Assembly (NCBI RefSeq): GCF_004005845.1
Contig: NZ_SADE01000001.1
Coordinates: forward strand, 1,674,001 to 1,738,000
Length of the DNA: 64,000 nucleotides
Reading direction: 5' to 3'
DNA from: Hwanghaeella grinnelliae
Lineage (GTDB): Bacteria > Pseudomonadota > Alphaproteobacteria > UBA8366 > Aestuariispiraceae
A model generated the notes under the pieces. It ran no database searches, had not been told where the DNA came from, and worked only from the letters and a program-made list of their open reading frames with translations. The position numbers and the translations under genes were made by a program. This document shows positions 1-64,000 of the stretch, one piece after another. Position 1 is the first letter of the stretch. Each line of letters starts with the position of its first letter.

Positions 1-959
1 CGCGGTCTTGGTTTCTTCGCCTGTATTGCCGCCAGTTGCTGGCCCAGAGTCGGCGTCGTCGATGGTTTGGCGGGTTCTTGGGCGGACGGGGTCGCTGCGG
101 CGCGCCCCGGCGCGGCCTTCAGTTCGTTAAGCCGTGCCTGCGCATCATCGGCGTAGTCGCTGTCTGGAAAGCGGTCCAGGTATTCCGCAATGACGGTTTC
201 GTCCGTGGATGCCCTGATCGCGTTCCATACAATGCCTTCCAGGCTGGTGTCCGCCGCGGTGGCGTCGTTTTGGTTTGCTTGAGGCTGGCTGGGAGAAAAC
301 GTTCCTTGGGCAATGGCGGGTCCCGGACCGCCACGGTCCGTCCGCTCGAAGACTTGGCGCAAGGTGAGGCCCGGCGATGTGATGGCTTGGACGAATTCGG
401 AAGACATTGTGGCCTCTTGTGCCGCATCTCGCGACCGGCAATCGGCGATCAATACATTCGGCGACTCCGGAATTGGAGCCGTGAACTTGGTTTCAACGCC
501 GTCTTCCCCCTCGTTTTTGCATAGATCCAGAACGAGCCCGATATTGCTGCTATTCAAACCGGAGAGCGCGCTTAGCAAATCACGGATTGCGTATCCATCG
601 GCAGCGATATTACCGTCTTCCTCCAAGACTGCTTTGGAGGGGAGAAGATAACTCTCTCCATCGGAAGAAGCGCCGGGAAGTCTGGCGTAAACGATGCCGA
701 CGGTGTCCGGTCCGGATCTGCCTAATTTGCGGGCGAACACGTCCACAGACCAGGCTATGCCATCGCGATTGGCGACACCGGGATCGATGACCGAATAACC
801 CGCCCCTCGGAGCGCTGTCCGGAGGGGGGCGCTGTCTTCATCTGGTTCGCTTTCCAGCACCAGGGCCAGCCGTCCCTGCGCATGAGCCGATTGGACAGTG
901 CACAGAAGTGCTGCCGCGAAAGCCAATTGAAAAAACAGACGCAAAAATCGATAGATCAT
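1..959 (-). CDS. Exported caspase-like (peptidase C14-type) protein, pseudo-active site, 3' end outside window
   Basis: Open from the ATG at 959 to the left edge with no stop (319 codons visible). Residues 1-27 are a signal peptide ending AHA-QG. Residues 28-190 follow the caspase-like p20 layout: a first strand (RLALVLES), the strand usually ending in the catalytic His (VGIVYARLPG) and the strand ending in the catalytic Cys (IGLVLDLC). The Cys is kept but no His stands where AGHG is expected, so protease activity is doubtful. Residues about 245-280 (LEGIVWNAIRAS...FPDSDYADDAQARL) resemble the tetratricopeptide-like segment of the gene at 1635-3023. Third in a tandem set transcribed leftward, 52 bases after its shorter paralogue. 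Confidence 0.7.
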   Translation of the reverse strand, partial: MIYRFLRLFFQLAFAAALLCTVQSAHAQGRLALVLESEPDEDSAPLRTALRGAGYSVIDPGVANRDGIAWSVDVFARKLGRSGPDTVGIVYARLPGASSDGESYLLPSKAVLEEDGNIAADGYAIRDLLSALSGLNSSNIGLVLDLCKNEGEDGVETKFTAPIPESPNVLIADCRSRDAAQEATMSSEFVQAITSPGLTLRQVFERTDRGGPGPAIAQGTFSPSQPQANQNDATAADTSLEGIVWNAIRASTDETVIAEYLDRFPDSDYADDAQARLNELKAAPGRAAATPSAQEPAKPSTTPTLGQQLAAIQAKKPRP

Positions 960-1011
960 TTGAGGCCCTGACCCTTTTCCCCATGTGGCGACCAAGAAAG
1001 TATTTTGCCGA

Positions 1012-1452
1012 CTATTCCAACTGGCCTAAAGCGCAGACCCCAATGTTCGGGATGTTTAGTGAGACACGACCGTTCCTCTTTGGCGACACTTGCAGAACGA
1101 ATTTGTTTCGTGTGCCGCCTTCAAGTCCGTATCTGCCATACATGACGGCCTGGCCGGCTCCCATCCCGGTTTCCGGTTGTTTGAACGTTACCGTATCGTT
1201 GGTGTTCAGGTTTAGGAGTTCGGCTGACCAGGAGCCGTTCCGTTCCTCGATCGTCTTGTATCCGGCCGCCTCCAAGGCGTTCTTGATTAGCGCTGTCCCC
1301 TCGACGAAGGCGGCGTCGGGCACCCTGCTGTACTTTCCGTCACCAAGGATCAGGGCGATCTTGCCGTTTGCCTGTGCGATGGCCGGCGTCATAAGCAGGA
1401 GCGCTGACACAAGGGTGAACCATGCAAATCGTCTTTGCAGAATGTAATACAT
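1012..1452 (-). CDS. Short exported paralogue of the neighbouring caspase-like genes lacking the caspase core
   Basis: 146 residues from the ATG at 1452, which has a GGAAGGGG ribosome site and aligns with the start of the gene at 3023 (MYYILQRRF versus MQYSLQRQL); an upstream in-frame start at 1512 is less likely. Signal peptide, residues 1-28. Residues 29-65 match the first caspase strand and helix of the larger paralogue (KIALILGDG...EGTALIKNALEAAGYKTIE). The sequence then jumps to the C-terminal domain of that paralogue (QAVMYG...KFVLQVSPKRNGRVSLNIPNIGVCALG versus the same pattern ending GNCAFG). His- and Cys-bearing strands are absent, so it looks like an internal deletion product kept as a small secreted protein. 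Function unknown. Confidence 0.7.
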   Translation of the reverse strand: MYYILQRRFAWFTLVSALLLMTPAIAQANGKIALILGDGKYSRVPDAAFVEGTALIKNALEAAGYKTIEERNGSWSAELLNLNTNDTVTFKQPETGMGAGQAVMYGRYGLEGGTRNKFVLQVSPKRNGRVSLNIPNIGVCALGQLE

Positions 1453-1525
1453 GCCGGCTCGACCCCTTCCAGACGCTTGAATCGGATAACGGCCAAGCGT
1501 TGCCCAGGGCAAATATCTAGCAATC
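1453..1525 (-). repeat. Duplicated upstream leader, copy 1
   Basis: The 73 bases before the ATG at 1452 match the 74 bases before the ATG at 3023. Read on the minus strand, both carry GATTGCTAGA, then AACGCTTG, then TTCAAGCGT and a purine-rich ribosome site at similar spacing. The shared block probably holds a promoter (TGCTAGATA resembles an extended -10), so the two paralogues were duplicated with their control region. Confidence 0.6.
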
Positions 1526-1634
1526 CGTGTGCGTTCGGGAAAGGCCGTCGTGACGCTATCTGTTGGGCGTTAGCAGACTTGATGCGGTCCTAGCAGCCGT
1601 GTTCTGCGCTGGAGAAAGAGGATTGTTCCCGGGT

Positions 1635-3023
1635 TCAACTCGCATAGCCGAAGGCACAGTTTCCGATACCGGAGATCGGAATGGATAGGGTGATTTTTCC
1701 CTTTTTGACGGGATTGACGCGCAAAAACATTTTTCTCGCTGCGAATGAATCGTAGGTCAGAAAACCGTGCAGCATCACCGTGCCATCCGCGTTCGATTCT
1801 TCGCGTTGCTTGAAATCGAATACGATTTTTCCATCGGAATGAAACAGCTGTGCCACCCACTGGCCCTCCTGGCCTTTCAGGTTCATTCGGTAGGTGATGT
1901 CGGCACCACATATCGGAAGGTAGTAACCGGCAAAGCCCGGTGCATCCGTGCCGGTCAAAATTGCAGTGAGCTTGCTGGCTGTTTGCCGGTCATCTCTACT
2001 CTTCCCCGCGAGAGGACTCGCGCTCGATTGACGGTGTTCAAACTTTCCCGCACGTAACCGCGCTTCTTCGACATGTTTCCCGTCGGGGAATTGGGCCATG
2101 TATTCCCTGAAGACGCCGGGGTTCTCGCTATTCATAATTCCGCGCCAAAGTATGTCGTCAAGGGTCTCAGAACCGGCATTGGCGGTATTGTTGGCAGAAG
2201 GGGGGCTGGGCGCGACTTCCGCCTCGGCCAAAATCCCGGCCAGCATCGGGTCTCGGGCCGCTGTTCCCGGCAGAGCGAAGGGTTTGTCCTTTCCAAGGGC
2301 TGACTTTGTCCACGGCAGATCGCCATCCGGCGCGTTTTTCATGACCGACCAACGCGTCACGGCGAACAGTTCCGCGAGTGTCACGCCGGACATGGCCATC
2401 GCGTCGGCAAGGCCTCTGGAATAGGCCGCCGCATCCGCTGCTGGGGCTGCGGTGGTTCCAGGCGGCGCGCAGAATGACACAAGGGTGCCGGCGGGCGGGG
2501 ACATGTCCGCGAAACTGTTTACAGCGCCGTCACCGTAGAATGGGTTTCCGCTGCAGGCATCCAGCGCGACGGCGTTTGCACCGTTTGTAGCGCTGGACAA
2601 CGTTTTGAGAATGCGTGACAGGGGGTACCCCTGTGCGACCACGTCTTCCACGCTATCTATCCGAACGTTGGCGGGGATGAGGTAGTTCTCGCCAAAAGCC
2701 ACAATGCTGTATCCGGCGAAGTAGACGAAACCGACGCTTTCCGTGCCGCCTTTCTTCAGTTGGCGAACCAACAGGTCCAACGCCCATTGTATCCCGTCTT
2801 TATTGATAATGCTGGCTTCGATCGTCTTGTAGCCGGCCGCCGCCAGGGCGTCCTTGACCAGCGCGGTCCCTTCGACTGAAGCATCGTTGAGTGCTGTTCT
2901 GGTTTGTCCGTCACCAACGACCAGAGCGACCCGGGAGCCGGCCTGCACGCTGACAGGTATGACGAGCAAAAGAACCGATACGACGCTAAACCAAATCAAT
3001 TGTCGTTGGAGACTGTATTGCAT
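1635..3023 (-). CDS. Exported caspase-like (peptidase C14-type) protein with His-less active site
   Basis: 462 residues from the ATG at 3023 (ribosome site ATAGGGG); an in-frame upstream start at 3068 is less likely because the paralogue starts at the equivalent Met. Signal peptide about 1-28. The caspase-like domain spans about 30-240: RVALVVGDG strand, FVYFAGYS at 100-106 where active members have AGHG, GENYLIPANV, and ALDACSGNPF at 153-162 with the catalytic Cys kept. The His is replaced by Tyr, so it may be a pseudo-enzyme. Residues about 290-325 form a short helical repeat (LDDILWRGIMNS...FPDGKHVEEARLRAG). The C-terminal domain (about 350-462) recurs in the small protein next door. Probably acts in the periplasm; partner unknown. 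Confidence 0.75.
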   Translation of the reverse strand: MQYSLQRQLIWFSVVSVLLLVIPVSVQAGSRVALVVGDGQTRTALNDASVEGTALVKDALAAAGYKTIEASIINKDGIQWALDLLVRQLKKGGTESVGFVYFAGYSIVAFGENYLIPANVRIDSVEDVVAQGYPLSRILKTLSSATNGANAVALDACSGNPFYGDGAVNSFADMSPPAGTLVSFCAPPGTTAAPAADAAAYSRGLADAMAMSGVTLAELFAVTRWSVMKNAPDGDLPWTKSALGKDKPFALPGTAARDPMLAGILAEAEVAPSPPSANNTANAGSETLDDILWRGIMNSENPGVFREYMAQFPDGKHVEEARLRAGKFEHRQSSASPLAGKSRDDRQTASKLTAILTGTDAPGFAGYYLPICGADITYRMNLKGQEGQWVAQLFHSDGKIVFDFKQREESNADGTVMLHGFLTYDSFAARKMFLRVNPVKKGKITLSIPISGIGNCAFGYAS

Positions 3024-3097
3024 ACCGATTGCCCCTATCCCGAACGCTTGAAACGGACGTGTGGTCAAGCGTTACCCCATTTCAATTTCTAGCAATC
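3024..3097 (-). repeat. Duplicated upstream leader, copy 2
   Basis: Second copy of the leader described at 1453-1525, with the blocks GATTGCTAGA, AACGCTTG and TTCAAGCGT in the same order and nearly the same spacing before the start codon. Confidence 0.6.
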
Positions 3098-3165
3098 GAA
3101 ATGCAGGGGGAAAAGGGTGCCGTGCGGGAAAGGCCCGGAGACCGGATATGAGGGTGAGGGGATGT

Positions 3166-3756
3166 TCATTTGGCCAGGACCCAATCCGCAGCCCCGAAAA
3201 TGATGGTGGGATTCCCGTTCTTGTCCGCCAGGGGCATCAAAACGCCGACCGCTTCGCGGAGAATCTTCTTCTTGCTCATGTACCGGATTTCGAAAGATAC
3301 GGGCTGGCGACGTTCCAGAACGCTCTGCATCGCGTCCATCAATCCTTCAGCGGCCGGATGATCCGCGATGAGTTCGGAAAGTGAGACATTGGTAAGATCC
3401 GCGCCGAATTCCTGGACGTGCCGGCCACCAAAAAGACGCCATCTGAAATCTTGTCCGTCATCGAGTGCATCCAGCATGACGAGATAGCCGACCAGGGCAC
3501 CCCCGAACGCGAAAGGGTCGAGTTGTTGGCGCGACGGTGGTTTCTCAGCGGAATTCCGCCACCAGTCCAAGACAGGCCGGATCTTCGTGAAGCGGGGATC
3601 GTTTTCGGCCGCACCATCCTCCAAAATCAGACAGCGCTCCGAAAAGTCGGGCATCTTCCGCAGCTCTAGGATGGATAATCGCACGCCTGTCTTCCTAACG
3701 TATTCTTCTCGGTCCGTTTCGATCAGCGCTTGGCCGTTCGCGACAGTCACTAGCAT
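3166..3756 (-). CDS. PAS-domain protein (PAS_5-like)
   Basis: 196 residues. The middle and C-terminal parts resemble the small single-domain PAS proteins frequent in Rhodospirillales: DPFAFGGALVGYLVMLDAL, then FRWRLFGGRHVQEFGADLTNVSLSEL, then a strand-rich end with EIRYMSKKKI...EAVGVLMPLAD and FGAADWV. In this family the DFRYRLVGT-like motif marks the PAS fold and no output domain follows; that is also so here. It probably senses a small ligand or serves as a partner in signalling. The ATG at 3756 has no strong ribosome site. Transcribed away from the caspase-like genes' 5' end and downstream of recQ on the same strand, about 100 bases apart. Confidence 0.65.
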   Translation of the reverse strand: MLVTVANGQALIETDREEYVRKTGVRLSILELRKMPDFSERCLILEDGAAENDPRFTKIRPVLDWWRNSAEKPPSRQQLDPFAFGGALVGYLVMLDALDDGQDFRWRLFGGRHVQEFGADLTNVSLSELIADHPAAEGLMDAMQSVLERRQPVSFEIRYMSKKKILREAVGVLMPLADKNGNPTIIFGAADWVLAK

Positions 3757-3862
3757 TGTAGTTTAGTGAGAAAAAATAATGTCGGGTTGAGGTCAATCAA
3801 TTTGGTCAAACTGGGTGCGCTCGACTGAGTCACTCGGCTCCCTGCGGACTAGCGGCGCGGGG

Positions 3863-5722
3863 TCATACCGACCGTGCGATCTCTTCCAGGAAGGTGTCGG
3901 CGAATTCGTCCAGCTTGGCTTGGCCGACACCGAAGACCTTAGAAAACTCGGCTTTGGTGCGCGGGCGGGTATGGGCCATATCGATCAGGCTTTTATCCGA
4001 GAAAATGACATAGGCCGGCGCGTTGCGTTCCTTGGCCAGTGTCAGGCGCAGGTCCTTCAACCGGGCGAGTAGGGCGCGCCCATCGGTATCCAGAATGCCG
4101 TCCAGGGTCTCCGCGCGTTTAGCGCGTGCCTTTGCGGTTTTGGTCGTGTGGGCGACACGGTCGGGGCGGTAGCGGAAACCGACCTCTCCCTGCATCAAGG
4201 CGTTTGCCTTCGGCCCGGCGCGTAATCCGCCATAGCCCTGGATATCGATCTCCAGCAATCCGTTCGCCACCATCTGGCGGATCAAGCCTTGCCATTCAGC
4301 GGTCGACCGGGCCGCGCCGGCGCCGAATTGCGGCAAGCGGTCATGCCCCATGCTTTCGATCTTTTCCGACGTCGTGCCGCGTAGGATCGCAACGATATGA
4401 ACGGCTCCGTAGCGATTGCCGGTGCCTTGCACCGCGCCCAGGACCTGCTGTGCTGGTTCGATGCCATCCATGGTGTCGACCGGGTTCAGGCAGGTATCGC
4501 AATTGCCGCAGGGTTCCGATGGCTCGCCGAAATACCGCAACAGAACCTGGCGACGGCAATCGGGCGCTTCGCAATAAACCAGAAGGGAATCCATGCGTTT
4601 GTGTTCGCGCCGCTTGCGCTCGGGGCCGGCGTCTTCCTGTTCGATGAAGGTTCGGCGCAGGCGGATATCCTCAAGCCCGTACAGCATCATCGCCTCAGCC
4701 GGGGCGCCGTCACGGCCTGCGCGGCCGATTTCCTGATAGTAGGCCTCGAAACTGGCGGGCAGATCCGTATGCAGGACATAGCGGATATCCGGTTTGTCGA
4801 TTCCCATGCCGAAGGCGACGGTCGCGGCCATGACGACGCCTTCCTCGGTCATGAAGCGGTTTTGAAGGTCTTCCTTTTCGCTCGCTTCCATCCCGGCATG
4901 AAAGGCATAGGCGTTGTGACCTTCGCCGCGTAACAGGGCGGCAACTTCCTCCGTCTTGCGGCGGGACAGGCAATAGACGATGCCGCATTTGCCCCGGCGC
5001 GCGTCCACATAGTCGACAACCTGCTTCTTCCAGGTGGACTTGAGTGAAACCGACAGCGACAGATTCGGGCGGTCGAACCCCGTCATCACCTGGGTCACGT
5101 CGTTGGAGAAAAGCTTGTCGCAGATGTCCTGACTGGTGGAGGGATCGGCGGTCGCGGTAAGGGCTGCGATCGGCACGCCGGGGAAGTGGCGCGGCAGATC
5201 GCAGAGCATATTGTATTCCGGCCGAAAGGCGGGGCCCCATTGGGAAATGCAATGGGCTTCGTCGATGGCGATGAGGGAGATCGGCAACCGGGCGAGGGCG
5301 GCCAGCATGCGGTCCGTCATCAACCGTTCCGGGGACATATACAGCAGCTTCAACTCGCCGCGCTGTGCTTTGCGCCATATGGCGACATTATCGTCACGCG
5401 TGCGGTCTGAATGGATCGCGTCAGCGGCGACACCGTTTAGCTTCAGCGCGTCCACCTGGTTCCGCATCAACGCGACGAGAGGGGAGACGACGATGGTAAG
5501 CCCATCCATAACCAGGGCGGGAATCTGGAAACACAGTGACTTGCCCGCGCCGGTCGGCATGACCGCCAGGACATTGTCGCCGGCCAACAAGGCTTCGATC
5601 GCCCGTTCCTGTCCCGGACGCAGGCCGGAAAAGCCGAAGACGCCATGCAGAACAGCATCCACGCCGGATGCCGCGTCGATGCTGGGTGTTTGGGCTTCGG
5701 GGGAAAATGCGCTGCCGTCCAT
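3863..5722 (-). CDS. recQ: ATP-dependent DNA helicase RecQ
   Basis: 619 residues, normal RecQ length. Motif I MPTGAGKS (55-62), DEAHC (154-158), TATAD (190-193), FHAGM (275-279) and motif VI YYQEIGRAGRDG (328-339) mark the two helicase lobes. The RQC zinc site is visible as YC-EAPDC at 383-389 and CGNCDTC at 405-411. The C-terminal about 75 residues (DGRALLARLKDLRLTLAKERN...FGVGQAKL) are an HRDC domain. RecQ unwinds DNA 3'-5' in recombinational repair. One oddity: the aromatic-rich loop reads QWGPAFRPEY where E. coli has QWGHDFRPEY, so the His and Asp are Pro and Ala; from memory this variant is not rare in alphaproteobacteria. Confidence 0.95.
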   Translation of the reverse strand: MDGSAFSPEAQTPSIDAASGVDAVLHGVFGFSGLRPGQERAIEALLAGDNVLAVMPTGAGKSLCFQIPALVMDGLTIVVSPLVALMRNQVDALKLNGVAADAIHSDRTRDDNVAIWRKAQRGELKLLYMSPERLMTDRMLAALARLPISLIAIDEAHCISQWGPAFRPEYNMLCDLPRHFPGVPIAALTATADPSTSQDICDKLFSNDVTQVMTGFDRPNLSLSVSLKSTWKKQVVDYVDARRGKCGIVYCLSRRKTEEVAALLRGEGHNAYAFHAGMEASEKEDLQNRFMTEEGVVMAATVAFGMGIDKPDIRYVLHTDLPASFEAYYQEIGRAGRDGAPAEAMMLYGLEDIRLRRTFIEQEDAGPERKRREHKRMDSLLVYCEAPDCRRQVLLRYFGEPSEPCGNCDTCLNPVDTMDGIEPAQQVLGAVQGTGNRYGAVHIVAILRGTTSEKIESMGHDRLPQFGAGAARSTAEWQGLIRQMVANGLLEIDIQGYGGLRAGPKANALMQGEVGFRYRPDRVAHTTKTAKARAKRAETLDGILDTDGRALLARLKDLRLTLAKERNAPAYVIFSDKSLIDMAHTRPRTKAEFSKVFGVGQAKLDEFADTFLEEIARSV

Positions 5723-5782
5723 GCCCTTCTGGGTCTGTGATTCAGGGGGCTAAGGCAACGCCCATTCCAACTTGTTTTTGCC

Positions 5783-5810
5783 TTGAACGAATCCAAACAT
5801 GCATTATAAT
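5783..5810 (+). promoter_or_regulatory. Sigma-70-type promoter for boxCB
   Basis: TTGAAC at 5783-5788, a 16-base spacer and a perfect TATAAT at 5805-5810. The -10 lies wholly inside the first TGCA-N6-TGCA palindrome, so a bound regulator would block polymerase. The start codon of boxC is about 125 bases downstream. Confidence 0.65.
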
Positions 5811-5813
5811 GCA
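5800..5813. promoter_or_regulatory. Operator-like palindrome 1 (TGCATTATAATGCA)
   Basis: Perfect 14-base palindrome of the form TGCA-N6-TGCA overlapping the boxC -10 element. From memory, the benzoyl-CoA-responsive repressors BzdR and BoxR of Azoarcus bind TGCA-containing repeats of this kind, so a BoxR-like repressor is the best guess for the ligand-responsive factor; no such regulator is in this window. Confidence 0.65.
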
Positions 5814-5844
5814 GGAAGACCGAGAGGCGTGGTCCACTAAAAAA

Positions 5845-5858
5845 TGCATTATGATGCA
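5845..5858. promoter_or_regulatory. Operator-like palindrome 2 (TGCATTATGATGCA)
   Basis: Second TGCA-N6-TGCA copy, one base different from the first and placed 45 bases downstream of it, in the boxC leader. Two sites suggest cooperative or looped binding. Confidence 0.6.
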
Positions 5859-5934
5859 CATCCAGGTTTCCGCCTCATTGCAGAAGCCGGGATAAAAAGG
5901 GCGGCGAAGCCCCAACAAAATTGGAAGAGGCGAC

Positions 5935-7674
5935 ATGAACGTAGCGGAACGCACGGCCGCGGCTGCTGGCCAGGCTACCCAGACCCCGGCAACCCAAAAC
6001 CCGGCGACCCAGGCCACGACGTACGACAATATCGTCACCTACGATCGGGACCCCGATACTTACCGTCATTGGTCGATGGACATCGACGGCGATGTGGCGA
6101 CCCTTACCCTCAAGGTCGACGAGGACGGTGGGCTGCGTCCGGGTTACAAGCTGAAACTCAATTCCTACGACCTCGGTGTCGATATGGAACTGCACGACGC
6201 GGTGCAGCGGATCCGGTTCGAGCATCCGACGGTGAAGGTCGTGGTATTGACCAGCGGCCTGGACCGGATGTTCTGCGCCGGTGCCAATATTTACATGCTG
6301 GGCACATCCAGCCACGGCTGGAAGGTGAACTTCTGCAAATTCACCAACGAGACCCGGAATGGGTTGGAGGATTCCAGCCAGAGCGAAGGGCTGAAATTCC
6401 TAGCTGCTTGTAACGGCGTGACCGCCGGCGGTGGCTACGAAGTGGCGCTGGCCTGTGACGAAATCCTGCTGGTCGATGACCGCTCCAGTGCCGTTAGCTT
6501 GCCGGAAGTGCCGTTGCTGGGTGTTCTGCCGGGAACGGGTGGACTGACCCGGATCACCGATAAGCGCAAGGTGCGCCGCGATCTGGCGGATGTGTTCTGC
6601 ACATCCGAAGAAGGCGTGCGCGGCAAAAAAGCCAAGGATTGGGGCTTGGTCGACGATATTGCCACCAGCCGGAACTGGGACGAGAAAGTCGCCGAACGTG
6701 TCGCGGGCTTGCGGGCTCAAAGCACCCGCCCGGACGACGCTCAGGGCGTTTCCCTGCCGCCGGTCGCCCGTGAAATGAGCGACACGGGTTACCGCTACAC
6801 CCATGTCGAGGTCGAAATCGACGAACAGACCCGCGTCGCGACCATCACCGTGAAGGCGCCGGAGGGGGAAATCGCGTCCAGCCCGGAAGCGATCATGGCG
6901 GAAGGCGCGGCTTGGTACCCCCTGGCCATGGCGCGGGAATTGGACGACGCCATCCTGATGCTGCGGACGAATAACGAGGAAGCGGGTGTCTGGTTGCTGA
7001 AGACCAGCGGCGAGGCGGCCAATGTCCTGGCGATGGACGCGGTCCTGGCGGAATGCGAAGACAACTGGTTCGTCAAGGAAACCACCGCAATGCTGCGGCG
7101 GACGCTGTCGCGGCTGGACGTTTCCTCCCGTTCGATGTTCGCAGTGGTCGACGAAGGGTCCTGCTTCGTGGGGACCTTCATGGAATTGGCCCTCGCGGCG
7201 GACCGGATCTACATGCTGGACCTGCCCGACGATCCGGACGCGGCGCCCACCATCGCGTTGTCGCCGATGAATTTCGGGGCCTACTACACCATCGTCGGCA
7301 ACAGCCGGCTCTCCGGCCGGTTTTATGATGACGAAGCGGTGCTTGAGGACCTGAAGACGATTGTCGGCGAAGCGCTTGCCGCCCAGGAAGCCGAGGAACG
7401 CGGCCTGGTGACCTTCATCCCCGACGATATCGATTGGGAAGACGAAATCCGCATCGCGGTCGAGGAACGGGCCAGCCTGTCCCCCGATGCGTTGACGGGC
7501 ATGGAAGCCAATCTGCGCTTCGGCGGTAAGGAAACCATGCTGACACGGATCTTCGGCCGGCTTTCCGCCTGGCAGAACTGGATCTTCATCCGGCCGAACG
7601 CAGTGGGCGAGAAGGGCGCGCTCAAGCTGTTCGGCACGGGCACCAAGGCCGATTTCGACCGGCGGCGGGTCTGA
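5935..7674 (+). CDS. boxC: 2,3-epoxybenzoyl-CoA dihydrolase (benzoyl-CoA-dihydrodiol lyase) BoxC
   Basis: 579 residues, close to the usual BoxC size, with ribosome site GGAAGAGG before the ATG. It hydrolyses the ring of 2,3-epoxybenzoyl-CoA to 3,4-dehydroadipyl-CoA semialdehyde plus formate in the aerobic CoA-dependent benzoate pathway. The crotonase fold is visible: FCAGANIYML (113-122), ACNGVTAGGGYEVALACDE (158-176, oxyanion loop) and LPEVPLLGVLPGTGG (189-203). A second crotonase-like half follows after about residue 290. The N-terminal 28 residues are a low-complexity ATQTPATQ-type extension. First gene of an operon with boxB (55 bases downstream) under a palindrome-flanked promoter. Confidence 0.93.
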   Translation: MNVAERTAAAAGQATQTPATQNPATQATTYDNIVTYDRDPDTYRHWSMDIDGDVATLTLKVDEDGGLRPGYKLKLNSYDLGVDMELHDAVQRIRFEHPTVKVVVLTSGLDRMFCAGANIYMLGTSSHGWKVNFCKFTNETRNGLEDSSQSEGLKFLAACNGVTAGGGYEVALACDEILLVDDRSSAVSLPEVPLLGVLPGTGGLTRITDKRKVRRDLADVFCTSEEGVRGKKAKDWGLVDDIATSRNWDEKVAERVAGLRAQSTRPDDAQGVSLPPVAREMSDTGYRYTHVEVEIDEQTRVATITVKAPEGEIASSPEAIMAEGAAWYPLAMARELDDAILMLRTNNEEAGVWLLKTSGEAANVLAMDAVLAECEDNWFVKETTAMLRRTLSRLDVSSRSMFAVVDEGSCFVGTFMELALAADRIYMLDLPDDPDAAPTIALSPMNFGAYYTIVGNSRLSGRFYDDEAVLEDLKTIVGEALAAQEAEERGLVTFIPDDIDWEDEIRIAVEERASLSPDALTGMEANLRFGGKETMLTRIFGRLSAWQNWIFIRPNAVGEKGALKLFGTGTKADFDRRRV

Positions 7675-7729
7675 TACGGACCCGGCCGGTACGACTCACA
7701 ACAACAAAGCAATCGAGGAAGTCTACGCC

Positions 7730-9151
7730 ATGAACATCAATTATCAGGAAAAGATCCCGAACAACGTGGACCTGGCGCATGACCGCCGGCTCCAGCGTGC
7801 CTTGGAACATTGGCAGCCGCACTTCATCGATTGGTGGAAGGATCTTGGGCCCGAAGGGTTCATGAATTCCGACGTCTATCTGCGCACCGCGGTCAGCGTG
7901 GACGCGAAGGGCTGGGCCCAGTTCGGCAAGGTGAAGATGCCCGACTATCGTTGGGGCATTTTCCTGGCCGACCGTGATCCGAACCGGAAGATCGGTTTCG
8001 GCGATAAAATGGGCGAAGCCGCTTGGCAGGAAGTCCCGGGCGAATTCCGCGCGCCGCTGCGGAACCTGATCGTCACCCAGGGCGATACGGAACCGGCCTC
8101 GGTCGAACAGCAGCGCATGCTGGGCCAGACCTGCCCGTCGCTCTACGATCTGCGCAACCTGTTCCAGGTCAATGTGGAAGAGGGTCGTCACCTTTGGGCC
8201 ATGGTCTATCTGCTTCACGCTTATTTCGGCCGCGACGGCCGCGAGGAAGCGGAAGAACTGCTGCACCGTCATTCCGGCGATCCGGACAATCCTCGTATCC
8301 TGGGCACCTTCAACGAGCCTATCGACGATTGGCTGAGCTTCTTTATGTTCACCTATTTCACCGACCGTGACGGCAAGTTCCAGCTTAAGAGCTTGGCGGA
8401 AAGTGCCTTCGATCCGCTGGCGCGGACGTGTCAGTTCATGCTGACCGAAGAAGCGCATCACATGTTCGTCGGAGAAACCGGCATCGGCCGTATCGTGAAG
8501 CGGACGCTGGACCTGATGAAGCAGACCGGCACCGACGATCCGGAAACCATCCGCAAGGCGGGCGGAATCGATCTGCCGCTGCTGCAGCGCTACATCAATT
8601 TCTGGTTCTCAAGCTGCCTCGACCTGTTCGGCTCGGAAAGCTCGTCCAATGCCGCGACCTATTTTGCGAACGGCCTGAAGGGACGCGCTGACGAAATGAA
8701 ATACGAGGACCATGTCTGCATCGACACGGCCTACGATTTGGAAGTGCCGGACGGCATGGGCACACGGATCGACGAGATTCCGACACGCAACGCCATGAAC
8801 GAGATCGTTCGGTCCGCCTATGTCGAGGATTGCAAAATCGGTTTGATCCGCTGGAACCGCCTGATCAAGAAGGCCGGCTACGATGTGGAACTGACCCTGC
8901 CGTCGACGCATTTCCGCCGGAATATCGGTCCCTGGTCCACCGTGAAGACAACGCCGGAAGGCAAGATCATCTCGGAAGAGGAATTCAACGCGAAGGTGGC
9001 GTCCTGGCTGCCGACCGAAGGCGACCGTGCCTATGTGAAGTCGCTGATGGTGCAGGTGACCGAACCGGGCAAGATGGCCGGTTGGATCGCGCCGCCGGAC
9101 CGCGGCATCAACAGCCAAGCGGTCGATTACGAATACGTCAGCATCCACTGA
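7730..9151 (+). CDS. boxB: Benzoyl-CoA 2,3-epoxidase subunit BoxB
   Basis: 473 residues, full length. BoxB is the class I diiron oxygenase subunit that epoxidises benzoyl-CoA at C2-C3 with O2, receiving electrons from the BoxA reductase. The ferritin-like helices carry the metal-ligand motifs VEEGRH (149-154) and TEEAHH (239-244), spaced as in the family. The start follows boxC by 55 bases and the gene ends in a strong terminator. boxA, benzoate-CoA ligase and the aldehyde dehydrogenase boxD are not in the window, so the rest of the pathway must lie elsewhere. Confidence 0.95.
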   Translation: MNINYQEKIPNNVDLAHDRRLQRALEHWQPHFIDWWKDLGPEGFMNSDVYLRTAVSVDAKGWAQFGKVKMPDYRWGIFLADRDPNRKIGFGDKMGEAAWQEVPGEFRAPLRNLIVTQGDTEPASVEQQRMLGQTCPSLYDLRNLFQVNVEEGRHLWAMVYLLHAYFGRDGREEAEELLHRHSGDPDNPRILGTFNEPIDDWLSFFMFTYFTDRDGKFQLKSLAESAFDPLARTCQFMLTEEAHHMFVGETGIGRIVKRTLDLMKQTGTDDPETIRKAGGIDLPLLQRYINFWFSSCLDLFGSESSSNAATYFANGLKGRADEMKYEDHVCIDTAYDLEVPDGMGTRIDEIPTRNAMNEIVRSAYVEDCKIGLIRWNRLIKKAGYDVELTLPSTHFRRNIGPWSTVKTTPEGKIISEEEFNAKVASWLPTEGDRAYVKSLMVQVTEPGKMAGWIAPPDRGINSQAVDYEYVSIH

Positions 9152-9178
9152 TCCTCCAATCAGGCTGATGCATTTACG

Positions 9179-9217
9179 CCGCCGCGTTCCTCAATCGGGA
9201 CGCGGCGGTTTGGTTTT
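9179..9217 (+). terminator. Rho-independent terminator of boxCB
   Basis: Stem CCGCCGCGT (9179-9187) pairs with ACGCGGCGG (9200-9208), followed by TTTGGTTTTT. Confidence 0.85.
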
Positions 9218-9235
9218 TCGGTCCCGGTAAACACG

Positions 9236-9976
9236 TTAACTAACCGTGTGCACGTCTTTCAGGGACATGAAGGTAAAACCGGTCTTTCCAGGGGCCCGAT
9301 AGGCGCCTTTAGCCTTTATCAGCTTCACGGCGACGGCTGACATCTCCCAGCCATCCACCTCGTCGGCCGGCCACATGGGAACCGTCAGTTTGGCGAAACG
9401 GTGCGCCTCTCCAAAATCCCTTACCGCGAACAGGTCCTCGAACGTTCCGGGGATCAAGCTGGTATTCGCCCATGACCAAAGCCATGTGTCAGATGTGGTT
9501 GAAATGGATCCTATGAATTGGGCCGCCGCCCGCACCACGACCGTCCCCGCATTGGAAAACAGTATCGTGCCGTGTCTCTGGTCGTAATCCCAGCGATCGC
9601 TATGACCGATCTTGTATTCTGTCTCCAGGCGTTGCTGCTTGTCTTCAAGCTCGGAAAACGCGTCTGACAGAAAGGGTTCCCATGCCGCTTGCCTCAATTC
9701 CATCAGATAGGCAGCGCTTTTCCCGTGACCGTCCTCGTAGCAGAGATGGCATATCTTCTTGGCGTTCAAGTTTCCCCCTGCTTTTTCGTTCGACGCACCT
9801 TGTTCGGTAAAGCCGGTGTGGCAACTTGCGCACTTGGCGTCCGGCCATGGATTTTCCGCAGAGGGATAGTCGCAGAACCATTCCTGGTTCGGGTCGTCCG
9901 CAAGATGGGGGCAGATAAAGGCTGTATAGGCCTCACCATGAATAGGGCAGTCCAGGGTCTCATTCGGTTTCGACAT
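9236..9976 (-). CDS. DUF6882-like protein with Cys/His-rich N-terminus
   Basis: 246 residues. The C-terminal two thirds carry the DUF6882-type signature (GTILFSN..., AQFIGSISTTSDTWLWSWAN, then VRDFGEAH and WPADEVDGWEMS...), a family of unknown function often linked to stress or immunity-type proteins. The N-terminal 80 residues hold several probable zinc sites: CPIHGEAYTAFICPHL, CASCH and CHLCYEDGHG. No signal peptide. It converges on the boxB terminator and is transcribed away from ribA. The start has a GAGATAGG ribosome site. Family assignment is by remembered motif; role unknown. Confidence 0.6.
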   Translation of the reverse strand: MSKPNETLDCPIHGEAYTAFICPHLADDPNQEWFCDYPSAENPWPDAKCASCHTGFTEQGASNEKAGGNLNAKKICHLCYEDGHGKSAAYLMELRQAAWEPFLSDAFSELEDKQQRLETEYKIGHSDRWDYDQRHGTILFSNAGTVVVRAAAQFIGSISTTSDTWLWSWANTSLIPGTFEDLFAVRDFGEAHRFAKLTVPMWPADEVDGWEMSAVAVKLIKAKGAYRAPGKTGFTFMSLKDVHTVS

Positions 9977-10364
9977 CGCCTATCTCATAGTTGTGTTGTT
10001 ATTATTTGATGCTTCCAAAGATAGATAAAAGCACAGAGTCGCACCGTCCTGGGCCTAACTACTTGGACCTAAGTAATTGCCAATCCGGGAAGCGCTTCCT
10101 ACATGTAATTCCATCGGGTGGGGTGTATCTCACCATACCGTGATCCTGTATGGCACCCGCTGCGTAATACTATGCAAGTATAGCGAAGACTGACTTTCGC
10201 GGGTATCTTGACCAATCAAGCCCTTAACACGCCGTTGAAGAGGGTAAAACTGTCGTCAACGGGGTTTGCCAGCCCTAGGTAAATGCGATAAGCAGCGGTC
10301 CTTCGCGGTATGGGGGCTGCCGCTAGGATATTGTTTTCGAAAACGAATGGTGCGCCCAGACCCA
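9977..10364. other. 388-base intergenic region upstream of ribA
   Basis: Contains the promoters of two divergent genes. A perfect 12-base palindrome GGAAGCGCTTCC lies at 10088-10099 and an inverted repeat ATACT-N5-AGTAT at 10167-10181. No FMN-riboswitch core was recognised before ribA, and no convincing small gene. Confidence 0.4.
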
Positions 10365-11576
10365 ATGACACAGCCTCCGAAACTCATCAACGGGGACCGA
10401 ACCGCCGCCGCAGTAGACCGGGCGCGCAGCGAACTGCGCCATGGACGCGCCGTCTTACTTCGCGATGGCGACCGGGCTTTGCTCATCGGTGGGTTGGAAG
10501 CCCTGGAAGAGACGGTCTGCAGTGCTATCAAAGCACAGGCCTGTGGCCGTTTCGTGCTGCTGCTGAACTGGCGTCGGGCGGAAGTCCTGGGGGCGACCGC
10601 AAAGGACGGCGCGCTGGTATCGCTGACACTCCAGGCACCCGATGACAGTCTGGCGAACGCCCAGGAACTGGCTTATGGCGCCAGAGCCAAGGAATTGACC
10701 CTTCCGGCATTGGAAATCATCGACGGCGACGGACTGACGGATGCCGCCATGGTTCTGGCGCGTCTTGCGCAATTGGCGCCCGCCTTGATGATCGCGGAAG
10801 TCAGCGGCACGACGACTGCCGATCTTGAAGCCAGCCTGTCGACAGGCGACGTGTTGACCGTCGACGCGGGCGATGTACTGCGTGCCGACGGACAGGCCCC
10901 GCGCATCAAACGCGTCAGTGCGGCGCGCGTGCCCCTGGTCGAGGGGACAGAAACACAATTCATCGCCTTCCGTGGCCCGATGCCGTCCGACGAACAGGTC
11001 GCGGTCGTCATTGGCAATCCGGATATGTCCAAACCAGTCCCCATGCGGGTTCATTCCTCCTGTCTGACAGGCGATGTCTTCGGCAGCCTGCGCTGTGACT
11101 GCGGCGAACAGTTGGAAGCCACCATCCGGAAACTCACGGCCATGGGCGGCGGGATCGTTCTGTATCTGGCGCAGGAAGGCCGGGGCATCGGCCTCACCAA
11201 CAAGCTGCGCGCTTATGGACTGCAGGATTCCGGTGTCGATACTTACGACGCCAACGCCCATTTGGGGTTTGAACCCGATGAACGCCGGTTCGATATCGCT
11301 GGCGCGATGCTGGCCGATTTGGGGGTTAAATCCGTCCGCTTGTTGACCAACAATCCGCGCAAGGTCGATTCCCTGCGCGCCGAAGGGATCGACGTCGTCG
11401 ACCGCGTCCCGCTGACCGGTGGTTTGACGCGATTCAACGCCCAGTATCTCCGCACGAAAGTGGAGAAGGGCGGTCACTTCGGCGAAGCCGCCTATTCACG
11501 CGGTTTGGATGAGCAGGGCGAGACGAATGATGACGCTAAGATCGCGCCTTTTCCCGTGGGCAAGGTCGGTTTCTAG
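10365..11576 (+). CDS. ribA: GTP cyclohydrolase II with degenerate RibB-like N-domain
   Basis: 403 residues from the ATG at 10365; an ATG at 10347 would add six residues and neither has a good ribosome site. The C-terminal half is a complete GTP cyclohydrolase II, the first step of riboflavin synthesis: zinc Cys in HSSCLTGD and LRCDCG (about 233, 244, 246), QEGRGIGL (270-277) and TNNPRK (328-333). The N-terminal about 165 residues have the length and position of the DHBP synthase (RibB) domain but lack the EDRENEGD-type acidic substrate motif, a variant common in alphaproteobacterial RibA. It therefore probably performs only the cyclohydrolase reaction. Confidence 0.9.
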   Translation: MTQPPKLINGDRTAAAVDRARSELRHGRAVLLRDGDRALLIGGLEALEETVCSAIKAQACGRFVLLLNWRRAEVLGATAKDGALVSLTLQAPDDSLANAQELAYGARAKELTLPALEIIDGDGLTDAAMVLARLAQLAPALMIAEVSGTTTADLEASLSTGDVLTVDAGDVLRADGQAPRIKRVSAARVPLVEGTETQFIAFRGPMPSDEQVAVVIGNPDMSKPVPMRVHSSCLTGDVFGSLRCDCGEQLEATIRKLTAMGGGIVLYLAQEGRGIGLTNKLRAYGLQDSGVDTYDANAHLGFEPDERRFDIAGAMLADLGVKSVRLLTNNPRKVDSLRAEGIDVVDRVPLTGGLTRFNAQYLRTKVEKGGHFGEAAYSRGLDEQGETNDDAKIAPFPVGKVGF

Positions 11577-11626
11577 CGAACGGTCACGACCCCGACGTCC
11601 CCTCCACAACAACCCAGGAGAGTGTG

Positions 11627-12217
11627 ATGCGTAAGTTTCTTGCGACGATGGCGGTTCTCGCGATCCCGGCCATGGGTGTATCAAGCGCCGCCCATGCGGA
11701 ACCCCATGAATACGAGCTGGACCCGGCCCATACCTCAATTGGATTCCTGGTCGGCCATGTGGGCTATGACAAGGTGCTGGGCATGTTCCTGGAATCCAGC
11801 GGCTCCTTCACCTACGATGAGGAGACGCAGACGCTTTCCGACGTGAAGATCACCATCGAGTCCGAGAGCGTCTTCACCAATCATGAAAAGCGCGACCAAC
11901 ACCTGCGTAGCCCCGATTTCCTGAATGCGCGCGAATTTCCGGAAATGACCTTCACCGTGACCAAGGCGGAGAAGATTTCCGACACGGCGGGCAAGGTCTA
12001 TGGCGAGTTGGAACTGATCGGCCTGAAAAAGCCGATTGTTTTGGACGTCACGCTCAACAAAGCCGCCGAATATCCGTTCAACGATAGCTACGCCATCGGC
12101 ATCTCTGCGCGCGGCAGTTTCAAGCGCAGTGAATACGGCATGATGTATGGCGTCGATAACGGCTGGGTTGGGGATGACGTCGAACTGATCATCGAGTTCG
12201 AGGCGGTCCGCCAGTAA
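11627..12217 (+). CDS. YceI-family periplasmic protein
   Basis: 196 residues from the ATG at 11627, preceded by AGGAG at 6 bases. Signal peptide 1-24 (ends AHA-EP). The rest is the YceI lipocalin-like barrel: YELDPAHTSIGFLVGHVGYDKVLGMF, ESVFTNHEKRDQHLRSPDFLNAREFPEMTF, GELELIGLKKPIVLDV and KRSEYGM. Family members bind polyprenoid or amphiphilic molecules in the periplasm. Located 50 bases after ribA, probably in its own unit; converges on the IclR gene. Confidence 0.9.
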   Translation: MRKFLATMAVLAIPAMGVSSAAHAEPHEYELDPAHTSIGFLVGHVGYDKVLGMFLESSGSFTYDEETQTLSDVKITIESESVFTNHEKRDQHLRSPDFLNAREFPEMTFTVTKAEKISDTAGKVYGELELIGLKKPIVLDVTLNKAAEYPFNDSYAIGISARGSFKRSEYGMMYGVDNGWVGDDVELIIEFEAVRQ

Positions 12218-12232
12218 AGAGGTTGAACGCTT

Positions 12233-12278
12233 CTAGGACGACAGGCCAACGGTAGGGCCTGTGGCCGTCATCGTCTAG
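12233..12278. terminator. Probable bidirectional terminator hairpin
   Basis: Nested inverted repeats between convergent genes: CTAGGACGA pairs with TCGTCTAG, and inner CAGGCC (12242-12247) with GGCCTG (12256-12261). No long T tract, and it overlaps the stop of the IclR gene. Confidence 0.4.
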
Positions 12279-13042
12279 CCTCGACCGATGTATCCAAGGC
12301 GCTTGGATATCCCCGTCACCGCCTCCTTTAGCGGGGGCGTGTAACGTCGGGCGTCTTCCAGACGAAACAACGGGACTGAAACGCTGACGCTGGCCACCGG
12401 ATTGTCGGTACTGTCGCAGATCGCGGCCCCGAAACAGACAATCCCGATTTCGTTTTCCTGGTCGTCCCGCACAAAACCCTGATCCGCGGCGTGCCGTACG
12501 ATCGCGCGAAGGTCCTCGCGGTCCGTCGTGGTGAACTCGGTCAGCGCGGGCATCTCTATTCGATCGATCAATGCGTCCGCTTGCTGCGCCGGCATTGCGC
12601 TTAGAAACGCTTTGCCGACAGAGGTGGAGTGGAAGTTGATCCGTGTCCCGATCGTCGATGTCATCCGCACCGCCTCCCGGCTTTCCATTTTGTCGATATA
12701 AACCAGTTCGTCGCCACTGCGGATCGCCAGATGTACGGTTTCGCCGGTCTCATTCCTTAAGCGCGTCAAATAGGGTTCGGCTTCCCTGCGAACGTCGTTC
12801 TGCGCCAGGGCCGTACGTGCCAAGCTGATGACGCGTCCCCCAATGCGATAGCGGTTTTCAGCAGTGGCTTCGATCAGTCCCTCCGCTTCCAGGGACGCGA
12901 TGATTCTGTACAGGGTAGGGCGGGTCAGGCCGCATTGTTTCACCAGGGTGGCCCGGCTCACGGCCTCTGCCGCGTCCGCGATTGTTTGCAGCACGCCAAT
13001 GCTGCGCGCAAAGCTCTGGGCTCCCTGAACCGATGTCGACAT
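12275..13042 (-). CDS. IclR-family transcriptional regulator
   Basis: 255 residues. An N-terminal winged helix-turn-helix (SFARSIGVLQTIADA...TLVKQCGLTRPTLYRIIASLEAEGLIE) is followed by the IclR effector domain (YLTRLRNETGETVHLAIRSGDELVYIDKMES, HSTSVGKAFLSAMP, IGIVCFGAAICD). IclR proteins regulate catabolic operons in response to an aromatic or hydroxy-acid ligand. Divergent from the SDR/cupin/SDR operon, with an inverted repeat in the shared region. Confidence 0.9.
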   Translation of the reverse strand: MSTSVQGAQSFARSIGVLQTIADAAEAVSRATLVKQCGLTRPTLYRIIASLEAEGLIEATAENRYRIGGRVISLARTALAQNDVRREAEPYLTRLRNETGETVHLAIRSGDELVYIDKMESREAVRMTSTIGTRINFHSTSVGKAFLSAMPAQQADALIDRIEMPALTEFTTTDREDLRAIVRHAADQGFVRDDQENEIGIVCFGAAICDSTDNPVASVSVSVPLFRLEDARRYTPPLKEAVTGISKRLGYIGRG

Positions 13043-13070
13043 CGACCCGTTACTCCCTCAGTGGCGGCAA

Positions 13071-13097
13071 TTGACAGGTTGTGCATGGCTGTATAGC
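13071..13097 (+). promoter_or_regulatory. Candidate promoter of the SDR/cupin/SDR operon
   Basis: Perfect TTGACA (13071-13076) followed after 15 bases by TATAGC (13092-13097). The spacer is short. The operator repeat begins 10 bases later, where the transcription start should be. Confidence 0.5.
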
Positions 13098-13106
13098 GTT
13101 CATAAA

Positions 13107-13131
13107 ATGGACATTAGTCCATATTATGGAC
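13107..13131. promoter_or_regulatory. IclR-type operator (ATGGAC half-sites)
   Basis: ATGGAC-ATTA-GTCCAT is an inverted repeat at 13107-13122, and a third ATGGAC half-site follows at 13126-13131, 19 bases from the first. It lies just past the -10 and is suited to repression by the divergent IclR protein. Confidence 0.65.
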
Positions 13132-13156
13132 AAATTCAAGAAGAGAAAGTGCCCTG

Positions 13157-13861
13157 ATGGTTTCCACATCTTCTCCAACCGTTTTGGTCACAGGGGCGAC
13201 AAGCGGTATTGGCCAGGCAATAGCCCGCGGTTTTGCAGCGGCCGGACACAGGGTTTTCGCCGTTGGCGTCGGCACGATACCGGAAGCCGAGGAAAACCTG
13301 ACCTATGGGATGCTGGACGTGCAGGACAGCGACGCGGTGAACGCGCTGGTGGCGCCGCTTGGCGCGCTTACGGTCGTCATCAACGGAGCAGGAATCATCC
13401 GGCGCGAAGCCGAACACGATCCGGCGGTTTTCCAGCAGGTCATCGACATCAATTTGAACGGTACGATGCGGGTTTGCGCCGCCGCCCGCCCGGCCCTGGC
13501 CGCAAACAAAGGGTCGATCATCAATATCGCTTCGATGCTCAGCTATTTCGGCGGCGGGCTCGTGCCCGGATACGCGGCGTCGAAGGGCGGCATCGCCCAG
13601 TTGACGAAATCACTGGCCATTGCCTATGCGCCGGATGGAATTCGGGTCAATGCCTTGGCGCCGGGGTGGATTGCGACGCCCTTGACCGAAGGTTTGCGCA
13701 ACGATCCCGCACGCTCGAACGCCATCCTCGGACGCACGCCCATGGCCCGTTGGGGAACGCCAGAGGATTTGGTCGGCCCGGCGCGTTTCCTTGCCAGTCC
13801 TGAAGCCGGATTCGTTACCGGAAGCATTCTGAATGTCGATGGCGGTTACGCCGCAATGTGA
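13157..13861 (+). CDS. Short-chain dehydrogenase/reductase
   Basis: 234 residues, classical SDR. TGATSGIG (12-19) binds NAD(P); NGAG (about 75-78), the catalytic Ser in NIASM, and YAASK with the Tyr-Lys pair (about 140-144) are all present; PGW...TPL and a C-terminal GSILNVDGGY follow. First gene of the IclR-linked operon; the cupin gene starts 17 bases after its stop. Substrate unknown; with a hydroxyacetophenone-dioxygenase-like neighbour, an alcohol/ketone step on an aryl side chain is plausible. Confidence 0.85.
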   Translation: MVSTSSPTVLVTGATSGIGQAIARGFAAAGHRVFAVGVGTIPEAEENLTYGMLDVQDSDAVNALVAPLGALTVVINGAGIIRREAEHDPAVFQQVIDINLNGTMRVCAAARPALAANKGSIINIASMLSYFGGGLVPGYAASKGGIAQLTKSLAIAYAPDGIRVNALAPGWIATPLTEGLRNDPARSNAILGRTPMARWGTPEDLVGPARFLASPEAGFVTGSILNVDGGYAAM

Positions 13862-13878
13862 AGGAAAAGGATAGTCTG

Positions 13879-14409
13879 ATGCCAGTTGTCGAAGTCGACG
13901 AAAATCCCCGTATTCCCTATCAACTGCCAATGCCACCCGATGCATTGCCTGAAATCGTGGTGCCGGATGCCGTGTCCGCCAACGATGATCGCATGTGGGT
14001 ACGGCAGGCGGAGCATGTGTTCTTTCGCCCGCTCTGCTTGAACGTCTCGCAGGGATATTGGATGAATCTGCTGAAGGTCACCAAATCCGGCGTGCTGTCG
14101 CGGCACCGGCACCCGAACGCGGTGCATGGTTTCGTGTTGAAGGGACATTGGCACTATCTGGAACACGATTGGGTCGCTGAAGAAGGGGGCTATGTCTATG
14201 AGCCGCCCGGCGAGACGCATACGCTTGTGGTGCCCGACGATGTGGATGAGATGATCACCTATTTTCAGGTCAACGGCGTGATGTACTATGTGGATCCCCA
14301 CGGTAAACATCTGGGCTACGAGGACGTCTTCACCAAGATCGACATGTGTCGCGCGCATTTCGAGAAAGTCGGCCTAGGCGCCGACTATGTGAACCAGTTC
14401 ATTCGTTAA
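13879..14409 (+). CDS. Cupin, 2,4'-dihydroxyacetophenone dioxygenase-like
   Basis: 176 residues from the ATG at 13879, behind an AAGGAAAAGGA ribosome site. Resembles the 2,4'-dihydroxyacetophenone dioxygenase (DAD) family: FRPLCLNVSQGYWMNLLKVTKSGVLSRHRHP, with metal-binding HRH (about 75-77), then VLKGHWHYLEHDW, YEPPGETHTL and YVDPHGKHLGYEDV. DAD is an Fe-dependent cupin that cleaves the side chain of 2,4'-dihydroxyacetophenone to 4-hydroxybenzoate and formate. The family is broader than the characterised enzyme, so the substrate here is inferred. Confidence 0.75.
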   Translation: MPVVEVDENPRIPYQLPMPPDALPEIVVPDAVSANDDRMWVRQAEHVFFRPLCLNVSQGYWMNLLKVTKSGVLSRHRHPNAVHGFVLKGHWHYLEHDWVAEEGGYVYEPPGETHTLVVPDDVDEMITYFQVNGVMYYVDPHGKHLGYEDVFTKIDMCRAHFEKVGLGADYVNQFIR

Positions 14410-14509
14410 CCCGGTCTGACCAGTGGTTTGATAGAGACAACCGGAGGGGTCCCTAGCGGGGCAGTCCAATCGACTAACCTCCAGCATCCAACAACGTAAG
14501 GAGTTCTAA

Positions 14510-15217
14510 ATGAACGTATCCGGGAAGAAAGCCGTCGTCTTCGGCGGCACATCGGGCATTGGCCTGGCAACGACGAAGATGCTCGCCGAAGGCGGCGCAA
14601 CGGTCGTGGCAATCAGCCGCAACCCCGACAAAGCGGGACCCATGCCCGACAATGTCACGACCCTATCCTGCGATGTTATGGATCAAGCGGCTGTCGAAGC
14701 GCTGCTGAACGATCTTGCCCCGTTCGATATTCTTGTCAGTGCGGCGACCGGTGGCAGCCGCGCCATAGGGCCGTTTCTTGAGATGAGCATGGACGGCTAC
14801 AAGGCATCCTTCGACAAGTTATGGGGATATGCCAACGTTGTCAGATATGGTGCCAAGCATGTCACGGATGGCGGGTCCATCACCCTTGTTTCCGGTGCGC
14901 CTGCGCGTAATTGCCGACCGGGACAGATCGCTCTTTCGTCCGTCGGTGGCGCGGTCGAAGCCATGGTGCGCGCAATGGCCCGCGAATTGGCGCCGCGGAT
15001 CCGCATCAACGTCGTTTCTCCGGGCACGATCGATACGCCGATGGTTGCCGCGCAGGGCGCCGAACGCGAAGAGCTCTATAAGAACCTTACCAAAAACAAT
15101 CTGATCCCCCGCGCCGGGACCGCCGATGAGGTGGCCGAGGGAATCATGTTCGCGATCACAAATGATTTCGTGACCGGCACTACGGTGGATGTCGACGGCG
15201 GATGGCTTCTTGGCTGA
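14510..15217 (+). CDS. Divergent SDR-family protein without YxxxK
   Basis: 235 residues, with AAGGAG seven bases before the ATG. The Rossmann nucleotide motif GGTSGIG (12-18), NVVSPGTIDTPM and a C-terminal VDVDGGW identify an SDR. At the catalytic position the sequence reads RPGQIALSSVGGAVEAM, so neither Tyr nor Lys of YxxxK is present. SDRs of this PGQ-AL--VGGAVEA type recur in proteobacteria, so this is probably a subfamily trait; either the chemistry differs or it is non-catalytic. Third gene of the IclR-linked operon, 100 bases after the cupin. Confidence 0.8.
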   Translation: MNVSGKKAVVFGGTSGIGLATTKMLAEGGATVVAISRNPDKAGPMPDNVTTLSCDVMDQAAVEALLNDLAPFDILVSAATGGSRAIGPFLEMSMDGYKASFDKLWGYANVVRYGAKHVTDGGSITLVSGAPARNCRPGQIALSSVGGAVEAMVRAMARELAPRIRINVVSPGTIDTPMVAAQGAEREELYKNLTKNNLIPRAGTADEVAEGIMFAITNDFVTGTTVDVDGGWLLG

Positions 15218-15222
15218 TTGAA

Positions 15223-15276
15223 GTCTTTCGTTCAAGGGGCAAGGCGCGGACGTCGTCCGGTCCCTTGAGCGAAGAC
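15223..15276 (+). terminator. Long inverted repeat after the SDR/cupin/SDR operon
   Basis: GTCTTTCGTTCAAGGG (15223-15238) pairs almost fully with CCCTTGAGCGAAGAC (15262-15276), with CGGAC/GTCCG nested inside. No T tract, so it may act as a transcript-end stabiliser or imperfect terminator. Confidence 0.5.
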
Positions 15277-15327
15277 TACGAGGAATGACAGCGGGGCCGA
15301 ATACGAGCCGGTTGGGTCTATACTGGT

Positions 15328-15945
15328 CTATGTTGGGCCGGTGCCGGGCAACTGGCGGTCCGCCCATTCCCGGCGCGTAATTCGGAAACCGGGAAGGGTG
15401 GTCTGGAAGGCTCTTGTCGGGCCGGCAGAGCCCAAGCCGCATTTCTGAAGCACACGGGCCGAAGCGGTGTTCTCCGGGTCGACGACAGCAACGATTTCGT
15501 CCAGGGGCGATTGTTCGAACGCAAAACGGATCAACCGGCTTGCCGCTTCAGTTGCGTAGCCTTGGCCCCAGGCGGACTTCTTGAGGTGGTAACCGATCTC
15601 GATTTCCCTATCGGGTAGACCGGACCCGTCTATCAGATGCCACTCGGTATCTGGTTCTTCGACGGCCATTGGCAACAAGAAAACAGTACCGAATTTCTCT
15701 CCCGTCTCACGGCCGACCAGGGCCCAGATGCCAATGCAGCCCTCGGCACACCGGCGCGTCAGATCATGCATCAGCGCGGGAATCCGCTCGGGCTTTTCAA
15801 CCGGCCCGACAAACTGCATCACGTCGGGATCGGTGCCGATTTCCACACAAAGGTCGCGATCGTCGTGGGTTAAAGGGCGCAACAACAGCCGCTCTGTGTC
15901 CAACTCCAGGATCACCGATCCGCCTTTGTCTTCGCTGCCGTTCAA
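15328..15945 (-). CDS. GNAT-family N-acetyltransferase (RimJ/RimL-like)
   Basis: 205 residues from a TTG at 15945, which overlaps the stop of the upstream membrane-protein gene (TTGA); a GTG at 15915 beginning at LELDTERLLLRPL is an alternative. GNAT features: TERLLLRPLTHDDRD start, IGYHLKKSAWGQGYATEAASRLIRFAF with the acetyl-CoA loop (QGYATEA), and VDPENTASARVLQKCGL. Such enzymes acetylate N-termini or small amines. Last gene of a minus-strand operon with the membrane protein and CDP-alcohol phosphotransferase. Confidence 0.8.
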   Translation of the reverse strand: MNGSEDKGGSVILELDTERLLLRPLTHDDRDLCVEIGTDPDVMQFVGPVEKPERIPALMHDLTRRCAEGCIGIWALVGRETGEKFGTVFLLPMAVEEPDTEWHLIDGSGLPDREIEIGYHLKKSAWGQGYATEAASRLIRFAFEQSPLDEIVAVVDPENTASARVLQKCGLGSAGPTRAFQTTLPGFRITRREWADRQLPGTGPT

Positions 15946-16796
15946 TACGGTGACCCGCCGCCCATCGCGAAACTGATCGCCGCAGCCGCGATGGCGGGCG
16001 GGAAGGCGAGGATGGCGACTTTGACGCTATAGACGACGCTGCCCGCCAAGGTATCGTCGGCATGCCATCCCAAGTGATTGGCCAGGTGAACCGATACGTA
16101 GCACAGCGGCAGGGGCAGCAGGGCCCAAGGCGAAACATCCGTCAGGAACAGTGCCTGGGCGGCAAGCGGCCCCAGGACGACGATGGCCGCCGCGGCAAGC
16201 GCCGGGCCGAGCCTGATGCGCATGGCGATCGGTTCGGCCAGGATCGTCGCGCCGATGGCGACCGCGAGAGCGATGGCGAAAAATCCGCTTGTCGCCGTTC
16301 CACCGAATATCAGGACAAGGCCGAGGCCCATTGCCGCCGCACCGTGCGCGACGCGGGAAAGCGCGGTTGTCGTGGACTGTGCCAGGGTTGTCAGGGCGGC
16401 GAACAGCAATCCGACCGAAAACAGCGCGGCGAGCGCCCATTCGAGGCCGTCGAAGCGGGGAATCAGGCGCTCCAGAACCCATGCCGTGCCGCCGAAAGCG
16501 CCGATGATGGGCAGCAGCCATCCCTCCGTGCCGAGATGTTCACCCCGCCCGTAATAGACCAGGATCAGCACCGCCCCGGCGAGGATTGGCGCATAAAACA
16601 GTTTCTGTACCGATGAGGTCGGCGGGAAGGCCGGGACATCGCTGATTGCCGCATAACATCCGGCGAACCCAGCGATAACGCCCAGGATAAGAAGCAGACG
16701 GCACATCCGCACCGAGGAACTCTTGCCGGCAACCAGGGCAAGCACGCCCGCAGCGATGGCCGGTATGGCTACCAAATTCGTCAGCATTTCCAACAT
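15942..16796 (-). CDS. Polytopic membrane protein, unknown function
   Basis: 284 residues, nearly all hydrophobic: about eight to nine predicted membrane segments (for example LVAIPAIAAGVLALVAG, LLLILGVIAGFAGCYAAI, ALAALFSVGLLFAALTTLA, GLGLVLIFGGTAT, AAAAIVVLGPLAAQALFL). Conserved-looking polar residues are few: HLGTEGWLLP, RVAHGAA and NHLGWHADD. Not recognised. It lies 46 bases after the CDP-alcohol phosphotransferase gene and is coupled to the GNAT gene, so it probably serves the same envelope pathway. Confidence 0.65.
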   Translation of the reverse strand: MLEMLTNLVAIPAIAAGVLALVAGKSSSVRMCRLLLILGVIAGFAGCYAAISDVPAFPPTSSVQKLFYAPILAGAVLILVYYGRGEHLGTEGWLLPIIGAFGGTAWVLERLIPRFDGLEWALAALFSVGLLFAALTTLAQSTTTALSRVAHGAAAMGLGLVLIFGGTATSGFFAIALAVAIGATILAEPIAMRIRLGPALAAAAIVVLGPLAAQALFLTDVSPWALLPLPLCYVSVHLANHLGWHADDTLAGSVVYSVKVAILAFPPAIAAAAISFAMGGGSPY

Positions 16797-16842
16797 GGTC
16801 CGGTCCCTTCGACGGTTGTCCGACCACTATGCCGCGATTCCA

Positions 16843-17649
16843 CTAGGCGTGTTGACGTTTCATTAGAGAAATCACATCGACAGCGAAGGAGTAGAACAAA
16901 AGCGCCAGCGACAAGGCCGCGATCCATAGGCTCAAGCCGGGTGGAATGATGGGGGCCAGGCAGACGACAAGCGACACGACCTGAATGACGCAAACCGTCT
17001 TGCGGCGGATGCTGGGGCCAAGCGGCGCGCGCAGGCGGTCCACAAACAGTCCCGTAAAGACGAACAGGTACCGTAACAGGCCGGACAGGACGATCCAGGG
17101 GCCTGCCTTGCCTTGGTCTACCACCAGAATGGCCAGGATCAGGATGAAGGCCGCGTCCGTCTCCTGGTCGAATAAGGCGCCGAATGGGCTGTCGTCCCCA
17201 TTTCGGCGGGCATACCAGCCGTCGAACCCGTCCATGATCAGTGCGAAGGAACTCACTGCAACGAAGGTCCAGGCGGCGGAGGCACTCCAGGCCTGCCCGA
17301 TCGCCCCGGCGACCAGGCAGATCAAGACCCCGCGGCCCATTGTAATCGCATTGGCCGCGCCGAATCCGCCGGATTTCAGCGCGGAACGGTCCCGGAACCG
17401 GTAAAGGCCAAAGCCGATCGCCGCCACGAGGACGATGAAGGCGGATAGGGAATAGGTGATGTACAGATCCGTGAAGGCGAACAGGCGCGGCATCAGCAGC
17501 AGCCCGCCGGTCAACAGCATGGCTGCCCATAAGAAATGCAGCGCAGGCCACGCTTTTCCGCCCAGGGCCGGCAGATGGGCCATGTCGAGCGTGTTGCCGG
17601 ATTGTCTATCGTCTTTACGGATCATCGGAAACTCGGTAGCCAGAACCAT
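16843..17649 (-). CDS. CDP-alcohol phosphatidyltransferase-family protein
   Basis: 268 residues with about six membrane segments. The full CDP-alcohol phosphotransferase signature DGxxAR-x8-Gx3Dx3D is present as DGFDGWYARR...GALFDQETD (about 140-165). These enzymes move a phospho-alcohol from a CDP-activated donor to an acceptor. The signature sits in the middle of the protein, with two extra N-terminal membrane segments. The start is 24 bases from the divergent dehydrogenase start; a Met at 17625 is an alternative. Acceptor and donor unknown; context suggests a glycoconjugate or unusual phospholipid. Confidence 0.85.
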   Translation of the reverse strand: MVLATEFPMIRKDDRQSGNTLDMAHLPALGGKAWPALHFLWAAMLLTGGLLLMPRLFAFTDLYITYSLSAFIVLVAAIGFGLYRFRDRSALKSGGFGAANAITMGRGVLICLVAGAIGQAWSASAAWTFVAVSSFALIMDGFDGWYARRNGDDSPFGALFDQETDAAFILILAILVVDQGKAGPWIVLSGLLRYLFVFTGLFVDRLRAPLGPSIRRKTVCVIQVVSLVVCLAPIIPPGLSLWIAALSLALLFYSFAVDVISLMKRQHA

Positions 17650-17673
17650 TCTTTACTTGAGTTGCAAAGAAAT

Positions 17674-18687
17674 ATGGATGCTTCGCCCAATAAACCAACG
17701 CTTTTATCTAGATCTTTTTGGATAGAGGAACCCGGAATCGGGGCCATTCGCTCGTCCGAACTGGATTGTTCGAACGTGAAGGTTGCAGAAGAGGTTCTGA
17801 TCCAGGCCCGGTTCGGCGCGCTGAGCCGTGGAACGGAATCCTGCGTGTTTCAGGGTAGGGTGCCCGAAACGGAATGGACCCGTATGCGCTGCCCCTTTCA
17901 GGAGGGCGATTTTCCGGGGCCGGTGAAGTACGGCTATATCTCCGTTGGGCGTGTGCTGGACGGACCGGCGGATCTGACGGAGCGGGACGTTTTCTGCCTG
18001 TATCCGCATCAAACACTCTATACGGTTCCGGCCAGCGCGGTCACGCCCTTGCCCGACGGTGTGCCGGCGGAACGGGCGGTACTGGCCGCCAATATGGAAA
18101 CCGCGGTGAATGTCATCTGGGATGCCGCGCCGGTAGCGGGGGACACGGTGACAGTTGTTGGCGGCGGTGTCCTCGGCTGCCTGATTGCTTATCTGGCGAA
18201 GCGGGTCCCGGATGTCGCGGTGTCGGTTGTCGATCCGGATGCGCTTAAAGAGACGATATATCAATCTATTGGAGTTGATTTCTGCCATCCTGATAAAGCG
18301 CAAGGTGGGCGGGATATCGTCATCCATACCAGCGCGACGGAGGCAGGGTTGCGCCTGTGCCTGACCCTGGCACGCGACGAAGGACGGATTGTCGAGGCCA
18401 GTTGGTATGGCGACCGGGAGGTCACGCTGCCCCTTGGACAGGACTTCCATTCACGACGCCTTCAATTGATCGGATCGCAGGTCGGCATGGTATCTCCCGC
18501 CAAGCGCTCTACCTACAGCTATGCGGACAGGATGGCCCTGGCGCTCGGCTATTTGACCGATCCTGTCCTGGACACGCTTTTCACGCATGAGATCGCGTTC
18601 GACGACCTGCCGGAGCGGTTGCCGGAATTCGCGGTGAACGGAAGCGGGGTGGCCTGCGTCCGAATCCGCTATCCAGACGACACTTGA
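17674..18687 (+). CDS. MDR-superfamily (zinc-less) dehydrogenase
   Basis: 337 residues from the ATG at 17674; the upstream in-frame extension overlaps the divergent gene and lacks dehydrogenase features. Medium-chain dehydrogenase layout: N-terminal GroES-like part (FGALSRGTESCVFQGRVP, GYISVGRVLDGP), then a Rossmann fold with VVGGGVLGCLIAYLAKR (about 160-176) and VSVVDPD. The usual catalytic and structural zinc Cys/His ligands are not recognisable. Related proteins are annotated as zinc-binding alcohol dehydrogenases. First gene of a five-gene operon. Confidence 0.8.
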   Translation: MDASPNKPTLLSRSFWIEEPGIGAIRSSELDCSNVKVAEEVLIQARFGALSRGTESCVFQGRVPETEWTRMRCPFQEGDFPGPVKYGYISVGRVLDGPADLTERDVFCLYPHQTLYTVPASAVTPLPDGVPAERAVLAANMETAVNVIWDAAPVAGDTVTVVGGGVLGCLIAYLAKRVPDVAVSVVDPDALKETIYQSIGVDFCHPDKAQGGRDIVIHTSATEAGLRLCLTLARDEGRIVEASWYGDREVTLPLGQDFHSRRLQLIGSQVGMVSPAKRSTYSYADRMALALGYLTDPVLDTLFTHEIAFDDLPERLPEFAVNGSGVACVRIRYPDDT

Positions 18688-18716
18688 ACCACTTCAGCCT
18701 TGGAAGGACTCTCCCC

Positions 18717-19127
18717 ATGTTTGCCCTGACCGTCCGCGATCACTTGATGATCGCTCATAGCTTTACCGGAGAAGTCTTTGGTCCGGCACAAAAACTCCAC
18801 GGCGCCACATATATTGTCGATGTCGAGTTTCAGTGCGCTGAGCTGGACGCGGACGGCCTCGTCGTGGATATCGGTCTGGCGTCCCAGGCCCTGTCGAAGG
18901 TGATGGAAACCTATAACTACAAGAACCTGGACGAGGTGCCGAGCTTGTCGGGCATGAACACGACCACCGAACAAATGGCGAAGGTGGTCTTCGACGACAT
19001 GGCCGCGCGGATCGCCGCCGGCGATTTGGGGCCGGGCGGCCCGCGCCTGTCGGGCATGAAGGTCAGCCTGCACGAATCCCACATTGCTTGGGCTAGCTAT
19101 GAAGGCGCGCTGGGAAACGGGGCCTGA
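18717..19127 (+). CDS. 6-pyruvoyl-tetrahydropterin synthase-like protein with altered active site
   Basis: 136 residues from the ATG at 18717 (GGAAGGA ribosome site). The PTPS/QueD fold is recognisable: MIAHSFTG, KLHGATYIVDVEF, GLVVDIG, YNYKNLDEVPS, NTTTEQMAKVVFD and VSLHESHIAWASY. Against the canonical enzyme, the second zinc His of HGH is Ala (HGATY), the catalytic Cys before it is missing, and the DH-x-L motif reads NYKNLD; the late TTTE and HES acidic residues are kept. It therefore probably does not make pyruvoyl- or carboxy-tetrahydropterin in the usual way. Second gene of the operon; from memory this variant recurs beside the same neighbours in other alphaproteobacteria. Confidence 0.75.
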   Translation: MFALTVRDHLMIAHSFTGEVFGPAQKLHGATYIVDVEFQCAELDADGLVVDIGLASQALSKVMETYNYKNLDEVPSLSGMNTTTEQMAKVVFDDMAARIAAGDLGPGGPRLSGMKVSLHESHIAWASYEGALGNGA

Positions 19128-19168
19128 TGCCCTTCTGACTGTTGGCTGACCGTTAGAAAGGCCCGCTC

Positions 19169-20236
19169 GTGGCGCAGAACCAAACCATCCATTTCATCTT
19201 TCCCGGTGACCCGGATACCCGAACGGGCGGATACGCCTATGGGCGCGAGATCGTCGCTGCGATGCGGCGGGCGGGGGCCAAGGTCCAGGTCGTGGCCTTG
19301 CCGGATGGCTTTCCGGTACCGACGGATGATATCCGACGGCGGGCCGCGGGCATGCTCGCCGAAATACCCGATGGCGCCGCTGTGATCTTCGACGGACTGG
19401 CCTGCGGGGTGTTGCCGGAAGAAACAGCGGCCCTGAGTGCCCGCACGCGTCTCACCGCACTGGTTCATCACCCGCTCGCAGATGAGTCGGGACTTGAGGA
19501 AAGTGAATCAAGGCGCTTGTTTGAAAGTGAAAAACAAAGTCTGACATATGCTCGTCATGTGATTGTGACCAGCGGCTATACCGCTTTGCGGCTGCGCGAT
19601 TTTGGGGTTGAGGATGACCGTGTCACGGTGATTGAACCGGGCACGGAAGCTGCTCCCTTGGCGCGGGGGACGTATCCCGATGGACCTGTTTCCCTGCTGG
19701 CTGTCGCCAGCGTGACGCCGCGCAAAGGATATCCCGACCTGTTGCAAGCCTTGAAGCCGCTGGGAGATCTGGACTGGCGCTTGGACTGTGTCGGCGGTCT
19801 TGAGATGAGCCCGGCGCATGCCCGGGGCGTTCTGGCGAAGGCGGCGGATTTCGGCGACCGGGTTCGGTTTCATGGGGCGCTGCCGCCTGATGCCTTGCCC
19901 CCCTTGTATGACAGTGCGGATCTGTTCGTATCGCCGTCGCATTACGAAGGGTATGGCATGGCAATCGCCGAAGCGGCGGCCTGCGGCTTGCCGATCCTGG
20001 CCGCGTCCGGCGGCGCCGTGCCCTTTACCACCGCCGGGCGCGCGGCCCGCTTGATTAAACCCGGCGACATTTCCGGCCTTTCCGCTGCGTTGAAGGGGCT
20101 GATTGGCGATCCGAAGGCCCGCCAGGGCTTGCGGGAGGCTTCCCTGGCGGCACGGAAAGAGCTGCCCACATGGGATGATTCCGGAATGCGCTGCTTTTTA
20201 TTAATGCGTGGCTTGGCGAAGGACGACCAAACATGA
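19169..20236 (+). CDS. GT4-type glycosyltransferase
   Basis: 355 residues from a GTG with AGAAAGG upstream. GT-B layout: N-terminal TRTGGYAYGREIVAAMRRAG, mid-protein VIVTSGYTALRLRDFGV and VTVIEPGTE, then AVASVTPRKGYPDLLQAL (donor-domain start) and PSHYEGYGMAIAEAAACGLPILA (about 252-274), the nucleotide-sugar motif of GT4. It transfers a sugar from an NDP-sugar in the cytoplasm. Its stop overlaps the start of the methyltransferase by four bases (ATGA), so the two are translationally coupled. Confidence 0.88.
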   Translation: MAQNQTIHFIFPGDPDTRTGGYAYGREIVAAMRRAGAKVQVVALPDGFPVPTDDIRRRAAGMLAEIPDGAAVIFDGLACGVLPEETAALSARTRLTALVHHPLADESGLEESESRRLFESEKQSLTYARHVIVTSGYTALRLRDFGVEDDRVTVIEPGTEAAPLARGTYPDGPVSLLAVASVTPRKGYPDLLQALKPLGDLDWRLDCVGGLEMSPAHARGVLAKAADFGDRVRFHGALPPDALPPLYDSADLFVSPSHYEGYGMAIAEAAACGLPILAASGGAVPFTTAGRAARLIKPGDISGLSAALKGLIGDPKARQGLREASLAARKELPTWDDSGMRCFLLMRGLAKDDQT

Positions 20237-21057
20237 CCGGACCGTTGGAAAGTTTCGACGCGGATTGGCTGACATTGCGGGAACCAGCGGATGCCGCGGC
20301 GAGGTCTCCCGTCCTGGCTGGAATTTTGTCCGCATGGCTGCTGGATACGCTGTCCGGACGCCGTATCGCCTCCGTTGTCGATTTTGGGGCCGGAACCGGG
20401 TCGGCCATGCGCTGGCTCGCGCCGCGTCTGCCGGTGCCGCAGTCTTGGCGCCTGGTCGATGGGGATGCGGGGTTGCTGGAACGCGCCAAGGATACTGTAC
20501 CGCTTCCCGTTGCCGGCATCGAAACGACGCTGGCGGACCTGCGGGACGCCGATATGGTGGGTTTGATCGGCGGGGCGGATGTGCTTTCGGCCTCGGCGCT
20601 GCTGGATCTTGTTTCCGCCGCTTGGATCGACCGGCTCGTGGCCGCATGCGCGGAGACCGGGACCGCGGCCTGGCTGACGCTTTCCGTTGACGGGGCGGAT
20701 GCCTGGTTTCCGGCGTTGCGCGGGGATTGGGCCGCGGGCAGGGCCTTTGCGCGTGATCAGGCCCGGGACAAGGGGTTTGGACCATCATTGGGTCCAGCGG
20801 CTGTTTCGTACGCCGCCCTGCGGTTCCGGGATGCGGGGTTCAAGGTTGGAAAGGCGAAAAGCGACTGGCGCCTTGGGCCCGGCGCGGCGGCGTTGCAGCA
20901 GGAATTGCTGCGCGGGCACGCCCTGGCGGCCATGGGCGCGGATCCGGCCCGGGGCAGAATTCATGAGGCCTGGGCGCATCGCCGTCTTTACGAAATCGCT
21001 GCCGGTCGCGGCGGTGTCCGGATCGGGCACACCGATTTGCTGGCGCTGCCCGCATGA
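20233..21057 (+). CDS. Class I SAM-dependent methyltransferase
   Basis: 274 residues. SAM-binding motif I VVDFGAGTGSAMRWLAPRL (about 48-66), then WRLVDGDAGLLERA (motif II acidic loop) and GIETTLADLRD. DVLSASALLDLVSAAWIDRL follows where motif IV lies. Sandwiched by ATGA overlaps between the glycosyltransferase and the flippase-like gene, so it probably methylates the product of this pathway. Confidence 0.82.
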   Translation: MTGPLESFDADWLTLREPADAAARSPVLAGILSAWLLDTLSGRRIASVVDFGAGTGSAMRWLAPRLPVPQSWRLVDGDAGLLERAKDTVPLPVAGIETTLADLRDADMVGLIGGADVLSASALLDLVSAAWIDRLVAACAETGTAAWLTLSVDGADAWFPALRGDWAAGRAFARDQARDKGFGPSLGPAAVSYAALRFRDAGFKVGKAKSDWRLGPGAAALQQELLRGHALAAMGADPARGRIHEAWAHRRLYEIAAGRGGVRIGHTDLLALPA

Positions 21058-21974
21058 CAGGGCTCCACCCCCGCCTGTCATTCGTTCTGAAGCTTCTTGT
21101 TTGCCTGCTGTTGCTCGGCTTTGTCTGGCAGGTGGCCGGCGGGCCGGAAATACTGATCGCGCTGGGCGGCGCGGACCCGGTCTGGTTGGCGGCGGGCTTC
21201 GGTTTGATCCTGCCGCAGACCGTCCTGTCCGCAGTCCGCTGGCGATTGGTGGCCGCTCGATTGGGCGTGACGATCGGCACAAAAGCCGCCATCTCGGAAT
21301 ACTATATCGCCATCTTCCTGAACCAGGTTCTGCCGGGCGGTGTCGCAGGCGATATCACCCGTGTGACACGGCATGGTTCCGCCCTTCGAAAAAGCGCCTT
21401 GGCACATGAGGGGACCGGTGGGCGGGGATACGGCGTCGCGGCCAAGGCGGTCGTCTATGAACGCACGGTGGGCCAGATTGCTATGGTGGCCCTGTCTATT
21501 CCCGGACTGGCCCTATGGCGGGCGGAAGCCGCCTGGATCGCGGGGGGGATACTGGCCGTCCTGCTGGCTTTGGCTATCTTGGCGCCGGTCAAGGGCTGGA
21601 TCGGGCGGCAGATAGGGGATTTCCGGAAAGCCGTCCTCAAACAAGACGTGATCGTCAGGCAAGCGATGCTCTCGGGATTGATTGCGGGAAGCTATGTACT
21701 GGTTTTCTGGTGCTGCGTGCGCGCGCTCGGCATTTCCTTTTCCGCGGGAACGGCGCTCACCGTTCTGCCGCCCGCCTTATTGGCGATGGCGATCCCGATC
21801 ACGCCGGCCGGTTGGGGGCTGCGCGAGGCCGCCGCCGTCGGCATGTGGATTGCCGCCGGGATGCAGGCAGGTGACGCGGCGGCGGCGTCAATTCTCTACG
21901 GTCTGGTAAACTTGGCCGGCGCGTTGCCGGGGGCTGCTTTCCTGGCAGTGGGACCCAGGACCGGGAACACCTGA
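21054..21974 (+). CDS. Lysylphosphatidylglycerol-synthase-TM / UPF0104-type membrane protein
   Basis: 306 residues with about eight membrane segments. Family motifs: SAVRWRLVAARLG, SEYYIAIFLNQVLPGGVAGDITRV, VYERTVGQIAM and ITPAGWGLREAAAVG. This is the flippase-like domain of MprF without the synthase domain; stand-alone members sit next to glycosyltransferases and are thought to help move lipid-linked products across the membrane. Last gene of the five-gene operon, with an ATGA overlap to the methyltransferase; only 20 bases separate it from the convergent sulfatase-like gene. Confidence 0.82.
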   Translation: MTGLHPRLSFVLKLLVCLLLLGFVWQVAGGPEILIALGGADPVWLAAGFGLILPQTVLSAVRWRLVAARLGVTIGTKAAISEYYIAIFLNQVLPGGVAGDITRVTRHGSALRKSALAHEGTGGRGYGVAAKAVVYERTVGQIAMVALSIPGLALWRAEAAWIAGGILAVLLALAILAPVKGWIGRQIGDFRKAVLKQDVIVRQAMLSGLIAGSYVLVFWCCVRALGISFSAGTALTVLPPALLAMAIPITPAGWGLREAAAVGMWIAAGMQAGDAAAASILYGLVNLAGALPGAAFLAVGPRTGNT

Positions 21975-21994
21975 ATTGCTCGGGTGAGGGACCG

Positions 21995-23674
21995 TCAGGA
22001 CGCCGCGCCGAAGGGGCGCGCACATCCCTCGGCAGGGCCGCGGTCCCCGAAATGGGCGACCATGCGCTGAAGGATCCAATCCATTCCGTACAGAACCTCG
22101 CCTCGTTTCGGGGCAAGGCCCGGTCGGTATCCGTCGGCCAGGAAGCAGGCGATCAGGTCCTTGCGGCCGCTGATCACATGGATTGGCGCTGCCCGTCCGC
22201 CCAGATTGCCGCTGACCACGCTCCAGGGCTGATGATCGCCCAGGATAATCACCAAATCATCCGGCTTTGTGTGACGTTCCGCGAAATCGAGCGCGGCGCG
22301 CAGGCTGTATGCAGCCCCGGCAATGTATCCATCCGCCGGGTCCGCCCAGTCCGCTCGTGTGAAACTGCCTGCGGCCTCCGCCGCTGGGGCCCAGACGCTG
22401 CCATCCAGAATCTTGGTACGATCTTCGATGAACGGGGGTATCGGCCGGAAGGGATAGTGGCTGGAAATCAAAGCCAATTGGACAAAGTTGGGGCGGTCCT
22501 TGGAGATCAGCTCGGGGATCCGTTCCAAAGTGAACTGGTCTGGAATGCCGAAATAGCCAAACCGCACGCCGCCATAATCCAGGTCGCCCGCCGTATACAC
22601 ATGGTCGAACCGCAACAATCGGCTTTCAGGCCAATAGCGCTGAATGCCCGGCATGACCAGAGATGTTTCATAACCGCTGCGCCGCAGGATTTGGGTCATC
22701 GTGTCCAGGTCCGACCGCAGATAGGCGCGATATTCAAGGTTCGTGTCGATCCATGCGCCGGCGGTCGATGTCAGATGGGCCAGCCAACTCAATCCCCCGT
22801 AAGTCGGGGATTCCAGCAATGTGCTTACCGCTTCCCGTCCGTTGCCGTTCAGCGTGTCGTCGTAGCGATCATAAAGGCCTTCGATGACGGCACGGTGTTC
22901 GTCGCGTTCCAAAAGGCTGGCGCCATAGGATTCGACGAATATCAGATAGACATTCGTTCCGGCGAGCCGGGGCAGCGTGGTTTCACCATCCCGCACTTCA
23001 CCACGTTGTTGGCGGTATTCATCCACGACAGCGCGTCCGTCATCGAACCAGAGGCTGATGATCTTGGCATGGTATGAGGCGGCCTGGATCGCCGGCGCGG
23101 AACTGGCCATCGCCGTGCTGGTGACGATGCCGGTGAGGTCTACCGCCTGCGCGGCGACCAGCAGGGTCAATCCGGCGACCGCCTTTTTCATGCCGGCAGG
23201 CGGTGCAAGAGATTCCATTTGCGCGCCAAGGTAACGCGCGGCGAGGGCGAACAGGCCGACCGTGCCCGCCAAAATGGCGAGGACCGCAAGGGTGAGGGGC
23301 GCGACGATGAACCACCCCATGGAGACGGCCATCAGTTCCAGAACGTGCGGGATCTGCGCAGCATCGAAGATCAGGTCGATGGTCCGTCCGTAAATTGCGC
23401 TGCTGGCGACATCGATCAGGTGAAGCAACGCACCGACCGACAAGAAAATCGCGGCAAACGGCAATCCAACACGTTTGAACGATGGCCATGTGGCATTCGC
23501 TGCAAGGCACAGAAGTACGATCGCTACTTCAATGGGCAATTTGGGTCTTACAAGCCAGTTTTGACCGTAGATATTAAACTCTATGTTGAAAAAAAGGATG
23601 AGCAGACCCGTCACCGCGAGGAGCTTGATGGTGCAGTGTAATTTGGTGGGGTTTGCTGAACGTCTGCGATCCAT
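21995..23674 (-). CDS. LtaS/sulfatase-type membrane hydrolase-transferase
   Basis: 559 residues from the ATG at 23674 (GAGAAG ribosome site); an in-frame GTG at 23764 is less likely. About five N-terminal membrane segments (roughly 10-200), then a periplasmic alkaline-phosphatase-superfamily domain: NVYLIFVESYGASLL (metal Glu), SPTYGGLSWLAHLTS with the likely Ser/Thr nucleophile, PNFVQLALISSHYPF and VIILGDHQP (metal Asp-His). LtaS and EptA relatives move phospho-alcohol head groups onto lipids or glycans. Convergent with the flippase-like gene, and a natural partner for the CDP-alcohol phosphotransferase. Confidence 0.82.
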   Translation of the reverse strand: MDRRRSANPTKLHCTIKLLAVTGLLILFFNIEFNIYGQNWLVRPKLPIEVAIVLLCLAANATWPSFKRVGLPFAAIFLSVGALLHLIDVASSAIYGRTIDLIFDAAQIPHVLELMAVSMGWFIVAPLTLAVLAILAGTVGLFALAARYLGAQMESLAPPAGMKKAVAGLTLLVAAQAVDLTGIVTSTAMASSAPAIQAASYHAKIISLWFDDGRAVVDEYRQQRGEVRDGETTLPRLAGTNVYLIFVESYGASLLERDEHRAVIEGLYDRYDDTLNGNGREAVSTLLESPTYGGLSWLAHLTSTAGAWIDTNLEYRAYLRSDLDTMTQILRRSGYETSLVMPGIQRYWPESRLLRFDHVYTAGDLDYGGVRFGYFGIPDQFTLERIPELISKDRPNFVQLALISSHYPFRPIPPFIEDRTKILDGSVWAPAAEAAGSFTRADWADPADGYIAGAAYSLRAALDFAERHTKPDDLVIILGDHQPWSVVSGNLGGRAAPIHVISGRKDLIACFLADGYRPGLAPKRGEVLYGMDWILQRMVAHFGDRGPAEGCARPFGAAS

Positions 23675-24021
23675 TTTTGGACTTCTCGCCGGGAAATGAT
23701 GCTGATCGAAAATTGCCGGTGACCGGCGCGAAATGGGTAACTTCAATTCATCGTTTGGGTTCACGACCTAGACGCAAGTCCTAATACAGGCAATTGGTCC
23801 AGTACAAAATCCTGATATTGCCCGTATGGGAATAAATGCCAGGACCATCTCGCAAAAAACCATAAATTAGAGGGTGCTAAACTCGTCGTTAACGAATTGC
23901 GTGGCATCAAGACGGTAAGACAGGGGGCCGTTGTCGTCCGACGCGGCTTTCATATTGAAAGTGACGTACCGAGCAGAGGCGAAGACCTTGGCTAGCGACC
24001 CGAATAGTCCGGAATAGGTCA

Positions 24022-26376
24022 ATGGATTTCACAGTATTTTTGGATCGCTTCTTTGTGCCTGTTGGCAGCGATGTGTTGCTGGCCTCCGAATTGTACAAGG
24101 GCGAGTACAATGCATTCCTAGTCATCCTCTCCGCCCTTATTGCAATTTCCTGCGCCTATATTGCCCTATCGGCGGTGGGCCGATCCCGGAAAGCCAGCAG
24201 CTTGCTCGTTCACGCAGGATGGATGGGCGTTGCCTCGATAACCATGGGGATCGGTGTCTGGTCGATGCATTTTGTCGGCATGCTGTCGTTCGAACTTCCC
24301 TGCGCGGTTGAATACGATTCCGTACTCACATTCGTGTCGATGCTGCCGAGCATTATTGCCAGTATGATCGCGCTTTCGATCATCCGCCTTCGCCGCGTGA
24401 CAACCCTTCCCCTGCGTCTTTTTGGGGGCGTATTGATGGCCAGCGGGATTGCGGCCATGCATTACACCGGCATGGCGGCCATGCGTATGGATGCCATGCT
24501 GTACTACGACGGCGCCCGCGTCACCCTGTCCGTCTTACTCGCGGTCAGCTTGGCTTGCTTGTCGCTCAGCCTACCGAGTTTTTTCCTAGGCAGGACCGGA
24601 ACCAAGGTCCTTGCTGTTTTGAATAGGCGCGGCATTGTGCCTGTACGGGCTGTGGCCGGCATGTCGGCGGTCGGTCTGGGGTTGGCGGTAACCGGTATGC
24701 ACTACACCGCAATGTGGGCCGCGTATTTCGTGCCCTGGCCAGGGGGAGTGGCCGCCCACCACTCTTGGGAACCGGGCATTCTAGCCTTGTGGATCGTGCT
24801 GGCGGTTGTGTTGTTGTCCACCGCGGTCATCGCCATCGTGTTTGCGTCCAAGCAGAGGATGCTCGCTGACGAGTTGAAGGCCCAGGTGGCCTTGCGGTCA
24901 AGGGTGGAAGCGGCGGTTGAAGAGCAGCGGGGCCGGTTGCAGGCGATCATCGACAACGTTGTCGATGGCATCATCACGATTAACGCGTCGGGAACGATCC
25001 AGCATTGGAGCCCGGCGGCCCAGGCCCTGTTCGGCTACACCGACGAAGAAGTGACCGGACAAAACGTCAACATGCTAATGGCCGAGCCGTTCCTAGACGA
25101 GGACGATGACAGTTCGAACGGACTTCACCTAAGAGAGCGCCGTCAGGTCGTGGGCGTTGGCCGCGAAGCTGTCGGGTTGCGCAAGGATGGTTCAACTTTT
25201 CCCTTGGACCTTTCAATCGGATATGGGGAAGTCAACGGCAGGCCGTTCTACACAGGTGTGGTGCGGGACCTGACACAGCGAAAAAAGGAACTCGCCATCC
25301 TTGAGGAAGCCCGGGACCGTGCCCAACAGGCTGTGAAGGCGAAGTCAGAGTTTCTGGCGAATATGAGCCATGAAATACGGACCCCGATGAATGGCGTTCT
25401 TGGATTTCTAGGGCTTGCCCTGAATGAGAAGAGTTTGAGTCCGGAAGTTCGCTCCTACCTCAACACAGCGGAGAAGTCGGCGAACAATCTGCTGGTGATC
25501 ATCGACGACATCCTGGACTTCAGCAGGTTGGAGAGCGGTCGGATCCGTTTGGAGAGCGTATCCTTCGATCTTAGAAACCTGGTGTCCGAGACCGTGCATG
25601 GCCTGTCGACATTGGCGGATGACCGGTCTTTGACCGTGACGGTACGGGTCGCTGAGGATGCGCCTGTTCTGGTCAAGGGCGACCCCATGCGTATTCGGCA
25701 AATCCTGATCAACCTGATCAGCAACGCGATCAAGTTCACCCATGAAGGCGGTGTCTCCGTCGATGTATCGCGGTTTTCTGCAGAGTCGGATCAAATTCTG
25801 TTCACGGTTGCGGATACCGGGATCGGTATGTCGCCTGAGACCCTGGAACGCGTGCTGCAACCGTTCGAGCAGGCGGATTCGGCAACGCACCGGCTATACG
25901 GCGGAACCGGTTTGGGAACGACGATTTCACTGCAACTGGCCCATTTGCAGGGCGGTGACCTTTGGGCCGAGTCGGAGGAGGGCAAGGGCAGCACCTTCTT
26001 CTTCACAGCGCTTCTGCCGGAGAGCAGTGAACTAGACGTTGCTTCGACCCCCGCACTGAATGCCGAGTTGTCCGAGGTGGATGGGCTGCGGGAGCCTGAC
26101 CCCGGTATGGACGACCTGTTTGGGGGTGGGCCCATCGAGCCGCGGCCTGAAAAAGCGTTGGGTGCTGATCGCGAGACGCTGCGGAAAATGTTCGAGGATC
26201 TTTACAAGGCGCTTGATGAGGACAATCCGGAACCGGTCGAACACGTTCTCGATGAAATGTCCGACGTTCTGGACCGGCGTTTTGTAACCCAGATGCGAAA
26301 ATCGGTTTCGCAATTCGATTTCGGCCTCGCCAGAGAGAAGGCGGATCTGATGATGGCGGATTTGCATTTACGGTGA
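24022..26376 (+). CDS. MHYT-PAS sensor histidine kinase
   Basis: 784 residues. An MHYT membrane sensor (about 30-275) has three repeats with WSMHFVG (80-86), AMHYTG (145-150) and GMHYTA (225-230), thought to bind copper and sense O2, CO or NO. A PAS domain (about 304-420) is followed by a HisKA domain with FLANMSHEIRTPMNGVLG (phospho-His 450) and HATPase_c with INLISNAIKF, DTGIGM and GTGLGTTIS; the last G-box has Thr where GLGL is usual. The C-terminal 100 residues are acidic, then helical (LYKALDEDNPEPVEHVLDEMSDVL), unassigned. The HD-GYP regulator starts two bases after its stop. Confidence 0.9.
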   Translation: MDFTVFLDRFFVPVGSDVLLASELYKGEYNAFLVILSALIAISCAYIALSAVGRSRKASSLLVHAGWMGVASITMGIGVWSMHFVGMLSFELPCAVEYDSVLTFVSMLPSIIASMIALSIIRLRRVTTLPLRLFGGVLMASGIAAMHYTGMAAMRMDAMLYYDGARVTLSVLLAVSLACLSLSLPSFFLGRTGTKVLAVLNRRGIVPVRAVAGMSAVGLGLAVTGMHYTAMWAAYFVPWPGGVAAHHSWEPGILALWIVLAVVLLSTAVIAIVFASKQRMLADELKAQVALRSRVEAAVEEQRGRLQAIIDNVVDGIITINASGTIQHWSPAAQALFGYTDEEVTGQNVNMLMAEPFLDEDDDSSNGLHLRERRQVVGVGREAVGLRKDGSTFPLDLSIGYGEVNGRPFYTGVVRDLTQRKKELAILEEARDRAQQAVKAKSEFLANMSHEIRTPMNGVLGFLGLALNEKSLSPEVRSYLNTAEKSANNLLVIIDDILDFSRLESGRIRLESVSFDLRNLVSETVHGLSTLADDRSLTVTVRVAEDAPVLVKGDPMRIRQILINLISNAIKFTHEGGVSVDVSRFSAESDQILFTVADTGIGMSPETLERVLQPFEQADSATHRLYGGTGLGTTISLQLAHLQGGDLWAESEEGKGSTFFFTALLPESSELDVASTPALNAELSEVDGLREPDPGMDDLFGGGPIEPRPEKALGADRETLRKMFEDLYKALDEDNPEPVEHVLDEMSDVLDRRFVTQMRKSVSQFDFGLAREKADLMMADLHLR

Positions 26377-26377
26377 G

Positions 26378-27424
26378 ATGATGACTGATATTCCCCTTCC
26401 CAGAATCCCAAAAATTGCCGCTATCGACGATGAGCCGGCGAACCTGCAATTGCTGCACGATGTCTTGAAGAGTGATTACCAGCTTGTTTTCGCCCGTTCC
26501 GGCGAAGATGGGATCGCGGTCGTCCAAAAGCATATGCCGGATCTGATCCTGTTGGACGTCATGATGCCGAAAATGGACGGTTTCGAGGTGATCTGCCGAT
26601 TGCGCGCCAATCCGGAGACGGCGCAAATCCCGGTAATTTTCGTAACCGCGCGCGGGGACCAGGAAGGCGAGGAAGAGGGGCTTGTCGCCGGCGCCGTCGA
26701 CTATGTCACCAAGCCGATCAGGCCACGTATTCTGACGGCGCGCGTGAGAACTCATCTTGCCCTGGCGGACCAAAAAAACAGCTATCGCCAGGAAGTCCAT
26801 GAGGCGACCAGCAAGTTGCAGAAGAGCTATTACGAAGCGATCCACATGCTGGGTTCCGCAGGGCACTACAACGATTCCGATACCGGCACCCATATTTGGC
26901 GCATGGCGGCCTATTCGGGTGCTTTAGCTCGGGCTGCGCTATGGAATGTTGAGGATGCAGTGACATTGGAACTGGCTGCCACGATGCATGACATGGGCAA
27001 GGTCGGCATCCCGGATTCCATCTTGCGCAAGCCTGGTAAGCTTGACCCCGACGAATGGGTGATCATGAAACGCCACGCCGAGATCGGATATGACATCCTC
27101 AGCAAAGGCAGTTCCCCGGTATTCGTCGTGGCCGCGGATGTCGCCCGACATCATCATGAACGGTGGGACGGCAGCGGCTACCCCGATGGTCTCGCCGGCA
27201 AGGACATTCCGGAAGCTGCCCGCATTGTTGCGATCGCCGATGTATTCGACGCCTGGACGATGGCCCGGCCATACAAACAGGCTTGGTCGGTGGATCGGGC
27301 TTTCGAGGAATTGCGAGACGTCGCCGGCACCCATTTGGATCCGGGGTTGGTTGAATTGTTCATCGGCATTCGTGAAGAAATCGTCTTCCTAAAAGAATGC
27401 TGGGATGAGCAGGACGCCGCCTGA
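26378..27424 (+). CDS. Response regulator with HD-GYP c-di-GMP phosphodiesterase domain
   Basis: 348 residues. Receiver domain 12-130 with AIDDE, phospho-acceptor Asp60 in LLDVMMPKMDG and the TKP Lys. After a short coiled segment comes a complete HD-GYP domain: HDMGKVGIPD (His204-Asp205), KRHAEIGYDIL, and HHHERWDGSGYPDGL with GYP at 267-269. HD-GYP proteins hydrolyse c-di-GMP. It follows the MHYT kinase by two bases, so the pair is a two-component system converting a gas or redox cue into a c-di-GMP change. Confidence 0.95.
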   Translation: MMTDIPLPRIPKIAAIDDEPANLQLLHDVLKSDYQLVFARSGEDGIAVVQKHMPDLILLDVMMPKMDGFEVICRLRANPETAQIPVIFVTARGDQEGEEEGLVAGAVDYVTKPIRPRILTARVRTHLALADQKNSYRQEVHEATSKLQKSYYEAIHMLGSAGHYNDSDTGTHIWRMAAYSGALARAALWNVEDAVTLELAATMHDMGKVGIPDSILRKPGKLDPDEWVIMKRHAEIGYDILSKGSSPVFVVAADVARHHHERWDGSGYPDGLAGKDIPEAARIVAIADVFDAWTMARPYKQAWSVDRAFEELRDVAGTHLDPGLVELFIGIREEIVFLKECWDEQDAA

Positions 27425-27457
27425 TTCACTGAGGGGAGACAGACCGTTTCCTTCCGT

Positions 27458-27916
27458 CTAACCGCGAAGGGCAGCGCCGGGCCGGAACACGACCGGACCG
27501 TTCGAACCTGAATCGTTGGCATTCGCCGGTCCGTTTCGTCGAATGATCGATTGAACCCAGCGGTCTTCCGCAACGTATTGGGGGAAGTCCTCCCAATAGC
27601 CTTCGAAATCGCCGACTTGCGCGTCGATGAAACGATGGTCTGAGATACGCAAAAGCACCTTTCGAACGGTGAAGGTTTCACCGCGCCGGAAAGCGAAATA
27701 CCAAACGCCGACCCCATTAAAGGAAAGGGTCAGTGGTGGCCGTGCGGCGCTTTCGTCCCGCCGGTCGACACAATAGAAATCTATCGGGTCGCCATCCGGT
27801 GTCACCGGGTCATAGAGGGCGAATACACAGACATCGGCCAGTTCGCTCAGCCGTGCCAGTTCAGCCTCAATCTTTTGTTCCATAACCAGCTTTAGCCGGT
27901 TCGTATCGGTTGTCAT
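27458..27916 (-). CDS. Hypothetical protein, about 152 residues
   Basis: Not recognised. Soluble, with a predicted N-terminal helix (NRLKLVMEQKIEAELARLSEL), then a strand-rich body (VCVFALYDPVTPDGDPIDFYCVDR, LTLSFNGVGVWYFAFRRGETFTVRKVLLRI) and a tail from DFEGYWEDFPQYVAEDRWVQSIIRR. No signal peptide or membrane segment. Good ribosome site (AGGGAGA) before the ATG. Convergent with the HD-GYP gene and divergent from the methyltransferase gene. Confidence 0.6.
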   Translation of the reverse strand: MTTDTNRLKLVMEQKIEAELARLSELADVCVFALYDPVTPDGDPIDFYCVDRRDESAARPPLTLSFNGVGVWYFAFRRGETFTVRKVLLRISDHRFIDAQVGDFEGYWEDFPQYVAEDRWVQSIIRRNGPANANDSGSNGPVVFRPGAALRG

Positions 27917-28086
27917 GCTAGTCTCCCTCTCTCGGGAAAAACTATGTGCAGCCTATATTTCGACCGCAAGTAAATTTATCCTCTGTTTTACTTGCCGTCT
28001 TTTTGACTGTATTTCAGATTGCTTGAAAACCACGGAAAATATAGCAGTTCCGCAAATAATTCTGTGTTCTGGAGGGTGGAATTCGA

Positions 28087-28650
28087 ATGTCGACCGAAGT
28101 CGTTTTCTTCATCCTCAGCGTGGCGATTCTGTTCGTAACCAGCATTTCGATTCTCGTGACCACCTTGGCCACGGGGTCGCCGCCGACACCGTCCGGCCCT
28201 TCCTTGCGGCGTGAGATTGTCGCCATGATCGCATTCGCTGATCCCAGTGAAGGGGTTATTTATGACTTGGGAAGCGGCTGGGGTGGTCTGGCAAAGGCTG
28301 TGGCGCGGGCCAATCCGGAACGATCCGTTATCGGCATCGAACGAAGTTTCATCCCTTGGGCCTTGGCGGCCGTGTCCAATCGTCTGTTCGGCCCTGGGAA
28401 CCTGCTTTTCCGGCGGGCCGATTTTTCCCAGCAAGATCTGACGGATGCCGCCGTGGCGATCTGTTATCTTTCCGGTGATACCTTGCGCGATCTGGCCCCT
28501 GGTTTGGAGCAGCGTCTGCCGCCTGGCTGCGCCTTGATTTCCGCGACTTTCGCCTGGCCGGGGCGGAAGCCGGTTGCCAAAGCGACGGCAAAGGATCTGT
28601 TCAACAGCCCGGTTTATCTTTACCGAATTGCCCTGGACGAAAGCCAGTGA
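28087..28650 (+). CDS. Membrane-anchored class I SAM methyltransferase
   Basis: 187 residues with GGAGGGTGG upstream. One N-terminal membrane helix (about 5-27), then a short methyltransferase: VIYDLGSGWGGLAKAVARANPERSVIGIERSFIPWALAAVSNRLFG with SAM motif I at about 58-66 and the acidic IE of motif II, DFSQQDL and AICYLSGDTL. It has the same architecture as the gene at 55639-56463 (one or more membrane helices, then a GIE-PW-A-type methyltransferase). Substrate unknown; likely membrane-associated. Confidence 0.75.
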   Translation: MSTEVVFFILSVAILFVTSISILVTTLATGSPPTPSGPSLRREIVAMIAFADPSEGVIYDLGSGWGGLAKAVARANPERSVIGIERSFIPWALAAVSNRLFGPGNLLFRRADFSQQDLTDAAVAICYLSGDTLRDLAPGLEQRLPPGCALISATFAWPGRKPVAKATAKDLFNSPVYLYRIALDESQ

Positions 28651-28795
28651 CGGGCTTTCGCGAACCCGCCGGAAAACGGGATAGGGAGCATGGCGGGAAA
28701 CTTGGCGGCGATCCGGGCCGTGGACTTGGACAAGGCCGGGCGAACGTGCACATACTCATCCCGCAAGGCACCTGCCGGCTAAATAAGGGCTGAGG

Positions 28796-30082
28796 ATGAG
28801 CGTTCGGTACAAGTCGTTCGAAGATCGCGGCGTGTATGTCGGGTTTCAGACGCGCGCGGTCGAACTGTGCCGCTGCCGAATGCCCCGGGTGGAACTCGAC
28901 GATTACGAGGCCTTGATTCCGAATTGGAGCGGGCACGACCATTCATCCAGCAATGATCTGGTCATGCAGTTCATGGATGTCCCGCGCTGGTGCACATTAA
29001 ACCGGCGGGACGAAATGCTGCATACGTCTGTCGAGCAGCGCCGCACGCATATGGGCGGGCATCTGGACCCGATCATGATGCGCGACGTGCGGTTGGGGAT
29101 CGACAGGGAGTTCGGCGACGAGGTCGGGCGCAAGCTTGCCGAGAACGAGTTGGAGATTTCCCGTGTCGATGTCCAGAATGCTTTTCTGGAAATCCTCGCC
29201 ATGTTCGGCCGGAATTACTCGGAACAGATCGGAATCGACGAATTCCGCCGCGTCGACCATCGCGTCCTGAAGACCTTGGCGGAGGAGTCGCGCGATTCCC
29301 TGACCCGTTTGGTTCGTGTGCTGGCCCGGACCGTTTCCCGCGAAGTAGGAATGACGCGGGAGTTGCTACAGGAACGCTTGGATGTACTAAGCACTTTTGC
29401 CGCGCCGATCTGTTCTATCGTCACCCATGACGAAAGCAGGGATGTCGGTTACCTGAGCCGGCAACTGGGCTTGCTCGAGATCTTTCATATTGAACTATTG
29501 GATTATGCGGAAACCGCGGTCCATGAAGCCCGTGATGCGATAAATGTAATCGACATCAATATTCGGACCTTCTCGGAATATGCGAAGGCGCGCGCCATGC
29601 ATATTCAAAACGCGCTGCTGTCGGTGGATTTCTATGTCTCCGACAAGCGGTACAAGGACCTGTTGGATATTATTGCGCGGGAGCGGATCAAGATCTCATA
29701 TGCGCTGGACGGCTGGGCCAGCCATGCGACCCGTTGGATGGCGCTCGGCCCCGACGATCTTGAAGAACGCGAGAAGCTGATCGGCTTCGTCCTGCGGGAA
29801 ATGCCGAGCCCCACCGTCGAGGTCGAGGAGGAAGTCAGTCACCTCGTGCAGGGCGGGGGCAGCCTGATGTCTCTGCGCGGCAGGCTGGTGAAGGAAATGC
29901 ATTCCTGGATGGACGACAGCCTGGACGAAGCGCTCTACAAACGGGTCATGGATTCCCGGGGGATGGATACGGCCAAGGGACATGATGAACTGAAAAAGAA
30001 GAAGAAGCCGGAAAAACCGGTTGAAGGCATCAACGAAATCGTCAAGAGCGCCATAGCCTACAAGGGTGAATCCCCTTTTTAA
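28796..30082 (+). CDS. Conserved-looking helical protein of unknown function, 428 residues
   Basis: Not recognised. AAGGG six bases before the ATG. No signal peptide or membrane segment. Predicted mostly alpha-helical and rich in charged residues (ELEISRVDVQNAFLEILAMFGRN, SLTRLVRVLARTVSREVGMTRELLQERL, YAKARAMHIQNALLSVDFYV). The C-terminus has a lysine run (ELKKKKKPEKP) and a short tail. Codon use matches the neighbours. It stands alone between the methyltransferase gene and the convergent bd oxidase operon. Confidence 0.6.
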   Translation: MSVRYKSFEDRGVYVGFQTRAVELCRCRMPRVELDDYEALIPNWSGHDHSSSNDLVMQFMDVPRWCTLNRRDEMLHTSVEQRRTHMGGHLDPIMMRDVRLGIDREFGDEVGRKLAENELEISRVDVQNAFLEILAMFGRNYSEQIGIDEFRRVDHRVLKTLAEESRDSLTRLVRVLARTVSREVGMTRELLQERLDVLSTFAAPICSIVTHDESRDVGYLSRQLGLLEIFHIELLDYAETAVHEARDAINVIDINIRTFSEYAKARAMHIQNALLSVDFYVSDKRYKDLLDIIARERIKISYALDGWASHATRWMALGPDDLEEREKLIGFVLREMPSPTVEVEEEVSHLVQGGGSLMSLRGRLVKEMHSWMDDSLDEALYKRVMDSRGMDTAKGHDELKKKKKPEKPVEGINEIVKSAIAYKGESPF

Positions 30083-30119
30083 GGAAAATCTGCCCTTCGG
30101 TATCCTCCAAGCTTTCGGG

Positions 30120-30251
30120 TTAGGTGCCTATGGCGAAGCGTATGGCATAAGCCAGCGCGCCGACCGCCGCGACACCGGCGCACCACAGCCCAATGAACCA
30201 CAAGATGCGGCGCCCTGCGCTTTGCTCTCCGGCCGGGCGGTCGTCCGGCAT
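30120..30251 (-). CDS. DUF2474 mini-subunit of bd oxidase
   Basis: 43 residues, sequence beginning MPDDRPAGEQSAGRR, followed by one membrane helix (ILWFIGLWCAGVAAVGALAYAIRFAIG). This is the DUF2474 pattern of CIO-type bd oxidase operons. Its ATG shares one base with the cydB stop (TGATG), so translation is coupled. By analogy with CydX/CydS it probably stabilises the oxidase complex. Confidence 0.85.
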   Translation of the reverse strand: MPDDRPAGEQSAGRRILWFIGLWCAGVAAVGALAYAIRFAIGT

Positions 30252-31255
30252 CAATGATATCCTTCCGAAGGGTCGACCTTGCCGCGGAATACCCAATAGG
30301 CATAACCGGTATAGGCCAGGATAATCGGCAGCAAAATTGCCGCGCCGACCAGCATGAATGCCAAGCTTTCATCCGGGCCCGCAGCTTCCCAGATCGTGAT
30401 GCCCGGCGGCACGATGGTCGGATAGAAACTGATCCCGATGCCGCAGAAACACAGGACAAAGATTCCCAAGGTCGACAGAAAAGGCCAATGGTCCCGGTGT
30501 TCGTTCAGGCCTCGGTACAGAAACCAGGCACAGGCGGCAACAAGGGCCGGCACCGTGAAGCTGAACAGAACGCCCGGCCAATCGAACCACCGGGCCAGAT
30601 AGACTGGGTCCTGGAACGGCGTCCAGAGGCTGACGGCGCCAATCAACGACAAGGTTCCGAAAGCCAACGGCCAACTGGCGCGCCGCGCGGTATGAGCGAT
30701 GCCACCTTCCGTCTTCATCACCAGCCAGGTCGAGCCAAGCAATCCGTAGCCGACGCAAAGCGCGACACCCGTGATCAGGCTGAACGGCGTCAGCCAATCC
30801 CACCAGCCGCCGGCATAGGCGCGGTCGTCGACCGCGATGCCTTGAACCAGGGCGCCGAGTGCAATGCCCTGTGAGAAGGCAGCGAGCAGGGACCCGCCGC
30901 TGAAGCCGATATCCCAAAGAATACGGCTGCGTTCGGCCCGATGGCGGAATTCAAATGAGACCCCTCGAAAAACCAAGCCAAGCAGCATCACTGTCAGCGG
31001 CGCGTATAGGGCCGGCAGGATTGTCGCATAGGCCAGGGGAAAGACCGCGAACAAACCGCCGCCACCCAGGACCAGCCATGTCTCGTTCCCATCCCAGACG
31101 GGCGCGACCGAATTCATGGCGATGTCCCGGTCATGTGTGTTCTTCAGGAAGGGAAAAAGAATACCGACGCCCAGGTCGAAACCGTCCAGGACGATATAGG
31201 CGAGGACCGCGAAGGCGATCAGTCCGGCCCAGATGAAAGGAAGGTCGAGTTCCAT
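30251..31255 (-). CDS. cydB: Cytochrome bd-type ubiquinol oxidase subunit II
   Basis: 334 residues with about eight or nine membrane helices. Family markers: MELDLPFIWAGLIAFAVLAYIVLDGFDLGVGIL at the start, NSVAPVWDGNETWLVLGGGGLFAVFP, FRGVSFEFRHRAE and the C-terminal YTGYAYWVFRGKV. Partner of CydA in quinol:O2 oxidoreduction without proton pumping. GGAGGAACACGAT precedes the ATG. Middle gene of cydA-cydB-DUF2474; the DUF2474 neighbour and short CydA Q-loop point to the cyanide-insensitive (cioB) type. Confidence 0.95.
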   Translation of the reverse strand: MELDLPFIWAGLIAFAVLAYIVLDGFDLGVGILFPFLKNTHDRDIAMNSVAPVWDGNETWLVLGGGGLFAVFPLAYATILPALYAPLTVMLLGLVFRGVSFEFRHRAERSRILWDIGFSGGSLLAAFSQGIALGALVQGIAVDDRAYAGGWWDWLTPFSLITGVALCVGYGLLGSTWLVMKTEGGIAHTARRASWPLAFGTLSLIGAVSLWTPFQDPVYLARWFDWPGVLFSFTVPALVAACAWFLYRGLNEHRDHWPFLSTLGIFVLCFCGIGISFYPTIVPPGITIWEAAGPDESLAFMLVGAAILLPIILAYTGYAYWVFRGKVDPSEGYH

Positions 31256-31269
31256 ATCGTGTTCCTCCG

Positions 31270-32730
31270 TCAGGCCGAATGCGGTTTGTTTGGGTGTGCG
31301 TGCGATGATGGCCGGTGCGGTCGTTGCTCCAGGATCGAAGCACCGGAACCGACACCTGCCGCCCGGATTACGGCTTTCGGTTCGTCATCCCCGTTCCCGT
31401 CGTCACCGCCCGGCCGTTTCGCCATCAGGCGCAGGACATAGAAGGTGCCCGCCCCGAAGACCGCGAAATAAACCAGGATGAAAGCAATAAGGGATGCCCC
31501 GACCGCCGCCGCTTCGATCGGCGACGCGCTGTCGACCGTGCGCAGCAGGCCATAGACCGTCCAGGGTTGGCGGCCGACTTCCGTCGTGATCCAACCCGCC
31601 AGCACGGCGGCGAAGCCCGACGGCCCCATGAGGACCGCAAGGCGGTGCAGCAGAGGCGCGTCATAGAGCTTGCCGCGAAGTCGCGCCAGAGCGCTCCACA
31701 GGCCAAGACCGACCATGGCGAAGCCGAGCGCCACCATGATTCGGAAACTCCAGAATATGATCTCCGCCGGGGGGCGGTCCTCTTTTGGAAAGGCCTTCAG
31801 GCCCTTCACTTCGCCGTCCCATTCATGGGTCAGGATAAGGGAGCCCAGATTGGGAACCTCTATCGCGTAGCGGGTTTCCTCCGATTCGTCGTCCGGTACC
31901 CCGAACAGGATCAACGGTGCGCCTTTGTGGGAATCGTAGTGACCCTCCATTGCGGCGACTTTGGCCGGTTGATGTTCCAACGTGTTAAGGCCGTGAAAAT
32001 CCCCCGCCACGATCTGCAGCGGCGCAACGATAAGCGCCATCCACATGGCCATGGAAAACATCGTCCGCGCCGCCGCATCGGTTCTGTCCTTTAACAAATG
32101 CCAGGCGCCGACCGCGCCGACCACGAAGGCCGTGGTCAGATAGGCGGCCAATACCATATGCACCAGCCGGTACGGGAAGGACGGGTTGAAAATCGCCTTA
32201 AACCAATCGGCGGGAACGAACTGGGCGGCCTCGTTGATCGAATAACCCGCTGGCGTTTGCATCCACGAATTCACGGATAGAATCCAGAAGGCGGAAAACA
32301 GCGTCCCCACCGCGACCATTAACGTCGCCAGGAAATGCAAACGCGGACCGACGCGCTTCATGCCGAACAGCATGACCCCTAGGAACCCGGCCTCAAGGAA
32401 AAAGGCGGATAGAACCTCGTATCCCATCAGCGGGCCCAGGATCGGCCCGGTCATATCCGAGAATACGGACCAGTTGGTGCCGAATTGATAACTCATCACG
32501 ATGCCGGAAACGACGCCCATCCCGAAGACGACCGCGAAGATCGTCTTCCAATAGTGAAAGACCCGGATGAATCGTTCCTGGCCGGTCCAAAGCCATAGGC
32601 CCTCCAAAACGGCCAGATAGCTTGCCAAGCCGATTGTGAAGGCCGGAAAGATGATATGGGCTGAGACGGTGAACGCGAATTGCATCCGCGCAAGCTCTAC
32701 TGCGGTGAACGGGTCGGTCATACCGAACAA
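31270..32730 (-). CDS. cydA: Cytochrome bd-type ubiquinol oxidase subunit I (CIO-type)
   Basis: 486 residues. Haem and quinol features: RMQFAFTVSAHIIFPAFTIG (axial His25), PYRLVHMVLAAYLTTAFV (haem b558 His), GDFHGLNTLEHQPAKVAAMEG and GWITTEVGRQPWTVYG. The Q-loop around IEVPNLGSLILTHEWDGEVKGL is short, as in CioA. The TTG at 32730 has GGGAGAAAG six bases upstream and gives the family-like MFGMTDPF start; an ATG at 32721 has worse spacing. The C-terminal 45 residues are polar and low-complexity. An ATTAG-N7-CTAAT repeat lies upstream at 32811-32827. Confidence 0.93.
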   Translation of the reverse strand: MFGMTDPFTAVELARMQFAFTVSAHIIFPAFTIGLASYLAVLEGLWLWTGQERFIRVFHYWKTIFAVVFGMGVVSGIVMSYQFGTNWSVFSDMTGPILGPLMGYEVLSAFFLEAGFLGVMLFGMKRVGPRLHFLATLMVAVGTLFSAFWILSVNSWMQTPAGYSINEAAQFVPADWFKAIFNPSFPYRLVHMVLAAYLTTAFVVGAVGAWHLLKDRTDAAARTMFSMAMWMALIVAPLQIVAGDFHGLNTLEHQPAKVAAMEGHYDSHKGAPLILFGVPDDESEETRYAIEVPNLGSLILTHEWDGEVKGLKAFPKEDRPPAEIIFWSFRIMVALGFAMVGLGLWSALARLRGKLYDAPLLHRLAVLMGPSGFAAVLAGWITTEVGRQPWTVYGLLRTVDSASPIEAAAVGASLIAFILVYFAVFGAGTFYVLRLMAKRPGGDDGNGDDEPKAVIRAAGVGSGASILEQRPHRPSSHAHPNKPHSA

Positions 32731-32810
32731 GTCTTTCTCCCGCCGATAGTCGAATGACGGGTATTTGGTGGCACGCCGCCAGGGGCGGCCGTGAAAAAGT
32801 CGTTCTACAG

Positions 32811-32827
32811 ATTAGAATAGACCTAAT
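32811..32827. promoter_or_regulatory. Candidate operator upstream of cydAB (ATTAG-N7-CTAAT)
   Basis: Short inverted repeat in the only gap upstream of cydA, about 80 bases before the start codon. No FNR box (TTGAT-N4-ATCAA) was seen. Confidence 0.3.
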
Positions 32828-32919
32828 TCTCTCTTTCAGCAGGGAAAAGCGATGTGACAAAGTCACTCTTGCCGCTGCGGCGGGCTGACGCACCAGCCGA
32901 ATTCTATTCCGGATCTCTT

Positions 32920-33888
32920 CTATGGCAGCAGGATGAGGCTACCCGAGGTTTCCCCATCCTCCAGCTTTAGATGTGCTTTCGAGGCTTCCGCAAGTCGGAA
33001 TTCACCGCCTATGGCGGGAATTCCGTCGGCGCTCAGAGTGGCCAGAACCGCCGACGCCGCGGCAGAATAACGGCGCGGATCGGCCGCATAGGCGACCACG
33101 CTGTGCCGAGACAGGGAAAGGTTCCTGGCGGGCCCGATTTCGTCGATGTCCAAGGCAGGGATTGGGCCGGCCACCTGACCGATGCTCGCGACCATTCCGT
33201 AAGGTCGGACACATCGCATGGTTTTTTGCAGCATGTCACCACCGATGCCGTCGATCGCATAATGCACCCCCAGGCCATCCGTCAGGTTTGACACCTCGCC
33301 CGGAAGGTCCGCGTCCCGACCGACAATGAGGTGATCTGCGCCGTTTTGTGATGCGATCCGGGCCTTTTCCGGCGAACTGACGGTGCCGATGACGACGGCG
33401 CCCAGCCGCTTTGCCCATCGTGTGAGGGTCATTCCCAAGCCGCCCGCGGCCGAATGCACCAATAGGATGGTGTTTGCGTCCACCGGATACGTGGTCGTCA
33501 TAAGCATATGAGCGGTGAGGCCGCGAAGCATGGTGACCGCAGCCGGTTTCAGGTCGATATCGGCAGGCAGGGGAATGGCGCGCCATGCCGGAAGTAGACG
33601 TGTTGCCGCATAGGCGCCCGGCAAACCCGCATAGGACACCGTGTCACCGACAGACAAGGTGTCCACCCCATCGCCGATTGCTTCGACAATGCCCGATCCC
33701 TCGACGCCAGGGACAGCGGGCAAGGGCAGGGGATACAATCCCGTGCGGTGATAGATATCGACGAAATTGACCCCGATTGCCGCATGCCGCAGACGGATTT
33801 CCCCAGGGCCCGGGGGTTGGGGTTCATGTGGGGCAACCGTCAAACAATCGGGGCCGCCCGGCTTCGTAAATTGAATTTGGATGTCCAT
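32920..33888 (-). CDS. NADPH:quinone reductase-type MDR oxidoreductase
   Basis: 322 residues from the second ATG (33888), which has AAGGAG at six bases. Quinone-reductase branch of the MDR family: GVNFVDIYHRTGLYPLPLPAVPGVEGSGIVEAIGDGV, then HSAAGGLGMTLTRWAKRLGA (NADPH loop), and IDGIGGDMLQKTMRCVRPYGMVASIGQVAG. No zinc ligands, as usual in this branch. Reduces quinones or enones with NADPH. Divergent from a LysR regulator. Confidence 0.9.
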   Translation of the reverse strand: MDIQIQFTKPGGPDCLTVAPHEPQPPGPGEIRLRHAAIGVNFVDIYHRTGLYPLPLPAVPGVEGSGIVEAIGDGVDTLSVGDTVSYAGLPGAYAATRLLPAWRAIPLPADIDLKPAAVTMLRGLTAHMLMTTTYPVDANTILLVHSAAGGLGMTLTRWAKRLGAVVIGTVSSPEKARIASQNGADHLIVGRDADLPGEVSNLTDGLGVHYAIDGIGGDMLQKTMRCVRPYGMVASIGQVAGPIPALDIDEIGPARNLSLSRHSVVAYAADPRRYSAAASAVLATLSADGIPAIGGEFRLAEASKAHLKLEDGETSGSLILLP

Positions 33889-33939
33889 GGCCATCTCCTT
33901 GGTTTTGATGGGGGGTGATGGCGGGACTATGGGTGACGG

Positions 33940-33962
33940 ATCGATGTGAGAAAATTATCGAT
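33940..33962. promoter_or_regulatory. Candidate LysR box (ATCGAT-N11-ATCGAT)
   Basis: Two ATCGAT blocks flank 11 bases, which also gives the T-N11-A pattern of LysR sites. Lies between the divergent quinone reductase and LysR genes. Confidence 0.45.
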
Positions 33963-33992
33963 TTTTAAGCATTATATGTGAATAAATACCCA

Positions 33993-34850
33993 ATGGATTG
34001 GGACGACTTGAGATATTTTTCTGTGCTTGCGAAGCGCGGCAGCTTGTCGGGCGCGGCGCGCACGCTCGGTGTTGAGCATGCCACCGTCGCGCGGCGTATC
34101 GCAGGGCTGGAAGCCGACTTGCATGTGAAACTCGTCGACCGGCGCGGAAGGCGGATCCTTTTGACACCGGAAGGGGAAAGGATCGCCGCCGCGGCAGGCC
34201 GGATCGAAGACGAGGCGGCCTCGATTGAACGGCTCGCCGCCGGCGCACAAGCGCAGATCGCCGGAACGGTTTCCATCAGTGCCCCGCCATTGTTGGCCGC
34301 GGCACGTTTGGTGCGCCCATTGGCCGACATACGCAAAGCGCATCCCAAATTGACGATAAGGTTGGTCGGTGAGAACCGAAGTGCGCGTCTGGAAAAGAGG
34401 GAAGCCGATATCGCCATACGGCTGAGCCGCCCCGAATCCGGCGCACAGACGATCAGCAAGCTGGGCGAAATGCCGTTCAACCTCTATGCAAGCCTCCCCT
34501 ATTTACAGGCAACACGGCCGGAAGACTGGAGCTTCATCGGGTATGAGAGTCCGTTGGACCAGTCGCCGCCGCAGAAACGTCTTCGGCTTTTGGCCGGGCA
34601 ACGCCCTATTGGGCTGACGGCGAGCACGATCGAGATACAACTCAGCGCCGCCAAAGAGGGTTTCGGCGTGGCTTTCCTGCCTGATTTCGTCGCTGCCGGG
34701 GACGCGGAGCTCGCACGGGTCTTCCCCGAGGAGCCGCCGGTTATACGGGAAATTTGGCTGGTTGTGCACAACGACCTGAAAGATGCGCCGGCGGTGCGTA
34801 CTGTGCTGAATGCCTTGAAGGCGGCATTCGCGTCCACGCCTCGTATTTGA
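33993..34850 (+). CDS. LysR-family transcriptional regulator
   Basis: 285 residues from the ATG at 33993 (MDWDDLRYF, the normal family start); an in-frame GTG at 33978 is an alternative. N-terminal winged helix-turn-helix (LSGAARTLGVEHATVARRIAGLEADLHVKLVDR), then the substrate-binding domain (RLVGENRSARLEKREADIAIRLSRPESGAQ, AAKEGFGVAFLPDFVA). It probably controls the divergent quinone reductase gene. Confidence 0.9.
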   Translation: MDWDDLRYFSVLAKRGSLSGAARTLGVEHATVARRIAGLEADLHVKLVDRRGRRILLTPEGERIAAAAGRIEDEAASIERLAAGAQAQIAGTVSISAPPLLAAARLVRPLADIRKAHPKLTIRLVGENRSARLEKREADIAIRLSRPESGAQTISKLGEMPFNLYASLPYLQATRPEDWSFIGYESPLDQSPPQKRLRLLAGQRPIGLTASTIEIQLSAAKEGFGVAFLPDFVAAGDAELARVFPEEPPVIREIWLVVHNDLKDAPAVRTVLNALKAAFASTPRI

Positions 34851-34906
34851 CGTAAGGGGTTTTACCCTAGGAAAGGATGGATGTTCGCGGTCTTGCGGGC
34901 GCATCG

Positions 34907-35395
34907 TCAAACCGCTGTTGGGTCAACGTGATCCAGTTCGGTACAGTTGCTGTGTTCGCTCAACGCTTCGATGACGCGGCAATCCGAGATTTGACCGCCT
35001 GAGCATTGTTCGATCATCCGTTCCAATTCGCTCTTCAACGAGGTGAGGCGGCTTATCCGGTGCTCCACATTTTCAAGCTGTGCCCGGGCGATGGTGTCCG
35101 CCGCAATGCAGGAATGATCCGGCATGTTTGACAGGCTCAATAAATCGCGTACCGCGTCGATTGGAAACCCCAATCCGCGCGCATGCCGTATGAACAGCAG
35201 GCGATCCACATCGCTTTGACTGTATCGGCGTTGATTGCCGGCGGTGCGCGGCGGCGTGGGTAAAAGCCCGATCTGTTCGTAGTAGCGGATCGTCTGCACC
35301 TTGCAGTCTGCGGCGTCCGCAACGCGGCCAATCGTCAGGTCCCGTATCGGTCGTTCCTTCGCGGCAGGTTCTTCGAGAACTTTTTCGCCTGACAT
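34907..35395 (-). CDS. MerR-family metal-responsive regulator (CadR/ZntR-like)
   Basis: 162 residues. MerR DNA-binding domain at about 20-88 (LTIGRVADAADCKVQTIRYYEQIGLLPTP, RRYSQSDVDRLLFIRHARGLGF), dimer helix, and a Cys-rich metal end: Cys96 in DHSCIAADTI, Cys131 and Cys139 in EQCSGGQISDCRVIEAL, and Cys151. This pattern fits a divalent-metal sensor of the CadR/PbrR type. Divergent from the CDF transporter, with a canonical MerR operator between them. Confidence 0.9.
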   Translation of the reverse strand: MSGEKVLEEPAAKERPIRDLTIGRVADAADCKVQTIRYYEQIGLLPTPPRTAGNQRRYSQSDVDRLLFIRHARGLGFPIDAVRDLLSLSNMPDHSCIAADTIARAQLENVEHRISRLTSLKSELERMIEQCSGGQISDCRVIEALSEHSNCTELDHVDPTAV

Positions 35396-35407
35396 GCGTT
35401 TTACCCC

Positions 35408-35438
35408 TTGAAGCTACAGTTACTGTAGACATTAGGTT
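35408..35438 (+). promoter_or_regulatory. MerR-type promoter and operator for the CDF gene
   Basis: TTGAAG (35408-35413) and TAGGTT (35433-35438) are separated by 19 bases, the over-long spacer typical of MerR promoters. The spacer holds the perfect palindrome CTACAGTTACTGTAG (35414-35428). Only the metal-bound regulator should realign these elements. Confidence 0.85.
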
Positions 35439-35479
35439 TAGGGTGTCGGTAATTTCAAGACGCTGAGGAGAATTCGATC

Positions 35480-36109
35480 ATGGGTGCCTGTTGCGGCGGC
35501 GACGCAAAATTCGACGGTCTTTCAAAGGGATACCGTCGGGCCTTGTGGGCCGTGATTGCGATCAATGGGGGCATGTTCTTCGTTGAAATGGCCGCGGGCG
35601 CCCTGGCCGGGTCCCAGGCCTTGCAGGCCGATGCCTTAGATTTCCTGGGTGACAGCCTGACCTACGGTATCAGCCTCGCCGTTATCGGGATGTCCTTGCG
35701 TGTCCGCGCGACGGCCGCGCTGTTCAAGGGCGTCAGCCTGGCCTTGATGGGGCTGTGGGTCTTCGGGTCGACCCTATACCACACCCTGATCCTGGGGGTG
35801 CCGAACGCGCCCGTGATGGGGGCGATTGGCTTCCTCGCCCTGGCAGCGAACCTCACCAGCGTGCTGATCCTGATGAAATATCGCGATGGAGATGCGAATG
35901 TGCGTTCCGTCTGGCTGTGCAGCCGGAATGACGCCATTGGCAATGTCGCGGTGATGGCCGCGGCCGGCGGTGTCGCGCTGACCGGGACTGCCTGGCCCGA
36001 CATCGCCGTTGCCGGTTTGATGGCTGGTCTGTTTCTTTGGTCCGCCTTCCATATCCTGGTGCAAGCCGTTCGGGAACGGCGACACGAAGAAGTGGCGGCC
36101 GCGGAATAG
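35480..36109 (+). CDS. Short CDF-family cation transporter
   Basis: 209 residues, about six membrane segments, with GAGGAG upstream of the ATG. Starts MGACCGG, a Cys-rich tip, then ALQADALDFLGDSLTYGISL and RSVWLCSRNDAIGNVAVMAAAG, the two metal-site helices of the CDF family. The usual about 90-residue cytoplasmic dimer domain is absent, as in other MerR-linked short CDF proteins. It exports a divalent metal (Zn, Cd or Pb are candidates) in exchange for protons. Confidence 0.88.
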   Translation: MGACCGGDAKFDGLSKGYRRALWAVIAINGGMFFVEMAAGALAGSQALQADALDFLGDSLTYGISLAVIGMSLRVRATAALFKGVSLALMGLWVFGSTLYHTLILGVPNAPVMGAIGFLALAANLTSVLILMKYRDGDANVRSVWLCSRNDAIGNVAVMAAAGGVALTGTAWPDIAVAGLMAGLFLWSAFHILVQAVRERRHEEVAAAE

Positions 36110-36164
36110 GATAGGGCCGCTTTTCCATCTCCCTCAGCCCGGGTGACTCTGCTAAGCCCTAACC

Positions 36165-36875
36165 ATGGAATGGCGGGACGACGGCATCATCCTGAATGTC
36201 AGGAAACATGGCGAGAGCGGGGCGATTGTCTCGCTGCTCACCCGTGCGCATGGCCGTTATGCCGGCTTGGTTCGGGGCGGGCGGTCGTCGCGTCTTCGCG
36301 GTATTCTGCAGCCCGGCAATCTGATCCGCGCTGATTGGCGGGCGCGATTGGTCGAGCATTTGGGCAATATGACCGTGGAACCTCTGGAAAGCCGGGTGGC
36401 GCCCTTGTTGATTCATCCCGGCCGACTGGCAGCGCTTACCTCGGCCTGCGCCATCCTGGAAGCCGCCTTGCCGGAGCGCCAAGCCGCGCCGGAGATGTTC
36501 GACCTGATGGATCTGCTGACCCGACATCTGGGCGATGACGACTGGGCCGCGACCTATGTGCGCTGGGAAGCGGCGATGCTGACCGCGCTGGGCTTCGGCC
36601 TGGACCTGACCGCCTGTGCCGCGACCGGGGTGACGGATAACCTAACCTATGTATCGCCTAAAACGGCACGCGCCGTTTCCGAAGAGGCGGCGGGCCCGTA
36701 CAAGGAACGCCTGTTGCCGCTGCCTCCCTTCCTACTGGAGGACGCGGATGACGGAAGGGTGCCCGACGCCGACGAGATCCGCGATGGACTGCGCCTGACA
36801 GGCTTTTTCCTGGACCAGATGGTGATGGGCCCCGCCGGCAAGCATTTGCCGGATGAACGCGGACGGATTTTCTAA
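36165..36875 (+). CDS. recO: DNA repair protein RecO
   Basis: 236 residues, normal length. N-terminal OB fold (MEWRDDGIILNVRKHGESGAIVSLLTRAHGRYAGLVRGGRSSRLRG is the family pattern), then a helical domain with RWEAAMLTALGFGLDLTACAATG and LRLTGFFLDQMV. RecO loads RecA with RecR on SSB-coated DNA. The zinc Cys set of some RecO proteins is reduced to a single Cys here. Stands between the CDF gene and the convergent metzincin gene. Confidence 0.93.
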   Translation: MEWRDDGIILNVRKHGESGAIVSLLTRAHGRYAGLVRGGRSSRLRGILQPGNLIRADWRARLVEHLGNMTVEPLESRVAPLLIHPGRLAALTSACAILEAALPERQAAPEMFDLMDLLTRHLGDDDWAATYVRWEAAMLTALGFGLDLTACAATGVTDNLTYVSPKTARAVSEEAAGPYKERLLPLPPFLLEDADDGRVPDADEIRDGLRLTGFFLDQMVMGPAGKHLPDERGRIF

Positions 36876-36924
36876 AACAAATAACGAACGATGTTTTCCG
36901 ACCTGATGTCTTAACGCCCGATGA

Positions 36925-37719
36925 TCAAGCCAGTTCAAATGGCGCGATGATTGGCGGTGTGGAACTGAAGGGCCTCATCAATCTAATAGGGGTTCCATTG
37001 ATGTTTGTGATCTCACCTTTCCAAACACCTTCATACAAGGTTCTCAGATCGGCCTTGTCCTCTGCAGTCAGGACGCTGTCGGAACCGTAGTTCATAATTG
37101 AGAACCGCTTGTGAGTTCCGAAAATTTCACTAGGCCATGCAGTCTCACTGACATTTGCAAAAAAATGGCGAAGTCCGAACACATGGCCAAGTTCATGGAT
37201 CATCGTCTCCACCTGCTCTTGTCGGCTTTGCTGGAACATTTGCGGGTAAAGAACCAGCTCATGACGTCCACCGTCTGGAAAGAATGCGCTGGCAAGCACG
37301 CATCCATTGATGTCGCAATCGTCGGCAGTCCGCATAACGACTTCAAAATCGGATCGATCGGACCGTTCCGAAAAGCGCACCGGAACGGCATCACCCCATA
37401 GGGTCAGCGCTTCGGCCATCAATGTCCGGATGTAGTTTTTTGCCCCATCAGGATCAATGAAGGCGCTCATTGAACGGTCCTGAAAACGCCAACGCAGTGT
37501 CGTATTTCGAGCCCACAGGGGAACGAATCCTTCAGACGCGTCAACTACGATCTCCAGTGGCGAACGTCCCTCGGGGCTTGCCTGGCCGAGTTTGTCTGTT
37601 GCACAGACATGGTTCTTGGATCGACCATAGAGATGAATATGCGGTGCGCGGGCCTTCCCGGCTTCTTGAGAGTCCATCAACAAGATTGCTTTGTCCGGCA
37701 ACTGACCTTTTCGTGACAT
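36925..37719 (-). CDS. Matrixin-like metzincin metalloprotease without signal peptide
   Basis: 264 residues; AAGGAG lies six bases before the ATG. Zinc motif HELGHVFGLRH (175-185) is the full HExxHxxGxxH, and the Met-turn is IMNYG (208-212). Upstream, LRWRFQDRSMSAF and ALTLWGDAVPVRFSERSDRSDFEVVM give the usual metzincin upper domain. Residues 1-55 form an uncharacterised polar extension with no signal peptide or clear propeptide Cys switch, though a Cys stands at 39. Substrate unknown. Either it acts in the cytoplasm or it leaves by a signal-less secretion route. Confidence 0.8.
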   Translation of the reverse strand: MSRKGQLPDKAILLMDSQEAGKARAPHIHLYGRSKNHVCATDKLGQASPEGRSPLEIVVDASEGFVPLWARNTTLRWRFQDRSMSAFIDPDGAKNYIRTLMAEALTLWGDAVPVRFSERSDRSDFEVVMRTADDCDINGCVLASAFFPDGGRHELVLYPQMFQQSRQEQVETMIHELGHVFGLRHFFANVSETAWPSEIFGTHKRFSIMNYGSDSVLTAEDKADLRTLYEGVWKGEITNINGTPIRLMRPFSSTPPIIAPFELA

Positions 37720-38061
37720 CGTTTTCTCCTTTTCACGGTTGGTTCAAGTTCATGGCTGCATACCCAACGGCACGGCATCGATTTCCAAAATCACGTTCTC
37801 AACCGTGACCCCTGGCGTTGAAAAATCTTCTCAACTGACAAGGCGTTTTGAAGCAACCTCAAATTACATTTCGAAACAAATAATAACATTTAGCTGTTTA
37901 GATTACCAGGATACCGTTCTTGGATATCCCACTTCCTGAAGGTCTGGTGGCCGCCAAATGCAAGGATCGATGAAATAGTATGGAGATTGGATTCGAGACG
38001 TCGGTTCGGAGTTGCTCAGCCCCGCCGCGCTAAATACAATATCTGGTAGGGAGTTTGTATC
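37720..38061. other. 342-base intergenic region between the metzincin gene and parC
   Basis: Holds both divergent promoters. A 9-base inverted repeat, TCACGGTTG (37733-37741) and CAACCGTGA (37800-37808), lies just before the metzincin start and could fold its leader. A stretch around 37860-37905 is AT-rich. The parC ribosome site GGTAGGGAG ends the region. No other gene seen. Confidence 0.45.
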
Positions 38062-40290
38062 ATGAGCACATCATCTGAACCTGCAGCTGAAGTTAAGATC
38101 ACCCCGCTCGCGGATGCCTTGTCCGAGCGGTATCTGGCTTACGCGCTGTCCACCATCACGTCCCGGTCGCTGCCCGATGTGCGCGACGGGCTGAAGCCCG
38201 TGCATCGGCGCCTGCTGCATGCGATGCGGGAATTGAAGCTCAATCCGGATACCGGGTACAAGAAATGCGCCCGCATCGTTGGGGACGTCATGGGTAAATA
38301 TCACCCCCATGGCGACCAGGCGATCTATGACGCGATGGTGCGTCTAGCCCAGGAATTCGCGGTCCGGTATCCGCTGGTCGACGGGCAGGGTAATTTCGGC
38401 AATATCGACGGCGATAACGCGGCGGCCATGCGCTACACCGAAGCGCGCATGACCGAGGTCGCGCGGCTGCTGCTGGAAGGGATCGACGAGAACGCGGTCG
38501 ACTTCCGTTCGACCTATGACGGTGAGGGTGAGGAACCGGTGGTTCTTCCCTCCGCCTTCCCGAATCTGCTGGCGAATGGCTCGTCGGGCATCGCGGTCGG
38601 CATGGCGACCAGCATCCCGCCGCATAACGTGGCTGAGTTGTGTGACGCGCTGCAGCACCTGATCAAATCGCCGAACGCGACCTTCGAAAAACTTGTTGAA
38701 CTGGTCCCGGGCCCTGATTTCCCGACCGGTGGTATTTTGTGCGAAGACCGCGCGACGGTCTTGGAGGCCTATCGCACCGGTAAGGGCAGCTTCCGCATGC
38801 GCGCCCGGTGGGAGGTCGAAAAGCTGAAGGGCGGGCTGTGGCAGGTTGTGGTCACGGAAGTCCCCTATCAAGTTCAAAAGGCGAAACTGATTGAACGCAT
38901 TGCCGATCTGATCCAATTGCGGAAAATTCCGGCGTTGGGGGATATCCGCGACGAGTCGGCGGAAGACGTCCGAATCGTCCTGGAACCGAAATCGCGCAAT
39001 GTGGAACCGGATGTGCTGATGGAAGCGCTGTTCCGGGCGAGTGATCTGGAAGCGCGCTTCTCCCTGAACCTCAATGTTCTGACCGAAAAGGGGAAGGTGC
39101 CTCAGGTGCTCGACCTGCGGGCGACGCTTTGGGAATACCTGAACCATCGGCGTGACGTACTGCTGCGGCGGAGCAACTACCGCCTGGACCAGATCGCCCG
39201 GCGGCTGGAAATCCTGGAAGGCTATCTGGTCTGCTATCTCAATCTGGATGAGGTCATCCGCATCATCCGGGAGGAGGACGAGCCGAAGCAGAGCTTGATC
39301 AAGACCTTCAACCTGACCGACCTGCAGGCGGAATCGATCCTGAACATGCGGTTGCGGTCGCTGCGCAAGCTGGAAGAACTGGAAATTCGCAGCGAGCATG
39401 ACAAGCTGACGGCGGAACAGACGGAATTGCGGACCCTTGTCGGAGACGAGGAGCTGCAGTGGAAGTCCATCTCCACGGAACTCGGCAAGCTGAAGAAGAC
39501 CTTCGCGAAGGACACCCCGCTTGGCCGCCGCCGCACGGATATCGGTGAGGCGCCGACCGCCGTCGTCGTGCCCTTGGAAGCGATGATCGAACGCGAACCG
39601 GTGACCGTGGTCCTGTCGGCCAAGGGCTGGGTCCGGGGTATGAAGGGGCATCTGGGCGAGGATGCCGACATCAAGTTCAAGGAAGGCGATGGCCCGCGCT
39701 TCCAGATGCATGCGCAAACCACGGACAAACTGCTGATTTTTGCGACCAACGGCCGGTTCTACACCATCGGCGTGGACAAACTGCCGGGCGGGCGCGGCCA
39801 TGGTGAACCGCTGCGTCTTCAGCTCGACCTGAAGAATGATCAGGACATCGTCAACATCATGATCTATGCACCGGACCGGCGCCTTCTTGTCGCCAGTTCC
39901 GATGGCCGCGGCTTCCTGGTCGAGGAGAACGAGGTCGTTGCCCAAACCCGGAGCGGCAAGCAGGTTCTAAACGTCGCCGGGGATGCGGAGGCAGCGGTCT
40001 GCACGCCGGCCGAAGGCAATATGGTGGCGGTGATCGGCGACAACAGGAAACTGCTGGTCTTCGGCATAGAGGATATGCCGGTGATGACCCGGGGACGCGG
40101 TGTTATTCTGCAAAAATACCGCGACGGCGGCATGAGCGACGTAAAAGTCTTCAAGCGCGAAGAAGGCCTGACTTGGAAATCCGGTGACCGGACGCGGACC
40201 CAGACCGACTTGGTCGGTTGGGAAGGGAAACGCGCCCAGGCGGGGCGGATGCCGCCCGCCGGCTTCCCGCGGTCGAATAAATTCTCCTGA
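38062..40290 (+). CDS. parC: DNA topoisomerase IV subunit A
   Basis: 742 residues, usual ParC length. Breakage-reunion domain with [11 protein letters not shown] (81-91), the active-site Tyr125 in [10 protein letters not shown], and [17 protein letters not shown]; a coiled region follows, then the C-terminal beta-pinwheel (about 500-720; [42 protein letters not shown]). With ParE it decatenates chromosomes. In the quinolone-pocket region the residue matching E. coli Ser80 is Gln86 and that matching Glu84 is Asp90, as in many alphaproteobacteria. parE is not in the window. Confidence 0.96.
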
Positions 40291-40394
40291 CGACCGGTAC
40301 GTCGAAAGGAAATTTGATGGATATTTTTTGTTTTCCAGGCCTGTTTTGATCGTATAAACGACTCTCGTAGCGATTTTTCATTGTGGGGGTAAGC

Positions 40395-40820
40395 ATGCGG
40401 TCATTCATCGTTCTTGTATCTACGGCACTATTGTTGACGGGGTGTGCGACTTGGTCATCGACCAGTGTCGACAAGCCGGATGCACCTGCGAAGCAGCAGG
40501 TGTCCACGACCCAGCAGGCATCCACGACAGCCGGGGCCGAGACGACCGCGACGAAAGCGCCCGAAGATATCATCGTCACCGATGAGGACATCACGGATCG
40601 CGCTTATGAATCGCTGGGCGACATCACTGCGACGGTGAACAAGACGACAATATTCAACGCTGACCCGACGCCTGAAATGGTTGAGGTGGAATTGCGTGAA
40701 AAGGCGGCAGAGCTCGGGGCGGACGCGGTTGTTCTGGTGCGCTATGGCAATGCCGGGGTCAGCCTGTTCAGTTGGGGCTCGCTTGAAGGGAAGGGCCGAG
40801 CCGTCCGCTTCGTGGAGTGA
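40395..40820 (+). CDS. Small outer-membrane-type lipoprotein
   Basis: 141 residues from the ATG at 40395 (GGGGG upstream). Lipobox LLLTGC, so Cys near residue 17 is the lipidation site. A Thr/Ala/Gln-rich linker (about 20-55) is followed by a compact domain: YESLGDITATVNKTTIFNADPTPEMVEVELREKAAELGADAVVLVRYG...GRAVRF, similar to the YbjQ/DUF4156-type fold. Function unknown. Coupled to the next lipoprotein gene. Confidence 0.75.
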   Translation: MRSFIVLVSTALLLTGCATWSSTSVDKPDAPAKQQVSTTQQASTTAGAETTATKAPEDIIVTDEDITDRAYESLGDITATVNKTTIFNADPTPEMVEVELREKAAELGADAVVLVRYGNAGVSLFSWGSLEGKGRAVRFVE

Positions 40821-40822
40821 AC

Positions 40823-41218
40823 GTGACACGGGCTGTGGCTTTTGCCGTCGCAGCAACGATGCTTGTGGCTTGCGCCCGAAACGCGCCTGCGTTGCCGAAG
40901 GATTCTTCCTCGATCAACGCTGAGGGCTCCCTCTCGACCGAAGATTTTTCCGACGCCGACATCGCCATGAGTTGCGAGCAAATTGACGTGGAACAAGACC
41001 GTATCCGCACTGATGCAGCCGCATATGGTCAGGAAATTGCGAAAAACCGGGGCCAGAACCAGGCGGCGGGATATGTGGCGGGGGTATTGTTTCCCCCGGC
41101 GCTTCTGGCCACGGTTCACAATGACGCCGAGAAAGCCGAACTGGATGCTTTGCAGGCGCGGTTTGATGTGATCCAAGCGTTGAAACGCGTGAAGAACTGC
41201 CCCTCCAAACTGACCTGA
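40823..41218 (+). CDS. Small lipoprotein
   Basis: 131 residues from the GTG at 40823, chosen because GGAG lies five bases upstream; a GTG at 40817 overlapping the previous stop is possible. Signal peptide with lipobox MLVAC. The mature part has a Ser-rich stretch, then helices (MSCEQIDVEQDRIRTDAAAYGQEIAKNR), a glycine-containing hydrophobic hairpin (AAGYVAGVLFPPALLATVH) and a second helix (AELDALQARFDVIQALKRV). Similar helix-hairpin-helix lipoproteins are common and uncharacterised. Confidence 0.7.
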   Translation: MTRAVAFAVAATMLVACARNAPALPKDSSSINAEGSLSTEDFSDADIAMSCEQIDVEQDRIRTDAAAYGQEIAKNRGQNQAAGYVAGVLFPPALLATVHNDAEKAELDALQARFDVIQALKRVKNCPSKLT

Positions 41219-41555
41219 CCTGCTAATTCTTAGGACGCTCCGGCCGGCTTGATAACAAGGGGGCGGAAAGGCGATCTATCGAATCCCGAAGTATGATTTC
41301 GGGTTTCTATTGGCGCGTCAGTCGAATCCGATTTTAAAACGACTGGTGCGTTTTCGTTGGACGTACTTGTAGGTCTTGGGACGCGGATCCGTAGGAACTG
41401 TCTTATGGTGGCCGTCGGGTTTTACCGGACTTCGGTTCGGGCGCTATACTGTCATGCAAGTTACATCCAATGACGTCAAAATAGTGCTGTCGGCGTAGGA
41501 ACAGAATGTTCCGCCGAGCGGGACGCCGTCAGTTACCTACGAATGAGGGGTTCGT
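41219..41555. other. 337-base intergenic region
   Basis: Contains the terminator at 41285-41311 and, further on, the unrecognised promoter of the NTF2-like gene. No convincing small gene or RNA seen. Confidence 0.4.
41285..41311 (+). terminator. Terminator of the lipoprotein pair
   Basis: CCCGAA (41285-41290) and TTCGGG (41298-41303) form a stem with a seven-base loop, followed by TTTCTATT. Confidence 0.65.
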
Positions 41556-41987
41556 ATGAATTTGATATCCGGAGACGAGGAAAATGTCTTCCGCCGTCTT
41601 ATTGAGGCGTATTTCGGCTGTTTCATGCGGCACGACCTTGTCGGGCTTCGTGCCTTGCATGTGACGGATGGCGATTTCATCCATTTCGATCATGAATATG
41701 ACCGTGACTCATTGGGGCTTGCGGATTTCTTGAAGAACGCAAAGCGCGGTTTCGAGCAACGCGCGACGGCTGGCAGCGATTATGCGCCGATCGAGATCCT
41801 GGATTTCCGGGCCTATGCGGATCACTCCGCGGCATTGTTGGTTGCCGCGTTACGGAAACAGCATTTATCCAACGGCTATCTTCGCGCGACCTTCGTCTTG
41901 TCTAAGGAACGCGGCGCCTGGCGCTTTCGGCATGTCCATTTCTCCCAAGATCCGAACACTCTTGCTGAACTGGCTGTTGCGTCCTGA
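41556..41987 (+). CDS. SnoaL/NTF2-like (DUF4440-type) protein
   Basis: 143 residues with GAGGGG before the ATG. NTF2-like pattern: FRRLIEAYFGCFMRHDLVGLRALHVTDGDFIHFDHEYDRDSLG (cone-forming helix and strand), then IEILDFRAYADHSAALLVAAL and ATFVLSKERGAWRFRHVHFS, the last being the typical terminal strand pair. These proteins bind small ligands or act as ketosteroid-isomerase-like enzymes. Followed by a cupin gene 79 bases downstream; a functional link is unproven. Confidence 0.75.
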   Translation: MNLISGDEENVFRRLIEAYFGCFMRHDLVGLRALHVTDGDFIHFDHEYDRDSLGLADFLKNAKRGFEQRATAGSDYAPIEILDFRAYADHSAALLVAALRKQHLSNGYLRATFVLSKERGAWRFRHVHFSQDPNTLAELAVAS

Positions 41988-42066
41988 CGTAATCCGGCCC
42001 TAGCCTGTTAAATCGATAAAGGCGGCCGGGTGTCTACCGGCCCGAAAACAGGCAGGAGGATGCGCC

Positions 42067-42462
42067 ATGGACGGCGGCATGAACAAGGCAGCTTGGAAAT
42101 TCAACGTGCAGCAACAAGAGGACGCCGAGTTCAAGGGCGACGGGCTGCGTCCCTATTTCGAATATCGCGACCTGGGCATCAAGGATGCCACGAACGGCGA
42201 TTTCCACGCCCATATCATCCGCGCTACCGGCAAGGAATGCACCAGCACGGGGAAGCATTCCCACGATCTCAACTTCCAGATGGTCTACGTCCTGAAAGGA
42301 TGGGCGAAATTCTATTTCGAGGGGGAGGGCGAAGTCGTCCTGAAGGCCGGCGCCTGCATGAACCAGCGCCCCGGAATCGTTCATGACCTGATCGAGTTCT
42401 CGGACGATATTGAAATGCTGGAGATCACCTCTCCCGCAGAATTCGGCACCGATCCGGCGTAA
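42067..42462 (+). CDS. Single-domain cupin protein
   Basis: 131 residues; AGGAGG seven bases before the ATG. RmlC-like cupin: STGKHSHDLNFQMVYVLKGWAKFYFEGEGEVVLKAGACMNQRPGIVHDLIEFSDDIEMLEITSP carries the two cupin motifs with metal-type His in KHSHD and VHD and the first-motif Glu replaced by Gln. May be a small dioxygenase, isomerase or storage-type cupin. Ends 20 bases before a strong terminator. Confidence 0.8.
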   Translation: MDGGMNKAAWKFNVQQQEDAEFKGDGLRPYFEYRDLGIKDATNGDFHAHIIRATGKECTSTGKHSHDLNFQMVYVLKGWAKFYFEGEGEVVLKAGACMNQRPGIVHDLIEFSDDIEMLEITSPAEFGTDPA

Positions 42463-42481
42463 GCGGCAACGAAATCACAAG

Positions 42482-42515
42482 AAAAGGCCCGGAGCACAAT
42501 GCCGGGCCTTTTTTG
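42482..42515 (+). terminator. Strong Rho-independent terminator
   Basis: GGCCCGG (42486-42492) and CCGGGCC (42502-42508), preceded by AAAA and followed by TTTTTTGTTTT, so it can serve both convergent units. Confidence 0.92.
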
Positions 42516-42548
42516 TTTTGCCGTGCCTACCGTCGGCGCGGCCGGCGC

Positions 42549-42872
42549 TCAAGCCGTTAGGATATCGGTTGCCTTGTGATCGGAGCCGACACCGTCGATC
42601 AGAAAGACGTCGCCACTGGAATGCCGCCGGCGGAGGGGAAGGATTTGTCTGTATTCCGGTGACTCGTACCAAGCTTGTGCCTGATCCCGATCTGGGAAGG
42701 CGATGACGATCATGTCTCCTTGGAACAAGCCTTCAAGGTGATGTTTCTCCCCGCCATGGATGATGAATTCTCCCTGGTAGGGCGTGAGTGTTGCATCGAT
42801 CCGGTCGAGATAGGCGATGATCTCTTCGCCCATCTCGACATCGCGTAAATGACCAATGGCGTAACAGGTCAT
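42549..42872 (-). CDS. DUF1330-family protein
   Basis: 107 residues. Dimeric alpha/beta-barrel of the DUF1330 type: YLDRIDATLTPYQGEFIIHGGEKHHLEG, then MIVIAFPDRDQAQAWYESPEYRQILPLRRRHSSGDVFLIDGV, the family signature. Function unknown. GGAGGAAG precedes the ATG. Second gene after the four-helix membrane protein, transcribed from the region with the palindrome at 43377. Confidence 0.88.
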   Translation of the reverse strand: MTCYAIGHLRDVEMGEEIIAYLDRIDATLTPYQGEFIIHGGEKHHLEGLFQGDMIVIAFPDRDQAQAWYESPEYRQILPLRRRHSSGDVFLIDGVGSDHKATDILTA

Positions 42873-42896
42873 GATCTTCCTCCAATTGATCTTGTG

Positions 42897-43295
42897 TCAG
42901 GCTGGGGTCCAGATATGTCGCGATGCGGCGCTCTCCAGCCAGGCCAGTATCGCGACGACAACGGCCTGGGCGGTCAGGAACAACCAGCCCAACGGGTTGG
43001 GGGTGATAATCCCCAGGACCGGCAGGACCAGACTTGCCAGGACCCAGGCAACGTTGCCCAGGACAACCAAGGACGCCGCCCAGGCTGGAACGGGCATGAG
43101 CCGTGCGCAGACGGCCATGAAACCCGCGACGGGTAGCAAGACTGCCCCGGCCCAGAAAAGCAGCGGCGCCGTAATGTCCGTCAGGCGCCCCAACGGGACC
43201 GATGCTGCGATCAACAACACACCCATGGCGGCGCAGGTTACGGCGTCAATCGCCAAGAGCGTCCGAAGAGGCAGGCGTGCGGCGGGGTTTGTCAT
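42897..43295 (-). CDS. Small membrane protein, four helices
   Basis: 132 residues: four hydrophobic helices (about 10-30, 42-64, 72-94, 100-122) separated by short turns; N-terminus MTNPAARLPLRTLLAID. AGAGGAG precedes the ATG. Resembles small integral membrane proteins of unknown function that accompany XRE/MmyB regulators. Divergent from such a regulator, with a perfect palindrome between. Confidence 0.75.
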   Translation of the reverse strand: MTNPAARLPLRTLLAIDAVTCAAMGVLLIAASVPLGRLTDITAPLLFWAGAVLLPVAGFMAVCARLMPVPAWAASLVVLGNVAWVLASLVLPVLGIITPNPLGWLFLTAQAVVVAILAWLESAASRHIWTPA

Positions 43296-43376
43296 GGTTA
43301 TCTCCTCTAATCGAATTGCAGGCGCCGTCAGGGCGACCCGAGGACCGGAAGATGAGAAGAATGTGTTCTGGTGTCG

Positions 43377-43393
43377 ATTACCTCACAGGTAAT
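43377..43393. promoter_or_regulatory. Perfect operator palindrome ATTACCTCACAGGTAAT
   Basis: Seven-base arms (ATTACCT and AGGTAAT) with a three-base centre, in the gap between the membrane protein gene and the XRE/MmyB regulator. It is the obvious site for autoregulation and control of the divergent pair. Confidence 0.75.
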
Positions 43394-43427
43394 AGGCTAG
43401 CGGCGGAATACGGATTAAGACGAGGCT

Positions 43428-44231
43428 ATGAAGACAGGATCGATAACTGCGGGCGAATTGCTGCGCGACTGGCGGCAGAGGCGGCGGCTGAGCCAGTTGG
43501 CTTTGGCGGCGGACGCCGACATCTCGCAACGGCATCTGAGTTTCATGGAATCCGGGCGCTCGAAGCCGAGCCGCGACATGGTCTTGCGCCTGACCGGGCA
43601 TTTGGACGTGCCCTTGCGGGACCGTAACGCCATCCTCACCGCGGCCGGGTACGCGCCGCATTATCCACAGCATCCCTTGGACGCGCCCGAACTCTCAATG
43701 GCGCGTGAAACGGTCGAGCGCATTCTGCACGGCCATATGCCGCATCCGGCGCTGGCGGTGGACCGGCATTGGACATTGCTGGCCGGAAACGACGCCGTGA
43801 CGGCAATGCTGGCCGGTGTCGCGCCGCATCTGTTGGAGGGCGAGGTGAACGCGCTGCGGGTGAGCCTCCACCCGGATGGTCTGGCTCCCCGCATTTTGAA
43901 CATCCACGAATGGCGAGGCCATATCCTGCACCGTCTGTCCCATGACATCGAGAAATGCGCCGATCCGGTGCTGGTCGCGCTGTATGACGAGTTGAAATCC
44001 TACCCTGTGCCGGGACAGGCCGGGCCGATGCGCACCGACCCGGCGCAGGAAGGGCGGATCGCCGTGCCGCTGCGTCTGAAAGGGGAGAGCAGTCCGCTTT
44101 CCTTCCTCAGCACGACGACCGTTTTTGGAACGGCGGTGGATGTCACTCTGTCGGAAGTAACGATCGAAGCCTTTTTCCCTGCGGATGAAGATACGGCGCA
44201 TGCAATGGCCGCGTTGGCCGGCCGCCCCTAG
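43428..44231 (+). CDS. XRE-type regulator with MmyB-like ligand domain
   Basis: 267 residues. HTH at 8-65 (GELLRDWRQRRRLSQLALAADADISQRHLSFMESGRSKPSRDMVLRLTGHL in family form), then the MmyB-like PAS-type domain (ERILHGHMPHPALAVDRHWTLLAGNDAVTAMLAG, HEWRGHILHRL, GESSPLSFLSTTTVFGTAVDVTLSEVTIEAFFPADE). Related regulators bind a fatty-acid-like ligand and control a neighbouring dehydrogenase or membrane protein. Here the likely targets are the divergent membrane protein and DUF1330 genes. Confidence 0.88.
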   Translation: MKTGSITAGELLRDWRQRRRLSQLALAADADISQRHLSFMESGRSKPSRDMVLRLTGHLDVPLRDRNAILTAAGYAPHYPQHPLDAPELSMARETVERILHGHMPHPALAVDRHWTLLAGNDAVTAMLAGVAPHLLEGEVNALRVSLHPDGLAPRILNIHEWRGHILHRLSHDIEKCADPVLVALYDELKSYPVPGQAGPMRTDPAQEGRIAVPLRLKGESSPLSFLSTTTVFGTAVDVTLSEVTIEAFFPADEDTAHAMAALAGRP

Positions 44232-44265
44232 AAAAAGACCCGGGTGCTTTCCCGGGCCATTTTTC
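44232..44265. terminator. Bidirectional terminator
   Basis: AAAAAGA, then CCCGGG-TGCTTT-CCCGGG (44239-44256), then CCATTTTT. Lies between the convergent regulator and VPLPA-CTERM genes. Confidence 0.85.
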
Positions 44266-44279
44266 AATCATACGCGGAA

Positions 44280-46160
<1,881 letters not shown>

Positions 46161-46384
46161 GGATCTATTCCTTAAAAAGGTTACGAGCGGAAGCCCGTCG
46201 ATGGGTTCCTTCTTCTGTTCGCAATTATCCACAATTCGGCAACGATGTATCTGCCATTCACCCAGCAGAATCCTGCCACTTGTCGATGTATGTTGATAAT
46301 TAGGAGTATTATTAAAAACAGCTATTTAGAGAGAATTCCATGCTTCGCGCAGGGAGTTACGCATCGGATTTTAGAGGTAATCCG

Positions 46385-46468
46385 ATGACGGCAAGAAATA
46401 TCAAAAAAAAGTCCGGTTACGGGCTTGTTTCCGACAACGGGCAGCTGGTGGCGAAGGGCGGCGGTTAG
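46385..46468 (+). CDS. Possible 27-residue basic small protein
   Basis: ATG preceded at seven bases by AGAGG. Encodes MTARNIKKKSGYGLVSDNG and a short Gly-rich end, then TAG. Short, basic, no membrane segment. Only the ribosome site and its place in a gene-free stretch support it. Confidence 0.25.
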   Translation: MTARNIKKKSGYGLVSDNGQLVAKGGG

Positions 46469-46592
46469 CCGCCTTGTCACCCGATGATGATTGCGCCGAC
46501 GATGCCGCATCCGCACCAACTCTCTGCTGATCCGGACCTGCGATCCGTCCAACTCTGCCTGAGCCGGAGGAATTCGCTGCTATCAGCGCGTA

Positions 46593-46606
46593 TGACGTAA
46601 TCGTCA
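46593..46606. promoter_or_regulatory. Inverted repeat TGACG-TAAT-CGTCA
   Basis: Five-base perfect arms with a four-base centre, about 90 bases before the Lrp gene. Possible regulator site; no assignment. Confidence 0.3.
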
Positions 46607-46661
46607 CTCGATAACATTAGAAAGGTACGTTGACTTCGTCAGGCAAGAGTCCGTAGCTATG

Positions 46662-46676
46662 TGAGAAAATTTCTCA
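46662..46676. promoter_or_regulatory. Lrp-type operator palindrome TGAGAAAATTTCTCA
   Basis: Seven-base arms around one A, 21 bases before the start of the Lrp/AsnC gene. AT-rich centre and 15-base size fit Lrp/AsnC sites, so autoregulation is likely. Confidence 0.6.
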
Positions 46677-46697
46677 AAAAGAGGGGGCGCTTGTCAG

Positions 46698-47165
46698 ATG
46701 GAGGTCACTTCGACGGATGCGAAGATTCTCAACGCGCTTCAAGAGGATGCCCGGATAGGTCTCGAGACGCTTGCCGAGATGACCGGACTTTCCACGGCCA
46801 CGGTCCAACGGCATTTGAAGAGGATGCGGGAGGACGGCACCATCGTGCAAGAGGTTGTCCTGGTCGATCCCGCGAAGGTCGGTCAAGGGATGACCATGGT
46901 CGTGATGGTCGAGCTTGAGCGAGAACGACTGGACCAGATCGACCAATTCACCCGGCGTGTCACGGCCGACCCGAATGTGCAGCAATGCTACTACATCACC
47001 GGAGAGGCGGATTTCTGCCTGGTTTGCACCGCGCGCGATATCGAGGATTTCGAGAGGCTGACACACCGCCTTTTCTTCCATGATGCGAATGTACGCCGCT
47101 TCCGCACGTCGGTCGTGATGAGCAGGAAGAAGGCCGGCCTGAACGTCCCTGTGGTCGTCGAATAA
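46698..47165 (+). CDS. Lrp/AsnC-family transcriptional regulator
   Basis: 155 residues. N-terminal HTH (STDAKILNALQEDARIGLETLAEMTGLSTATVQRHLKRMREDGTI in family form) and RAM ligand domain (MVVMVELERERLDQIDQFTRRVTADPNVQQCYYITGEADFCLVCTARDIEDFERLTHRLF). Senses amino acids or related metabolites. Faces the TRAP operon tail to tail, so any control of that operon would be at a distance. Confidence 0.93.
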   Translation: MEVTSTDAKILNALQEDARIGLETLAEMTGLSTATVQRHLKRMREDGTIVQEVVLVDPAKVGQGMTMVVMVELERERLDQIDQFTRRVTADPNVQQCYYITGEADFCLVCTARDIEDFERLTHRLFFHDANVRRFRTSVVMSRKKAGLNVPVVVE

Positions 47166-47169
47166 AAAA

Positions 47170-47194
47170 GGCCCCCGAAACCGGGGGCCTTTCC
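47170..47194. terminator. Strong terminator between Lrp gene and TRAP operon
   Basis: GGCCCCCG-AAAC-CGGGGGCC (47170-47189), preceded by six A and followed by TTT. Works for both convergent units. Confidence 0.9.
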
Positions 47195-47216
47195 TAATAG
47201 ATGCTATTGCGATCGA

Positions 47217-49025
47217 TCAGACGAAGGTGGAGCCGAAGATCACCTGCGGCAGCCAGTTCGCCAGACCTGGGAAATAGGCCAGGATGCACAGCGCGAGGAT
47301 CTGGATCAGCACGAAGGGGAGAACCCCGCGATAGATATCCATCGTCGTCACTGAAGGCGGTGCGACGCCCCGCAGATAGAACAGCGCGAAGCCGAAGGGC
47401 GGCGTCAGGAACGACGTCTGCAGGTTCATCGCCATCATCACACCCAGCCAGACCGGACTGATGAAATCGTTGGCCAGCAGAACCGGCGCGACGATCGGCA
47501 CGACGACGAAGGTGATTTCGATGAAGTCCAGGAAAAAGCCCAGAACGAACATCACGATCATCACGACGAGGATGGCGCCCCATTCTCCGCCCGGTATGCC
47601 GGTCAGGAATTCATGCACCATGTCGTCGCCGCCCAGGCCGCGGAAGACAAGGCTGAACAAAGCGGCGCCTATCAGGATGGTGAAAACCATGGCGCTGATT
47701 TCCATCGTGCCGCGGTTCACCATGCGCAGAATGCCTGCCGCCCAGACCCGCCACATTGAAACCAGAATGCCCCATGCCAGTATGACGGCGCCTGCGGCAC
47801 AGGCCAGAATGGCAAGCATGTCGGTTGTCGGGATATCATCGCGACGGATACGTAGATCGACGGAATTGGCCAGGAACAGCATCATCACCAGCGACAGGGC
47901 CGCGATGTAGATCGGTGAATTGCCTTTCGCGTCCAATGCCGAGAGAATGCCGCGCATGCCACCCACGCGGGTTAGGAACGCGAAGCCGATTGCCGTGACG
48001 ACACCGGCGATCCAACGCGGGGTTTCCCCTTCAAGCAATTCGTTGCCCAGGATAGCGCCCAACAGGAAGCCGATCAGCATCGCGCCTGCGGTACGGCTGA
48101 ATGTGCCGAACCGCGCCGGTTTGGCCGTCAACATGACGTAATCCATGTTGAGTTCCTTGACCCGCAACCCGGCTAACAGGGTCGCGCCCACGGCGCCGAC
48201 GGCCGCTGCTTCGGTCGGCGTCGCGACACCGGCCAGAATCGAACCCAGAACCGCGACGATCAGGACGACCGGCGGCACCAGCGCGTGCAGGATCTTGGAC
48301 CCCATATTCTCTTCGGCCAGTTCTTCCGCCGGAATGGCGGGCGAGGATTCAGGCTTCAGCCAAGCCATCAGGATTTGATAACACAGATAGAAACCGACCA
48401 GCATCAGGCCTGGAAGCAGTGCGCCGGCGAACAGATCGCCGACCGAAACCGGTTCCGGCGACCAATTCCCTGCCTCACGCTGGGCGTCCACATAGGCGTT
48501 GGAAATCTGGTCGCCCAGAATGACGAGCACGATGGAGGGCGGAATGATCTGACCCAATGTCCCAGCCGCGCAAATCGAACCGCAGGCAAGGGAAGGGGAG
48601 TAGTTCCGGCGCAGCATGGTCGGCAGGGACAGAAGCCCCATGGTAACGACAGTGGCGCCCACGATACCGGTGGAAGCCGCCAGCAGCATGCCGACGACGG
48701 TCACGGAATAACCGACGCCGCCGCGCAGCGACCCGAACAGCTTGCCCATGGTGTCCAGCAGCTCTTCGGCCACCTTTGAACGCTCGAGCATGACGCCCAT
48801 GAAGACGAAGAGCGGCACGGCGAGCAGCACTTCGTTCCAGATGGCGCTGCCGAAAACGCGGTTCGGCAGGGCGCTGACATAAGACATGTCGAACACGCCC
48901 AAGGACCAGCCGATCAAGGCAAAGAGAAGTCCCGTGCCGGCCAAGGTGAAAGCCACCGGAAAGCCCAGCATCAAGAAGACGCAGGCGACGGCGAACATCA
49001 GAAGATCGAGAATTTCCGCCAACAT
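47217..49025 (-). CDS. TRAP transporter large permease subunit (DctM-type, enlarged)
   Basis: 602 residues from the ATG at 49025 (GAGGG at eight bases); the upstream start overlaps the DctQ gene. DctM core: LLFALIGWSLG, AVPLFVFMGVMLERSKVAEELLDTMGKL, GATVVTMGLLSLPTMLRRNYSPSLACGSICAAGTLGQIIPPSIVLVILGD, VATPTEAAAVGAVG and the late FLDFIEITFVVVPIVAPVL and MNLQTSFLTPPFGFALFYLRG. It is about 170 residues longer than a standard DctM owing to extra helices at about 315-465. Large permeases of this size go with TakP-type binding proteins. Last gene of the TRAP operon. Confidence 0.92.
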   Translation of the reverse strand: MLAEILDLLMFAVACVFLMLGFPVAFTLAGTGLLFALIGWSLGVFDMSYVSALPNRVFGSAIWNEVLLAVPLFVFMGVMLERSKVAEELLDTMGKLFGSLRGGVGYSVTVVGMLLAASTGIVGATVVTMGLLSLPTMLRRNYSPSLACGSICAAGTLGQIIPPSIVLVILGDQISNAYVDAQREAGNWSPEPVSVGDLFAGALLPGLMLVGFYLCYQILMAWLKPESSPAIPAEELAEENMGSKILHALVPPVVLIVAVLGSILAGVATPTEAAAVGAVGATLLAGLRVKELNMDYVMLTAKPARFGTFSRTAGAMLIGFLLGAILGNELLEGETPRWIAGVVTAIGFAFLTRVGGMRGILSALDAKGNSPIYIAALSLVMMLFLANSVDLRIRRDDIPTTDMLAILACAAGAVILAWGILVSMWRVWAAGILRMVNRGTMEISAMVFTILIGAALFSLVFRGLGGDDMVHEFLTGIPGGEWGAILVVMIVMFVLGFFLDFIEITFVVVPIVAPVLLANDFISPVWLGVMMAMNLQTSFLTPPFGFALFYLRGVAPPSVTTMDIYRGVLPFVLIQILALCILAYFPGLANWLPQVIFGSTFV

Positions 49026-49026
49026 A

Positions 49027-49569
49027 TCAGATACCCTCGTGCTCTTCGTCGGATTTGGGCGTTTCACGGCCCGCCAGGACGTTCAGAGAATGAATAATGA
49101 TGGACACACCTTGCAGAGACATCAGGACACAGAAAACGGGGATCGCCGTTTTCAGGATAAAGCGGGCGGGGATGCCGCTTGTCTCGTTCGACCCTTCCAA
49201 TTGCGCCCAGGAGTTTTGGACATAGGGAAGGACGTAGATGAACAACGCGGTGCAAACCGGGATCAAGAAGAACAGAACGCCGAAGATGTCGATCTTGGCT
49301 TTCGTCTCAGGACTGGCTTCGCGATAGAAGATGTCGACCCGCACATGGCCGTCATGCAGCAAGGCGTACGAAGCGCCCAGCATGAACACGAAGCCGTGCA
49401 GATACAGGATCGATTCCTGCATGAAGATGGAGCCATAACCGAATATGTAGCGCAGTACGACGACCGCAAATTGGACCAGGACCATAAGCATGGCCATCCA
49501 GGCAACCGACATACCGAGTGCCTGGTTGAAGTTGTCGATTAACCGCGCAATGCGCGTCAGTGCGTTCAC
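49027..49569 (-). CDS. TRAP transporter small permease subunit (DctQ-type)
   Basis: 180 residues from the GTG at 49569, which has AGGGGG at six bases; a GTG at 49605 lacks one. Four membrane helices with DctQ features: LDNFNQALG-like start, FAVVVLRYIFGYGSIFMQESILYLHGFVFMLGASYALLHDGHVRVDIFY. Its stop lies one base from the DctM start, so expression is coupled. Confidence 0.92.
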   Translation of the reverse strand: MNALTRIARLIDNFNQALGMSVAWMAMLMVLVQFAVVVLRYIFGYGSIFMQESILYLHGFVFMLGASYALLHDGHVRVDIFYREASPETKAKIDIFGVLFFLIPVCTALFIYVLPYVQNSWAQLEGSNETSGIPARFILKTAIPVFCVLMSLQGVSIIIHSLNVLAGRETPKSDEEHEGI

Positions 49570-49779
49570 CGCAATCCCCCTGGGCGCGTCCGCCCGGCTG
49601 TTCACGTCAAATTTGTCGTCTTTCTAGGGCGCGAAATCCCGTACTTGCAAGCCGCCGGCGATCAAACGTCGTCAATGCGGACCTGGCGCGACGGAGGGGC
49701 GTGTCATTCCGGCCCTTGAAGAAAAGGGGTCCGCGCCATTCCAGCACGGACCCCGATCCATAGCGCACGAAGGCCGTAC

Positions 49780-50889
49780 TTAGCCTTGTTCGTATTTGAA
49801 CGGCAGCAGACGCGCGTTCATGTAGGCCTGATCCGCAATCTTGGCCCAGGAAATCGACTGCTTGCGGAACGAAATGAAGCTTTCGTAGATCCGCTTGCTG
49901 ATGTCGTCGACTTCCGCGACTTCCGCCACAACCTTGCCGGAGGCTTCGCCAATGGCGTTCAGGACGTCTTCCGGCATCTGGCGCAGCTGCACGCCGTGCT
50001 TGTTGATCAGCGTGTTCAGGGCGTCGTTGTTGCGCGCGTTGAATTCCGCGAAGGAGCGGTTGTTCTCGCCCGCGGCGCAAGCCTGGATCAGCGCCTTGTC
50101 GGCGGCGGAGAAGCTGTCCCAAACGCCGGTGTTGATACCAACGGCCAGCGACGAACCCGGCTCATGGAAGCCCGGCCAGTAGTAGTATTTCGTGACCTTG
50201 TAGAAGCCGAAGGCCAGATCGTTCCACGGGCCGACCCACTCGGTGGCGTCGATGGCGCCTGACTGCAGCGAGGGGAAGATTTCCCCGCCCGGCAGCGCGA
50301 TTGCCGAGGCGCCGATGCGGCGCAGCACTTCGCCGCCCAGACCCGGCATGCGGATCTTCAAGCCCTTGAAGTCTTCCAGGCTCTTGATTTCCTTGTTGAA
50401 CCAGCCGCCCATCTGAACGCCGGTATTGCCGCAGGGCAGGCCCTTGATGTTGAACTGGGCGCCGAGCTCGTCCCACAATTCCTGACCACCGCCATAGTAG
50501 ATCCAGGAGTCGATTTCGTTGGCCGTGAAGCCATAAGGCACGGCGGTGAAGAAGTTGTAGGCCTTGTGCTTGCCCTGCCAGTAATAATCGGCCCCGTGAT
50601 ACATATCGGCGGCGCCGGTGGAAACGGCATCGAAGCTTTCGAACGGCGGAACCAGCTCGCCGGCGGCGAACAATTTGACCGTCAAGCGCCCGTCTGTCGC
50701 GGCGGTGACGCTGTCAGCGAAGCGCTGCGCGCCGGTGCCGAGGCCCGGGAAATTCTTCGGCCAGGTGGTGACCAGCTTCAATTCGCGCTTGCCTTGCGCG
50801 ATGGCCGGTGAGGCGAGGGTGGAAACCGCAGCGGCTGCACCGGCGACGGCGGTCGCGCCCTTCAAAAATTGGCGACGTTTCATGGACAT
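49780..50889 (-). CDS. TRAP substrate-binding protein, TakP-like (2-oxo acids)
   Basis: 369 residues; GGGAG before the ATG. Tat-type signal KRRQFLKGATAVAGAAAAVSTLASPAIA (residues 4-31). Strong resemblance to TakP of Rhodobacter: AGELVPPFESFDAVSTGAADMYHGADYYWQGK, GGGQELWDELGAQFNIKGLPCGNTGVQMGGWFNKEI, LKIRMPGLGGEVLRRIG and SGAIDATEWVGPWNDLAFGFYKV. TakP binds pyruvate and other 2-oxo acids with sodium. First gene of the TRAP operon; 210 bases separate it from dctQ. Confidence 0.9.
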   Translation of the reverse strand: MSMKRRQFLKGATAVAGAAAAVSTLASPAIAQGKRELKLVTTWPKNFPGLGTGAQRFADSVTAATDGRLTVKLFAAGELVPPFESFDAVSTGAADMYHGADYYWQGKHKAYNFFTAVPYGFTANEIDSWIYYGGGQELWDELGAQFNIKGLPCGNTGVQMGGWFNKEIKSLEDFKGLKIRMPGLGGEVLRRIGASAIALPGGEIFPSLQSGAIDATEWVGPWNDLAFGFYKVTKYYYWPGFHEPGSSLAVGINTGVWDSFSAADKALIQACAAGENNRSFAEFNARNNDALNTLINKHGVQLRQMPEDVLNAIGEASGKVVAEVAEVDDISKRIYESFISFRKQSISWAKIADQAYMNARLLPFKYEQG

Positions 50890-51152
50890 GATTCTCCCAG
50901 TTATCGTTTCAGGTTGTTGAGCCGGTTAATCCGTTCCCCCTCAACAGCGTTCGGGCACGTAACATCCCCTATCCTGCTGTGGGTGTTTCTCAACACTCCC
51001 CTGACTGAAGGGTTATACGGATTTTGCGTGATTGGGCAACAGAAGAGGCGTCTTATAAACACCGCATATTCTGGTGGTTTTCTTGCGTTTCAAGCAGGAT
51101 ATGAACAATTTCAATCTGTCGCGTTTCGCAGCGGCGAAAGATCACGGAAATG

Positions 51153-51896
51153 TCAGGAGCGGGGCGGTTCTTCGGGCGTTTCCGCGGCATGCCATCCGGC
51201 GGGACCGAAGACTTCCAATGGACTGAAGCGCCGTTTGTACGCCATTTTCTGACTGTCATCGATCCAGAAGCCCAGATAGACGTGGCGCAGGCCCTGTCGG
51301 CGGGCCTCTTGCACCAGCCAAAGGATCATATGGCTGCCGAGGCTTCGGCTGTTCATGTCCGGTTCGAAGAAGCTGTACACGGCGGAAAATCCGTCGCGCA
51401 GTTTGTCGGTCAGACAGGCAGCGACCAGTTTACCGTCCGGTGTCCTGAATTCCACCAAACCGGTATCGACGGGACTGGCGGTGACCAAGTTGACGTAATC
51501 GCGGGCGGTCATGTTCGCCATGTCGCCGTCGCCATGGCGGCTTTCGACATAGCGCCGGAAAAGGTCGAATTGCTCTTCGCTGACCCGCGCCCCGATATCC
51601 TGCGCCGTCAGGTCGTCATTGGTCTTCAAGACCCGACGCCAGGACCGGGTGAAGTCGAACTCGCTGGCAACAATGCGCACGGGAATACAACTGTTACAGC
51701 CGGTGCAGACGGGCCGATACATGATGTGATGCGAACGGCGGAAACCAGCCTCGCCCAGTCGTTCAAATACGTTCTGCGCGCTTGGGCCGGACAGTTCCGT
51801 GAACAATTGCTGTTCCATGCGGCCGGGCAAATAGGGGCAAGTCATCGGCGCGGACCGATGAAACAGGATCGGGTCGAGGTTTCTTTGGATCGACAC
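51153..51896 (-). CDS. bpt: Aspartate/glutamate leucyltransferase (arginyltransferase family)
   Basis: 247 residues from a GTG at 51896; the first ATG (51845) would remove the N-terminal strand. Family pattern: CPYLPGRMEQQLFTEL, FRRSHHIMYRPVCTGCNSCIPVRI with the conserved Cys cluster, FRRYVESRHGDGDM and SQKMAYKRRFSPLEVF. Bpt transfers leucine from Leu-tRNA to N-terminal Asp or Glu in the N-end rule pathway that feeds ClpS/ClpAP. Stands alone. Confidence 0.93.
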   Translation of the reverse strand: MSIQRNLDPILFHRSAPMTCPYLPGRMEQQLFTELSGPSAQNVFERLGEAGFRRSHHIMYRPVCTGCNSCIPVRIVASEFDFTRSWRRVLKTNDDLTAQDIGARVSEEQFDLFRRYVESRHGDGDMANMTARDYVNLVTASPVDTGLVEFRTPDGKLVAACLTDKLRDGFSAVYSFFEPDMNSRSLGSHMILWLVQEARRQGLRHVYLGFWIDDSQKMAYKRRFSPLEVFGPAGWHAAETPEEPPRS

Positions 51897-52061
51897 GAGT
51901 TTCTTTGCCTAAACCCTTATTATCATGCGAACTAAATGCGCAAACGACGTTCCCTCTACCGAACGGTAGCAGGTCCGGCGATCAAAGACCATGACGGTTT
52001 TCGCATGTTTGGTCGCGCATTCGATCGTATCATCGGCCGTGCAGGTTTCATGCCGAATGGA

Positions 52062-52580
52062 TCAGCCGCGAATGATCTTGGTGCCGCTCAGTATATCGTG
52101 CAGGCAGCGGCTGCGATCGTCGAACAGGCACCACAGCAGCAGCAATCCCGATGTCGCCAAGGTCAGATAGAACAAGGCGGTCAAAATGAAGGCCTGCAGC
52201 GGATCCGGTCTCGTTCCGTCGGTTTCCCTGACGACCTTAAGACCCAGGGCCCGCATACCCAGGGTGCCCTGCGCGGAGGAAGCGATCATGCCGGTGTGAT
52301 ACAGCAGCGGCAGAACCGGAATTACGGCGAAAAGGGCCGGGGCCAAGGTGAACAGCGACATGGCGCTGAACACTAGGGCGAGGGGCCAGATCATCAGCAG
52401 AAGCGTAAAGTCGATCGCATAGGCGATGACGCGCCGTCCGATGATGCCTTCCGACTCGGCAATTTCCTGCTGGTAATCGGCCTCATTGACCGTTTTTCCT
52501 AGGTTGAACCGTGTGTTTCTCGATCCGCCGAGCCGTTCGGGCCCGTCACCGTTCGAATTGGGAAGGCTGCGCTCGCTCAG
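52062..52580 (-). CDS. RDD-family membrane protein, apparent CTG start
   Basis: 172 residues if translation begins at CTG 52580. The RDD signature GRRVIAYAIDFTLLL lies upstream of the first in-frame ATG (52394), and no ATG, GTG or TTG occurs in this frame between that ATG and the preceding in-frame stop near 52695. The CTG has GGAGG five bases upstream. A tiny out-of-frame ATG reading (five codons) overlaps it. After the signature come about three membrane helices and the C-terminal CLFDDRSRCLHDILSGTKII, the classic RDD ending. Function of RDD proteins is varied (ion transport, assembly). Confidence 0.7.
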   Translation of the reverse strand: MSERSLPNSNGDGPERLGGSRNTRFNLGKTVNEADYQQEIAESEGIIGRRVIAYAIDFTLLLMIWPLALVFSAMSLFTLAPALFAVIPVLPLLYHTGMIASSAQGTLGMRALGLKVVRETDGTRPDPLQAFILTALFYLTLATSGLLLLWCLFDDRSRCLHDILSGTKIIRG

Positions 52581-52727
52581 GGTTTCCTCCGCATGTCTCG
52601 GGTTGTTCGATACGCGCTTTAACAGGGATAGAAATGGGGTTGGCCGGGCAATCCCGCAACCCGCAAGGATTTCTAGCCCCCAAATGCACCCCTTGTTTCA
52701 GACAGGCAGGCGACCCGCTGACCCGGC

Positions 52728-53669
52728 CTATTCCAGGGCGGGTGGGCCGACGCCGGTCTCGAACAGGGACGGCGGTGAGGTGGCGCTCGCGCCGAGCGCG
52801 GAATCGTTTGCCATGCGTAGAAGAATGACGGAAAGCCTGCGGTTTTCAGGCGCGTCTGGGGCTTCGGGATTGGCCAGGTCGCTGGTGCCCTTTCCGACCA
52901 CGGTGTCGAACTTCTGACCCGGGACGCCATAGGCGACCAAGGCCCGGCGGGCCGCATTGGCGCGATGCAGCGATAGCTCCCAGTTTTCCAGCGGCTCGCT
53001 CTCCTCGCCCGTATGGCCCTGGACCGTGATCATGTTCGGCAGGCGGGTGATGAATTGCGACATCAGTTTCAAAGCGTTCCGGGCATGCTCCGTCAGTTGG
53101 TCGGTGCCTTCCTCGAAGCTGGATTCGGAATCGTGATCGATGACCTGGATGCTCAATCCCTCTTCGGTGATCGCCACTTTCAGGGATCGCTTCAGGTCCT
53201 GAAGCTCATTCGGCAACTCATCGATGGATTTTTCCAGGATCTCCTTAATCTTGGAGAATGTCTGTTCTTCCGCTTGGGCGTCGACGCGGCCGACATCGCC
53301 TGAACTGATTTCCTGTTTACGGCCCGATGCCTCATTGCCGGTGTCCAGGTTGGTCTGGGAGGCTGAATCGGAATCGAGAAACGCCTGGGTCGAGGTCACT
53401 TCCATCGGGCCCGGGTCGTTCGCGGTGGCGCCGCCGAAAATACCGCCGGAACCGCTTGTGCTCGGCGTTGTGCGCAGGGTCGGCTGGAAATAGTTGGCCA
53501 AGCCGTCCCGGACTTCCTCGGAGGTCGCATTGAGCAGCCAGAGCAGCAGGAAGAACGCCATCATCGCAGTCACGAAATCCGCATAGGCGATTTTCCAGGC
53601 CCCGCCATGCGCGCCCGCTTCCTGGATTTTCACCTTCTTGAAGATGATGTTGTCGTTATTCTCAGCCAT
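52728..53669 (-). CDS. MotB-type flagellar stator protein, second copy
   Basis: 313 residues. N-terminal membrane helix with the ion-binding Asp (AYADFVTAMMAFFLLLWLLNATSEEV, Asp31), a plug and linker rich in Ser/Gly, and an OmpA-type peptidoglycan domain (QVIDHDSESSFEEGTDQLTEHARNALKLMSQFI, NMITVQGHTGEESEP, WELSLHRANAARRALVAYGV, ENRRLSVIL). The first 40 residues are nearly identical to the adjacent MotB, but the linker and the C-terminal tail after ENRRLSVILL differ. Eighteen bases after the first motB, so co-transcribed. Confidence 0.88.
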   Translation of the reverse strand: MAENNDNIIFKKVKIQEAGAHGGAWKIAYADFVTAMMAFFLLLWLLNATSEEVRDGLANYFQPTLRTTPSTSGSGGIFGGATANDPGPMEVTSTQAFLDSDSASQTNLDTGNEASGRKQEISSGDVGRVDAQAEEQTFSKIKEILEKSIDELPNELQDLKRSLKVAITEEGLSIQVIDHDSESSFEEGTDQLTEHARNALKLMSQFITRLPNMITVQGHTGEESEPLENWELSLHRANAARRALVAYGVPGQKFDTVVGKGTSDLANPEAPDAPENRRLSVILLRMANDSALGASATSPPSLFETGVGPPALE

Positions 53670-53687
53670 TTCTCAATCGGTCCATGG

Positions 53688-54593
53688 TCAACCGCTATCA
53701 CCCTTCGGTTTTTGCCGCATCAGCAAGATCGATATCCGGCGGTTCCGCGGTGCGTCCGGTTCCTGTATGTCCAACAGTTCGGTGTCGGCACGGCCGACGA
53801 TCCTGCGGAACCGGTCCAACGGCAGGCCAGCCTCGACAAGCCAGCGCTGCGCCGCCGCTGCCTGATCCGCGGTCAATTCCCATTTGGTGTAGGCCGGAGA
53901 AATGGACCGATAGTTCGATCCATCCGTGTGGCCGGTAATGGCGATTTCGTTGGGCAATTCCGCAATGATCGACCCGACCAGGGCCAAAAGGCGCTTGGCG
54001 TAGCCGGTCAGCCGGGTGCTCTTGCCCTCGAACATGGACCTTTCGCGTTGATCCAGGATCTGAATGTCCAGTCCGTCCGGCGTCGGCGTCATCAGTAGGC
54101 TTTCTTGAAGTGCTGCCAGTTCAGGCGCTTCCTGCAGGGACTGCTGGATCTGCGCCATGGCGATCTCAATCGCTTCGTCGGCCTTTTCCGGTGTTTTCGT
54201 CTGGCCGGATTCCGGATTGGATTCGATCGGGCTTTTGCGTTCCTCGCCGGATTCCTCTCCCGCGGCTTCGTCGCCGAATGTCGGGATCTGTGTGGTGATC
54301 TTCGGGCGCGCGGAGGCGGATCGCAGGGCGCCTTCCGCCAATACTTCCAGCCCTTTCAGGGCTTCGCCGATCCCGGTCTTTTCCTCCGACACGTTGACCG
54401 GGGCGAAGAAGTCGGAAATGCCCTCCATCTGCTCTTCCGTCGTCGCGTTAAGCAACCAGAGCAACAGGAAGAAGGCCATCATCGCGGTGACAAAATCCGC
54501 ATAGGCAATTTTCCACGCCCCGCCGTGTCCCTCGGCGGGGATTTTCTTTTTCTTCTTCAGTATTAGCGGTTTGTCTTCGAGCGTGTCTGCCAT
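53688..54593 (-). CDS. motB: Flagellar motor protein MotB
   Basis: 301 residues. Membrane helix with ion-binding Asp33 (AYADFVTAMMAFFLLLWLLNATTEEQ), linker of acidic and Ser/Pro residues, OmpA-like domain (ILDQRERSMFEGKSTRLTGYAKRLLALVGSII, NEIAITGHTDGS, WELTADQAAAAQRWLVEAGL, RNRRISILL). Preceded by a lysine patch (ILKKKKKIPAEGHGG). Pairs with MotA to form the proton- or ion-driven stator. AAGGTCTC before the ATG, 85 bases after motA. Confidence 0.93.
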   Translation of the reverse strand: MADTLEDKPLILKKKKKIPAEGHGGAWKIAYADFVTAMMAFFLLLWLLNATTEEQMEGISDFFAPVNVSEEKTGIGEALKGLEVLAEGALRSASARPKITTQIPTFGDEAAGEESGEERKSPIESNPESGQTKTPEKADEAIEIAMAQIQQSLQEAPELAALQESLLMTPTPDGLDIQILDQRERSMFEGKSTRLTGYAKRLLALVGSIIAELPNEIAITGHTDGSNYRSISPAYTKWELTADQAAAAQRWLVEAGLPLDRFRRIVGRADTELLDIQEPDAPRNRRISILLMRQKPKGDSG

Positions 54594-54678
54594 GAGACCT
54601 TAGTTTTACTGTTCCGCTAAGCCATTCCGCCGAACCGTTCCGTTAAGCCGGAGCGAGGGACGTTTGCCGCTGGTCCGC

Positions 54679-55542
54679 CTATTGCGGCGCCGGCAGGTTA
54701 CCGCACGCTTCTTCCAGCTCCGCGAAGGTCGGTCGATTGTGATGCGCGACGGCCTTCCGTGCGAATTCCACCGAAACCTGCGGCGCATAGCCTTGAAGAT
54801 GGGCGATGAGACCGGCCTTCATGCAGGTGAAATAGGACGCTTCGTCTTCCATCAACTGCTTGGCGGCGCTCGCCAAAGGCGCGAACCAACCATAACACAA
54901 AAGAATCCCCAAGAAGGTACCCACAAGTGCGCCCGCGATCAGCCCGCCCAGCACTTCCGGCGGCTCACTGATCGAGCCCATCGTCTTGATCACCCCCAGC
55001 ACCGCGGCCACGATCCCCAGCGCCGGGAAACTTTCCGCCATATTCGTCAGGGCGTGGGAGATGGCATGGTCATCCTGGTGATGCAGGTCCAGTTCCTGAT
55101 CCATCAGATCCGAGATTTCATGCGGGTTGTCCGACCCCAGCGTTAGCAGGCGGACATAATCGCAAAAGAACTCGGTCGCGTGGTGATCGTGATGAAACTT
55201 CGGAAATTCCGCGAAAAGCGTGCTGTCATGCGGGTTTTCCACATGCGCTTCCAACGCCAGCGCGCCTTTCTGTTTCATCAATTTGAAGACCTGGTACTGC
55301 ATTGTCAGCAGTTCAAGGTAATCGTCCTTCTTGTATTTGGGGCCCTTGAAGACAGCCGCCAGCTTGCCGAACGCCGCTTTAACGACTCGGATCGGATTTG
55401 AAATGATGAAGGCGGAAATCCCCGAACCGAAGATAATAACCACTTCGAACGGTTGGTTCAGGACGGCAAGTTTGCCGCCCATCGCGACATAACTGCCGAT
55501 AACGCACCCTACAACGGCCACCATGCCGATAATCGCGAACAT
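54679..55542 (-). CDS. motA: Flagellar motor stator protein MotA
   Basis: 287 residues, normal length, with AGGGAGAACCC before the ATG. Four membrane helices, N-terminal MFAIIGMVAVVGCVIGSYVAMGG, cytoplasmic part with Arg/Glu-rich helices (YLELLTMQYQVFKLMKQKGALALEAHVENP) and the conserved PALGIVAAVLGVIKTMGSI and GALVGTFLGILLCYGWFAPLA. Upstream of two motB genes on the same strand, so the operon can build two kinds of stator. Confidence 0.96.
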   Translation of the reverse strand: MFAIIGMVAVVGCVIGSYVAMGGKLAVLNQPFEVVIIFGSGISAFIISNPIRVVKAAFGKLAAVFKGPKYKKDDYLELLTMQYQVFKLMKQKGALALEAHVENPHDSTLFAEFPKFHHDHHATEFFCDYVRLLTLGSDNPHEISDLMDQELDLHHQDDHAISHALTNMAESFPALGIVAAVLGVIKTMGSISEPPEVLGGLIAGALVGTFLGILLCYGWFAPLASAAKQLMEDEASYFTCMKAGLIAHLQGYAPQVSVEFARKAVAHHNRPTFAELEEACGNLPAPQ

Positions 55543-55638
55543 GGGTTCTCCCTAGTCGGACCTGCCCAATAACTTGCAAGAATTAAATGAAGCGGTTTGA
55601 TTCGTCTATCTTTTTACACGGCTTTATTGCCTTCTACA

Positions 55639-56463
55639 TTAAAAACGCCAAATACGCAGTTGAGTTTCTCGTGAGTCGCCAACCAGAACTACTTCATCCG
55701 AAGTATCGCCGGAATCGGTAAAGGTATTACTAATAAGGATCGAGCCGGGGCGCATTTCCGCATTCGCCTTGGCGATTAGCCGGGGCATCGGTTCGCTCGA
55801 CAGGAAGCAATAGACGGCGTCATACCGATGCAAATCCTCCGCCCATAAATTTCGGTAAACGATCCTGACATTGTCCAAACCGATCAGTTTTCCGCGCAGC
55901 CAGGCGATGGCGAAGACCAGCGGCGCCGTCTCCACACCGACGACTTCCGCATCGGAAAAGCGTCGCGCCAATGTGAAGGTGGTCTGTCCGAACCCGCAAC
56001 CAAGGTCGATGATATGGCCATCCCGCGCGCCGGGCTGGTCATCTATGACGTCCGCCAAGGCTTTTTGCGCCGTGCCATTGGTGAGGTAGAGCGGAACGCG
56101 TTCCGAGCGGACATTCCAAAACAATCCGGCCAAGACAAGGATAAGCAGGGGGAATACCCAAGCGGGCACCGCTGCCAGCAGGGCAAGGGCAGCGGCCGGC
56201 GGGGCCAGGGCCGCCCCTACAGGCCACAACCCGCGCAGACCCATCAGAATGGCGCAGAGGGCGGCAATAACGGCCGCGGCGGCGGTGGCCAGCCAGCCGG
56301 GTGGAACGGCCTGGTCGCCGGGGACCTGGCCGGTCTTCAACAGTAGGATGCCGGCAGCAATCCCGACCAAGGCGGCCAGCAACACCCTGACGGTCCGCCC
56401 ATGCAGAAATGGGCGGGGACGATCCGCTTGATCGGTTTGCTGATCGGAGGGAGAGGTTTCCAT
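55639..56463 (-). CDS. Membrane-anchored class I SAM methyltransferase
   Basis: 274 residues. Three or four N-terminal hydrophobic helices (about 24-115), then a methyltransferase: HIIDLGCGFGQTTFTLARRFSDAEVVGVETAPLVFAIAWLRGKLIGLDNVRIVYRNLW, with motif I at about 150-158 and acidic motif II. The C-terminal ISNTFTDSGDTSDEV resembles the ISATFAWPG end of the protein at 28087-28650, so both belong to one family. Sits upstream of motA on the same strand but separated by about 96 bases. Substrate unknown. Confidence 0.78.
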   Translation of the reverse strand: METSPSDQQTDQADRPRPFLHGRTVRVLLAALVGIAAGILLLKTGQVPGDQAVPPGWLATAAAAVIAALCAILMGLRGLWPVGAALAPPAAALALLAAVPAWVFPLLILVLAGLFWNVRSERVPLYLTNGTAQKALADVIDDQPGARDGHIIDLGCGFGQTTFTLARRFSDAEVVGVETAPLVFAIAWLRGKLIGLDNVRIVYRNLWAEDLHRYDAVYCFLSSEPMPRLIAKANAEMRPGSILISNTFTDSGDTSDEVVLVGDSRETQLRIWRF

Positions 56464-56710
56464 CGGTTTTCCGTCTCGGCAATGGACAGCGCTTTACGCC
56501 GCACATATATCAGCACCGGGCTTGGTTATTCGCCAGGATCGGGTTTGGGTAATCAGCGGTCGGCTGGTTCGACTGTCCGGAATCAGTGTTTAAGGTTCGG
56601 CGCGGTGCCGCAAGGCCCTTGATACCGCGCCGTTCGGCTTGTGGGATCCCATCGGGGGCTAACGTGGTTTCGATTGGGGCGTCGGTTTTGTTTAATCGTT
56701 CGGAGTTGGG

Positions 56711-57202
56711 ATGACATTCGATCCGCGAACATTCCGCGATGCATGCGGCCATTTCGCGACCGGCGTGGTCGTCGCGACCTGTCTGGACGAGCAGGGCGCG
56801 CCGGCGGGCGTGACCGTGAATTCGTTCACATCGGTCTCGCTCGACCCGCCGTTGATCCTGTTTTGTTTGGATAACGGCGCCTATAGCCGGAAGGTCTTCA
56901 CGAATGTGAAGCGCTTCGCGATCAACATGCTCTCCGGCAGCCAACAGGGACTTTCCACCACCTTCGCCCAATCCTTGGTCGACCGGTTCGACGGCGTCGC
57001 CTATTCCGCCGGCAAGGCGGGGGTTCCCTTGCTTGACGGCGCGCTGTGTCAGTTGGAATGCGTGGTGGAACATCGCTATCCCGGCGGGGATCATGAGATC
57101 ATCGTCGGCCGGGTTACGGACCTGTCGGTCGACCACCCGGAAGAACGTCCGTTGATTTACTACAAGGGCCGGTATGACGCGCTGGCGAAGCGCAACAACT
57201 AA
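56711..57202 (+). CDS. Flavin reductase-like (FMN-binding split barrel) protein
   Basis: 163 residues. Flavin-reductase domain: FRDACGHFATGVVVATCLDEQGAPAGVTVNSFTSVSLDPPLILFCLDNGAYSRKVFTNVKRFAINML, then LSTTFAQ and GGDHEIIVGRVTDL, ending YYKGRYDAL. It reduces FMN or FAD with NADH for a partner monooxygenase. GGAGTTGGG precedes the ATG. No oxygenase partner is adjacent. Confidence 0.92.
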   Translation: MTFDPRTFRDACGHFATGVVVATCLDEQGAPAGVTVNSFTSVSLDPPLILFCLDNGAYSRKVFTNVKRFAINMLSGSQQGLSTTFAQSLVDRFDGVAYSAGKAGVPLLDGALCQLECVVEHRYPGGDHEIIVGRVTDLSVDHPEERPLIYYKGRYDALAKRNN

Positions 57203-57254
57203 ACGATCGGCCCTAGGGCGCGGCTTCGGCCTTGGGCGACCATCGACGTCGCGT

Positions 57255-57812
57255 TCATTTGTCCGATCTGTCCAGCGTGCTGCCGAAATTGAATCCCCGG
57301 TCTATTCGGGCTAGTTCCTTGGCGGCAGATTGCGCCAATATTTCAACATCTTTCGTGCTGAAAAACACGTCCCGCATTAAGGTTTCGGCCGAGGTTTGCT
57401 GATCCTTGTACTGGGCGTATAGAGCGAAGGAGAGCGCGGCGAGCCCGGTGATCGTCGTTTGCAGAACGGGTGAGCGGATCCATTGCAGGGACCCTTCCTC
57501 CTCGATCCTTTTTTTCAAGACAACACTCGCCGACGGCCATAGCACGACCAGGCCGGCCGCGGTTATGGAGAACCAGAAGAAGATCTTGTTGATCAGGGAG
57601 TAGCTCCACGCTTTGACGTAGATATCCGTGACCAGCAGGTGTTTTTTGGACGCTTCACCGTCGGCGTTTTCGGCAAGGCATCTGGAATATTTGAAAATCA
57701 GCTCGGCGCTGGTTTGCCGGACATCGTGGCTGTTGCATTCGGCCGGGGGCGCGCCATGCGCCGAAGCCGCTGTCAGAAACAGGAAAGAGATGATGAACAG
57801 GGCCGCCCGCAT
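57255..57812 (-). CDS. Hypothetical exported/membrane protein
   Basis: 185 residues, AAGGAGAG before the ATG. Signal peptide about 1-20 (ends AHG-AP), a polar domain with two Cys (AECNSHDVRQTSAELIFKYSRCLAENADG), then two membrane helices (about 75-95 and 118-135) and a helical end. Not recognised; no close neighbours on its strand. Confidence 0.6.
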   Translation of the reverse strand: MRAALFIISFLFLTAASAHGAPPAECNSHDVRQTSAELIFKYSRCLAENADGEASKKHLLVTDIYVKAWSYSLINKIFFWFSITAAGLVVLWPSASVVLKKRIEEEGSLQWIRSPVLQTTITGLAALSFALYAQYKDQQTSAETLMRDVFFSTKDVEILAQSAAKELARIDRGFNFGSTLDRSDK

Positions 57813-57914
57813 GTTTGCTCTCCTTGCTTTCGCTTATGCAAGAATAGCTGAAAAACAATGCGGTATCCAAATACGACGTCTGCGGCTCTGCTTGAAGCAA
57901 TTGTTCGGAAGGGC

Positions 57915-59144
57915 CTATTCGGCGTAGTCCGACAACAGTTTGGTCTTGAACCCGGCGGCATTCAGACGTGTCAGGATTTCCTGAACATGATCGGAATCCC
58001 GGGTTTCCACCATGATGTCCAATTCCGCGTTCTTGACCGGTACGTCGAAGAACATGCGCTGATGCAGAACCTCGACGATATTCCCACCGGTGCGCCCGAT
58101 ATGATCCGTAACCTGGGCCAGGACGCCGGGCGCATCCTTGATCAGGACCCGGATGCGCACGAGGCGTTGGGCGCGTACCATCCCACGCATCAAAACCCCG
58201 GCCAGGATGCGGGAGTCGACATTGCTGCCGCAGACGACTAGGCCGACTTTCTTTCCGGCGAAGCGCCGGCTTTGGTTCAGAACCGCCGCCAGGGGCGCTG
58301 CGCCGGCGCCTTCGGTCAGGATCTTGCCGGTTTCCAGCATGGTTTGAACGGCGGCTTCCAGGGACGGTTCGTCAACCAGCAGGAAGTCGTCGACCAGGCG
58401 CTTGGCGATTTCGATATTGATTTCGCCTGGCGTCTTTACCGCGATCCCCTCGGCGATCGTGTCGCCGCCCATCTTCGGTTCCATCCCGTGGACGATCTGG
58501 TACATCGACGGATACAGCGCAGCCTCGACACCGATGATCTTGATCGAGGGTTTGATGGCCTTGGCGGCCGTCGCGATACCGCCGATCACCCCGCCGCCGC
58601 CGATCGGCACGACGATCATGTCCAGGTCGGGAAGGTCGGCCAGCAATTCCAGGCCGATCGTGCCTTGCCCGGCGACGATATAGGGGTCGGCATAGGGATG
58701 AACGAATGTCAGGTTTTCCTTCGCGGCAAGGTCCTTCGCGAAGGGTTCGGCGGCGTTGATGTTATCGCCGTGCAGCATGACGCGGGCGCCATGGGCCTGG
58801 GTCCGGGCGACTTTGGTGAACGGGGTTCCCTCCGGCATGACGATGGTGGCCGGGATGCCCAAGCGCTTGGCATGATACGCGACGCCTTGCGCATGGTTCC
58901 CGGCGGACATGGCGATGACGCCGTTTGCCTTCTGCTCGTCGCTGAGGGAGGTGAGCTTCACCAAGGCGCCACGGTCCTTGAAGGAACCGGTATGCTGCAA
59001 GGTCTCCAGTTTCAGGAAGATTTCCGCGCCGGTCAGTTCGGATAGCGGGCCGGACATATGGACAGGTGTGCGGACGACCTGTCCTTCGATGACCTTCGCC
59101 GCTTCCCGAATGTCGTCGATCGTAACGACATGATTTGCGTCCAT
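57915..59144 (-). CDS. Threonine ammonia-lyase with ACT-type regulatory domain
   Basis: 409 residues. PLP enzyme of the threonine/serine dehydratase type: LKLETLQHTGSFKDRGA with Lys56 binding PLP, MSAGNHAQGVAYHAKRLG, EGTPFTKVARTQAHGA, VPIGGGGVIGGIA (PLP-phosphate loop) and GAGAAPLAAVL. The last 75 residues (VRIRVLIKDAPGVLAQVTDHIGRTGGNIVEVLHQRM) are one ACT-type domain, as in the shorter biodegradative/regulated form rather than the two-domain IlvA. Deaminates threonine to 2-oxobutanoate. GGGAGA precedes the ATG. Confidence 0.92.
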   Translation of the reverse strand: MDANHVVTIDDIREAAKVIEGQVVRTPVHMSGPLSELTGAEIFLKLETLQHTGSFKDRGALVKLTSLSDEQKANGVIAMSAGNHAQGVAYHAKRLGIPATIVMPEGTPFTKVARTQAHGARVMLHGDNINAAEPFAKDLAAKENLTFVHPYADPYIVAGQGTIGLELLADLPDLDMIVVPIGGGGVIGGIATAAKAIKPSIKIIGVEAALYPSMYQIVHGMEPKMGGDTIAEGIAVKTPGEINIEIAKRLVDDFLLVDEPSLEAAVQTMLETGKILTEGAGAAPLAAVLNQSRRFAGKKVGLVVCGSNVDSRILAGVLMRGMVRAQRLVRIRVLIKDAPGVLAQVTDHIGRTGGNIVEVLHQRMFFDVPVKNAELDIMVETRDSDHVQEILTRLNAAGFKTKLLSDYAE

Positions 59145-59208
59145 AACCTGTATCTCCCGCTCTTTAAAACCCGCCCCGACTTGGTTGGAGGCAGCCTATC
59201 ATGACCCC

Positions 59209-61557
59209 CTAACGGGGATTGAGGACGAGTATTCGCTCCGCCGCCGGATCGATATCCCCAACGCGTCCGCCGCTGCGGAAATAGCGACCGTCGCGCCAAT
59301 CGTCCAGCAAGTCGTCGTAATGCGGGGAAACCGGATTGCCAGATTGCCCGCCGGCCAGCGAAAAGCGGCTGTTCGCCAAGTCAGCCAGGTCATAGACGGC
59401 CCGGTAACCCGCACCGTGCCCATGGCGGAACAAGGGGTCGCTGGATGGCGTGCTCTGTCCGCGGTTCAGCGTATGATCGCCGCCAGATGTTTCGATGCGC
59501 AGATTGGCAAACCCGTTCAAGCCGGGCAGGCGGCCGAGGAACCTGTTCTCGAAGATTGCCACATGGGCCGCGCCCCAACGCCAATCGGCGATGTCGTCGC
59601 CGAAACGCTCCTGCAACTGGGTTACGGTTTCATCCAGCGATGCCGACAGTACCTGGGCGCAATCTTCGGTCTCCGCGGTCTGCACGTCGTCGCACCATGC
59701 AGCTTCTTCGCCCTTCAGGACGTTGATCAGGAACAGTTCCTGTTCCTGCCAATAAGGCGGGTAGGCGCCTTTCACCTCGTCCTTGGCAATGGCCAGCGTC
59801 AGGACGTTCAGCCAGGTCGCATAGATCAGCGGCGCGGCCTTGTCGCGGTCCATCGATCCGTCCCATTCGGACAGCAGCGCCAAAGCCTCTGTTGATTCCT
59901 CACCATCCGGTTCGGCCACCAACAACAGCGGCAATATTTCCGTGGCTGCGCCGGATACGATGTCCAACTGCCAATCGATGTTTTGCGCCACGTCAGTCTT
60001 GCTCATGCGTTCCAGCAGCATATCCAGCCGTTTGGCGCGGAAAGCGGGCGGCCATTCCGCGGAGATCAAGTGCGGAAAGGTTTGGTCCACCAGGCGGTTA
60101 TTGGCGTTGCGGATGATGCCGGACGGCGGGTCGACCACTTTCGGCAATTCCGCGAAGGGGATCATGCCGATCCAATCGTAGGAACCGGAGCCCCCATCGA
60201 CCGGCAGCAGACCGTTGCCGTTTGCGCGCATCGGTATTCTGCCGGGCGCGATCAAGCCGATACTGCCCTGACTGTCCGCGAAATGAATGTTTTGGACCGG
60301 CGCGCCGTAGAACCGTGTCGCCTCCAGAACCGCCTGGGCGTTACCGGCCCGGTTTAACCGGTAGAGTGCTTCTGGCGTGCGGTCCGCCACATCCAAACCG
60401 GGAAAGGCAAGGGCCGCGGTGACGGTGGGGTCGTTTCCGTCTTTCTCCCAAAGGTCGCTGACGATGGGGCCATGGCGGCTGGACCGGACGGAAAGGCTGA
60501 TCGGGTCGCCGAAGCGGACCGTGATTTCTTCTTCCCGATACTCAAAATCATGCCAACCCGCCGGGGTCTTGTACTGCCTGCCATCGGGCGAGAGAGTTTC
60601 GATGAACAGATCCTGCGTATCCGCATAGGTCGTGGTTAAGCCCCAGGCGACCTGGGCATTGTGGCCCAGCAGATGGAAGGGAACGCCCGGAACCGTCACG
60701 CCGGTCACTTGCAGATTGGGCGCATCGATGCGGGCGAAATACCAAAGGTTCGGGGCGGTAAAACCAAGATGTGGGTCGTTGGCCAGGATCGGCGCACCGG
60801 TCACCGTGTGTTGGCCGGATATTACCCAGGCGTTCGAGGCCGTGTCAGATTGTAGTTCCGCCGGGGCGGGGACATATCGGTCCAGCAAGGCCTTGGCCGC
60901 GGGCGGAAGGGTGACCGGTCCGTTCGGTTCCGCGCCCGGCAGCAAGGCACGAACCTTCTCCTCCCCAAGTTCCCGCAACAGTCTTTCCCGCGCCTGTTCG
61001 GACCGCATATTCGTGGCGAGTTGGAAGGCCATCATCCGGGCCCAGACAATTGAATCGGCAGGCACCCAAGGTTCCGGTTCATGGAACAGAAGTTGGAATT
61101 CAGGCGGCAGAGGGCGGTCGCGTGTTTCGATCCAGGCGTTCACGCCTTCCGCATAGGCGTCAAGGCTGGCCAGAACGTTGGGCGACAGATGCTGCAACTG
61201 CGCTTCCGCCAGCCGGTAAAAGCCGAGTGTGCGGATATAACGGTCCAGGCCGATCATGCTGGATCCCAGCAGTTCCGACATCCGGCCGGCGCCGATCCGG
61301 CGTGTCATCTCCATCTGCCACAGGCGATCCTGTGCATGGGCGTAACCCAACGCGTAATAAGCATCGTGGTCGTTCGCGGCGTGGATGGTCACCAAGCCGT
61401 GTGCATCGCGATCTATCGCGGCTTGGGCGTGAAGTCCGGGCAGGGATAGCTCGCCGGCGAGGTCGGGCAGAGACATCGGGAAGCGGATGGCAAAGAAACC
61501 CACCGCCGCGACGACGGTCACCATGATGAAGGCCAGTATGCCAATTACCCAACGCAT
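59209..61557 (-). CDS. Penicillin acylase-family (Ntn hydrolase) enzyme
   Basis: 782 residues, usual size for an unprocessed precursor. One N-terminal membrane anchor (about 3-24), then an alpha-subunit part with DRDAHGLVTIHAANDHDAYYALGYAHAQDRLWQMEMTRRIGAGRMSELLG, a spacer ending before TASNAWVISG, in which Ser241 should become the nucleophile after self-cleavage, and the long beta-subunit part (GAPILANDPHLGF, VPFHLLGHNAQVAWGLTT, GNGLLPVDGGSGSYDW). Family members cleave amides such as acyl-homoserine lactones or N-acyl compounds. Periplasmic, anchored. Substrate unknown. Confidence 0.9.
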   Translation of the reverse strand: MRWVIGILAFIMVTVVAAVGFFAIRFPMSLPDLAGELSLPGLHAQAAIDRDAHGLVTIHAANDHDAYYALGYAHAQDRLWQMEMTRRIGAGRMSELLGSSMIGLDRYIRTLGFYRLAEAQLQHLSPNVLASLDAYAEGVNAWIETRDRPLPPEFQLLFHEPEPWVPADSIVWARMMAFQLATNMRSEQARERLLRELGEEKVRALLPGAEPNGPVTLPPAAKALLDRYVPAPAELQSDTASNAWVISGQHTVTGAPILANDPHLGFTAPNLWYFARIDAPNLQVTGVTVPGVPFHLLGHNAQVAWGLTTTYADTQDLFIETLSPDGRQYKTPAGWHDFEYREEEITVRFGDPISLSVRSSRHGPIVSDLWEKDGNDPTVTAALAFPGLDVADRTPEALYRLNRAGNAQAVLEATRFYGAPVQNIHFADSQGSIGLIAPGRIPMRANGNGLLPVDGGSGSYDWIGMIPFAELPKVVDPPSGIIRNANNRLVDQTFPHLISAEWPPAFRAKRLDMLLERMSKTDVAQNIDWQLDIVSGAATEILPLLLVAEPDGEESTEALALLSEWDGSMDRDKAAPLIYATWLNVLTLAIAKDEVKGAYPPYWQEQELFLINVLKGEEAAWCDDVQTAETEDCAQVLSASLDETVTQLQERFGDDIADWRWGAAHVAIFENRFLGRLPGLNGFANLRIETSGGDHTLNRGQSTPSSDPLFRHGHGAGYRAVYDLADLANSRFSLAGGQSGNPVSPHYDDLLDDWRDGRYFRSGGRVGDIDPAAERILVLNPR

Positions 61558-61724
61558 TTTCTTACCCGCTCCCCTTTCGGAATCTTGTCTGTTGCCAGTC
61601 TTGTTTGGCGCGATCCAATCTCTACCTTTGCGATGGGACCGTGCTGCGTTCTTGCGGTAAGTCAGGGCGAATACCTAGCGCGCGGCGGGACGGAAGACCA
61701 CCACCGGAAGGTTACAAAACGAGG

Positions 61725-62780
61725 ATGAGGCAAAACGTGAACGCAGGGGCTGACAGTGCCGGCGTTGCGACGCCGCCTAACGGAAGGGGCCGGTGGCCGG
61801 GTTTGCATGACGACCCTTTCCAGCCCCGCGCCCCTTGGCTGAACGGTGACCTCCAGACCATCCGGAATTTCCTGGTTGTCGAAGGCTTGGGGCGGGGTTT
61901 GACGCCACCTCCTTCCCGCCGGATGGAACTGCCGTTGAACGACGGCACCGGGGACACACTATTGGCAGACCTTTCCGAAAGCACGGGCGGCCGAGGATTG
62001 GTGGTTCTGGTCCATGGGCTCAGCGGCTGCGCCGCTTCCGCTTATATGAAATCCTCCGCCGCGGCTTTCGACGCGGCGGGTTATTCCACGCTACGCCTGA
62101 ACCTGCGGGGGGCGGGGCCGTCGGCGGGGCTTTGCGGCGATTGCTATCACAGCGGTCGGACCGAAGACTTGGCAAACGGCCTTCGGGCGCTGGACGCAAG
62201 GGGGGAGGGGATTTTCCGGCGCGGTCTGTACTTCATCGGCTTTTCCCTCGGCGGGAACATGCTGCTGAAATTCCTGGCTGAGTATCGCGATGCGTTTCCC
62301 ATCACCGCCGCGGCAACGGTTTGCGCCCCGATTGATTTGGCGGCGGCTTCGCGCTGGTTCGACCGACGCCGGAACCGGATCTATCAACGGCGTTTGCTCG
62401 ATTGGATGCGGCGCGACACGGTGCGGCTGCCGCTGACCGCCGGGATGCACGACGCGGTGCTCGCGGCCAGAACAGTTTATGAGTTTGACGAGGTTTTCAC
62501 CGCGCCACGGTTCGGGTTCGAGGACGCGGCGGATTACTACGACAATTGCAGCGCTCGACGCTTTCTGGATCGGATCGAAACGCCTAGTTTGCTGGTCGAG
62601 GCGAAGGACGATCCTTGGGTACCAAGCGCCAGCTACGACGCGGTCGATTGGCACGCTCTGCCGCATCTTCACCGTTTGTCCGCCGAGGGCGGAGGGCATG
62701 TCGGCTTCCACGGTCAAAGATCTAAAATTCCTTGGCATGATAGGAAGATTATTGAGTTTTTTAAATGGGTTAATGGATGA
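61725..62780 (+). CDS. Alpha/beta hydrolase, YheT family
   Basis: 351 residues from the ATG at 61725; a GTG at 61737 has a better-placed GAGG and is also possible. YheT-type features: DDPFQPRAPWLNGDLQTIRNFL, VVLVHGLSGCAASAYMKS, YSTLRLNLRGAGPSAGL, YFIGFSLGGNMLLKF (nucleophile Ser about 174), EAKDDPWVP (acid) and EGGGHVGFH (His). Its stop overlaps the next gene's ATG (ATGA). Confidence 0.88.
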   Translation: MRQNVNAGADSAGVATPPNGRGRWPGLHDDPFQPRAPWLNGDLQTIRNFLVVEGLGRGLTPPPSRRMELPLNDGTGDTLLADLSESTGGRGLVVLVHGLSGCAASAYMKSSAAAFDAAGYSTLRLNLRGAGPSAGLCGDCYHSGRTEDLANGLRALDARGEGIFRRGLYFIGFSLGGNMLLKFLAEYRDAFPITAAATVCAPIDLAAASRWFDRRRNRIYQRRLLDWMRRDTVRLPLTAGMHDAVLAARTVYEFDEVFTAPRFGFEDAADYYDNCSARRFLDRIETPSLLVEAKDDPWVPSASYDAVDWHALPHLHRLSAEGGGHVGFHGQRSKIPWHDRKIIEFFKWVNG

Positions 62781-63334
62781 GGCTGAAGAACAAAATTAAA
62801 TCAAGAGACTGGTCAAATACGACGCGCCGGCGGTTCCTTTTGCTGTCCGGGGCGGCGTGCCTGGCGCTGCCGTCGCACCTGCGCGCGGAAATCCTGACCA
62901 AGGGCAGTTTCGGCGGCCGAGAGGCATACCTGAAACGTGTCCAAGGCCTGTCCGGCGCGCTTGGCGCGGTCCCCAGGACTGATCCGTCGAAGCGGGCCGA
63001 GTTGCGCGCGATTGCGACAACCTTGTCGGCAGCCGTCCAGGACCTGTTGTTCAACGAAGCCCAGGCCCGTGGCGGCAAGGTCGCCCCGCCGGCTTCCGCC
63101 TTGCGCGCGCCGGACAGTACCGGGTCGGTCGCGGTGGGGAATGGCGATGCCGTGCCGCTGAGTGAGGTGCCGAACGATTGGCTGTTGCTGCAAGGGGGGG
63201 CGGTTCAGGACGATGTGGCCGACCTCGTCGCCTTGCTGGAGGATGAGGGTGAAGCTTTGTCGTCCCCCGCAATCCAGGCGCTTGTCGGGTCCATCACCTC
63301 GGCTGTGGCCGCTATCGACCGGCCGGGGAGCTGA
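62777..63334 (+). CDS. Small Tat-exported protein of unknown function
   Basis: 185 residues. Tat signal TTRRRFLLLSGAACLALPSHLRA (about 15-37), then a mature domain of about 145 residues, mostly helical: AYLKRVQGLSGALGAVPRTDPSKRAELRAIATTLSAAVQDLLFNEAQ, and a C-terminal half with DDVADLVALLEDEGEALSSPAIQALVGSITSAVAAI. No motif recognised. Coupled by an ATGA overlap to the YheT-type hydrolase. Confidence 0.65.
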   Translation: MRLKNKIKSRDWSNTTRRRFLLLSGAACLALPSHLRAEILTKGSFGGREAYLKRVQGLSGALGAVPRTDPSKRAELRAIATTLSAAVQDLLFNEAQARGGKVAPPASALRAPDSTGSVAVGNGDAVPLSEVPNDWLLLQGGAVQDDVADLVALLEDEGEALSSPAIQALVGSITSAVAAIDRPGS

Positions 63335-63370
63335 CGGAAAAGAAAACGCCGGGGCCTTTCGGCGCCCGGC
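63335..63370 (-). terminator. Terminator of the metY gene
   Basis: Read on the minus strand: GCCGGG-CGCCGAAAGGC-CCCGGC stem (63348-63370), followed by GTTTTCTTTTCC. Confidence 0.75.
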
Positions 63371-63394
63371 ATCTGCTTCAGTGAAGTGGAGCCG

Positions 63395-64000
63395 CTATTT
63401 CTGTGACGCTTCCAAAGCCTGTTTGAGGTCGGCGATGATGTCGTCGATATGCTCGATACCGATGGATAGGCGGACATAGGAATCCGTCACCCCGGTCGAC
63501 TGCTGCTCTTCCGCGCTCAATTGCGAATGGGTGGTTGTGGCCGGATGAATGGCAAGCGACCTTGCATCCCCGATATTGGCGACGTGATAGAATAGCTTCA
63601 GCGCATCGATAAACTTCGCGCCGGCTTCCTTGCCGCCCTTGATGTTGAACCCGACCAAAGCGCCCAGGCCCTTTTTCAGATAGGTTTCCGCTCGGCGCTT
63701 GTCCTCGCCCGTCTGGACGCTGGGATGAATGACGCCATCGACGGCGGCATGGGATTTCAAAAAATCGACCACGCCCAATGCGTTGGCGTTGTGTTCCCGC
63801 ATCCGCAGCGGCAGCGTTTCGAGCCCCTGGATGAACTGGAAGGCGTTGAAGGGACTCATCGCGCTGCCCAGGTCGCGCAGCAAGGTTACGCGGGCCTTGA
63901 TGATATAGGCGACCGGGCCGATCGGCTTGACCGCTTCGGTCCAGACCGCGCCGTGATAGCTGGGATCTGGTTCGTTCAGATAAGGCTGACGCTCCTTGAA
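63395..64000 (-). CDS. metY: O-acetylhomoserine sulfhydrylase-type Cys/Met PLP enzyme, partial (5' end outside window)
   Basis: The frame is open from the right edge to the stop at 63395, giving 201 residues of the C-terminal half. Family pattern: [103 protein letters not shown] and [19 protein letters not shown]. It makes homocysteine from O-acetylhomoserine and sulfide. The catalytic Lys lies in the missing part. A terminator follows. Confidence 0.92.

Follow-up and report, generated by a model that had tools for sequence, protein, structure and literature searches.

What product would a PTPS-like protein help to make when its gene lies among genes for a glycosyltransferase, a methyltransferase and lipid-handling enzymes? 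The question is raised by a 64,000-nt stretch of DNA from Hwanghaeella grinnelliae (the window), in which positions 15328-23674 had been read as a cluster in a first-pass annotation. The nine open frames noted there all exist, on the strands given for them (Table 1). Five plus-strand genes follow one another in the order MDR dehydrogenase, PTPS-like protein, GT4 glycosyltransferase, methyltransferase and flippase-like protein. The claimed 4-base overlaps were found at both the GT4/methyltransferase and the methyltransferase/flippase junctions, the membrane protein and GNAT frames also overlap by 4 bases, and coordinates and strands confirmed that the LtaS-type gene is convergent with the flippase gene. 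The LtaS-type gene has alternative starts at 23674 and 23764, and RibA is given as the longest frame, its real start probably lying further in. The window holds a single copy of an uncharacterised pathway that occurs widely. Its product seems to be a sugar-bearing, vitamin-like compound not described before, which approximately half of the alphaproteobacterial carriers seem to attach to a membrane lipid and put to use beyond the cell.

Table 1. Features of the cluster and the match or comparison on which each rests
Feature	Position	Strand	Basis
RibA, GTP cyclohydrolase II	10266..11576	+	Pfam GTP_cyclohydro2 2.5e-56
YceI-family protein (presumed), accessory	11624..12217	+	homologues in other loci
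GNAT	15328..15945	-	Pfam match
Polytopic membrane protein, no family	15942..16796	-	homologue at same place in L168
CDP-alcohol phosphotransferase	16843..17649	-	Pfam CDP-OH_P_transf 3.5e-17
MDR-type NAD-binding dehydrogenase, ATG start	17674..18687	+	same 45/385 genomes as PTPS-like protein
PTPS-IV protein (FGPAQ)	18717..19127	+	Pfam PTPS PF01242 6.6e-25
GT4 glycosyltransferase	19169..20236	+	Pfam/NCBIfam
Class I SAM methyltransferase	20233..21057	+	Pfam Methyltransf_25, below cut-off
Flippase-like LPG_synthase_TM protein	21054..21974	+	Pfam 7.6e-35
Membrane-anchored LtaS/EptA-type enzyme	21995..23674	-	weak Pfam sulfatase match, 29.5 bits

Membership and linkage of the cluster genes

The PTPS-IV protein and the MDR dehydrogenase were found in identical sets of genomes, 45 of 385 in the class (Alphaproteobacteria), two QueD-like matches (G116 and G361, E ~1e-6) having been set aside from the PTPS-IV set. 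Loci were compared in the class and among 80 named cases, the best of at least 581 tblastn-confirmed relatives when ordered by similarity to the PTPS of the window, so that percentages among these best 80 are not population rates. Colinearity of MDR, PTPS and GT4 on a single strand was seen in 41 of the 44 class loci compared and in 78 of the best 80, and the methyltransferase joined them in 37 and 73, respectively. By profile count, GT4 was present in 42 of 46 class loci and 79 of the best 80, and the methyltransferase family in 38 and 72, respectively; tblastn, profile and colinearity counts differ slightly from one another. The QueD-like control loci (L075 and L076) had none of the partner families in the profile count, and L075 had only a weak PTPS match. 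Some genomes are repeated (L080 = L032 and L081 = L031, with identical match coordinates and contigs of equal length in the first pair and differing by 100 bases in the second; L138 = L167), and absences in L050, L055, L061 and L072 are weak because these loci are cut by contig ends. The neighbourhood comparison proposed with the first-pass annotation was thus carried out, and casual adjacency is ruled out by the genome co-occurrence counts, the colinearity and the comparison with the same-family locus L168. The named loci span several phyla; carriers include Streptomyces, Halomonas and alphaproteobacteria, Haloarcula has a related set, and a haloarchaeal plasmid bears related genes. The set is cross-phylum in its distribution and not alphaproteobacterial.

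The earlier list of members stood for the core genes; it had missed RibA and the stand-alone RibD reductase domain of the relatives, and GNAT probably does not belong on it. Judged by comparison with L168, in which RibA lies beside YceI and the YceI gene is placed between RibA and the core, RibA and the gene whose product we take to be of the YceI family belong to the cluster. Of the 46 class loci, 12 had a YceI homologue, as did 15 of the best 80. The polytopic membrane protein had no Pfam or NCBIfam match; its homologue in L168 is 41% identical over 266 aa, and none was found in the 46 class and best 80 named loci. For GNAT, tblastn detected homologues in 2 of the best 80 loci (at 27-30%) and found none among the 46 from the class. 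GNAT was rejected as a pathway partner, not being conserved at the compared loci, and is probably not part of the pathway.

These findings show that the genes share a pathway, of which we infer every chemical step, their order and the product. In our preferred reading, which we consider evenly poised, a RibA-derived pyrimidine or pterin would be glycosylated and methylated, made the head group of a phospholipid, flipped, and handled outside the cell by the LtaS-type enzyme.

The lipid module

The CDP-alcohol phosphotransferase was present in 23 of 45 carrier genomes compared to 1 of 340 other genomes, and the LtaS-type enzyme in 23 of 45 compared to 2 of 340; both were found in 22 carriers, one only in 2 and neither in 21. 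This co-occurrence supports the earlier claim that both enzymes form one functional unit with the core. Their membership was upheld, and the lipid part of the claim narrows to approximately half of the alphaproteobacterial carriers. In the 22 genomes with both, the two genes lay within 20 kb of each other in 6, at 67 kb-3.4 Mb on one contig in 4, and on different contigs in 12. A kinship-aware comparison of the two enzymes left 4 well-supported independent pairs, 3.6 of which went the same way and 0.1 the opposite way (median p 0.125); the pairing is consistent, not significant. In G127 (74% complete), the phosphotransferase, the LtaS-type enzyme and RibD_C are present, and no PTPS or MDR was found at the thresholds used.

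It is possible, though on balance rather unlikely, that the product of the core is a secreted, soluble glycoside of a pterin or pyrimidine and that the phosphotransferase and LtaS-type enzyme are a separate envelope module travelling along. The absence of the phosphotransferase from 22 of 45 carrier genomes at the threshold used would fit such a module, as would an OpgH-like glucan synthase found in the locus in 10 of the 22 genomes without the phosphotransferase and 0 of the 23 with it. However, both lipid enzymes are almost absent where the core is missing, and the phosphotransferase lies inside the locus in 71 of the best 80.

For the preferred reading, the phosphotransferase is the proposed maker of a phosphatidyl-X. 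It carries the motif DxxDGxxARx8GxxxDxxxD, in which D140, D143, G144, R148, G157, D161 and D165 are invariant and A147 nearly so among 23 sequences (cluster member L070, another protein by alignment, was left out). Choline phosphotransferases, which use a CDP-alcohol, led the profile matches, and the fold of the AF2 model (pLDDT 82.8) was nearest to PgsA and PIP synthase, with a weak first match to PgsA (7drj, TMt 0.65, E 0.04). The protein has the catalytic motif and first fold matches in common with the CDP-DAG:alcohol phosphatidyltransferases, but it reaches no NCBIfam equivalog cut-off.

The flippase-like protein was found by profile count in 0 of 46 class loci and 56 of the best 80, and also in L166 and L168. 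The AF2 model of the LtaS-type enzyme (pLDDT 79.4) has an alkaline-phosphatase-like domain behind N-terminal membrane helices, the plan of the LtaS/EptA/MCR/GacH head-group transferases. Its C-terminal domain is nearest to LtaS (2w5q; Z 21.3, rmsd 4.0, 286 residues), with LtaP and EptC also matched, and full-length EptA (5fgn) gave an alignment of 407 residues (Z 18.9, rmsd 5.7). In contrast, identity to the listed matches is only 9-17%, and an invariant Ser296 lies near the inferred position of the nucleophile, which is a Thr in this family. E248, S296, H406, D480 and H481 are invariant in 17 sequences, with roles assigned by order only.

The PTPS-IV protein, its dehydrogenase and RibA

PTPS-I to III, the 6-pyruvoyl- and 6-carboxytetrahydropterin synthases, have three zinc-binding His and a ring-anchoring Glu; the catalytic set looked for was a Cys in CxxxHGH or CxxxxxHGH, plus Asp-His. 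H14 and H28, which we take to be zinc ligands, and E120, presumably the ring-anchoring Glu, were retained in all 45 aligned PTPS-IV sequences (E120 also in the QueD-like L076), and the position of the third zinc His was A30 in all 45. There was no catalytic Cys before HGA, A24 being present in 45 of 45 sequences, and position 68 was Tyr, Phe or Leu, compared to His in the two QueD-like controls. As judged from the alignment, the catalytic residues of PTPS and one of its zinc ligands are lost in PTPS-IV. A role in queuosine or 7-deazapurine synthesis was rejected, the score being 47.3 bits compared to a QueD cut-off of 89.25 and CxxxHGH being absent. The sole PDB sequence match was SCO6650 of Streptomyces coelicolor (3d7j; E 9.4e-49 over 132 residues), for which we know of no zinc, triad or PTPS activity. 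The signature FGPAQ was found as F21, G22, P23 and A24 in 45 of 45 sequences and Q25 in 43, and the subfamily of COG0720 with this signature is described as PTPS-IV in PMC5445326.

The MDR protein had no Pfam match, and its nearest NCBIfam families, BchC and threonine dehydrogenase, were both far below their cut-offs. Its conserved motifs are SRGTE, PVKYGY, PHQ, ETAxN and SQVG. Before the nucleotide-binding part, no Cys was conserved at 95% in 61 sequences and one at >=80%, so that the conserved residues, with ligands judged by alignment, give no clear support for a zinc enzyme. The public annotation of one relative's MDR calls it zinc-binding; it had earlier been noted merely as an MDR dehydrogenase.

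The precursor had been thought to be shaped by the dehydrogenase and the PTPS-like protein. Its most likely source is RibA, omitted at that stage and here the proposed entry enzyme. In an alignment, the window's RibA retained the zinc Cys motif and catalytic Tyr that we presume to act in GTP cyclohydrolase II (GCH II). Of two GCH II matches in the genome, the other lies within a RibBA fusion without the Cys motif (by eye); the window's RibA must therefore serve riboflavin, being the only intact GCH II found. The profile count found RibA in 18 class loci and left 28 of the 46 without it (2 of them controls); among the best 80, 43 had it and 37 did not. Stand-alone RibD_C was found in 35 of 45 carrier compared to 1 of 340 other genomes, with the cut-off of E <= 1e-45 placed at a gap in the list; a search of the window's genome at this cut-off found none. 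Its profile is nearest to solved 2,5-diamino-6-ribosylamino-pyrimidinone 5'-phosphate reductases (6p8c, 8.6e-46; 2azn, 1.3e-40); unlike these, the relatives' RibD_C sits with glycosyl- and methyltransferase genes. No deaminase domain was found on the one cluster RibD_C protein scanned.

SCO6655 is presumably a GCH II that leaves the formyl group and stops at the formamidopyrimidine; GCH II and its S. coelicolor variants were reportedly treated by Spoonamore et al. 2006. Compared to these variants, the window's RibA retains the catalytic Tyr, which Met or His replaces in 13 actinobacterial copies from the cluster. A creatininase-like gene was in the locus in 13 of 13 cases with Met or His compared to 22 of 43 with Tyr, as expected if the creatininase strips the formyl group left by such a RibA (the alignment held only open frames within two clusters, and the weak RibA of L049 was dropped before the count). 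A deformylase role everywhere was not supported, since those 22 loci with a Tyr RibA also have the gene.

In PMC5445326, PF00925 and PF01872 are neighbours in the PTPS-IV network, matching RibA and RibD_C; that paper labels PF00925 FolE2/GTP cyclohydrolase I, but the window's protein is a GCH II. We regard it as distinctly unlikely that RibA is a housekeeping bystander and that the lipid head group assembled by PTPS-IV, MDR and the others derives from a sugar or polyol and contains neither pterin nor pyrimidine. The lost PTPS residues, the single intact GCH II and the missing stand-alone RibD_C would all suit a bystander, but RibA and RibD_C recur beside the core across phyla (in PMC5445326 too), stand-alone RibD_C scarcely occurs outside carriers, E120 is invariant, and every changed-Tyr RibA comes with the creatininase-like gene.

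Service of PTPS-IV in F420 synthesis is very improbable. It was assigned to this role in archaea in PMC5041015, on unpublished work. The haloarchaeal plasmid genes would agree with that statement, as would RibA and RibD_C, whose steps yield the precursor from which both F420 and riboflavin are made; in the window's genome (97.85% complete), however, CofG scored 28.9 bits compared to a cut-off of 213 and CofH 21.8 compared to 374, cut-offs each exceeded in 3 of 14 control genomes, CofD had no match at E <= 0.001, and no F420 gene was seen by eye among the listed representatives of conserved neighbour families. The F420 role thus does not fit the window's genome, the one carrier in which F420 genes were sought. 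Supply or modification of riboflavin, as a flavin glycoside or lipid-bound flavin, is equally remote: RibA and the RibD reductase domain are riboflavin-branch enzymes, but no RibB, lumazine synthase or riboflavin synthase was seen by eye among the listed neighbour-family representatives, and the one cluster reductase scanned had no deaminase domain.

The earlier statement that no characterised pathway has this set holds as far as the literature was searched, with the qualification that the subfamily and its PF00925/PF01872 neighbourhood are in print (PMC5445326). No published description of the whole set was found, most subscription journals lying outside the search, and no published tested PTPS-IV function was found in the literature searched. 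The passages of PMC5445326 and PMC5041015 on this subfamily that were consulted make no mention of the MDR, GT4, methyltransferase, phosphotransferase, flippase, LtaS-type or creatininase proteins as PTPS-IV partners.

Proposed pathway

In the preferred reading, the first step would be the opening of GTP by RibA, which gives 2,5-diamino-6-(phosphoribosylamino)pyrimidinone. Its ribose would then be reduced, with no deamination of the ring, by the stand-alone RibD reductase domain that most relatives have; as this protein is missing from the window's genome, its step would there have to fall to the housekeeping RibD or be bypassed. MDR, for which we propose oxidation of a polyol side chain, would act on the side chain derived from the sugar. 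PTPS-IV, with its ring-binding Glu kept, is proposed from its sequence to bind the 2-amino-4-oxo ring system and help close or rearrange it, giving a pterin-like core. Glycosylation by GT4 and methylation by the methyltransferase would follow. In approximately half of the alphaproteobacterial carriers, the window's genome among them, the phosphotransferase would couple this product to a phosphatidyl moiety, the flippase-like protein would turn the lipid outward, and the LtaS-type enzyme would transfer or release the phospho-head group outside the cell. The sugar, methyl group and phospho-alcohol step of the first-pass annotation are consistent with the enzyme families. Counting against this reading are the lack of stand-alone RibD_C here, the absence of RibA from many loci and of the flippase from all 46 class loci, the riboflavin duty of the window's RibA, the half of carriers without the lipid module, the case of G127, the non-significant kinship-aware pairing, the weak fold match of the phosphotransferase, its profile matches led by choline phosphotransferases and the printed F420 assignment of PTPS-IV.

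A more specific version, which we put forward tentatively and think doubtful, is a pterin route independent of GTP cyclohydrolase I, with a glycosylated, methylated pterin as a new phospholipid head group moved to the envelope. GTP cyclohydrolase I forms its ketose by Amadori rearrangement. Here, RibA and a RibD-type reductase would give a ribityl-diaminopyrimidine, MDR would oxidise its 2'-hydroxyl to the same ketose, PTPS-IV would close the ring without the usual zinc site, and the LtaS-type enzyme would move phospho-pterin from the flipped phospholipid onto an envelope acceptor. If true, this would be a surface-anchored redox- or light-active cofactor in several bacterial phyla, with a related haloarchaeal version.

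The occurrence of the gene set across distant bacteria, with a related one in Haloarcula, suggests a common metabolite or membrane lipid. A product both pterin-derived and lipid-bound would define a new class of cofactors in the envelope and would account for two findings reported for S. coelicolor, a PTPS homologue without PTPS activity and a GCH II stopping at the formamidopyrimidine. On the question of a recent transfer into the window's genome, a quick tree gave the window's sequence a long branch with weak support for its position. The set of approximately 10 families is retained even in genomes of 1.4-1.6 Mb.

Gene content of the cluster in the window and in its own family

All nine genes listed in the first-pass annotation were found on the window as described there (see table). 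Pfam and NCBIfam assigned them to general families only, and none of the nine reached an NCBIfam equivalog cut-off.

The nine genes in the window, and loci with an OpgH-like glucan synthase
Feature	Position	Strand	Remark
MDR dehydrogenase	17674-18687	+	ORF
PTPS-like	18717-19127	+	ORF
GT4 glycosyltransferase	19169-20236	+	ORF
Methyltransferase (MT)	20233-21057	+	ORF; 4-base overlap with GT4
Flippase-like	21054-21974	+	ORF; 4-base overlap with methyltransferase
CDP-alcohol phosphotransferase	17649-16843	-	opposite direction to MDR run
Membrane protein	16796-15942	-	opposite direction to MDR run
GNAT	15945-15328	-	opposite direction to MDR run
LtaS-type	23674-21995	-	convergent with plus-strand run
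OpgH-like glucan synthase loci			L043, L046, L047, L048, L052, L053, L058, L059, L067, L070

The gene for PTPS-IV, the COG0720 subfamily with the FGPAQ signature, was present in the one other genome of the same genus and in 3 of 12 other genomes of the same family. In one same-family locus (L168) the order was RibA, YceI, membrane protein, phosphotransferase, MDR, PTPS, GT4, MT, flippase and LtaS-type gene, which is the order of the window minus a stretch at approximately 12.3-15.9 kb. This stretch comprises 12275-15327, which separates YceI from the other cluster genes and encodes an IclR regulator, an SDR, a cupin-like protein and a second SDR (named by eye), together with the GNAT gene. Because it is missing from L168 it looks like an insertion, and the gene order of L168 indicates that the cluster includes RibA and YceI. 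The same-genus locus L166, cut by a contig end, kept the genes from phosphotransferase through LtaS-type as ordered in the window. In two further same-family loci (L167 and L169) the flippase and LtaS-type genes were not in the locus, and a stand-alone RibD reductase domain (RibD_C) and a creatininase were present.

The G+C content was approximately 0.65 at 19000-22000 compared to approximately 0.59 in the flanks. A comparable peak occurs at 44000-46000, so the first peak by itself is no proof of foreign origin. At 24022-27424 lies a gene for a large membrane protein resembling sensor kinases and, after it, one for a response-regulator/HD-GYP-type protein (both named by eye); in several class loci, the receiver-domain matches close to the cluster came from different response regulators.

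Conservation of the MDR, PTPS-IV, GT4 and MT genes

Matches to the PTPS-like protein were found in 47 of 385 Alphaproteobacteria genomes (E <= 1e-5). Two of these (G116 and G361, E ~1e-6) had the HGH motif of canonical QueD and were excluded as carriers; the remaining 45 PTPS-IV carriers spanned 24 families. The MDR (E <= 1e-30) was found in exactly the same 45 genomes.

Locus profiles were built mainly from 80 named loci, the best 80 of at least 581 relatives, and run on the ORFs of the class and named sets. The 46 class loci (44 of the PTPS-IV subfamily and 2 QueD-like controls) contained MDR in 43, GT4 in 42, MT in 38, RibD_C in 35 and RibA in 18 (one weak and distant), as well as phosphotransferase in 15, OpgH in 10, creatininase in 8, FkbM-type in 6 and LtaS-type in 5; the profile search of ORFs detected flippase in none of the 46. 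Among the best 80 of at least 581 relatives, the counts were MDR 79, GT4 79, MT 72, phosphotransferase 71, RibD_C 58, flippase 56, RibA 43, creatininase 39, LtaS-type 20, FkbM-type 17 and OpgH 10. The proposal that these genes are more than casually adjacent was borne out by the neighbourhood search with the PTPS-like query: MDR-PTPS-GT4 was strictly colinear in 41/44 class loci and in 78 of these best 80 relatives, and MDR-PTPS-GT4-MT was colinear in 37/44 and 73/80, respectively.

The named loci included Streptomyces, Micromonospora, Actinomadura, Halomonas, Variovorax, Thauera, Thermoleophilaceae and one Acidobacteria bin. Plasmid pOB3b1 of Methylosinus trichosporium carried MDR, PTPS, GT4, a gene at the MT position, a RibD family protein and mdoH. 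The Haloarcula plasmid pHsi388 (L162) carried creatininase, phosphotransferase, MDR, PTPS, GT4, a methyltransferase-like gene and a sulfatase-like gene scoring under the Pfam cut-off; its PTPS reads HSHH in place of the HGA of the bacterial subfamily, and is thus a relative and not a member of the same subfamily. On a Streptomyces anthocyanicus plasmid (L161, 10001-10426), a PTPS copy 52% identical to that of the window lay among regulators and cupins, with the usual partners absent by annotation. A second PTPS type, approximately 30-33% identical, was seen on rhizobial megaplasmids (hits H21-H24 and H28-H30). Genomes of only 1.4-1.6 Mb (L068, L073 and L074) retain MDR, PTPS, GT4, MT, RibD_C, RibA and creatininase as a group, suggesting that its function is valuable.

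Proposed precursor supply and the PTPS-IV active site

The window RibA keeps the zinc Cys motif and Tyr. The other GTP cyclohydrolase II match of the genome, a RibBA fusion outside the window (L078, C1:1758683-1759162), lacks the Cys motif when read by eye, so that the window RibA is the one intact enzyme of this type found in the genome. The 56 aligned cluster RibA sequences had Tyr in 43, Met in 9 and His in 4. The RibA variant SCO6655 leaves formamidopyrimidine. A creatininase-like gene was in the locus of all 13 Met/His copies, all from Actinomycetota, compared to 22 of 43 Tyr copies; this fits a putative deformylase for the formamidopyrimidine that Met/His RibA would leave, but not as its sole role. 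The RibD_C profile was nearest to solved diaminopyrimidinone reductases, and RibD_C (E <= 1e-45) was found in 35/45 carriers compared to 1/340 other genomes. Three further carriers (G161, G259 and G337) had weaker copies in the locus, and other weaker matches were in ORFs mostly long enough for full RibD. The genome search found no stand-alone RibD_C in the window's genome.

PTPS-IV had Ala at positions 24 and 30 in 45/45 aligned sequences, which we take to be the sites of the catalytic Cys and of the third zinc His, respectively. Position 68 was Tyr, Phe or Leu, compared to His in controls. H14, H28 and E120 were invariant, the last presumably the Glu that in PTPS relatives holds the 2-amino-4-oxo ring. 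The only match in a PDB sequence search was SCO6650 (3d7j, E 9.4e-49).

We infer every chemical step of the pathway proposed here. The simplest common precursor is most likely a non-deaminated pyrimidine, given that RibA would supply it, that the stand-alone reductase in relatives comes without a deaminase and that PTPS-IV keeps the presumed ring-holding Glu. In the class sample MDR occurred only alongside PTPS-IV, so both enzymes probably work on a common intermediate, which GT4 and MT would decorate. PMC5041015, with reference to unpublished work, ascribes PTPS-IV to the F420 pathway of archaea. F420 is very unlikely as the product in the window's genome, since CofG and CofH were under their cut-offs and CofD had no match at E <= 0.001, while 3 of 14 control genomes passed each CofG and CofH cut-off.

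Both PTPS-IV as a subfamily and two neighbour families have already been published: in the 2017 neighbourhood network of PMC5445326, 561 sequences, preferentially FGPAQ, form a single PTPS-IV cluster, with PF00925 (called FolE2 there) and PF01872 (RibD C-terminal domain) as neighbours. As partners of PTPS-IV, the available parts of PMC5445326 and PMC5041015 name neither the dehydrogenase, glycosyltransferase and methyltransferase nor the phosphotransferase, flippase, LtaS-type enzyme and creatininase. The wider set, the exact PTPS-IV/MDR co-occurrence, the phosphotransferase/LtaS-type tie and the lipid reading were not found in the literature covered, which left out most subscription journals.

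Candidate lipid add-on

Together, the phosphotransferase, flippase and LtaS-type enzyme would be an add-on module for making a phospholipid, moving it to the outside and using its head group. Where carriers lack this module, the product may remain soluble. The phosphotransferase has an intact CDP-alcohol motif, and PgsA was its first match in a fold search, with weak scores. The LtaS-type enzyme has membrane helices and an alkaline-phosphatase-like domain that resembles LtaS (Z 21.3, rmsd 4.0, 286 residues).

The phosphotransferase (E <= 1e-15) was found in 24 genomes, 23 of them carriers, and the LtaS-type enzyme (E <= 1e-20) in 25, again with 23 carriers. Both were present in 22 of the 45 carriers, one only in 2 and neither in 21 (Fisher p 1.3e-10, kinship ignored). 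With kinship considered the trend was unchanged but not significant, with only 4 well-supported independent pairs (3.6 concordant and 0.1 opposed, median p 0.125). In those 22 genomes the two genes were within 20 kb in 6, on the same contig 67 kb-3.4 Mb apart in 4 and on different contigs in 12. An OpgH-like glucan synthase was in the locus of 10/22 class carriers without phosphotransferase compared to 0/23 with it, an exclusion that was not significant after kinship was considered. In the non-carrier G127 (74% complete), PTPS and MDR were absent and the phosphotransferase, LtaS-type enzyme and RibD_C present; one of its contigs (L170) carried RibD_C and phosphotransferase alone.
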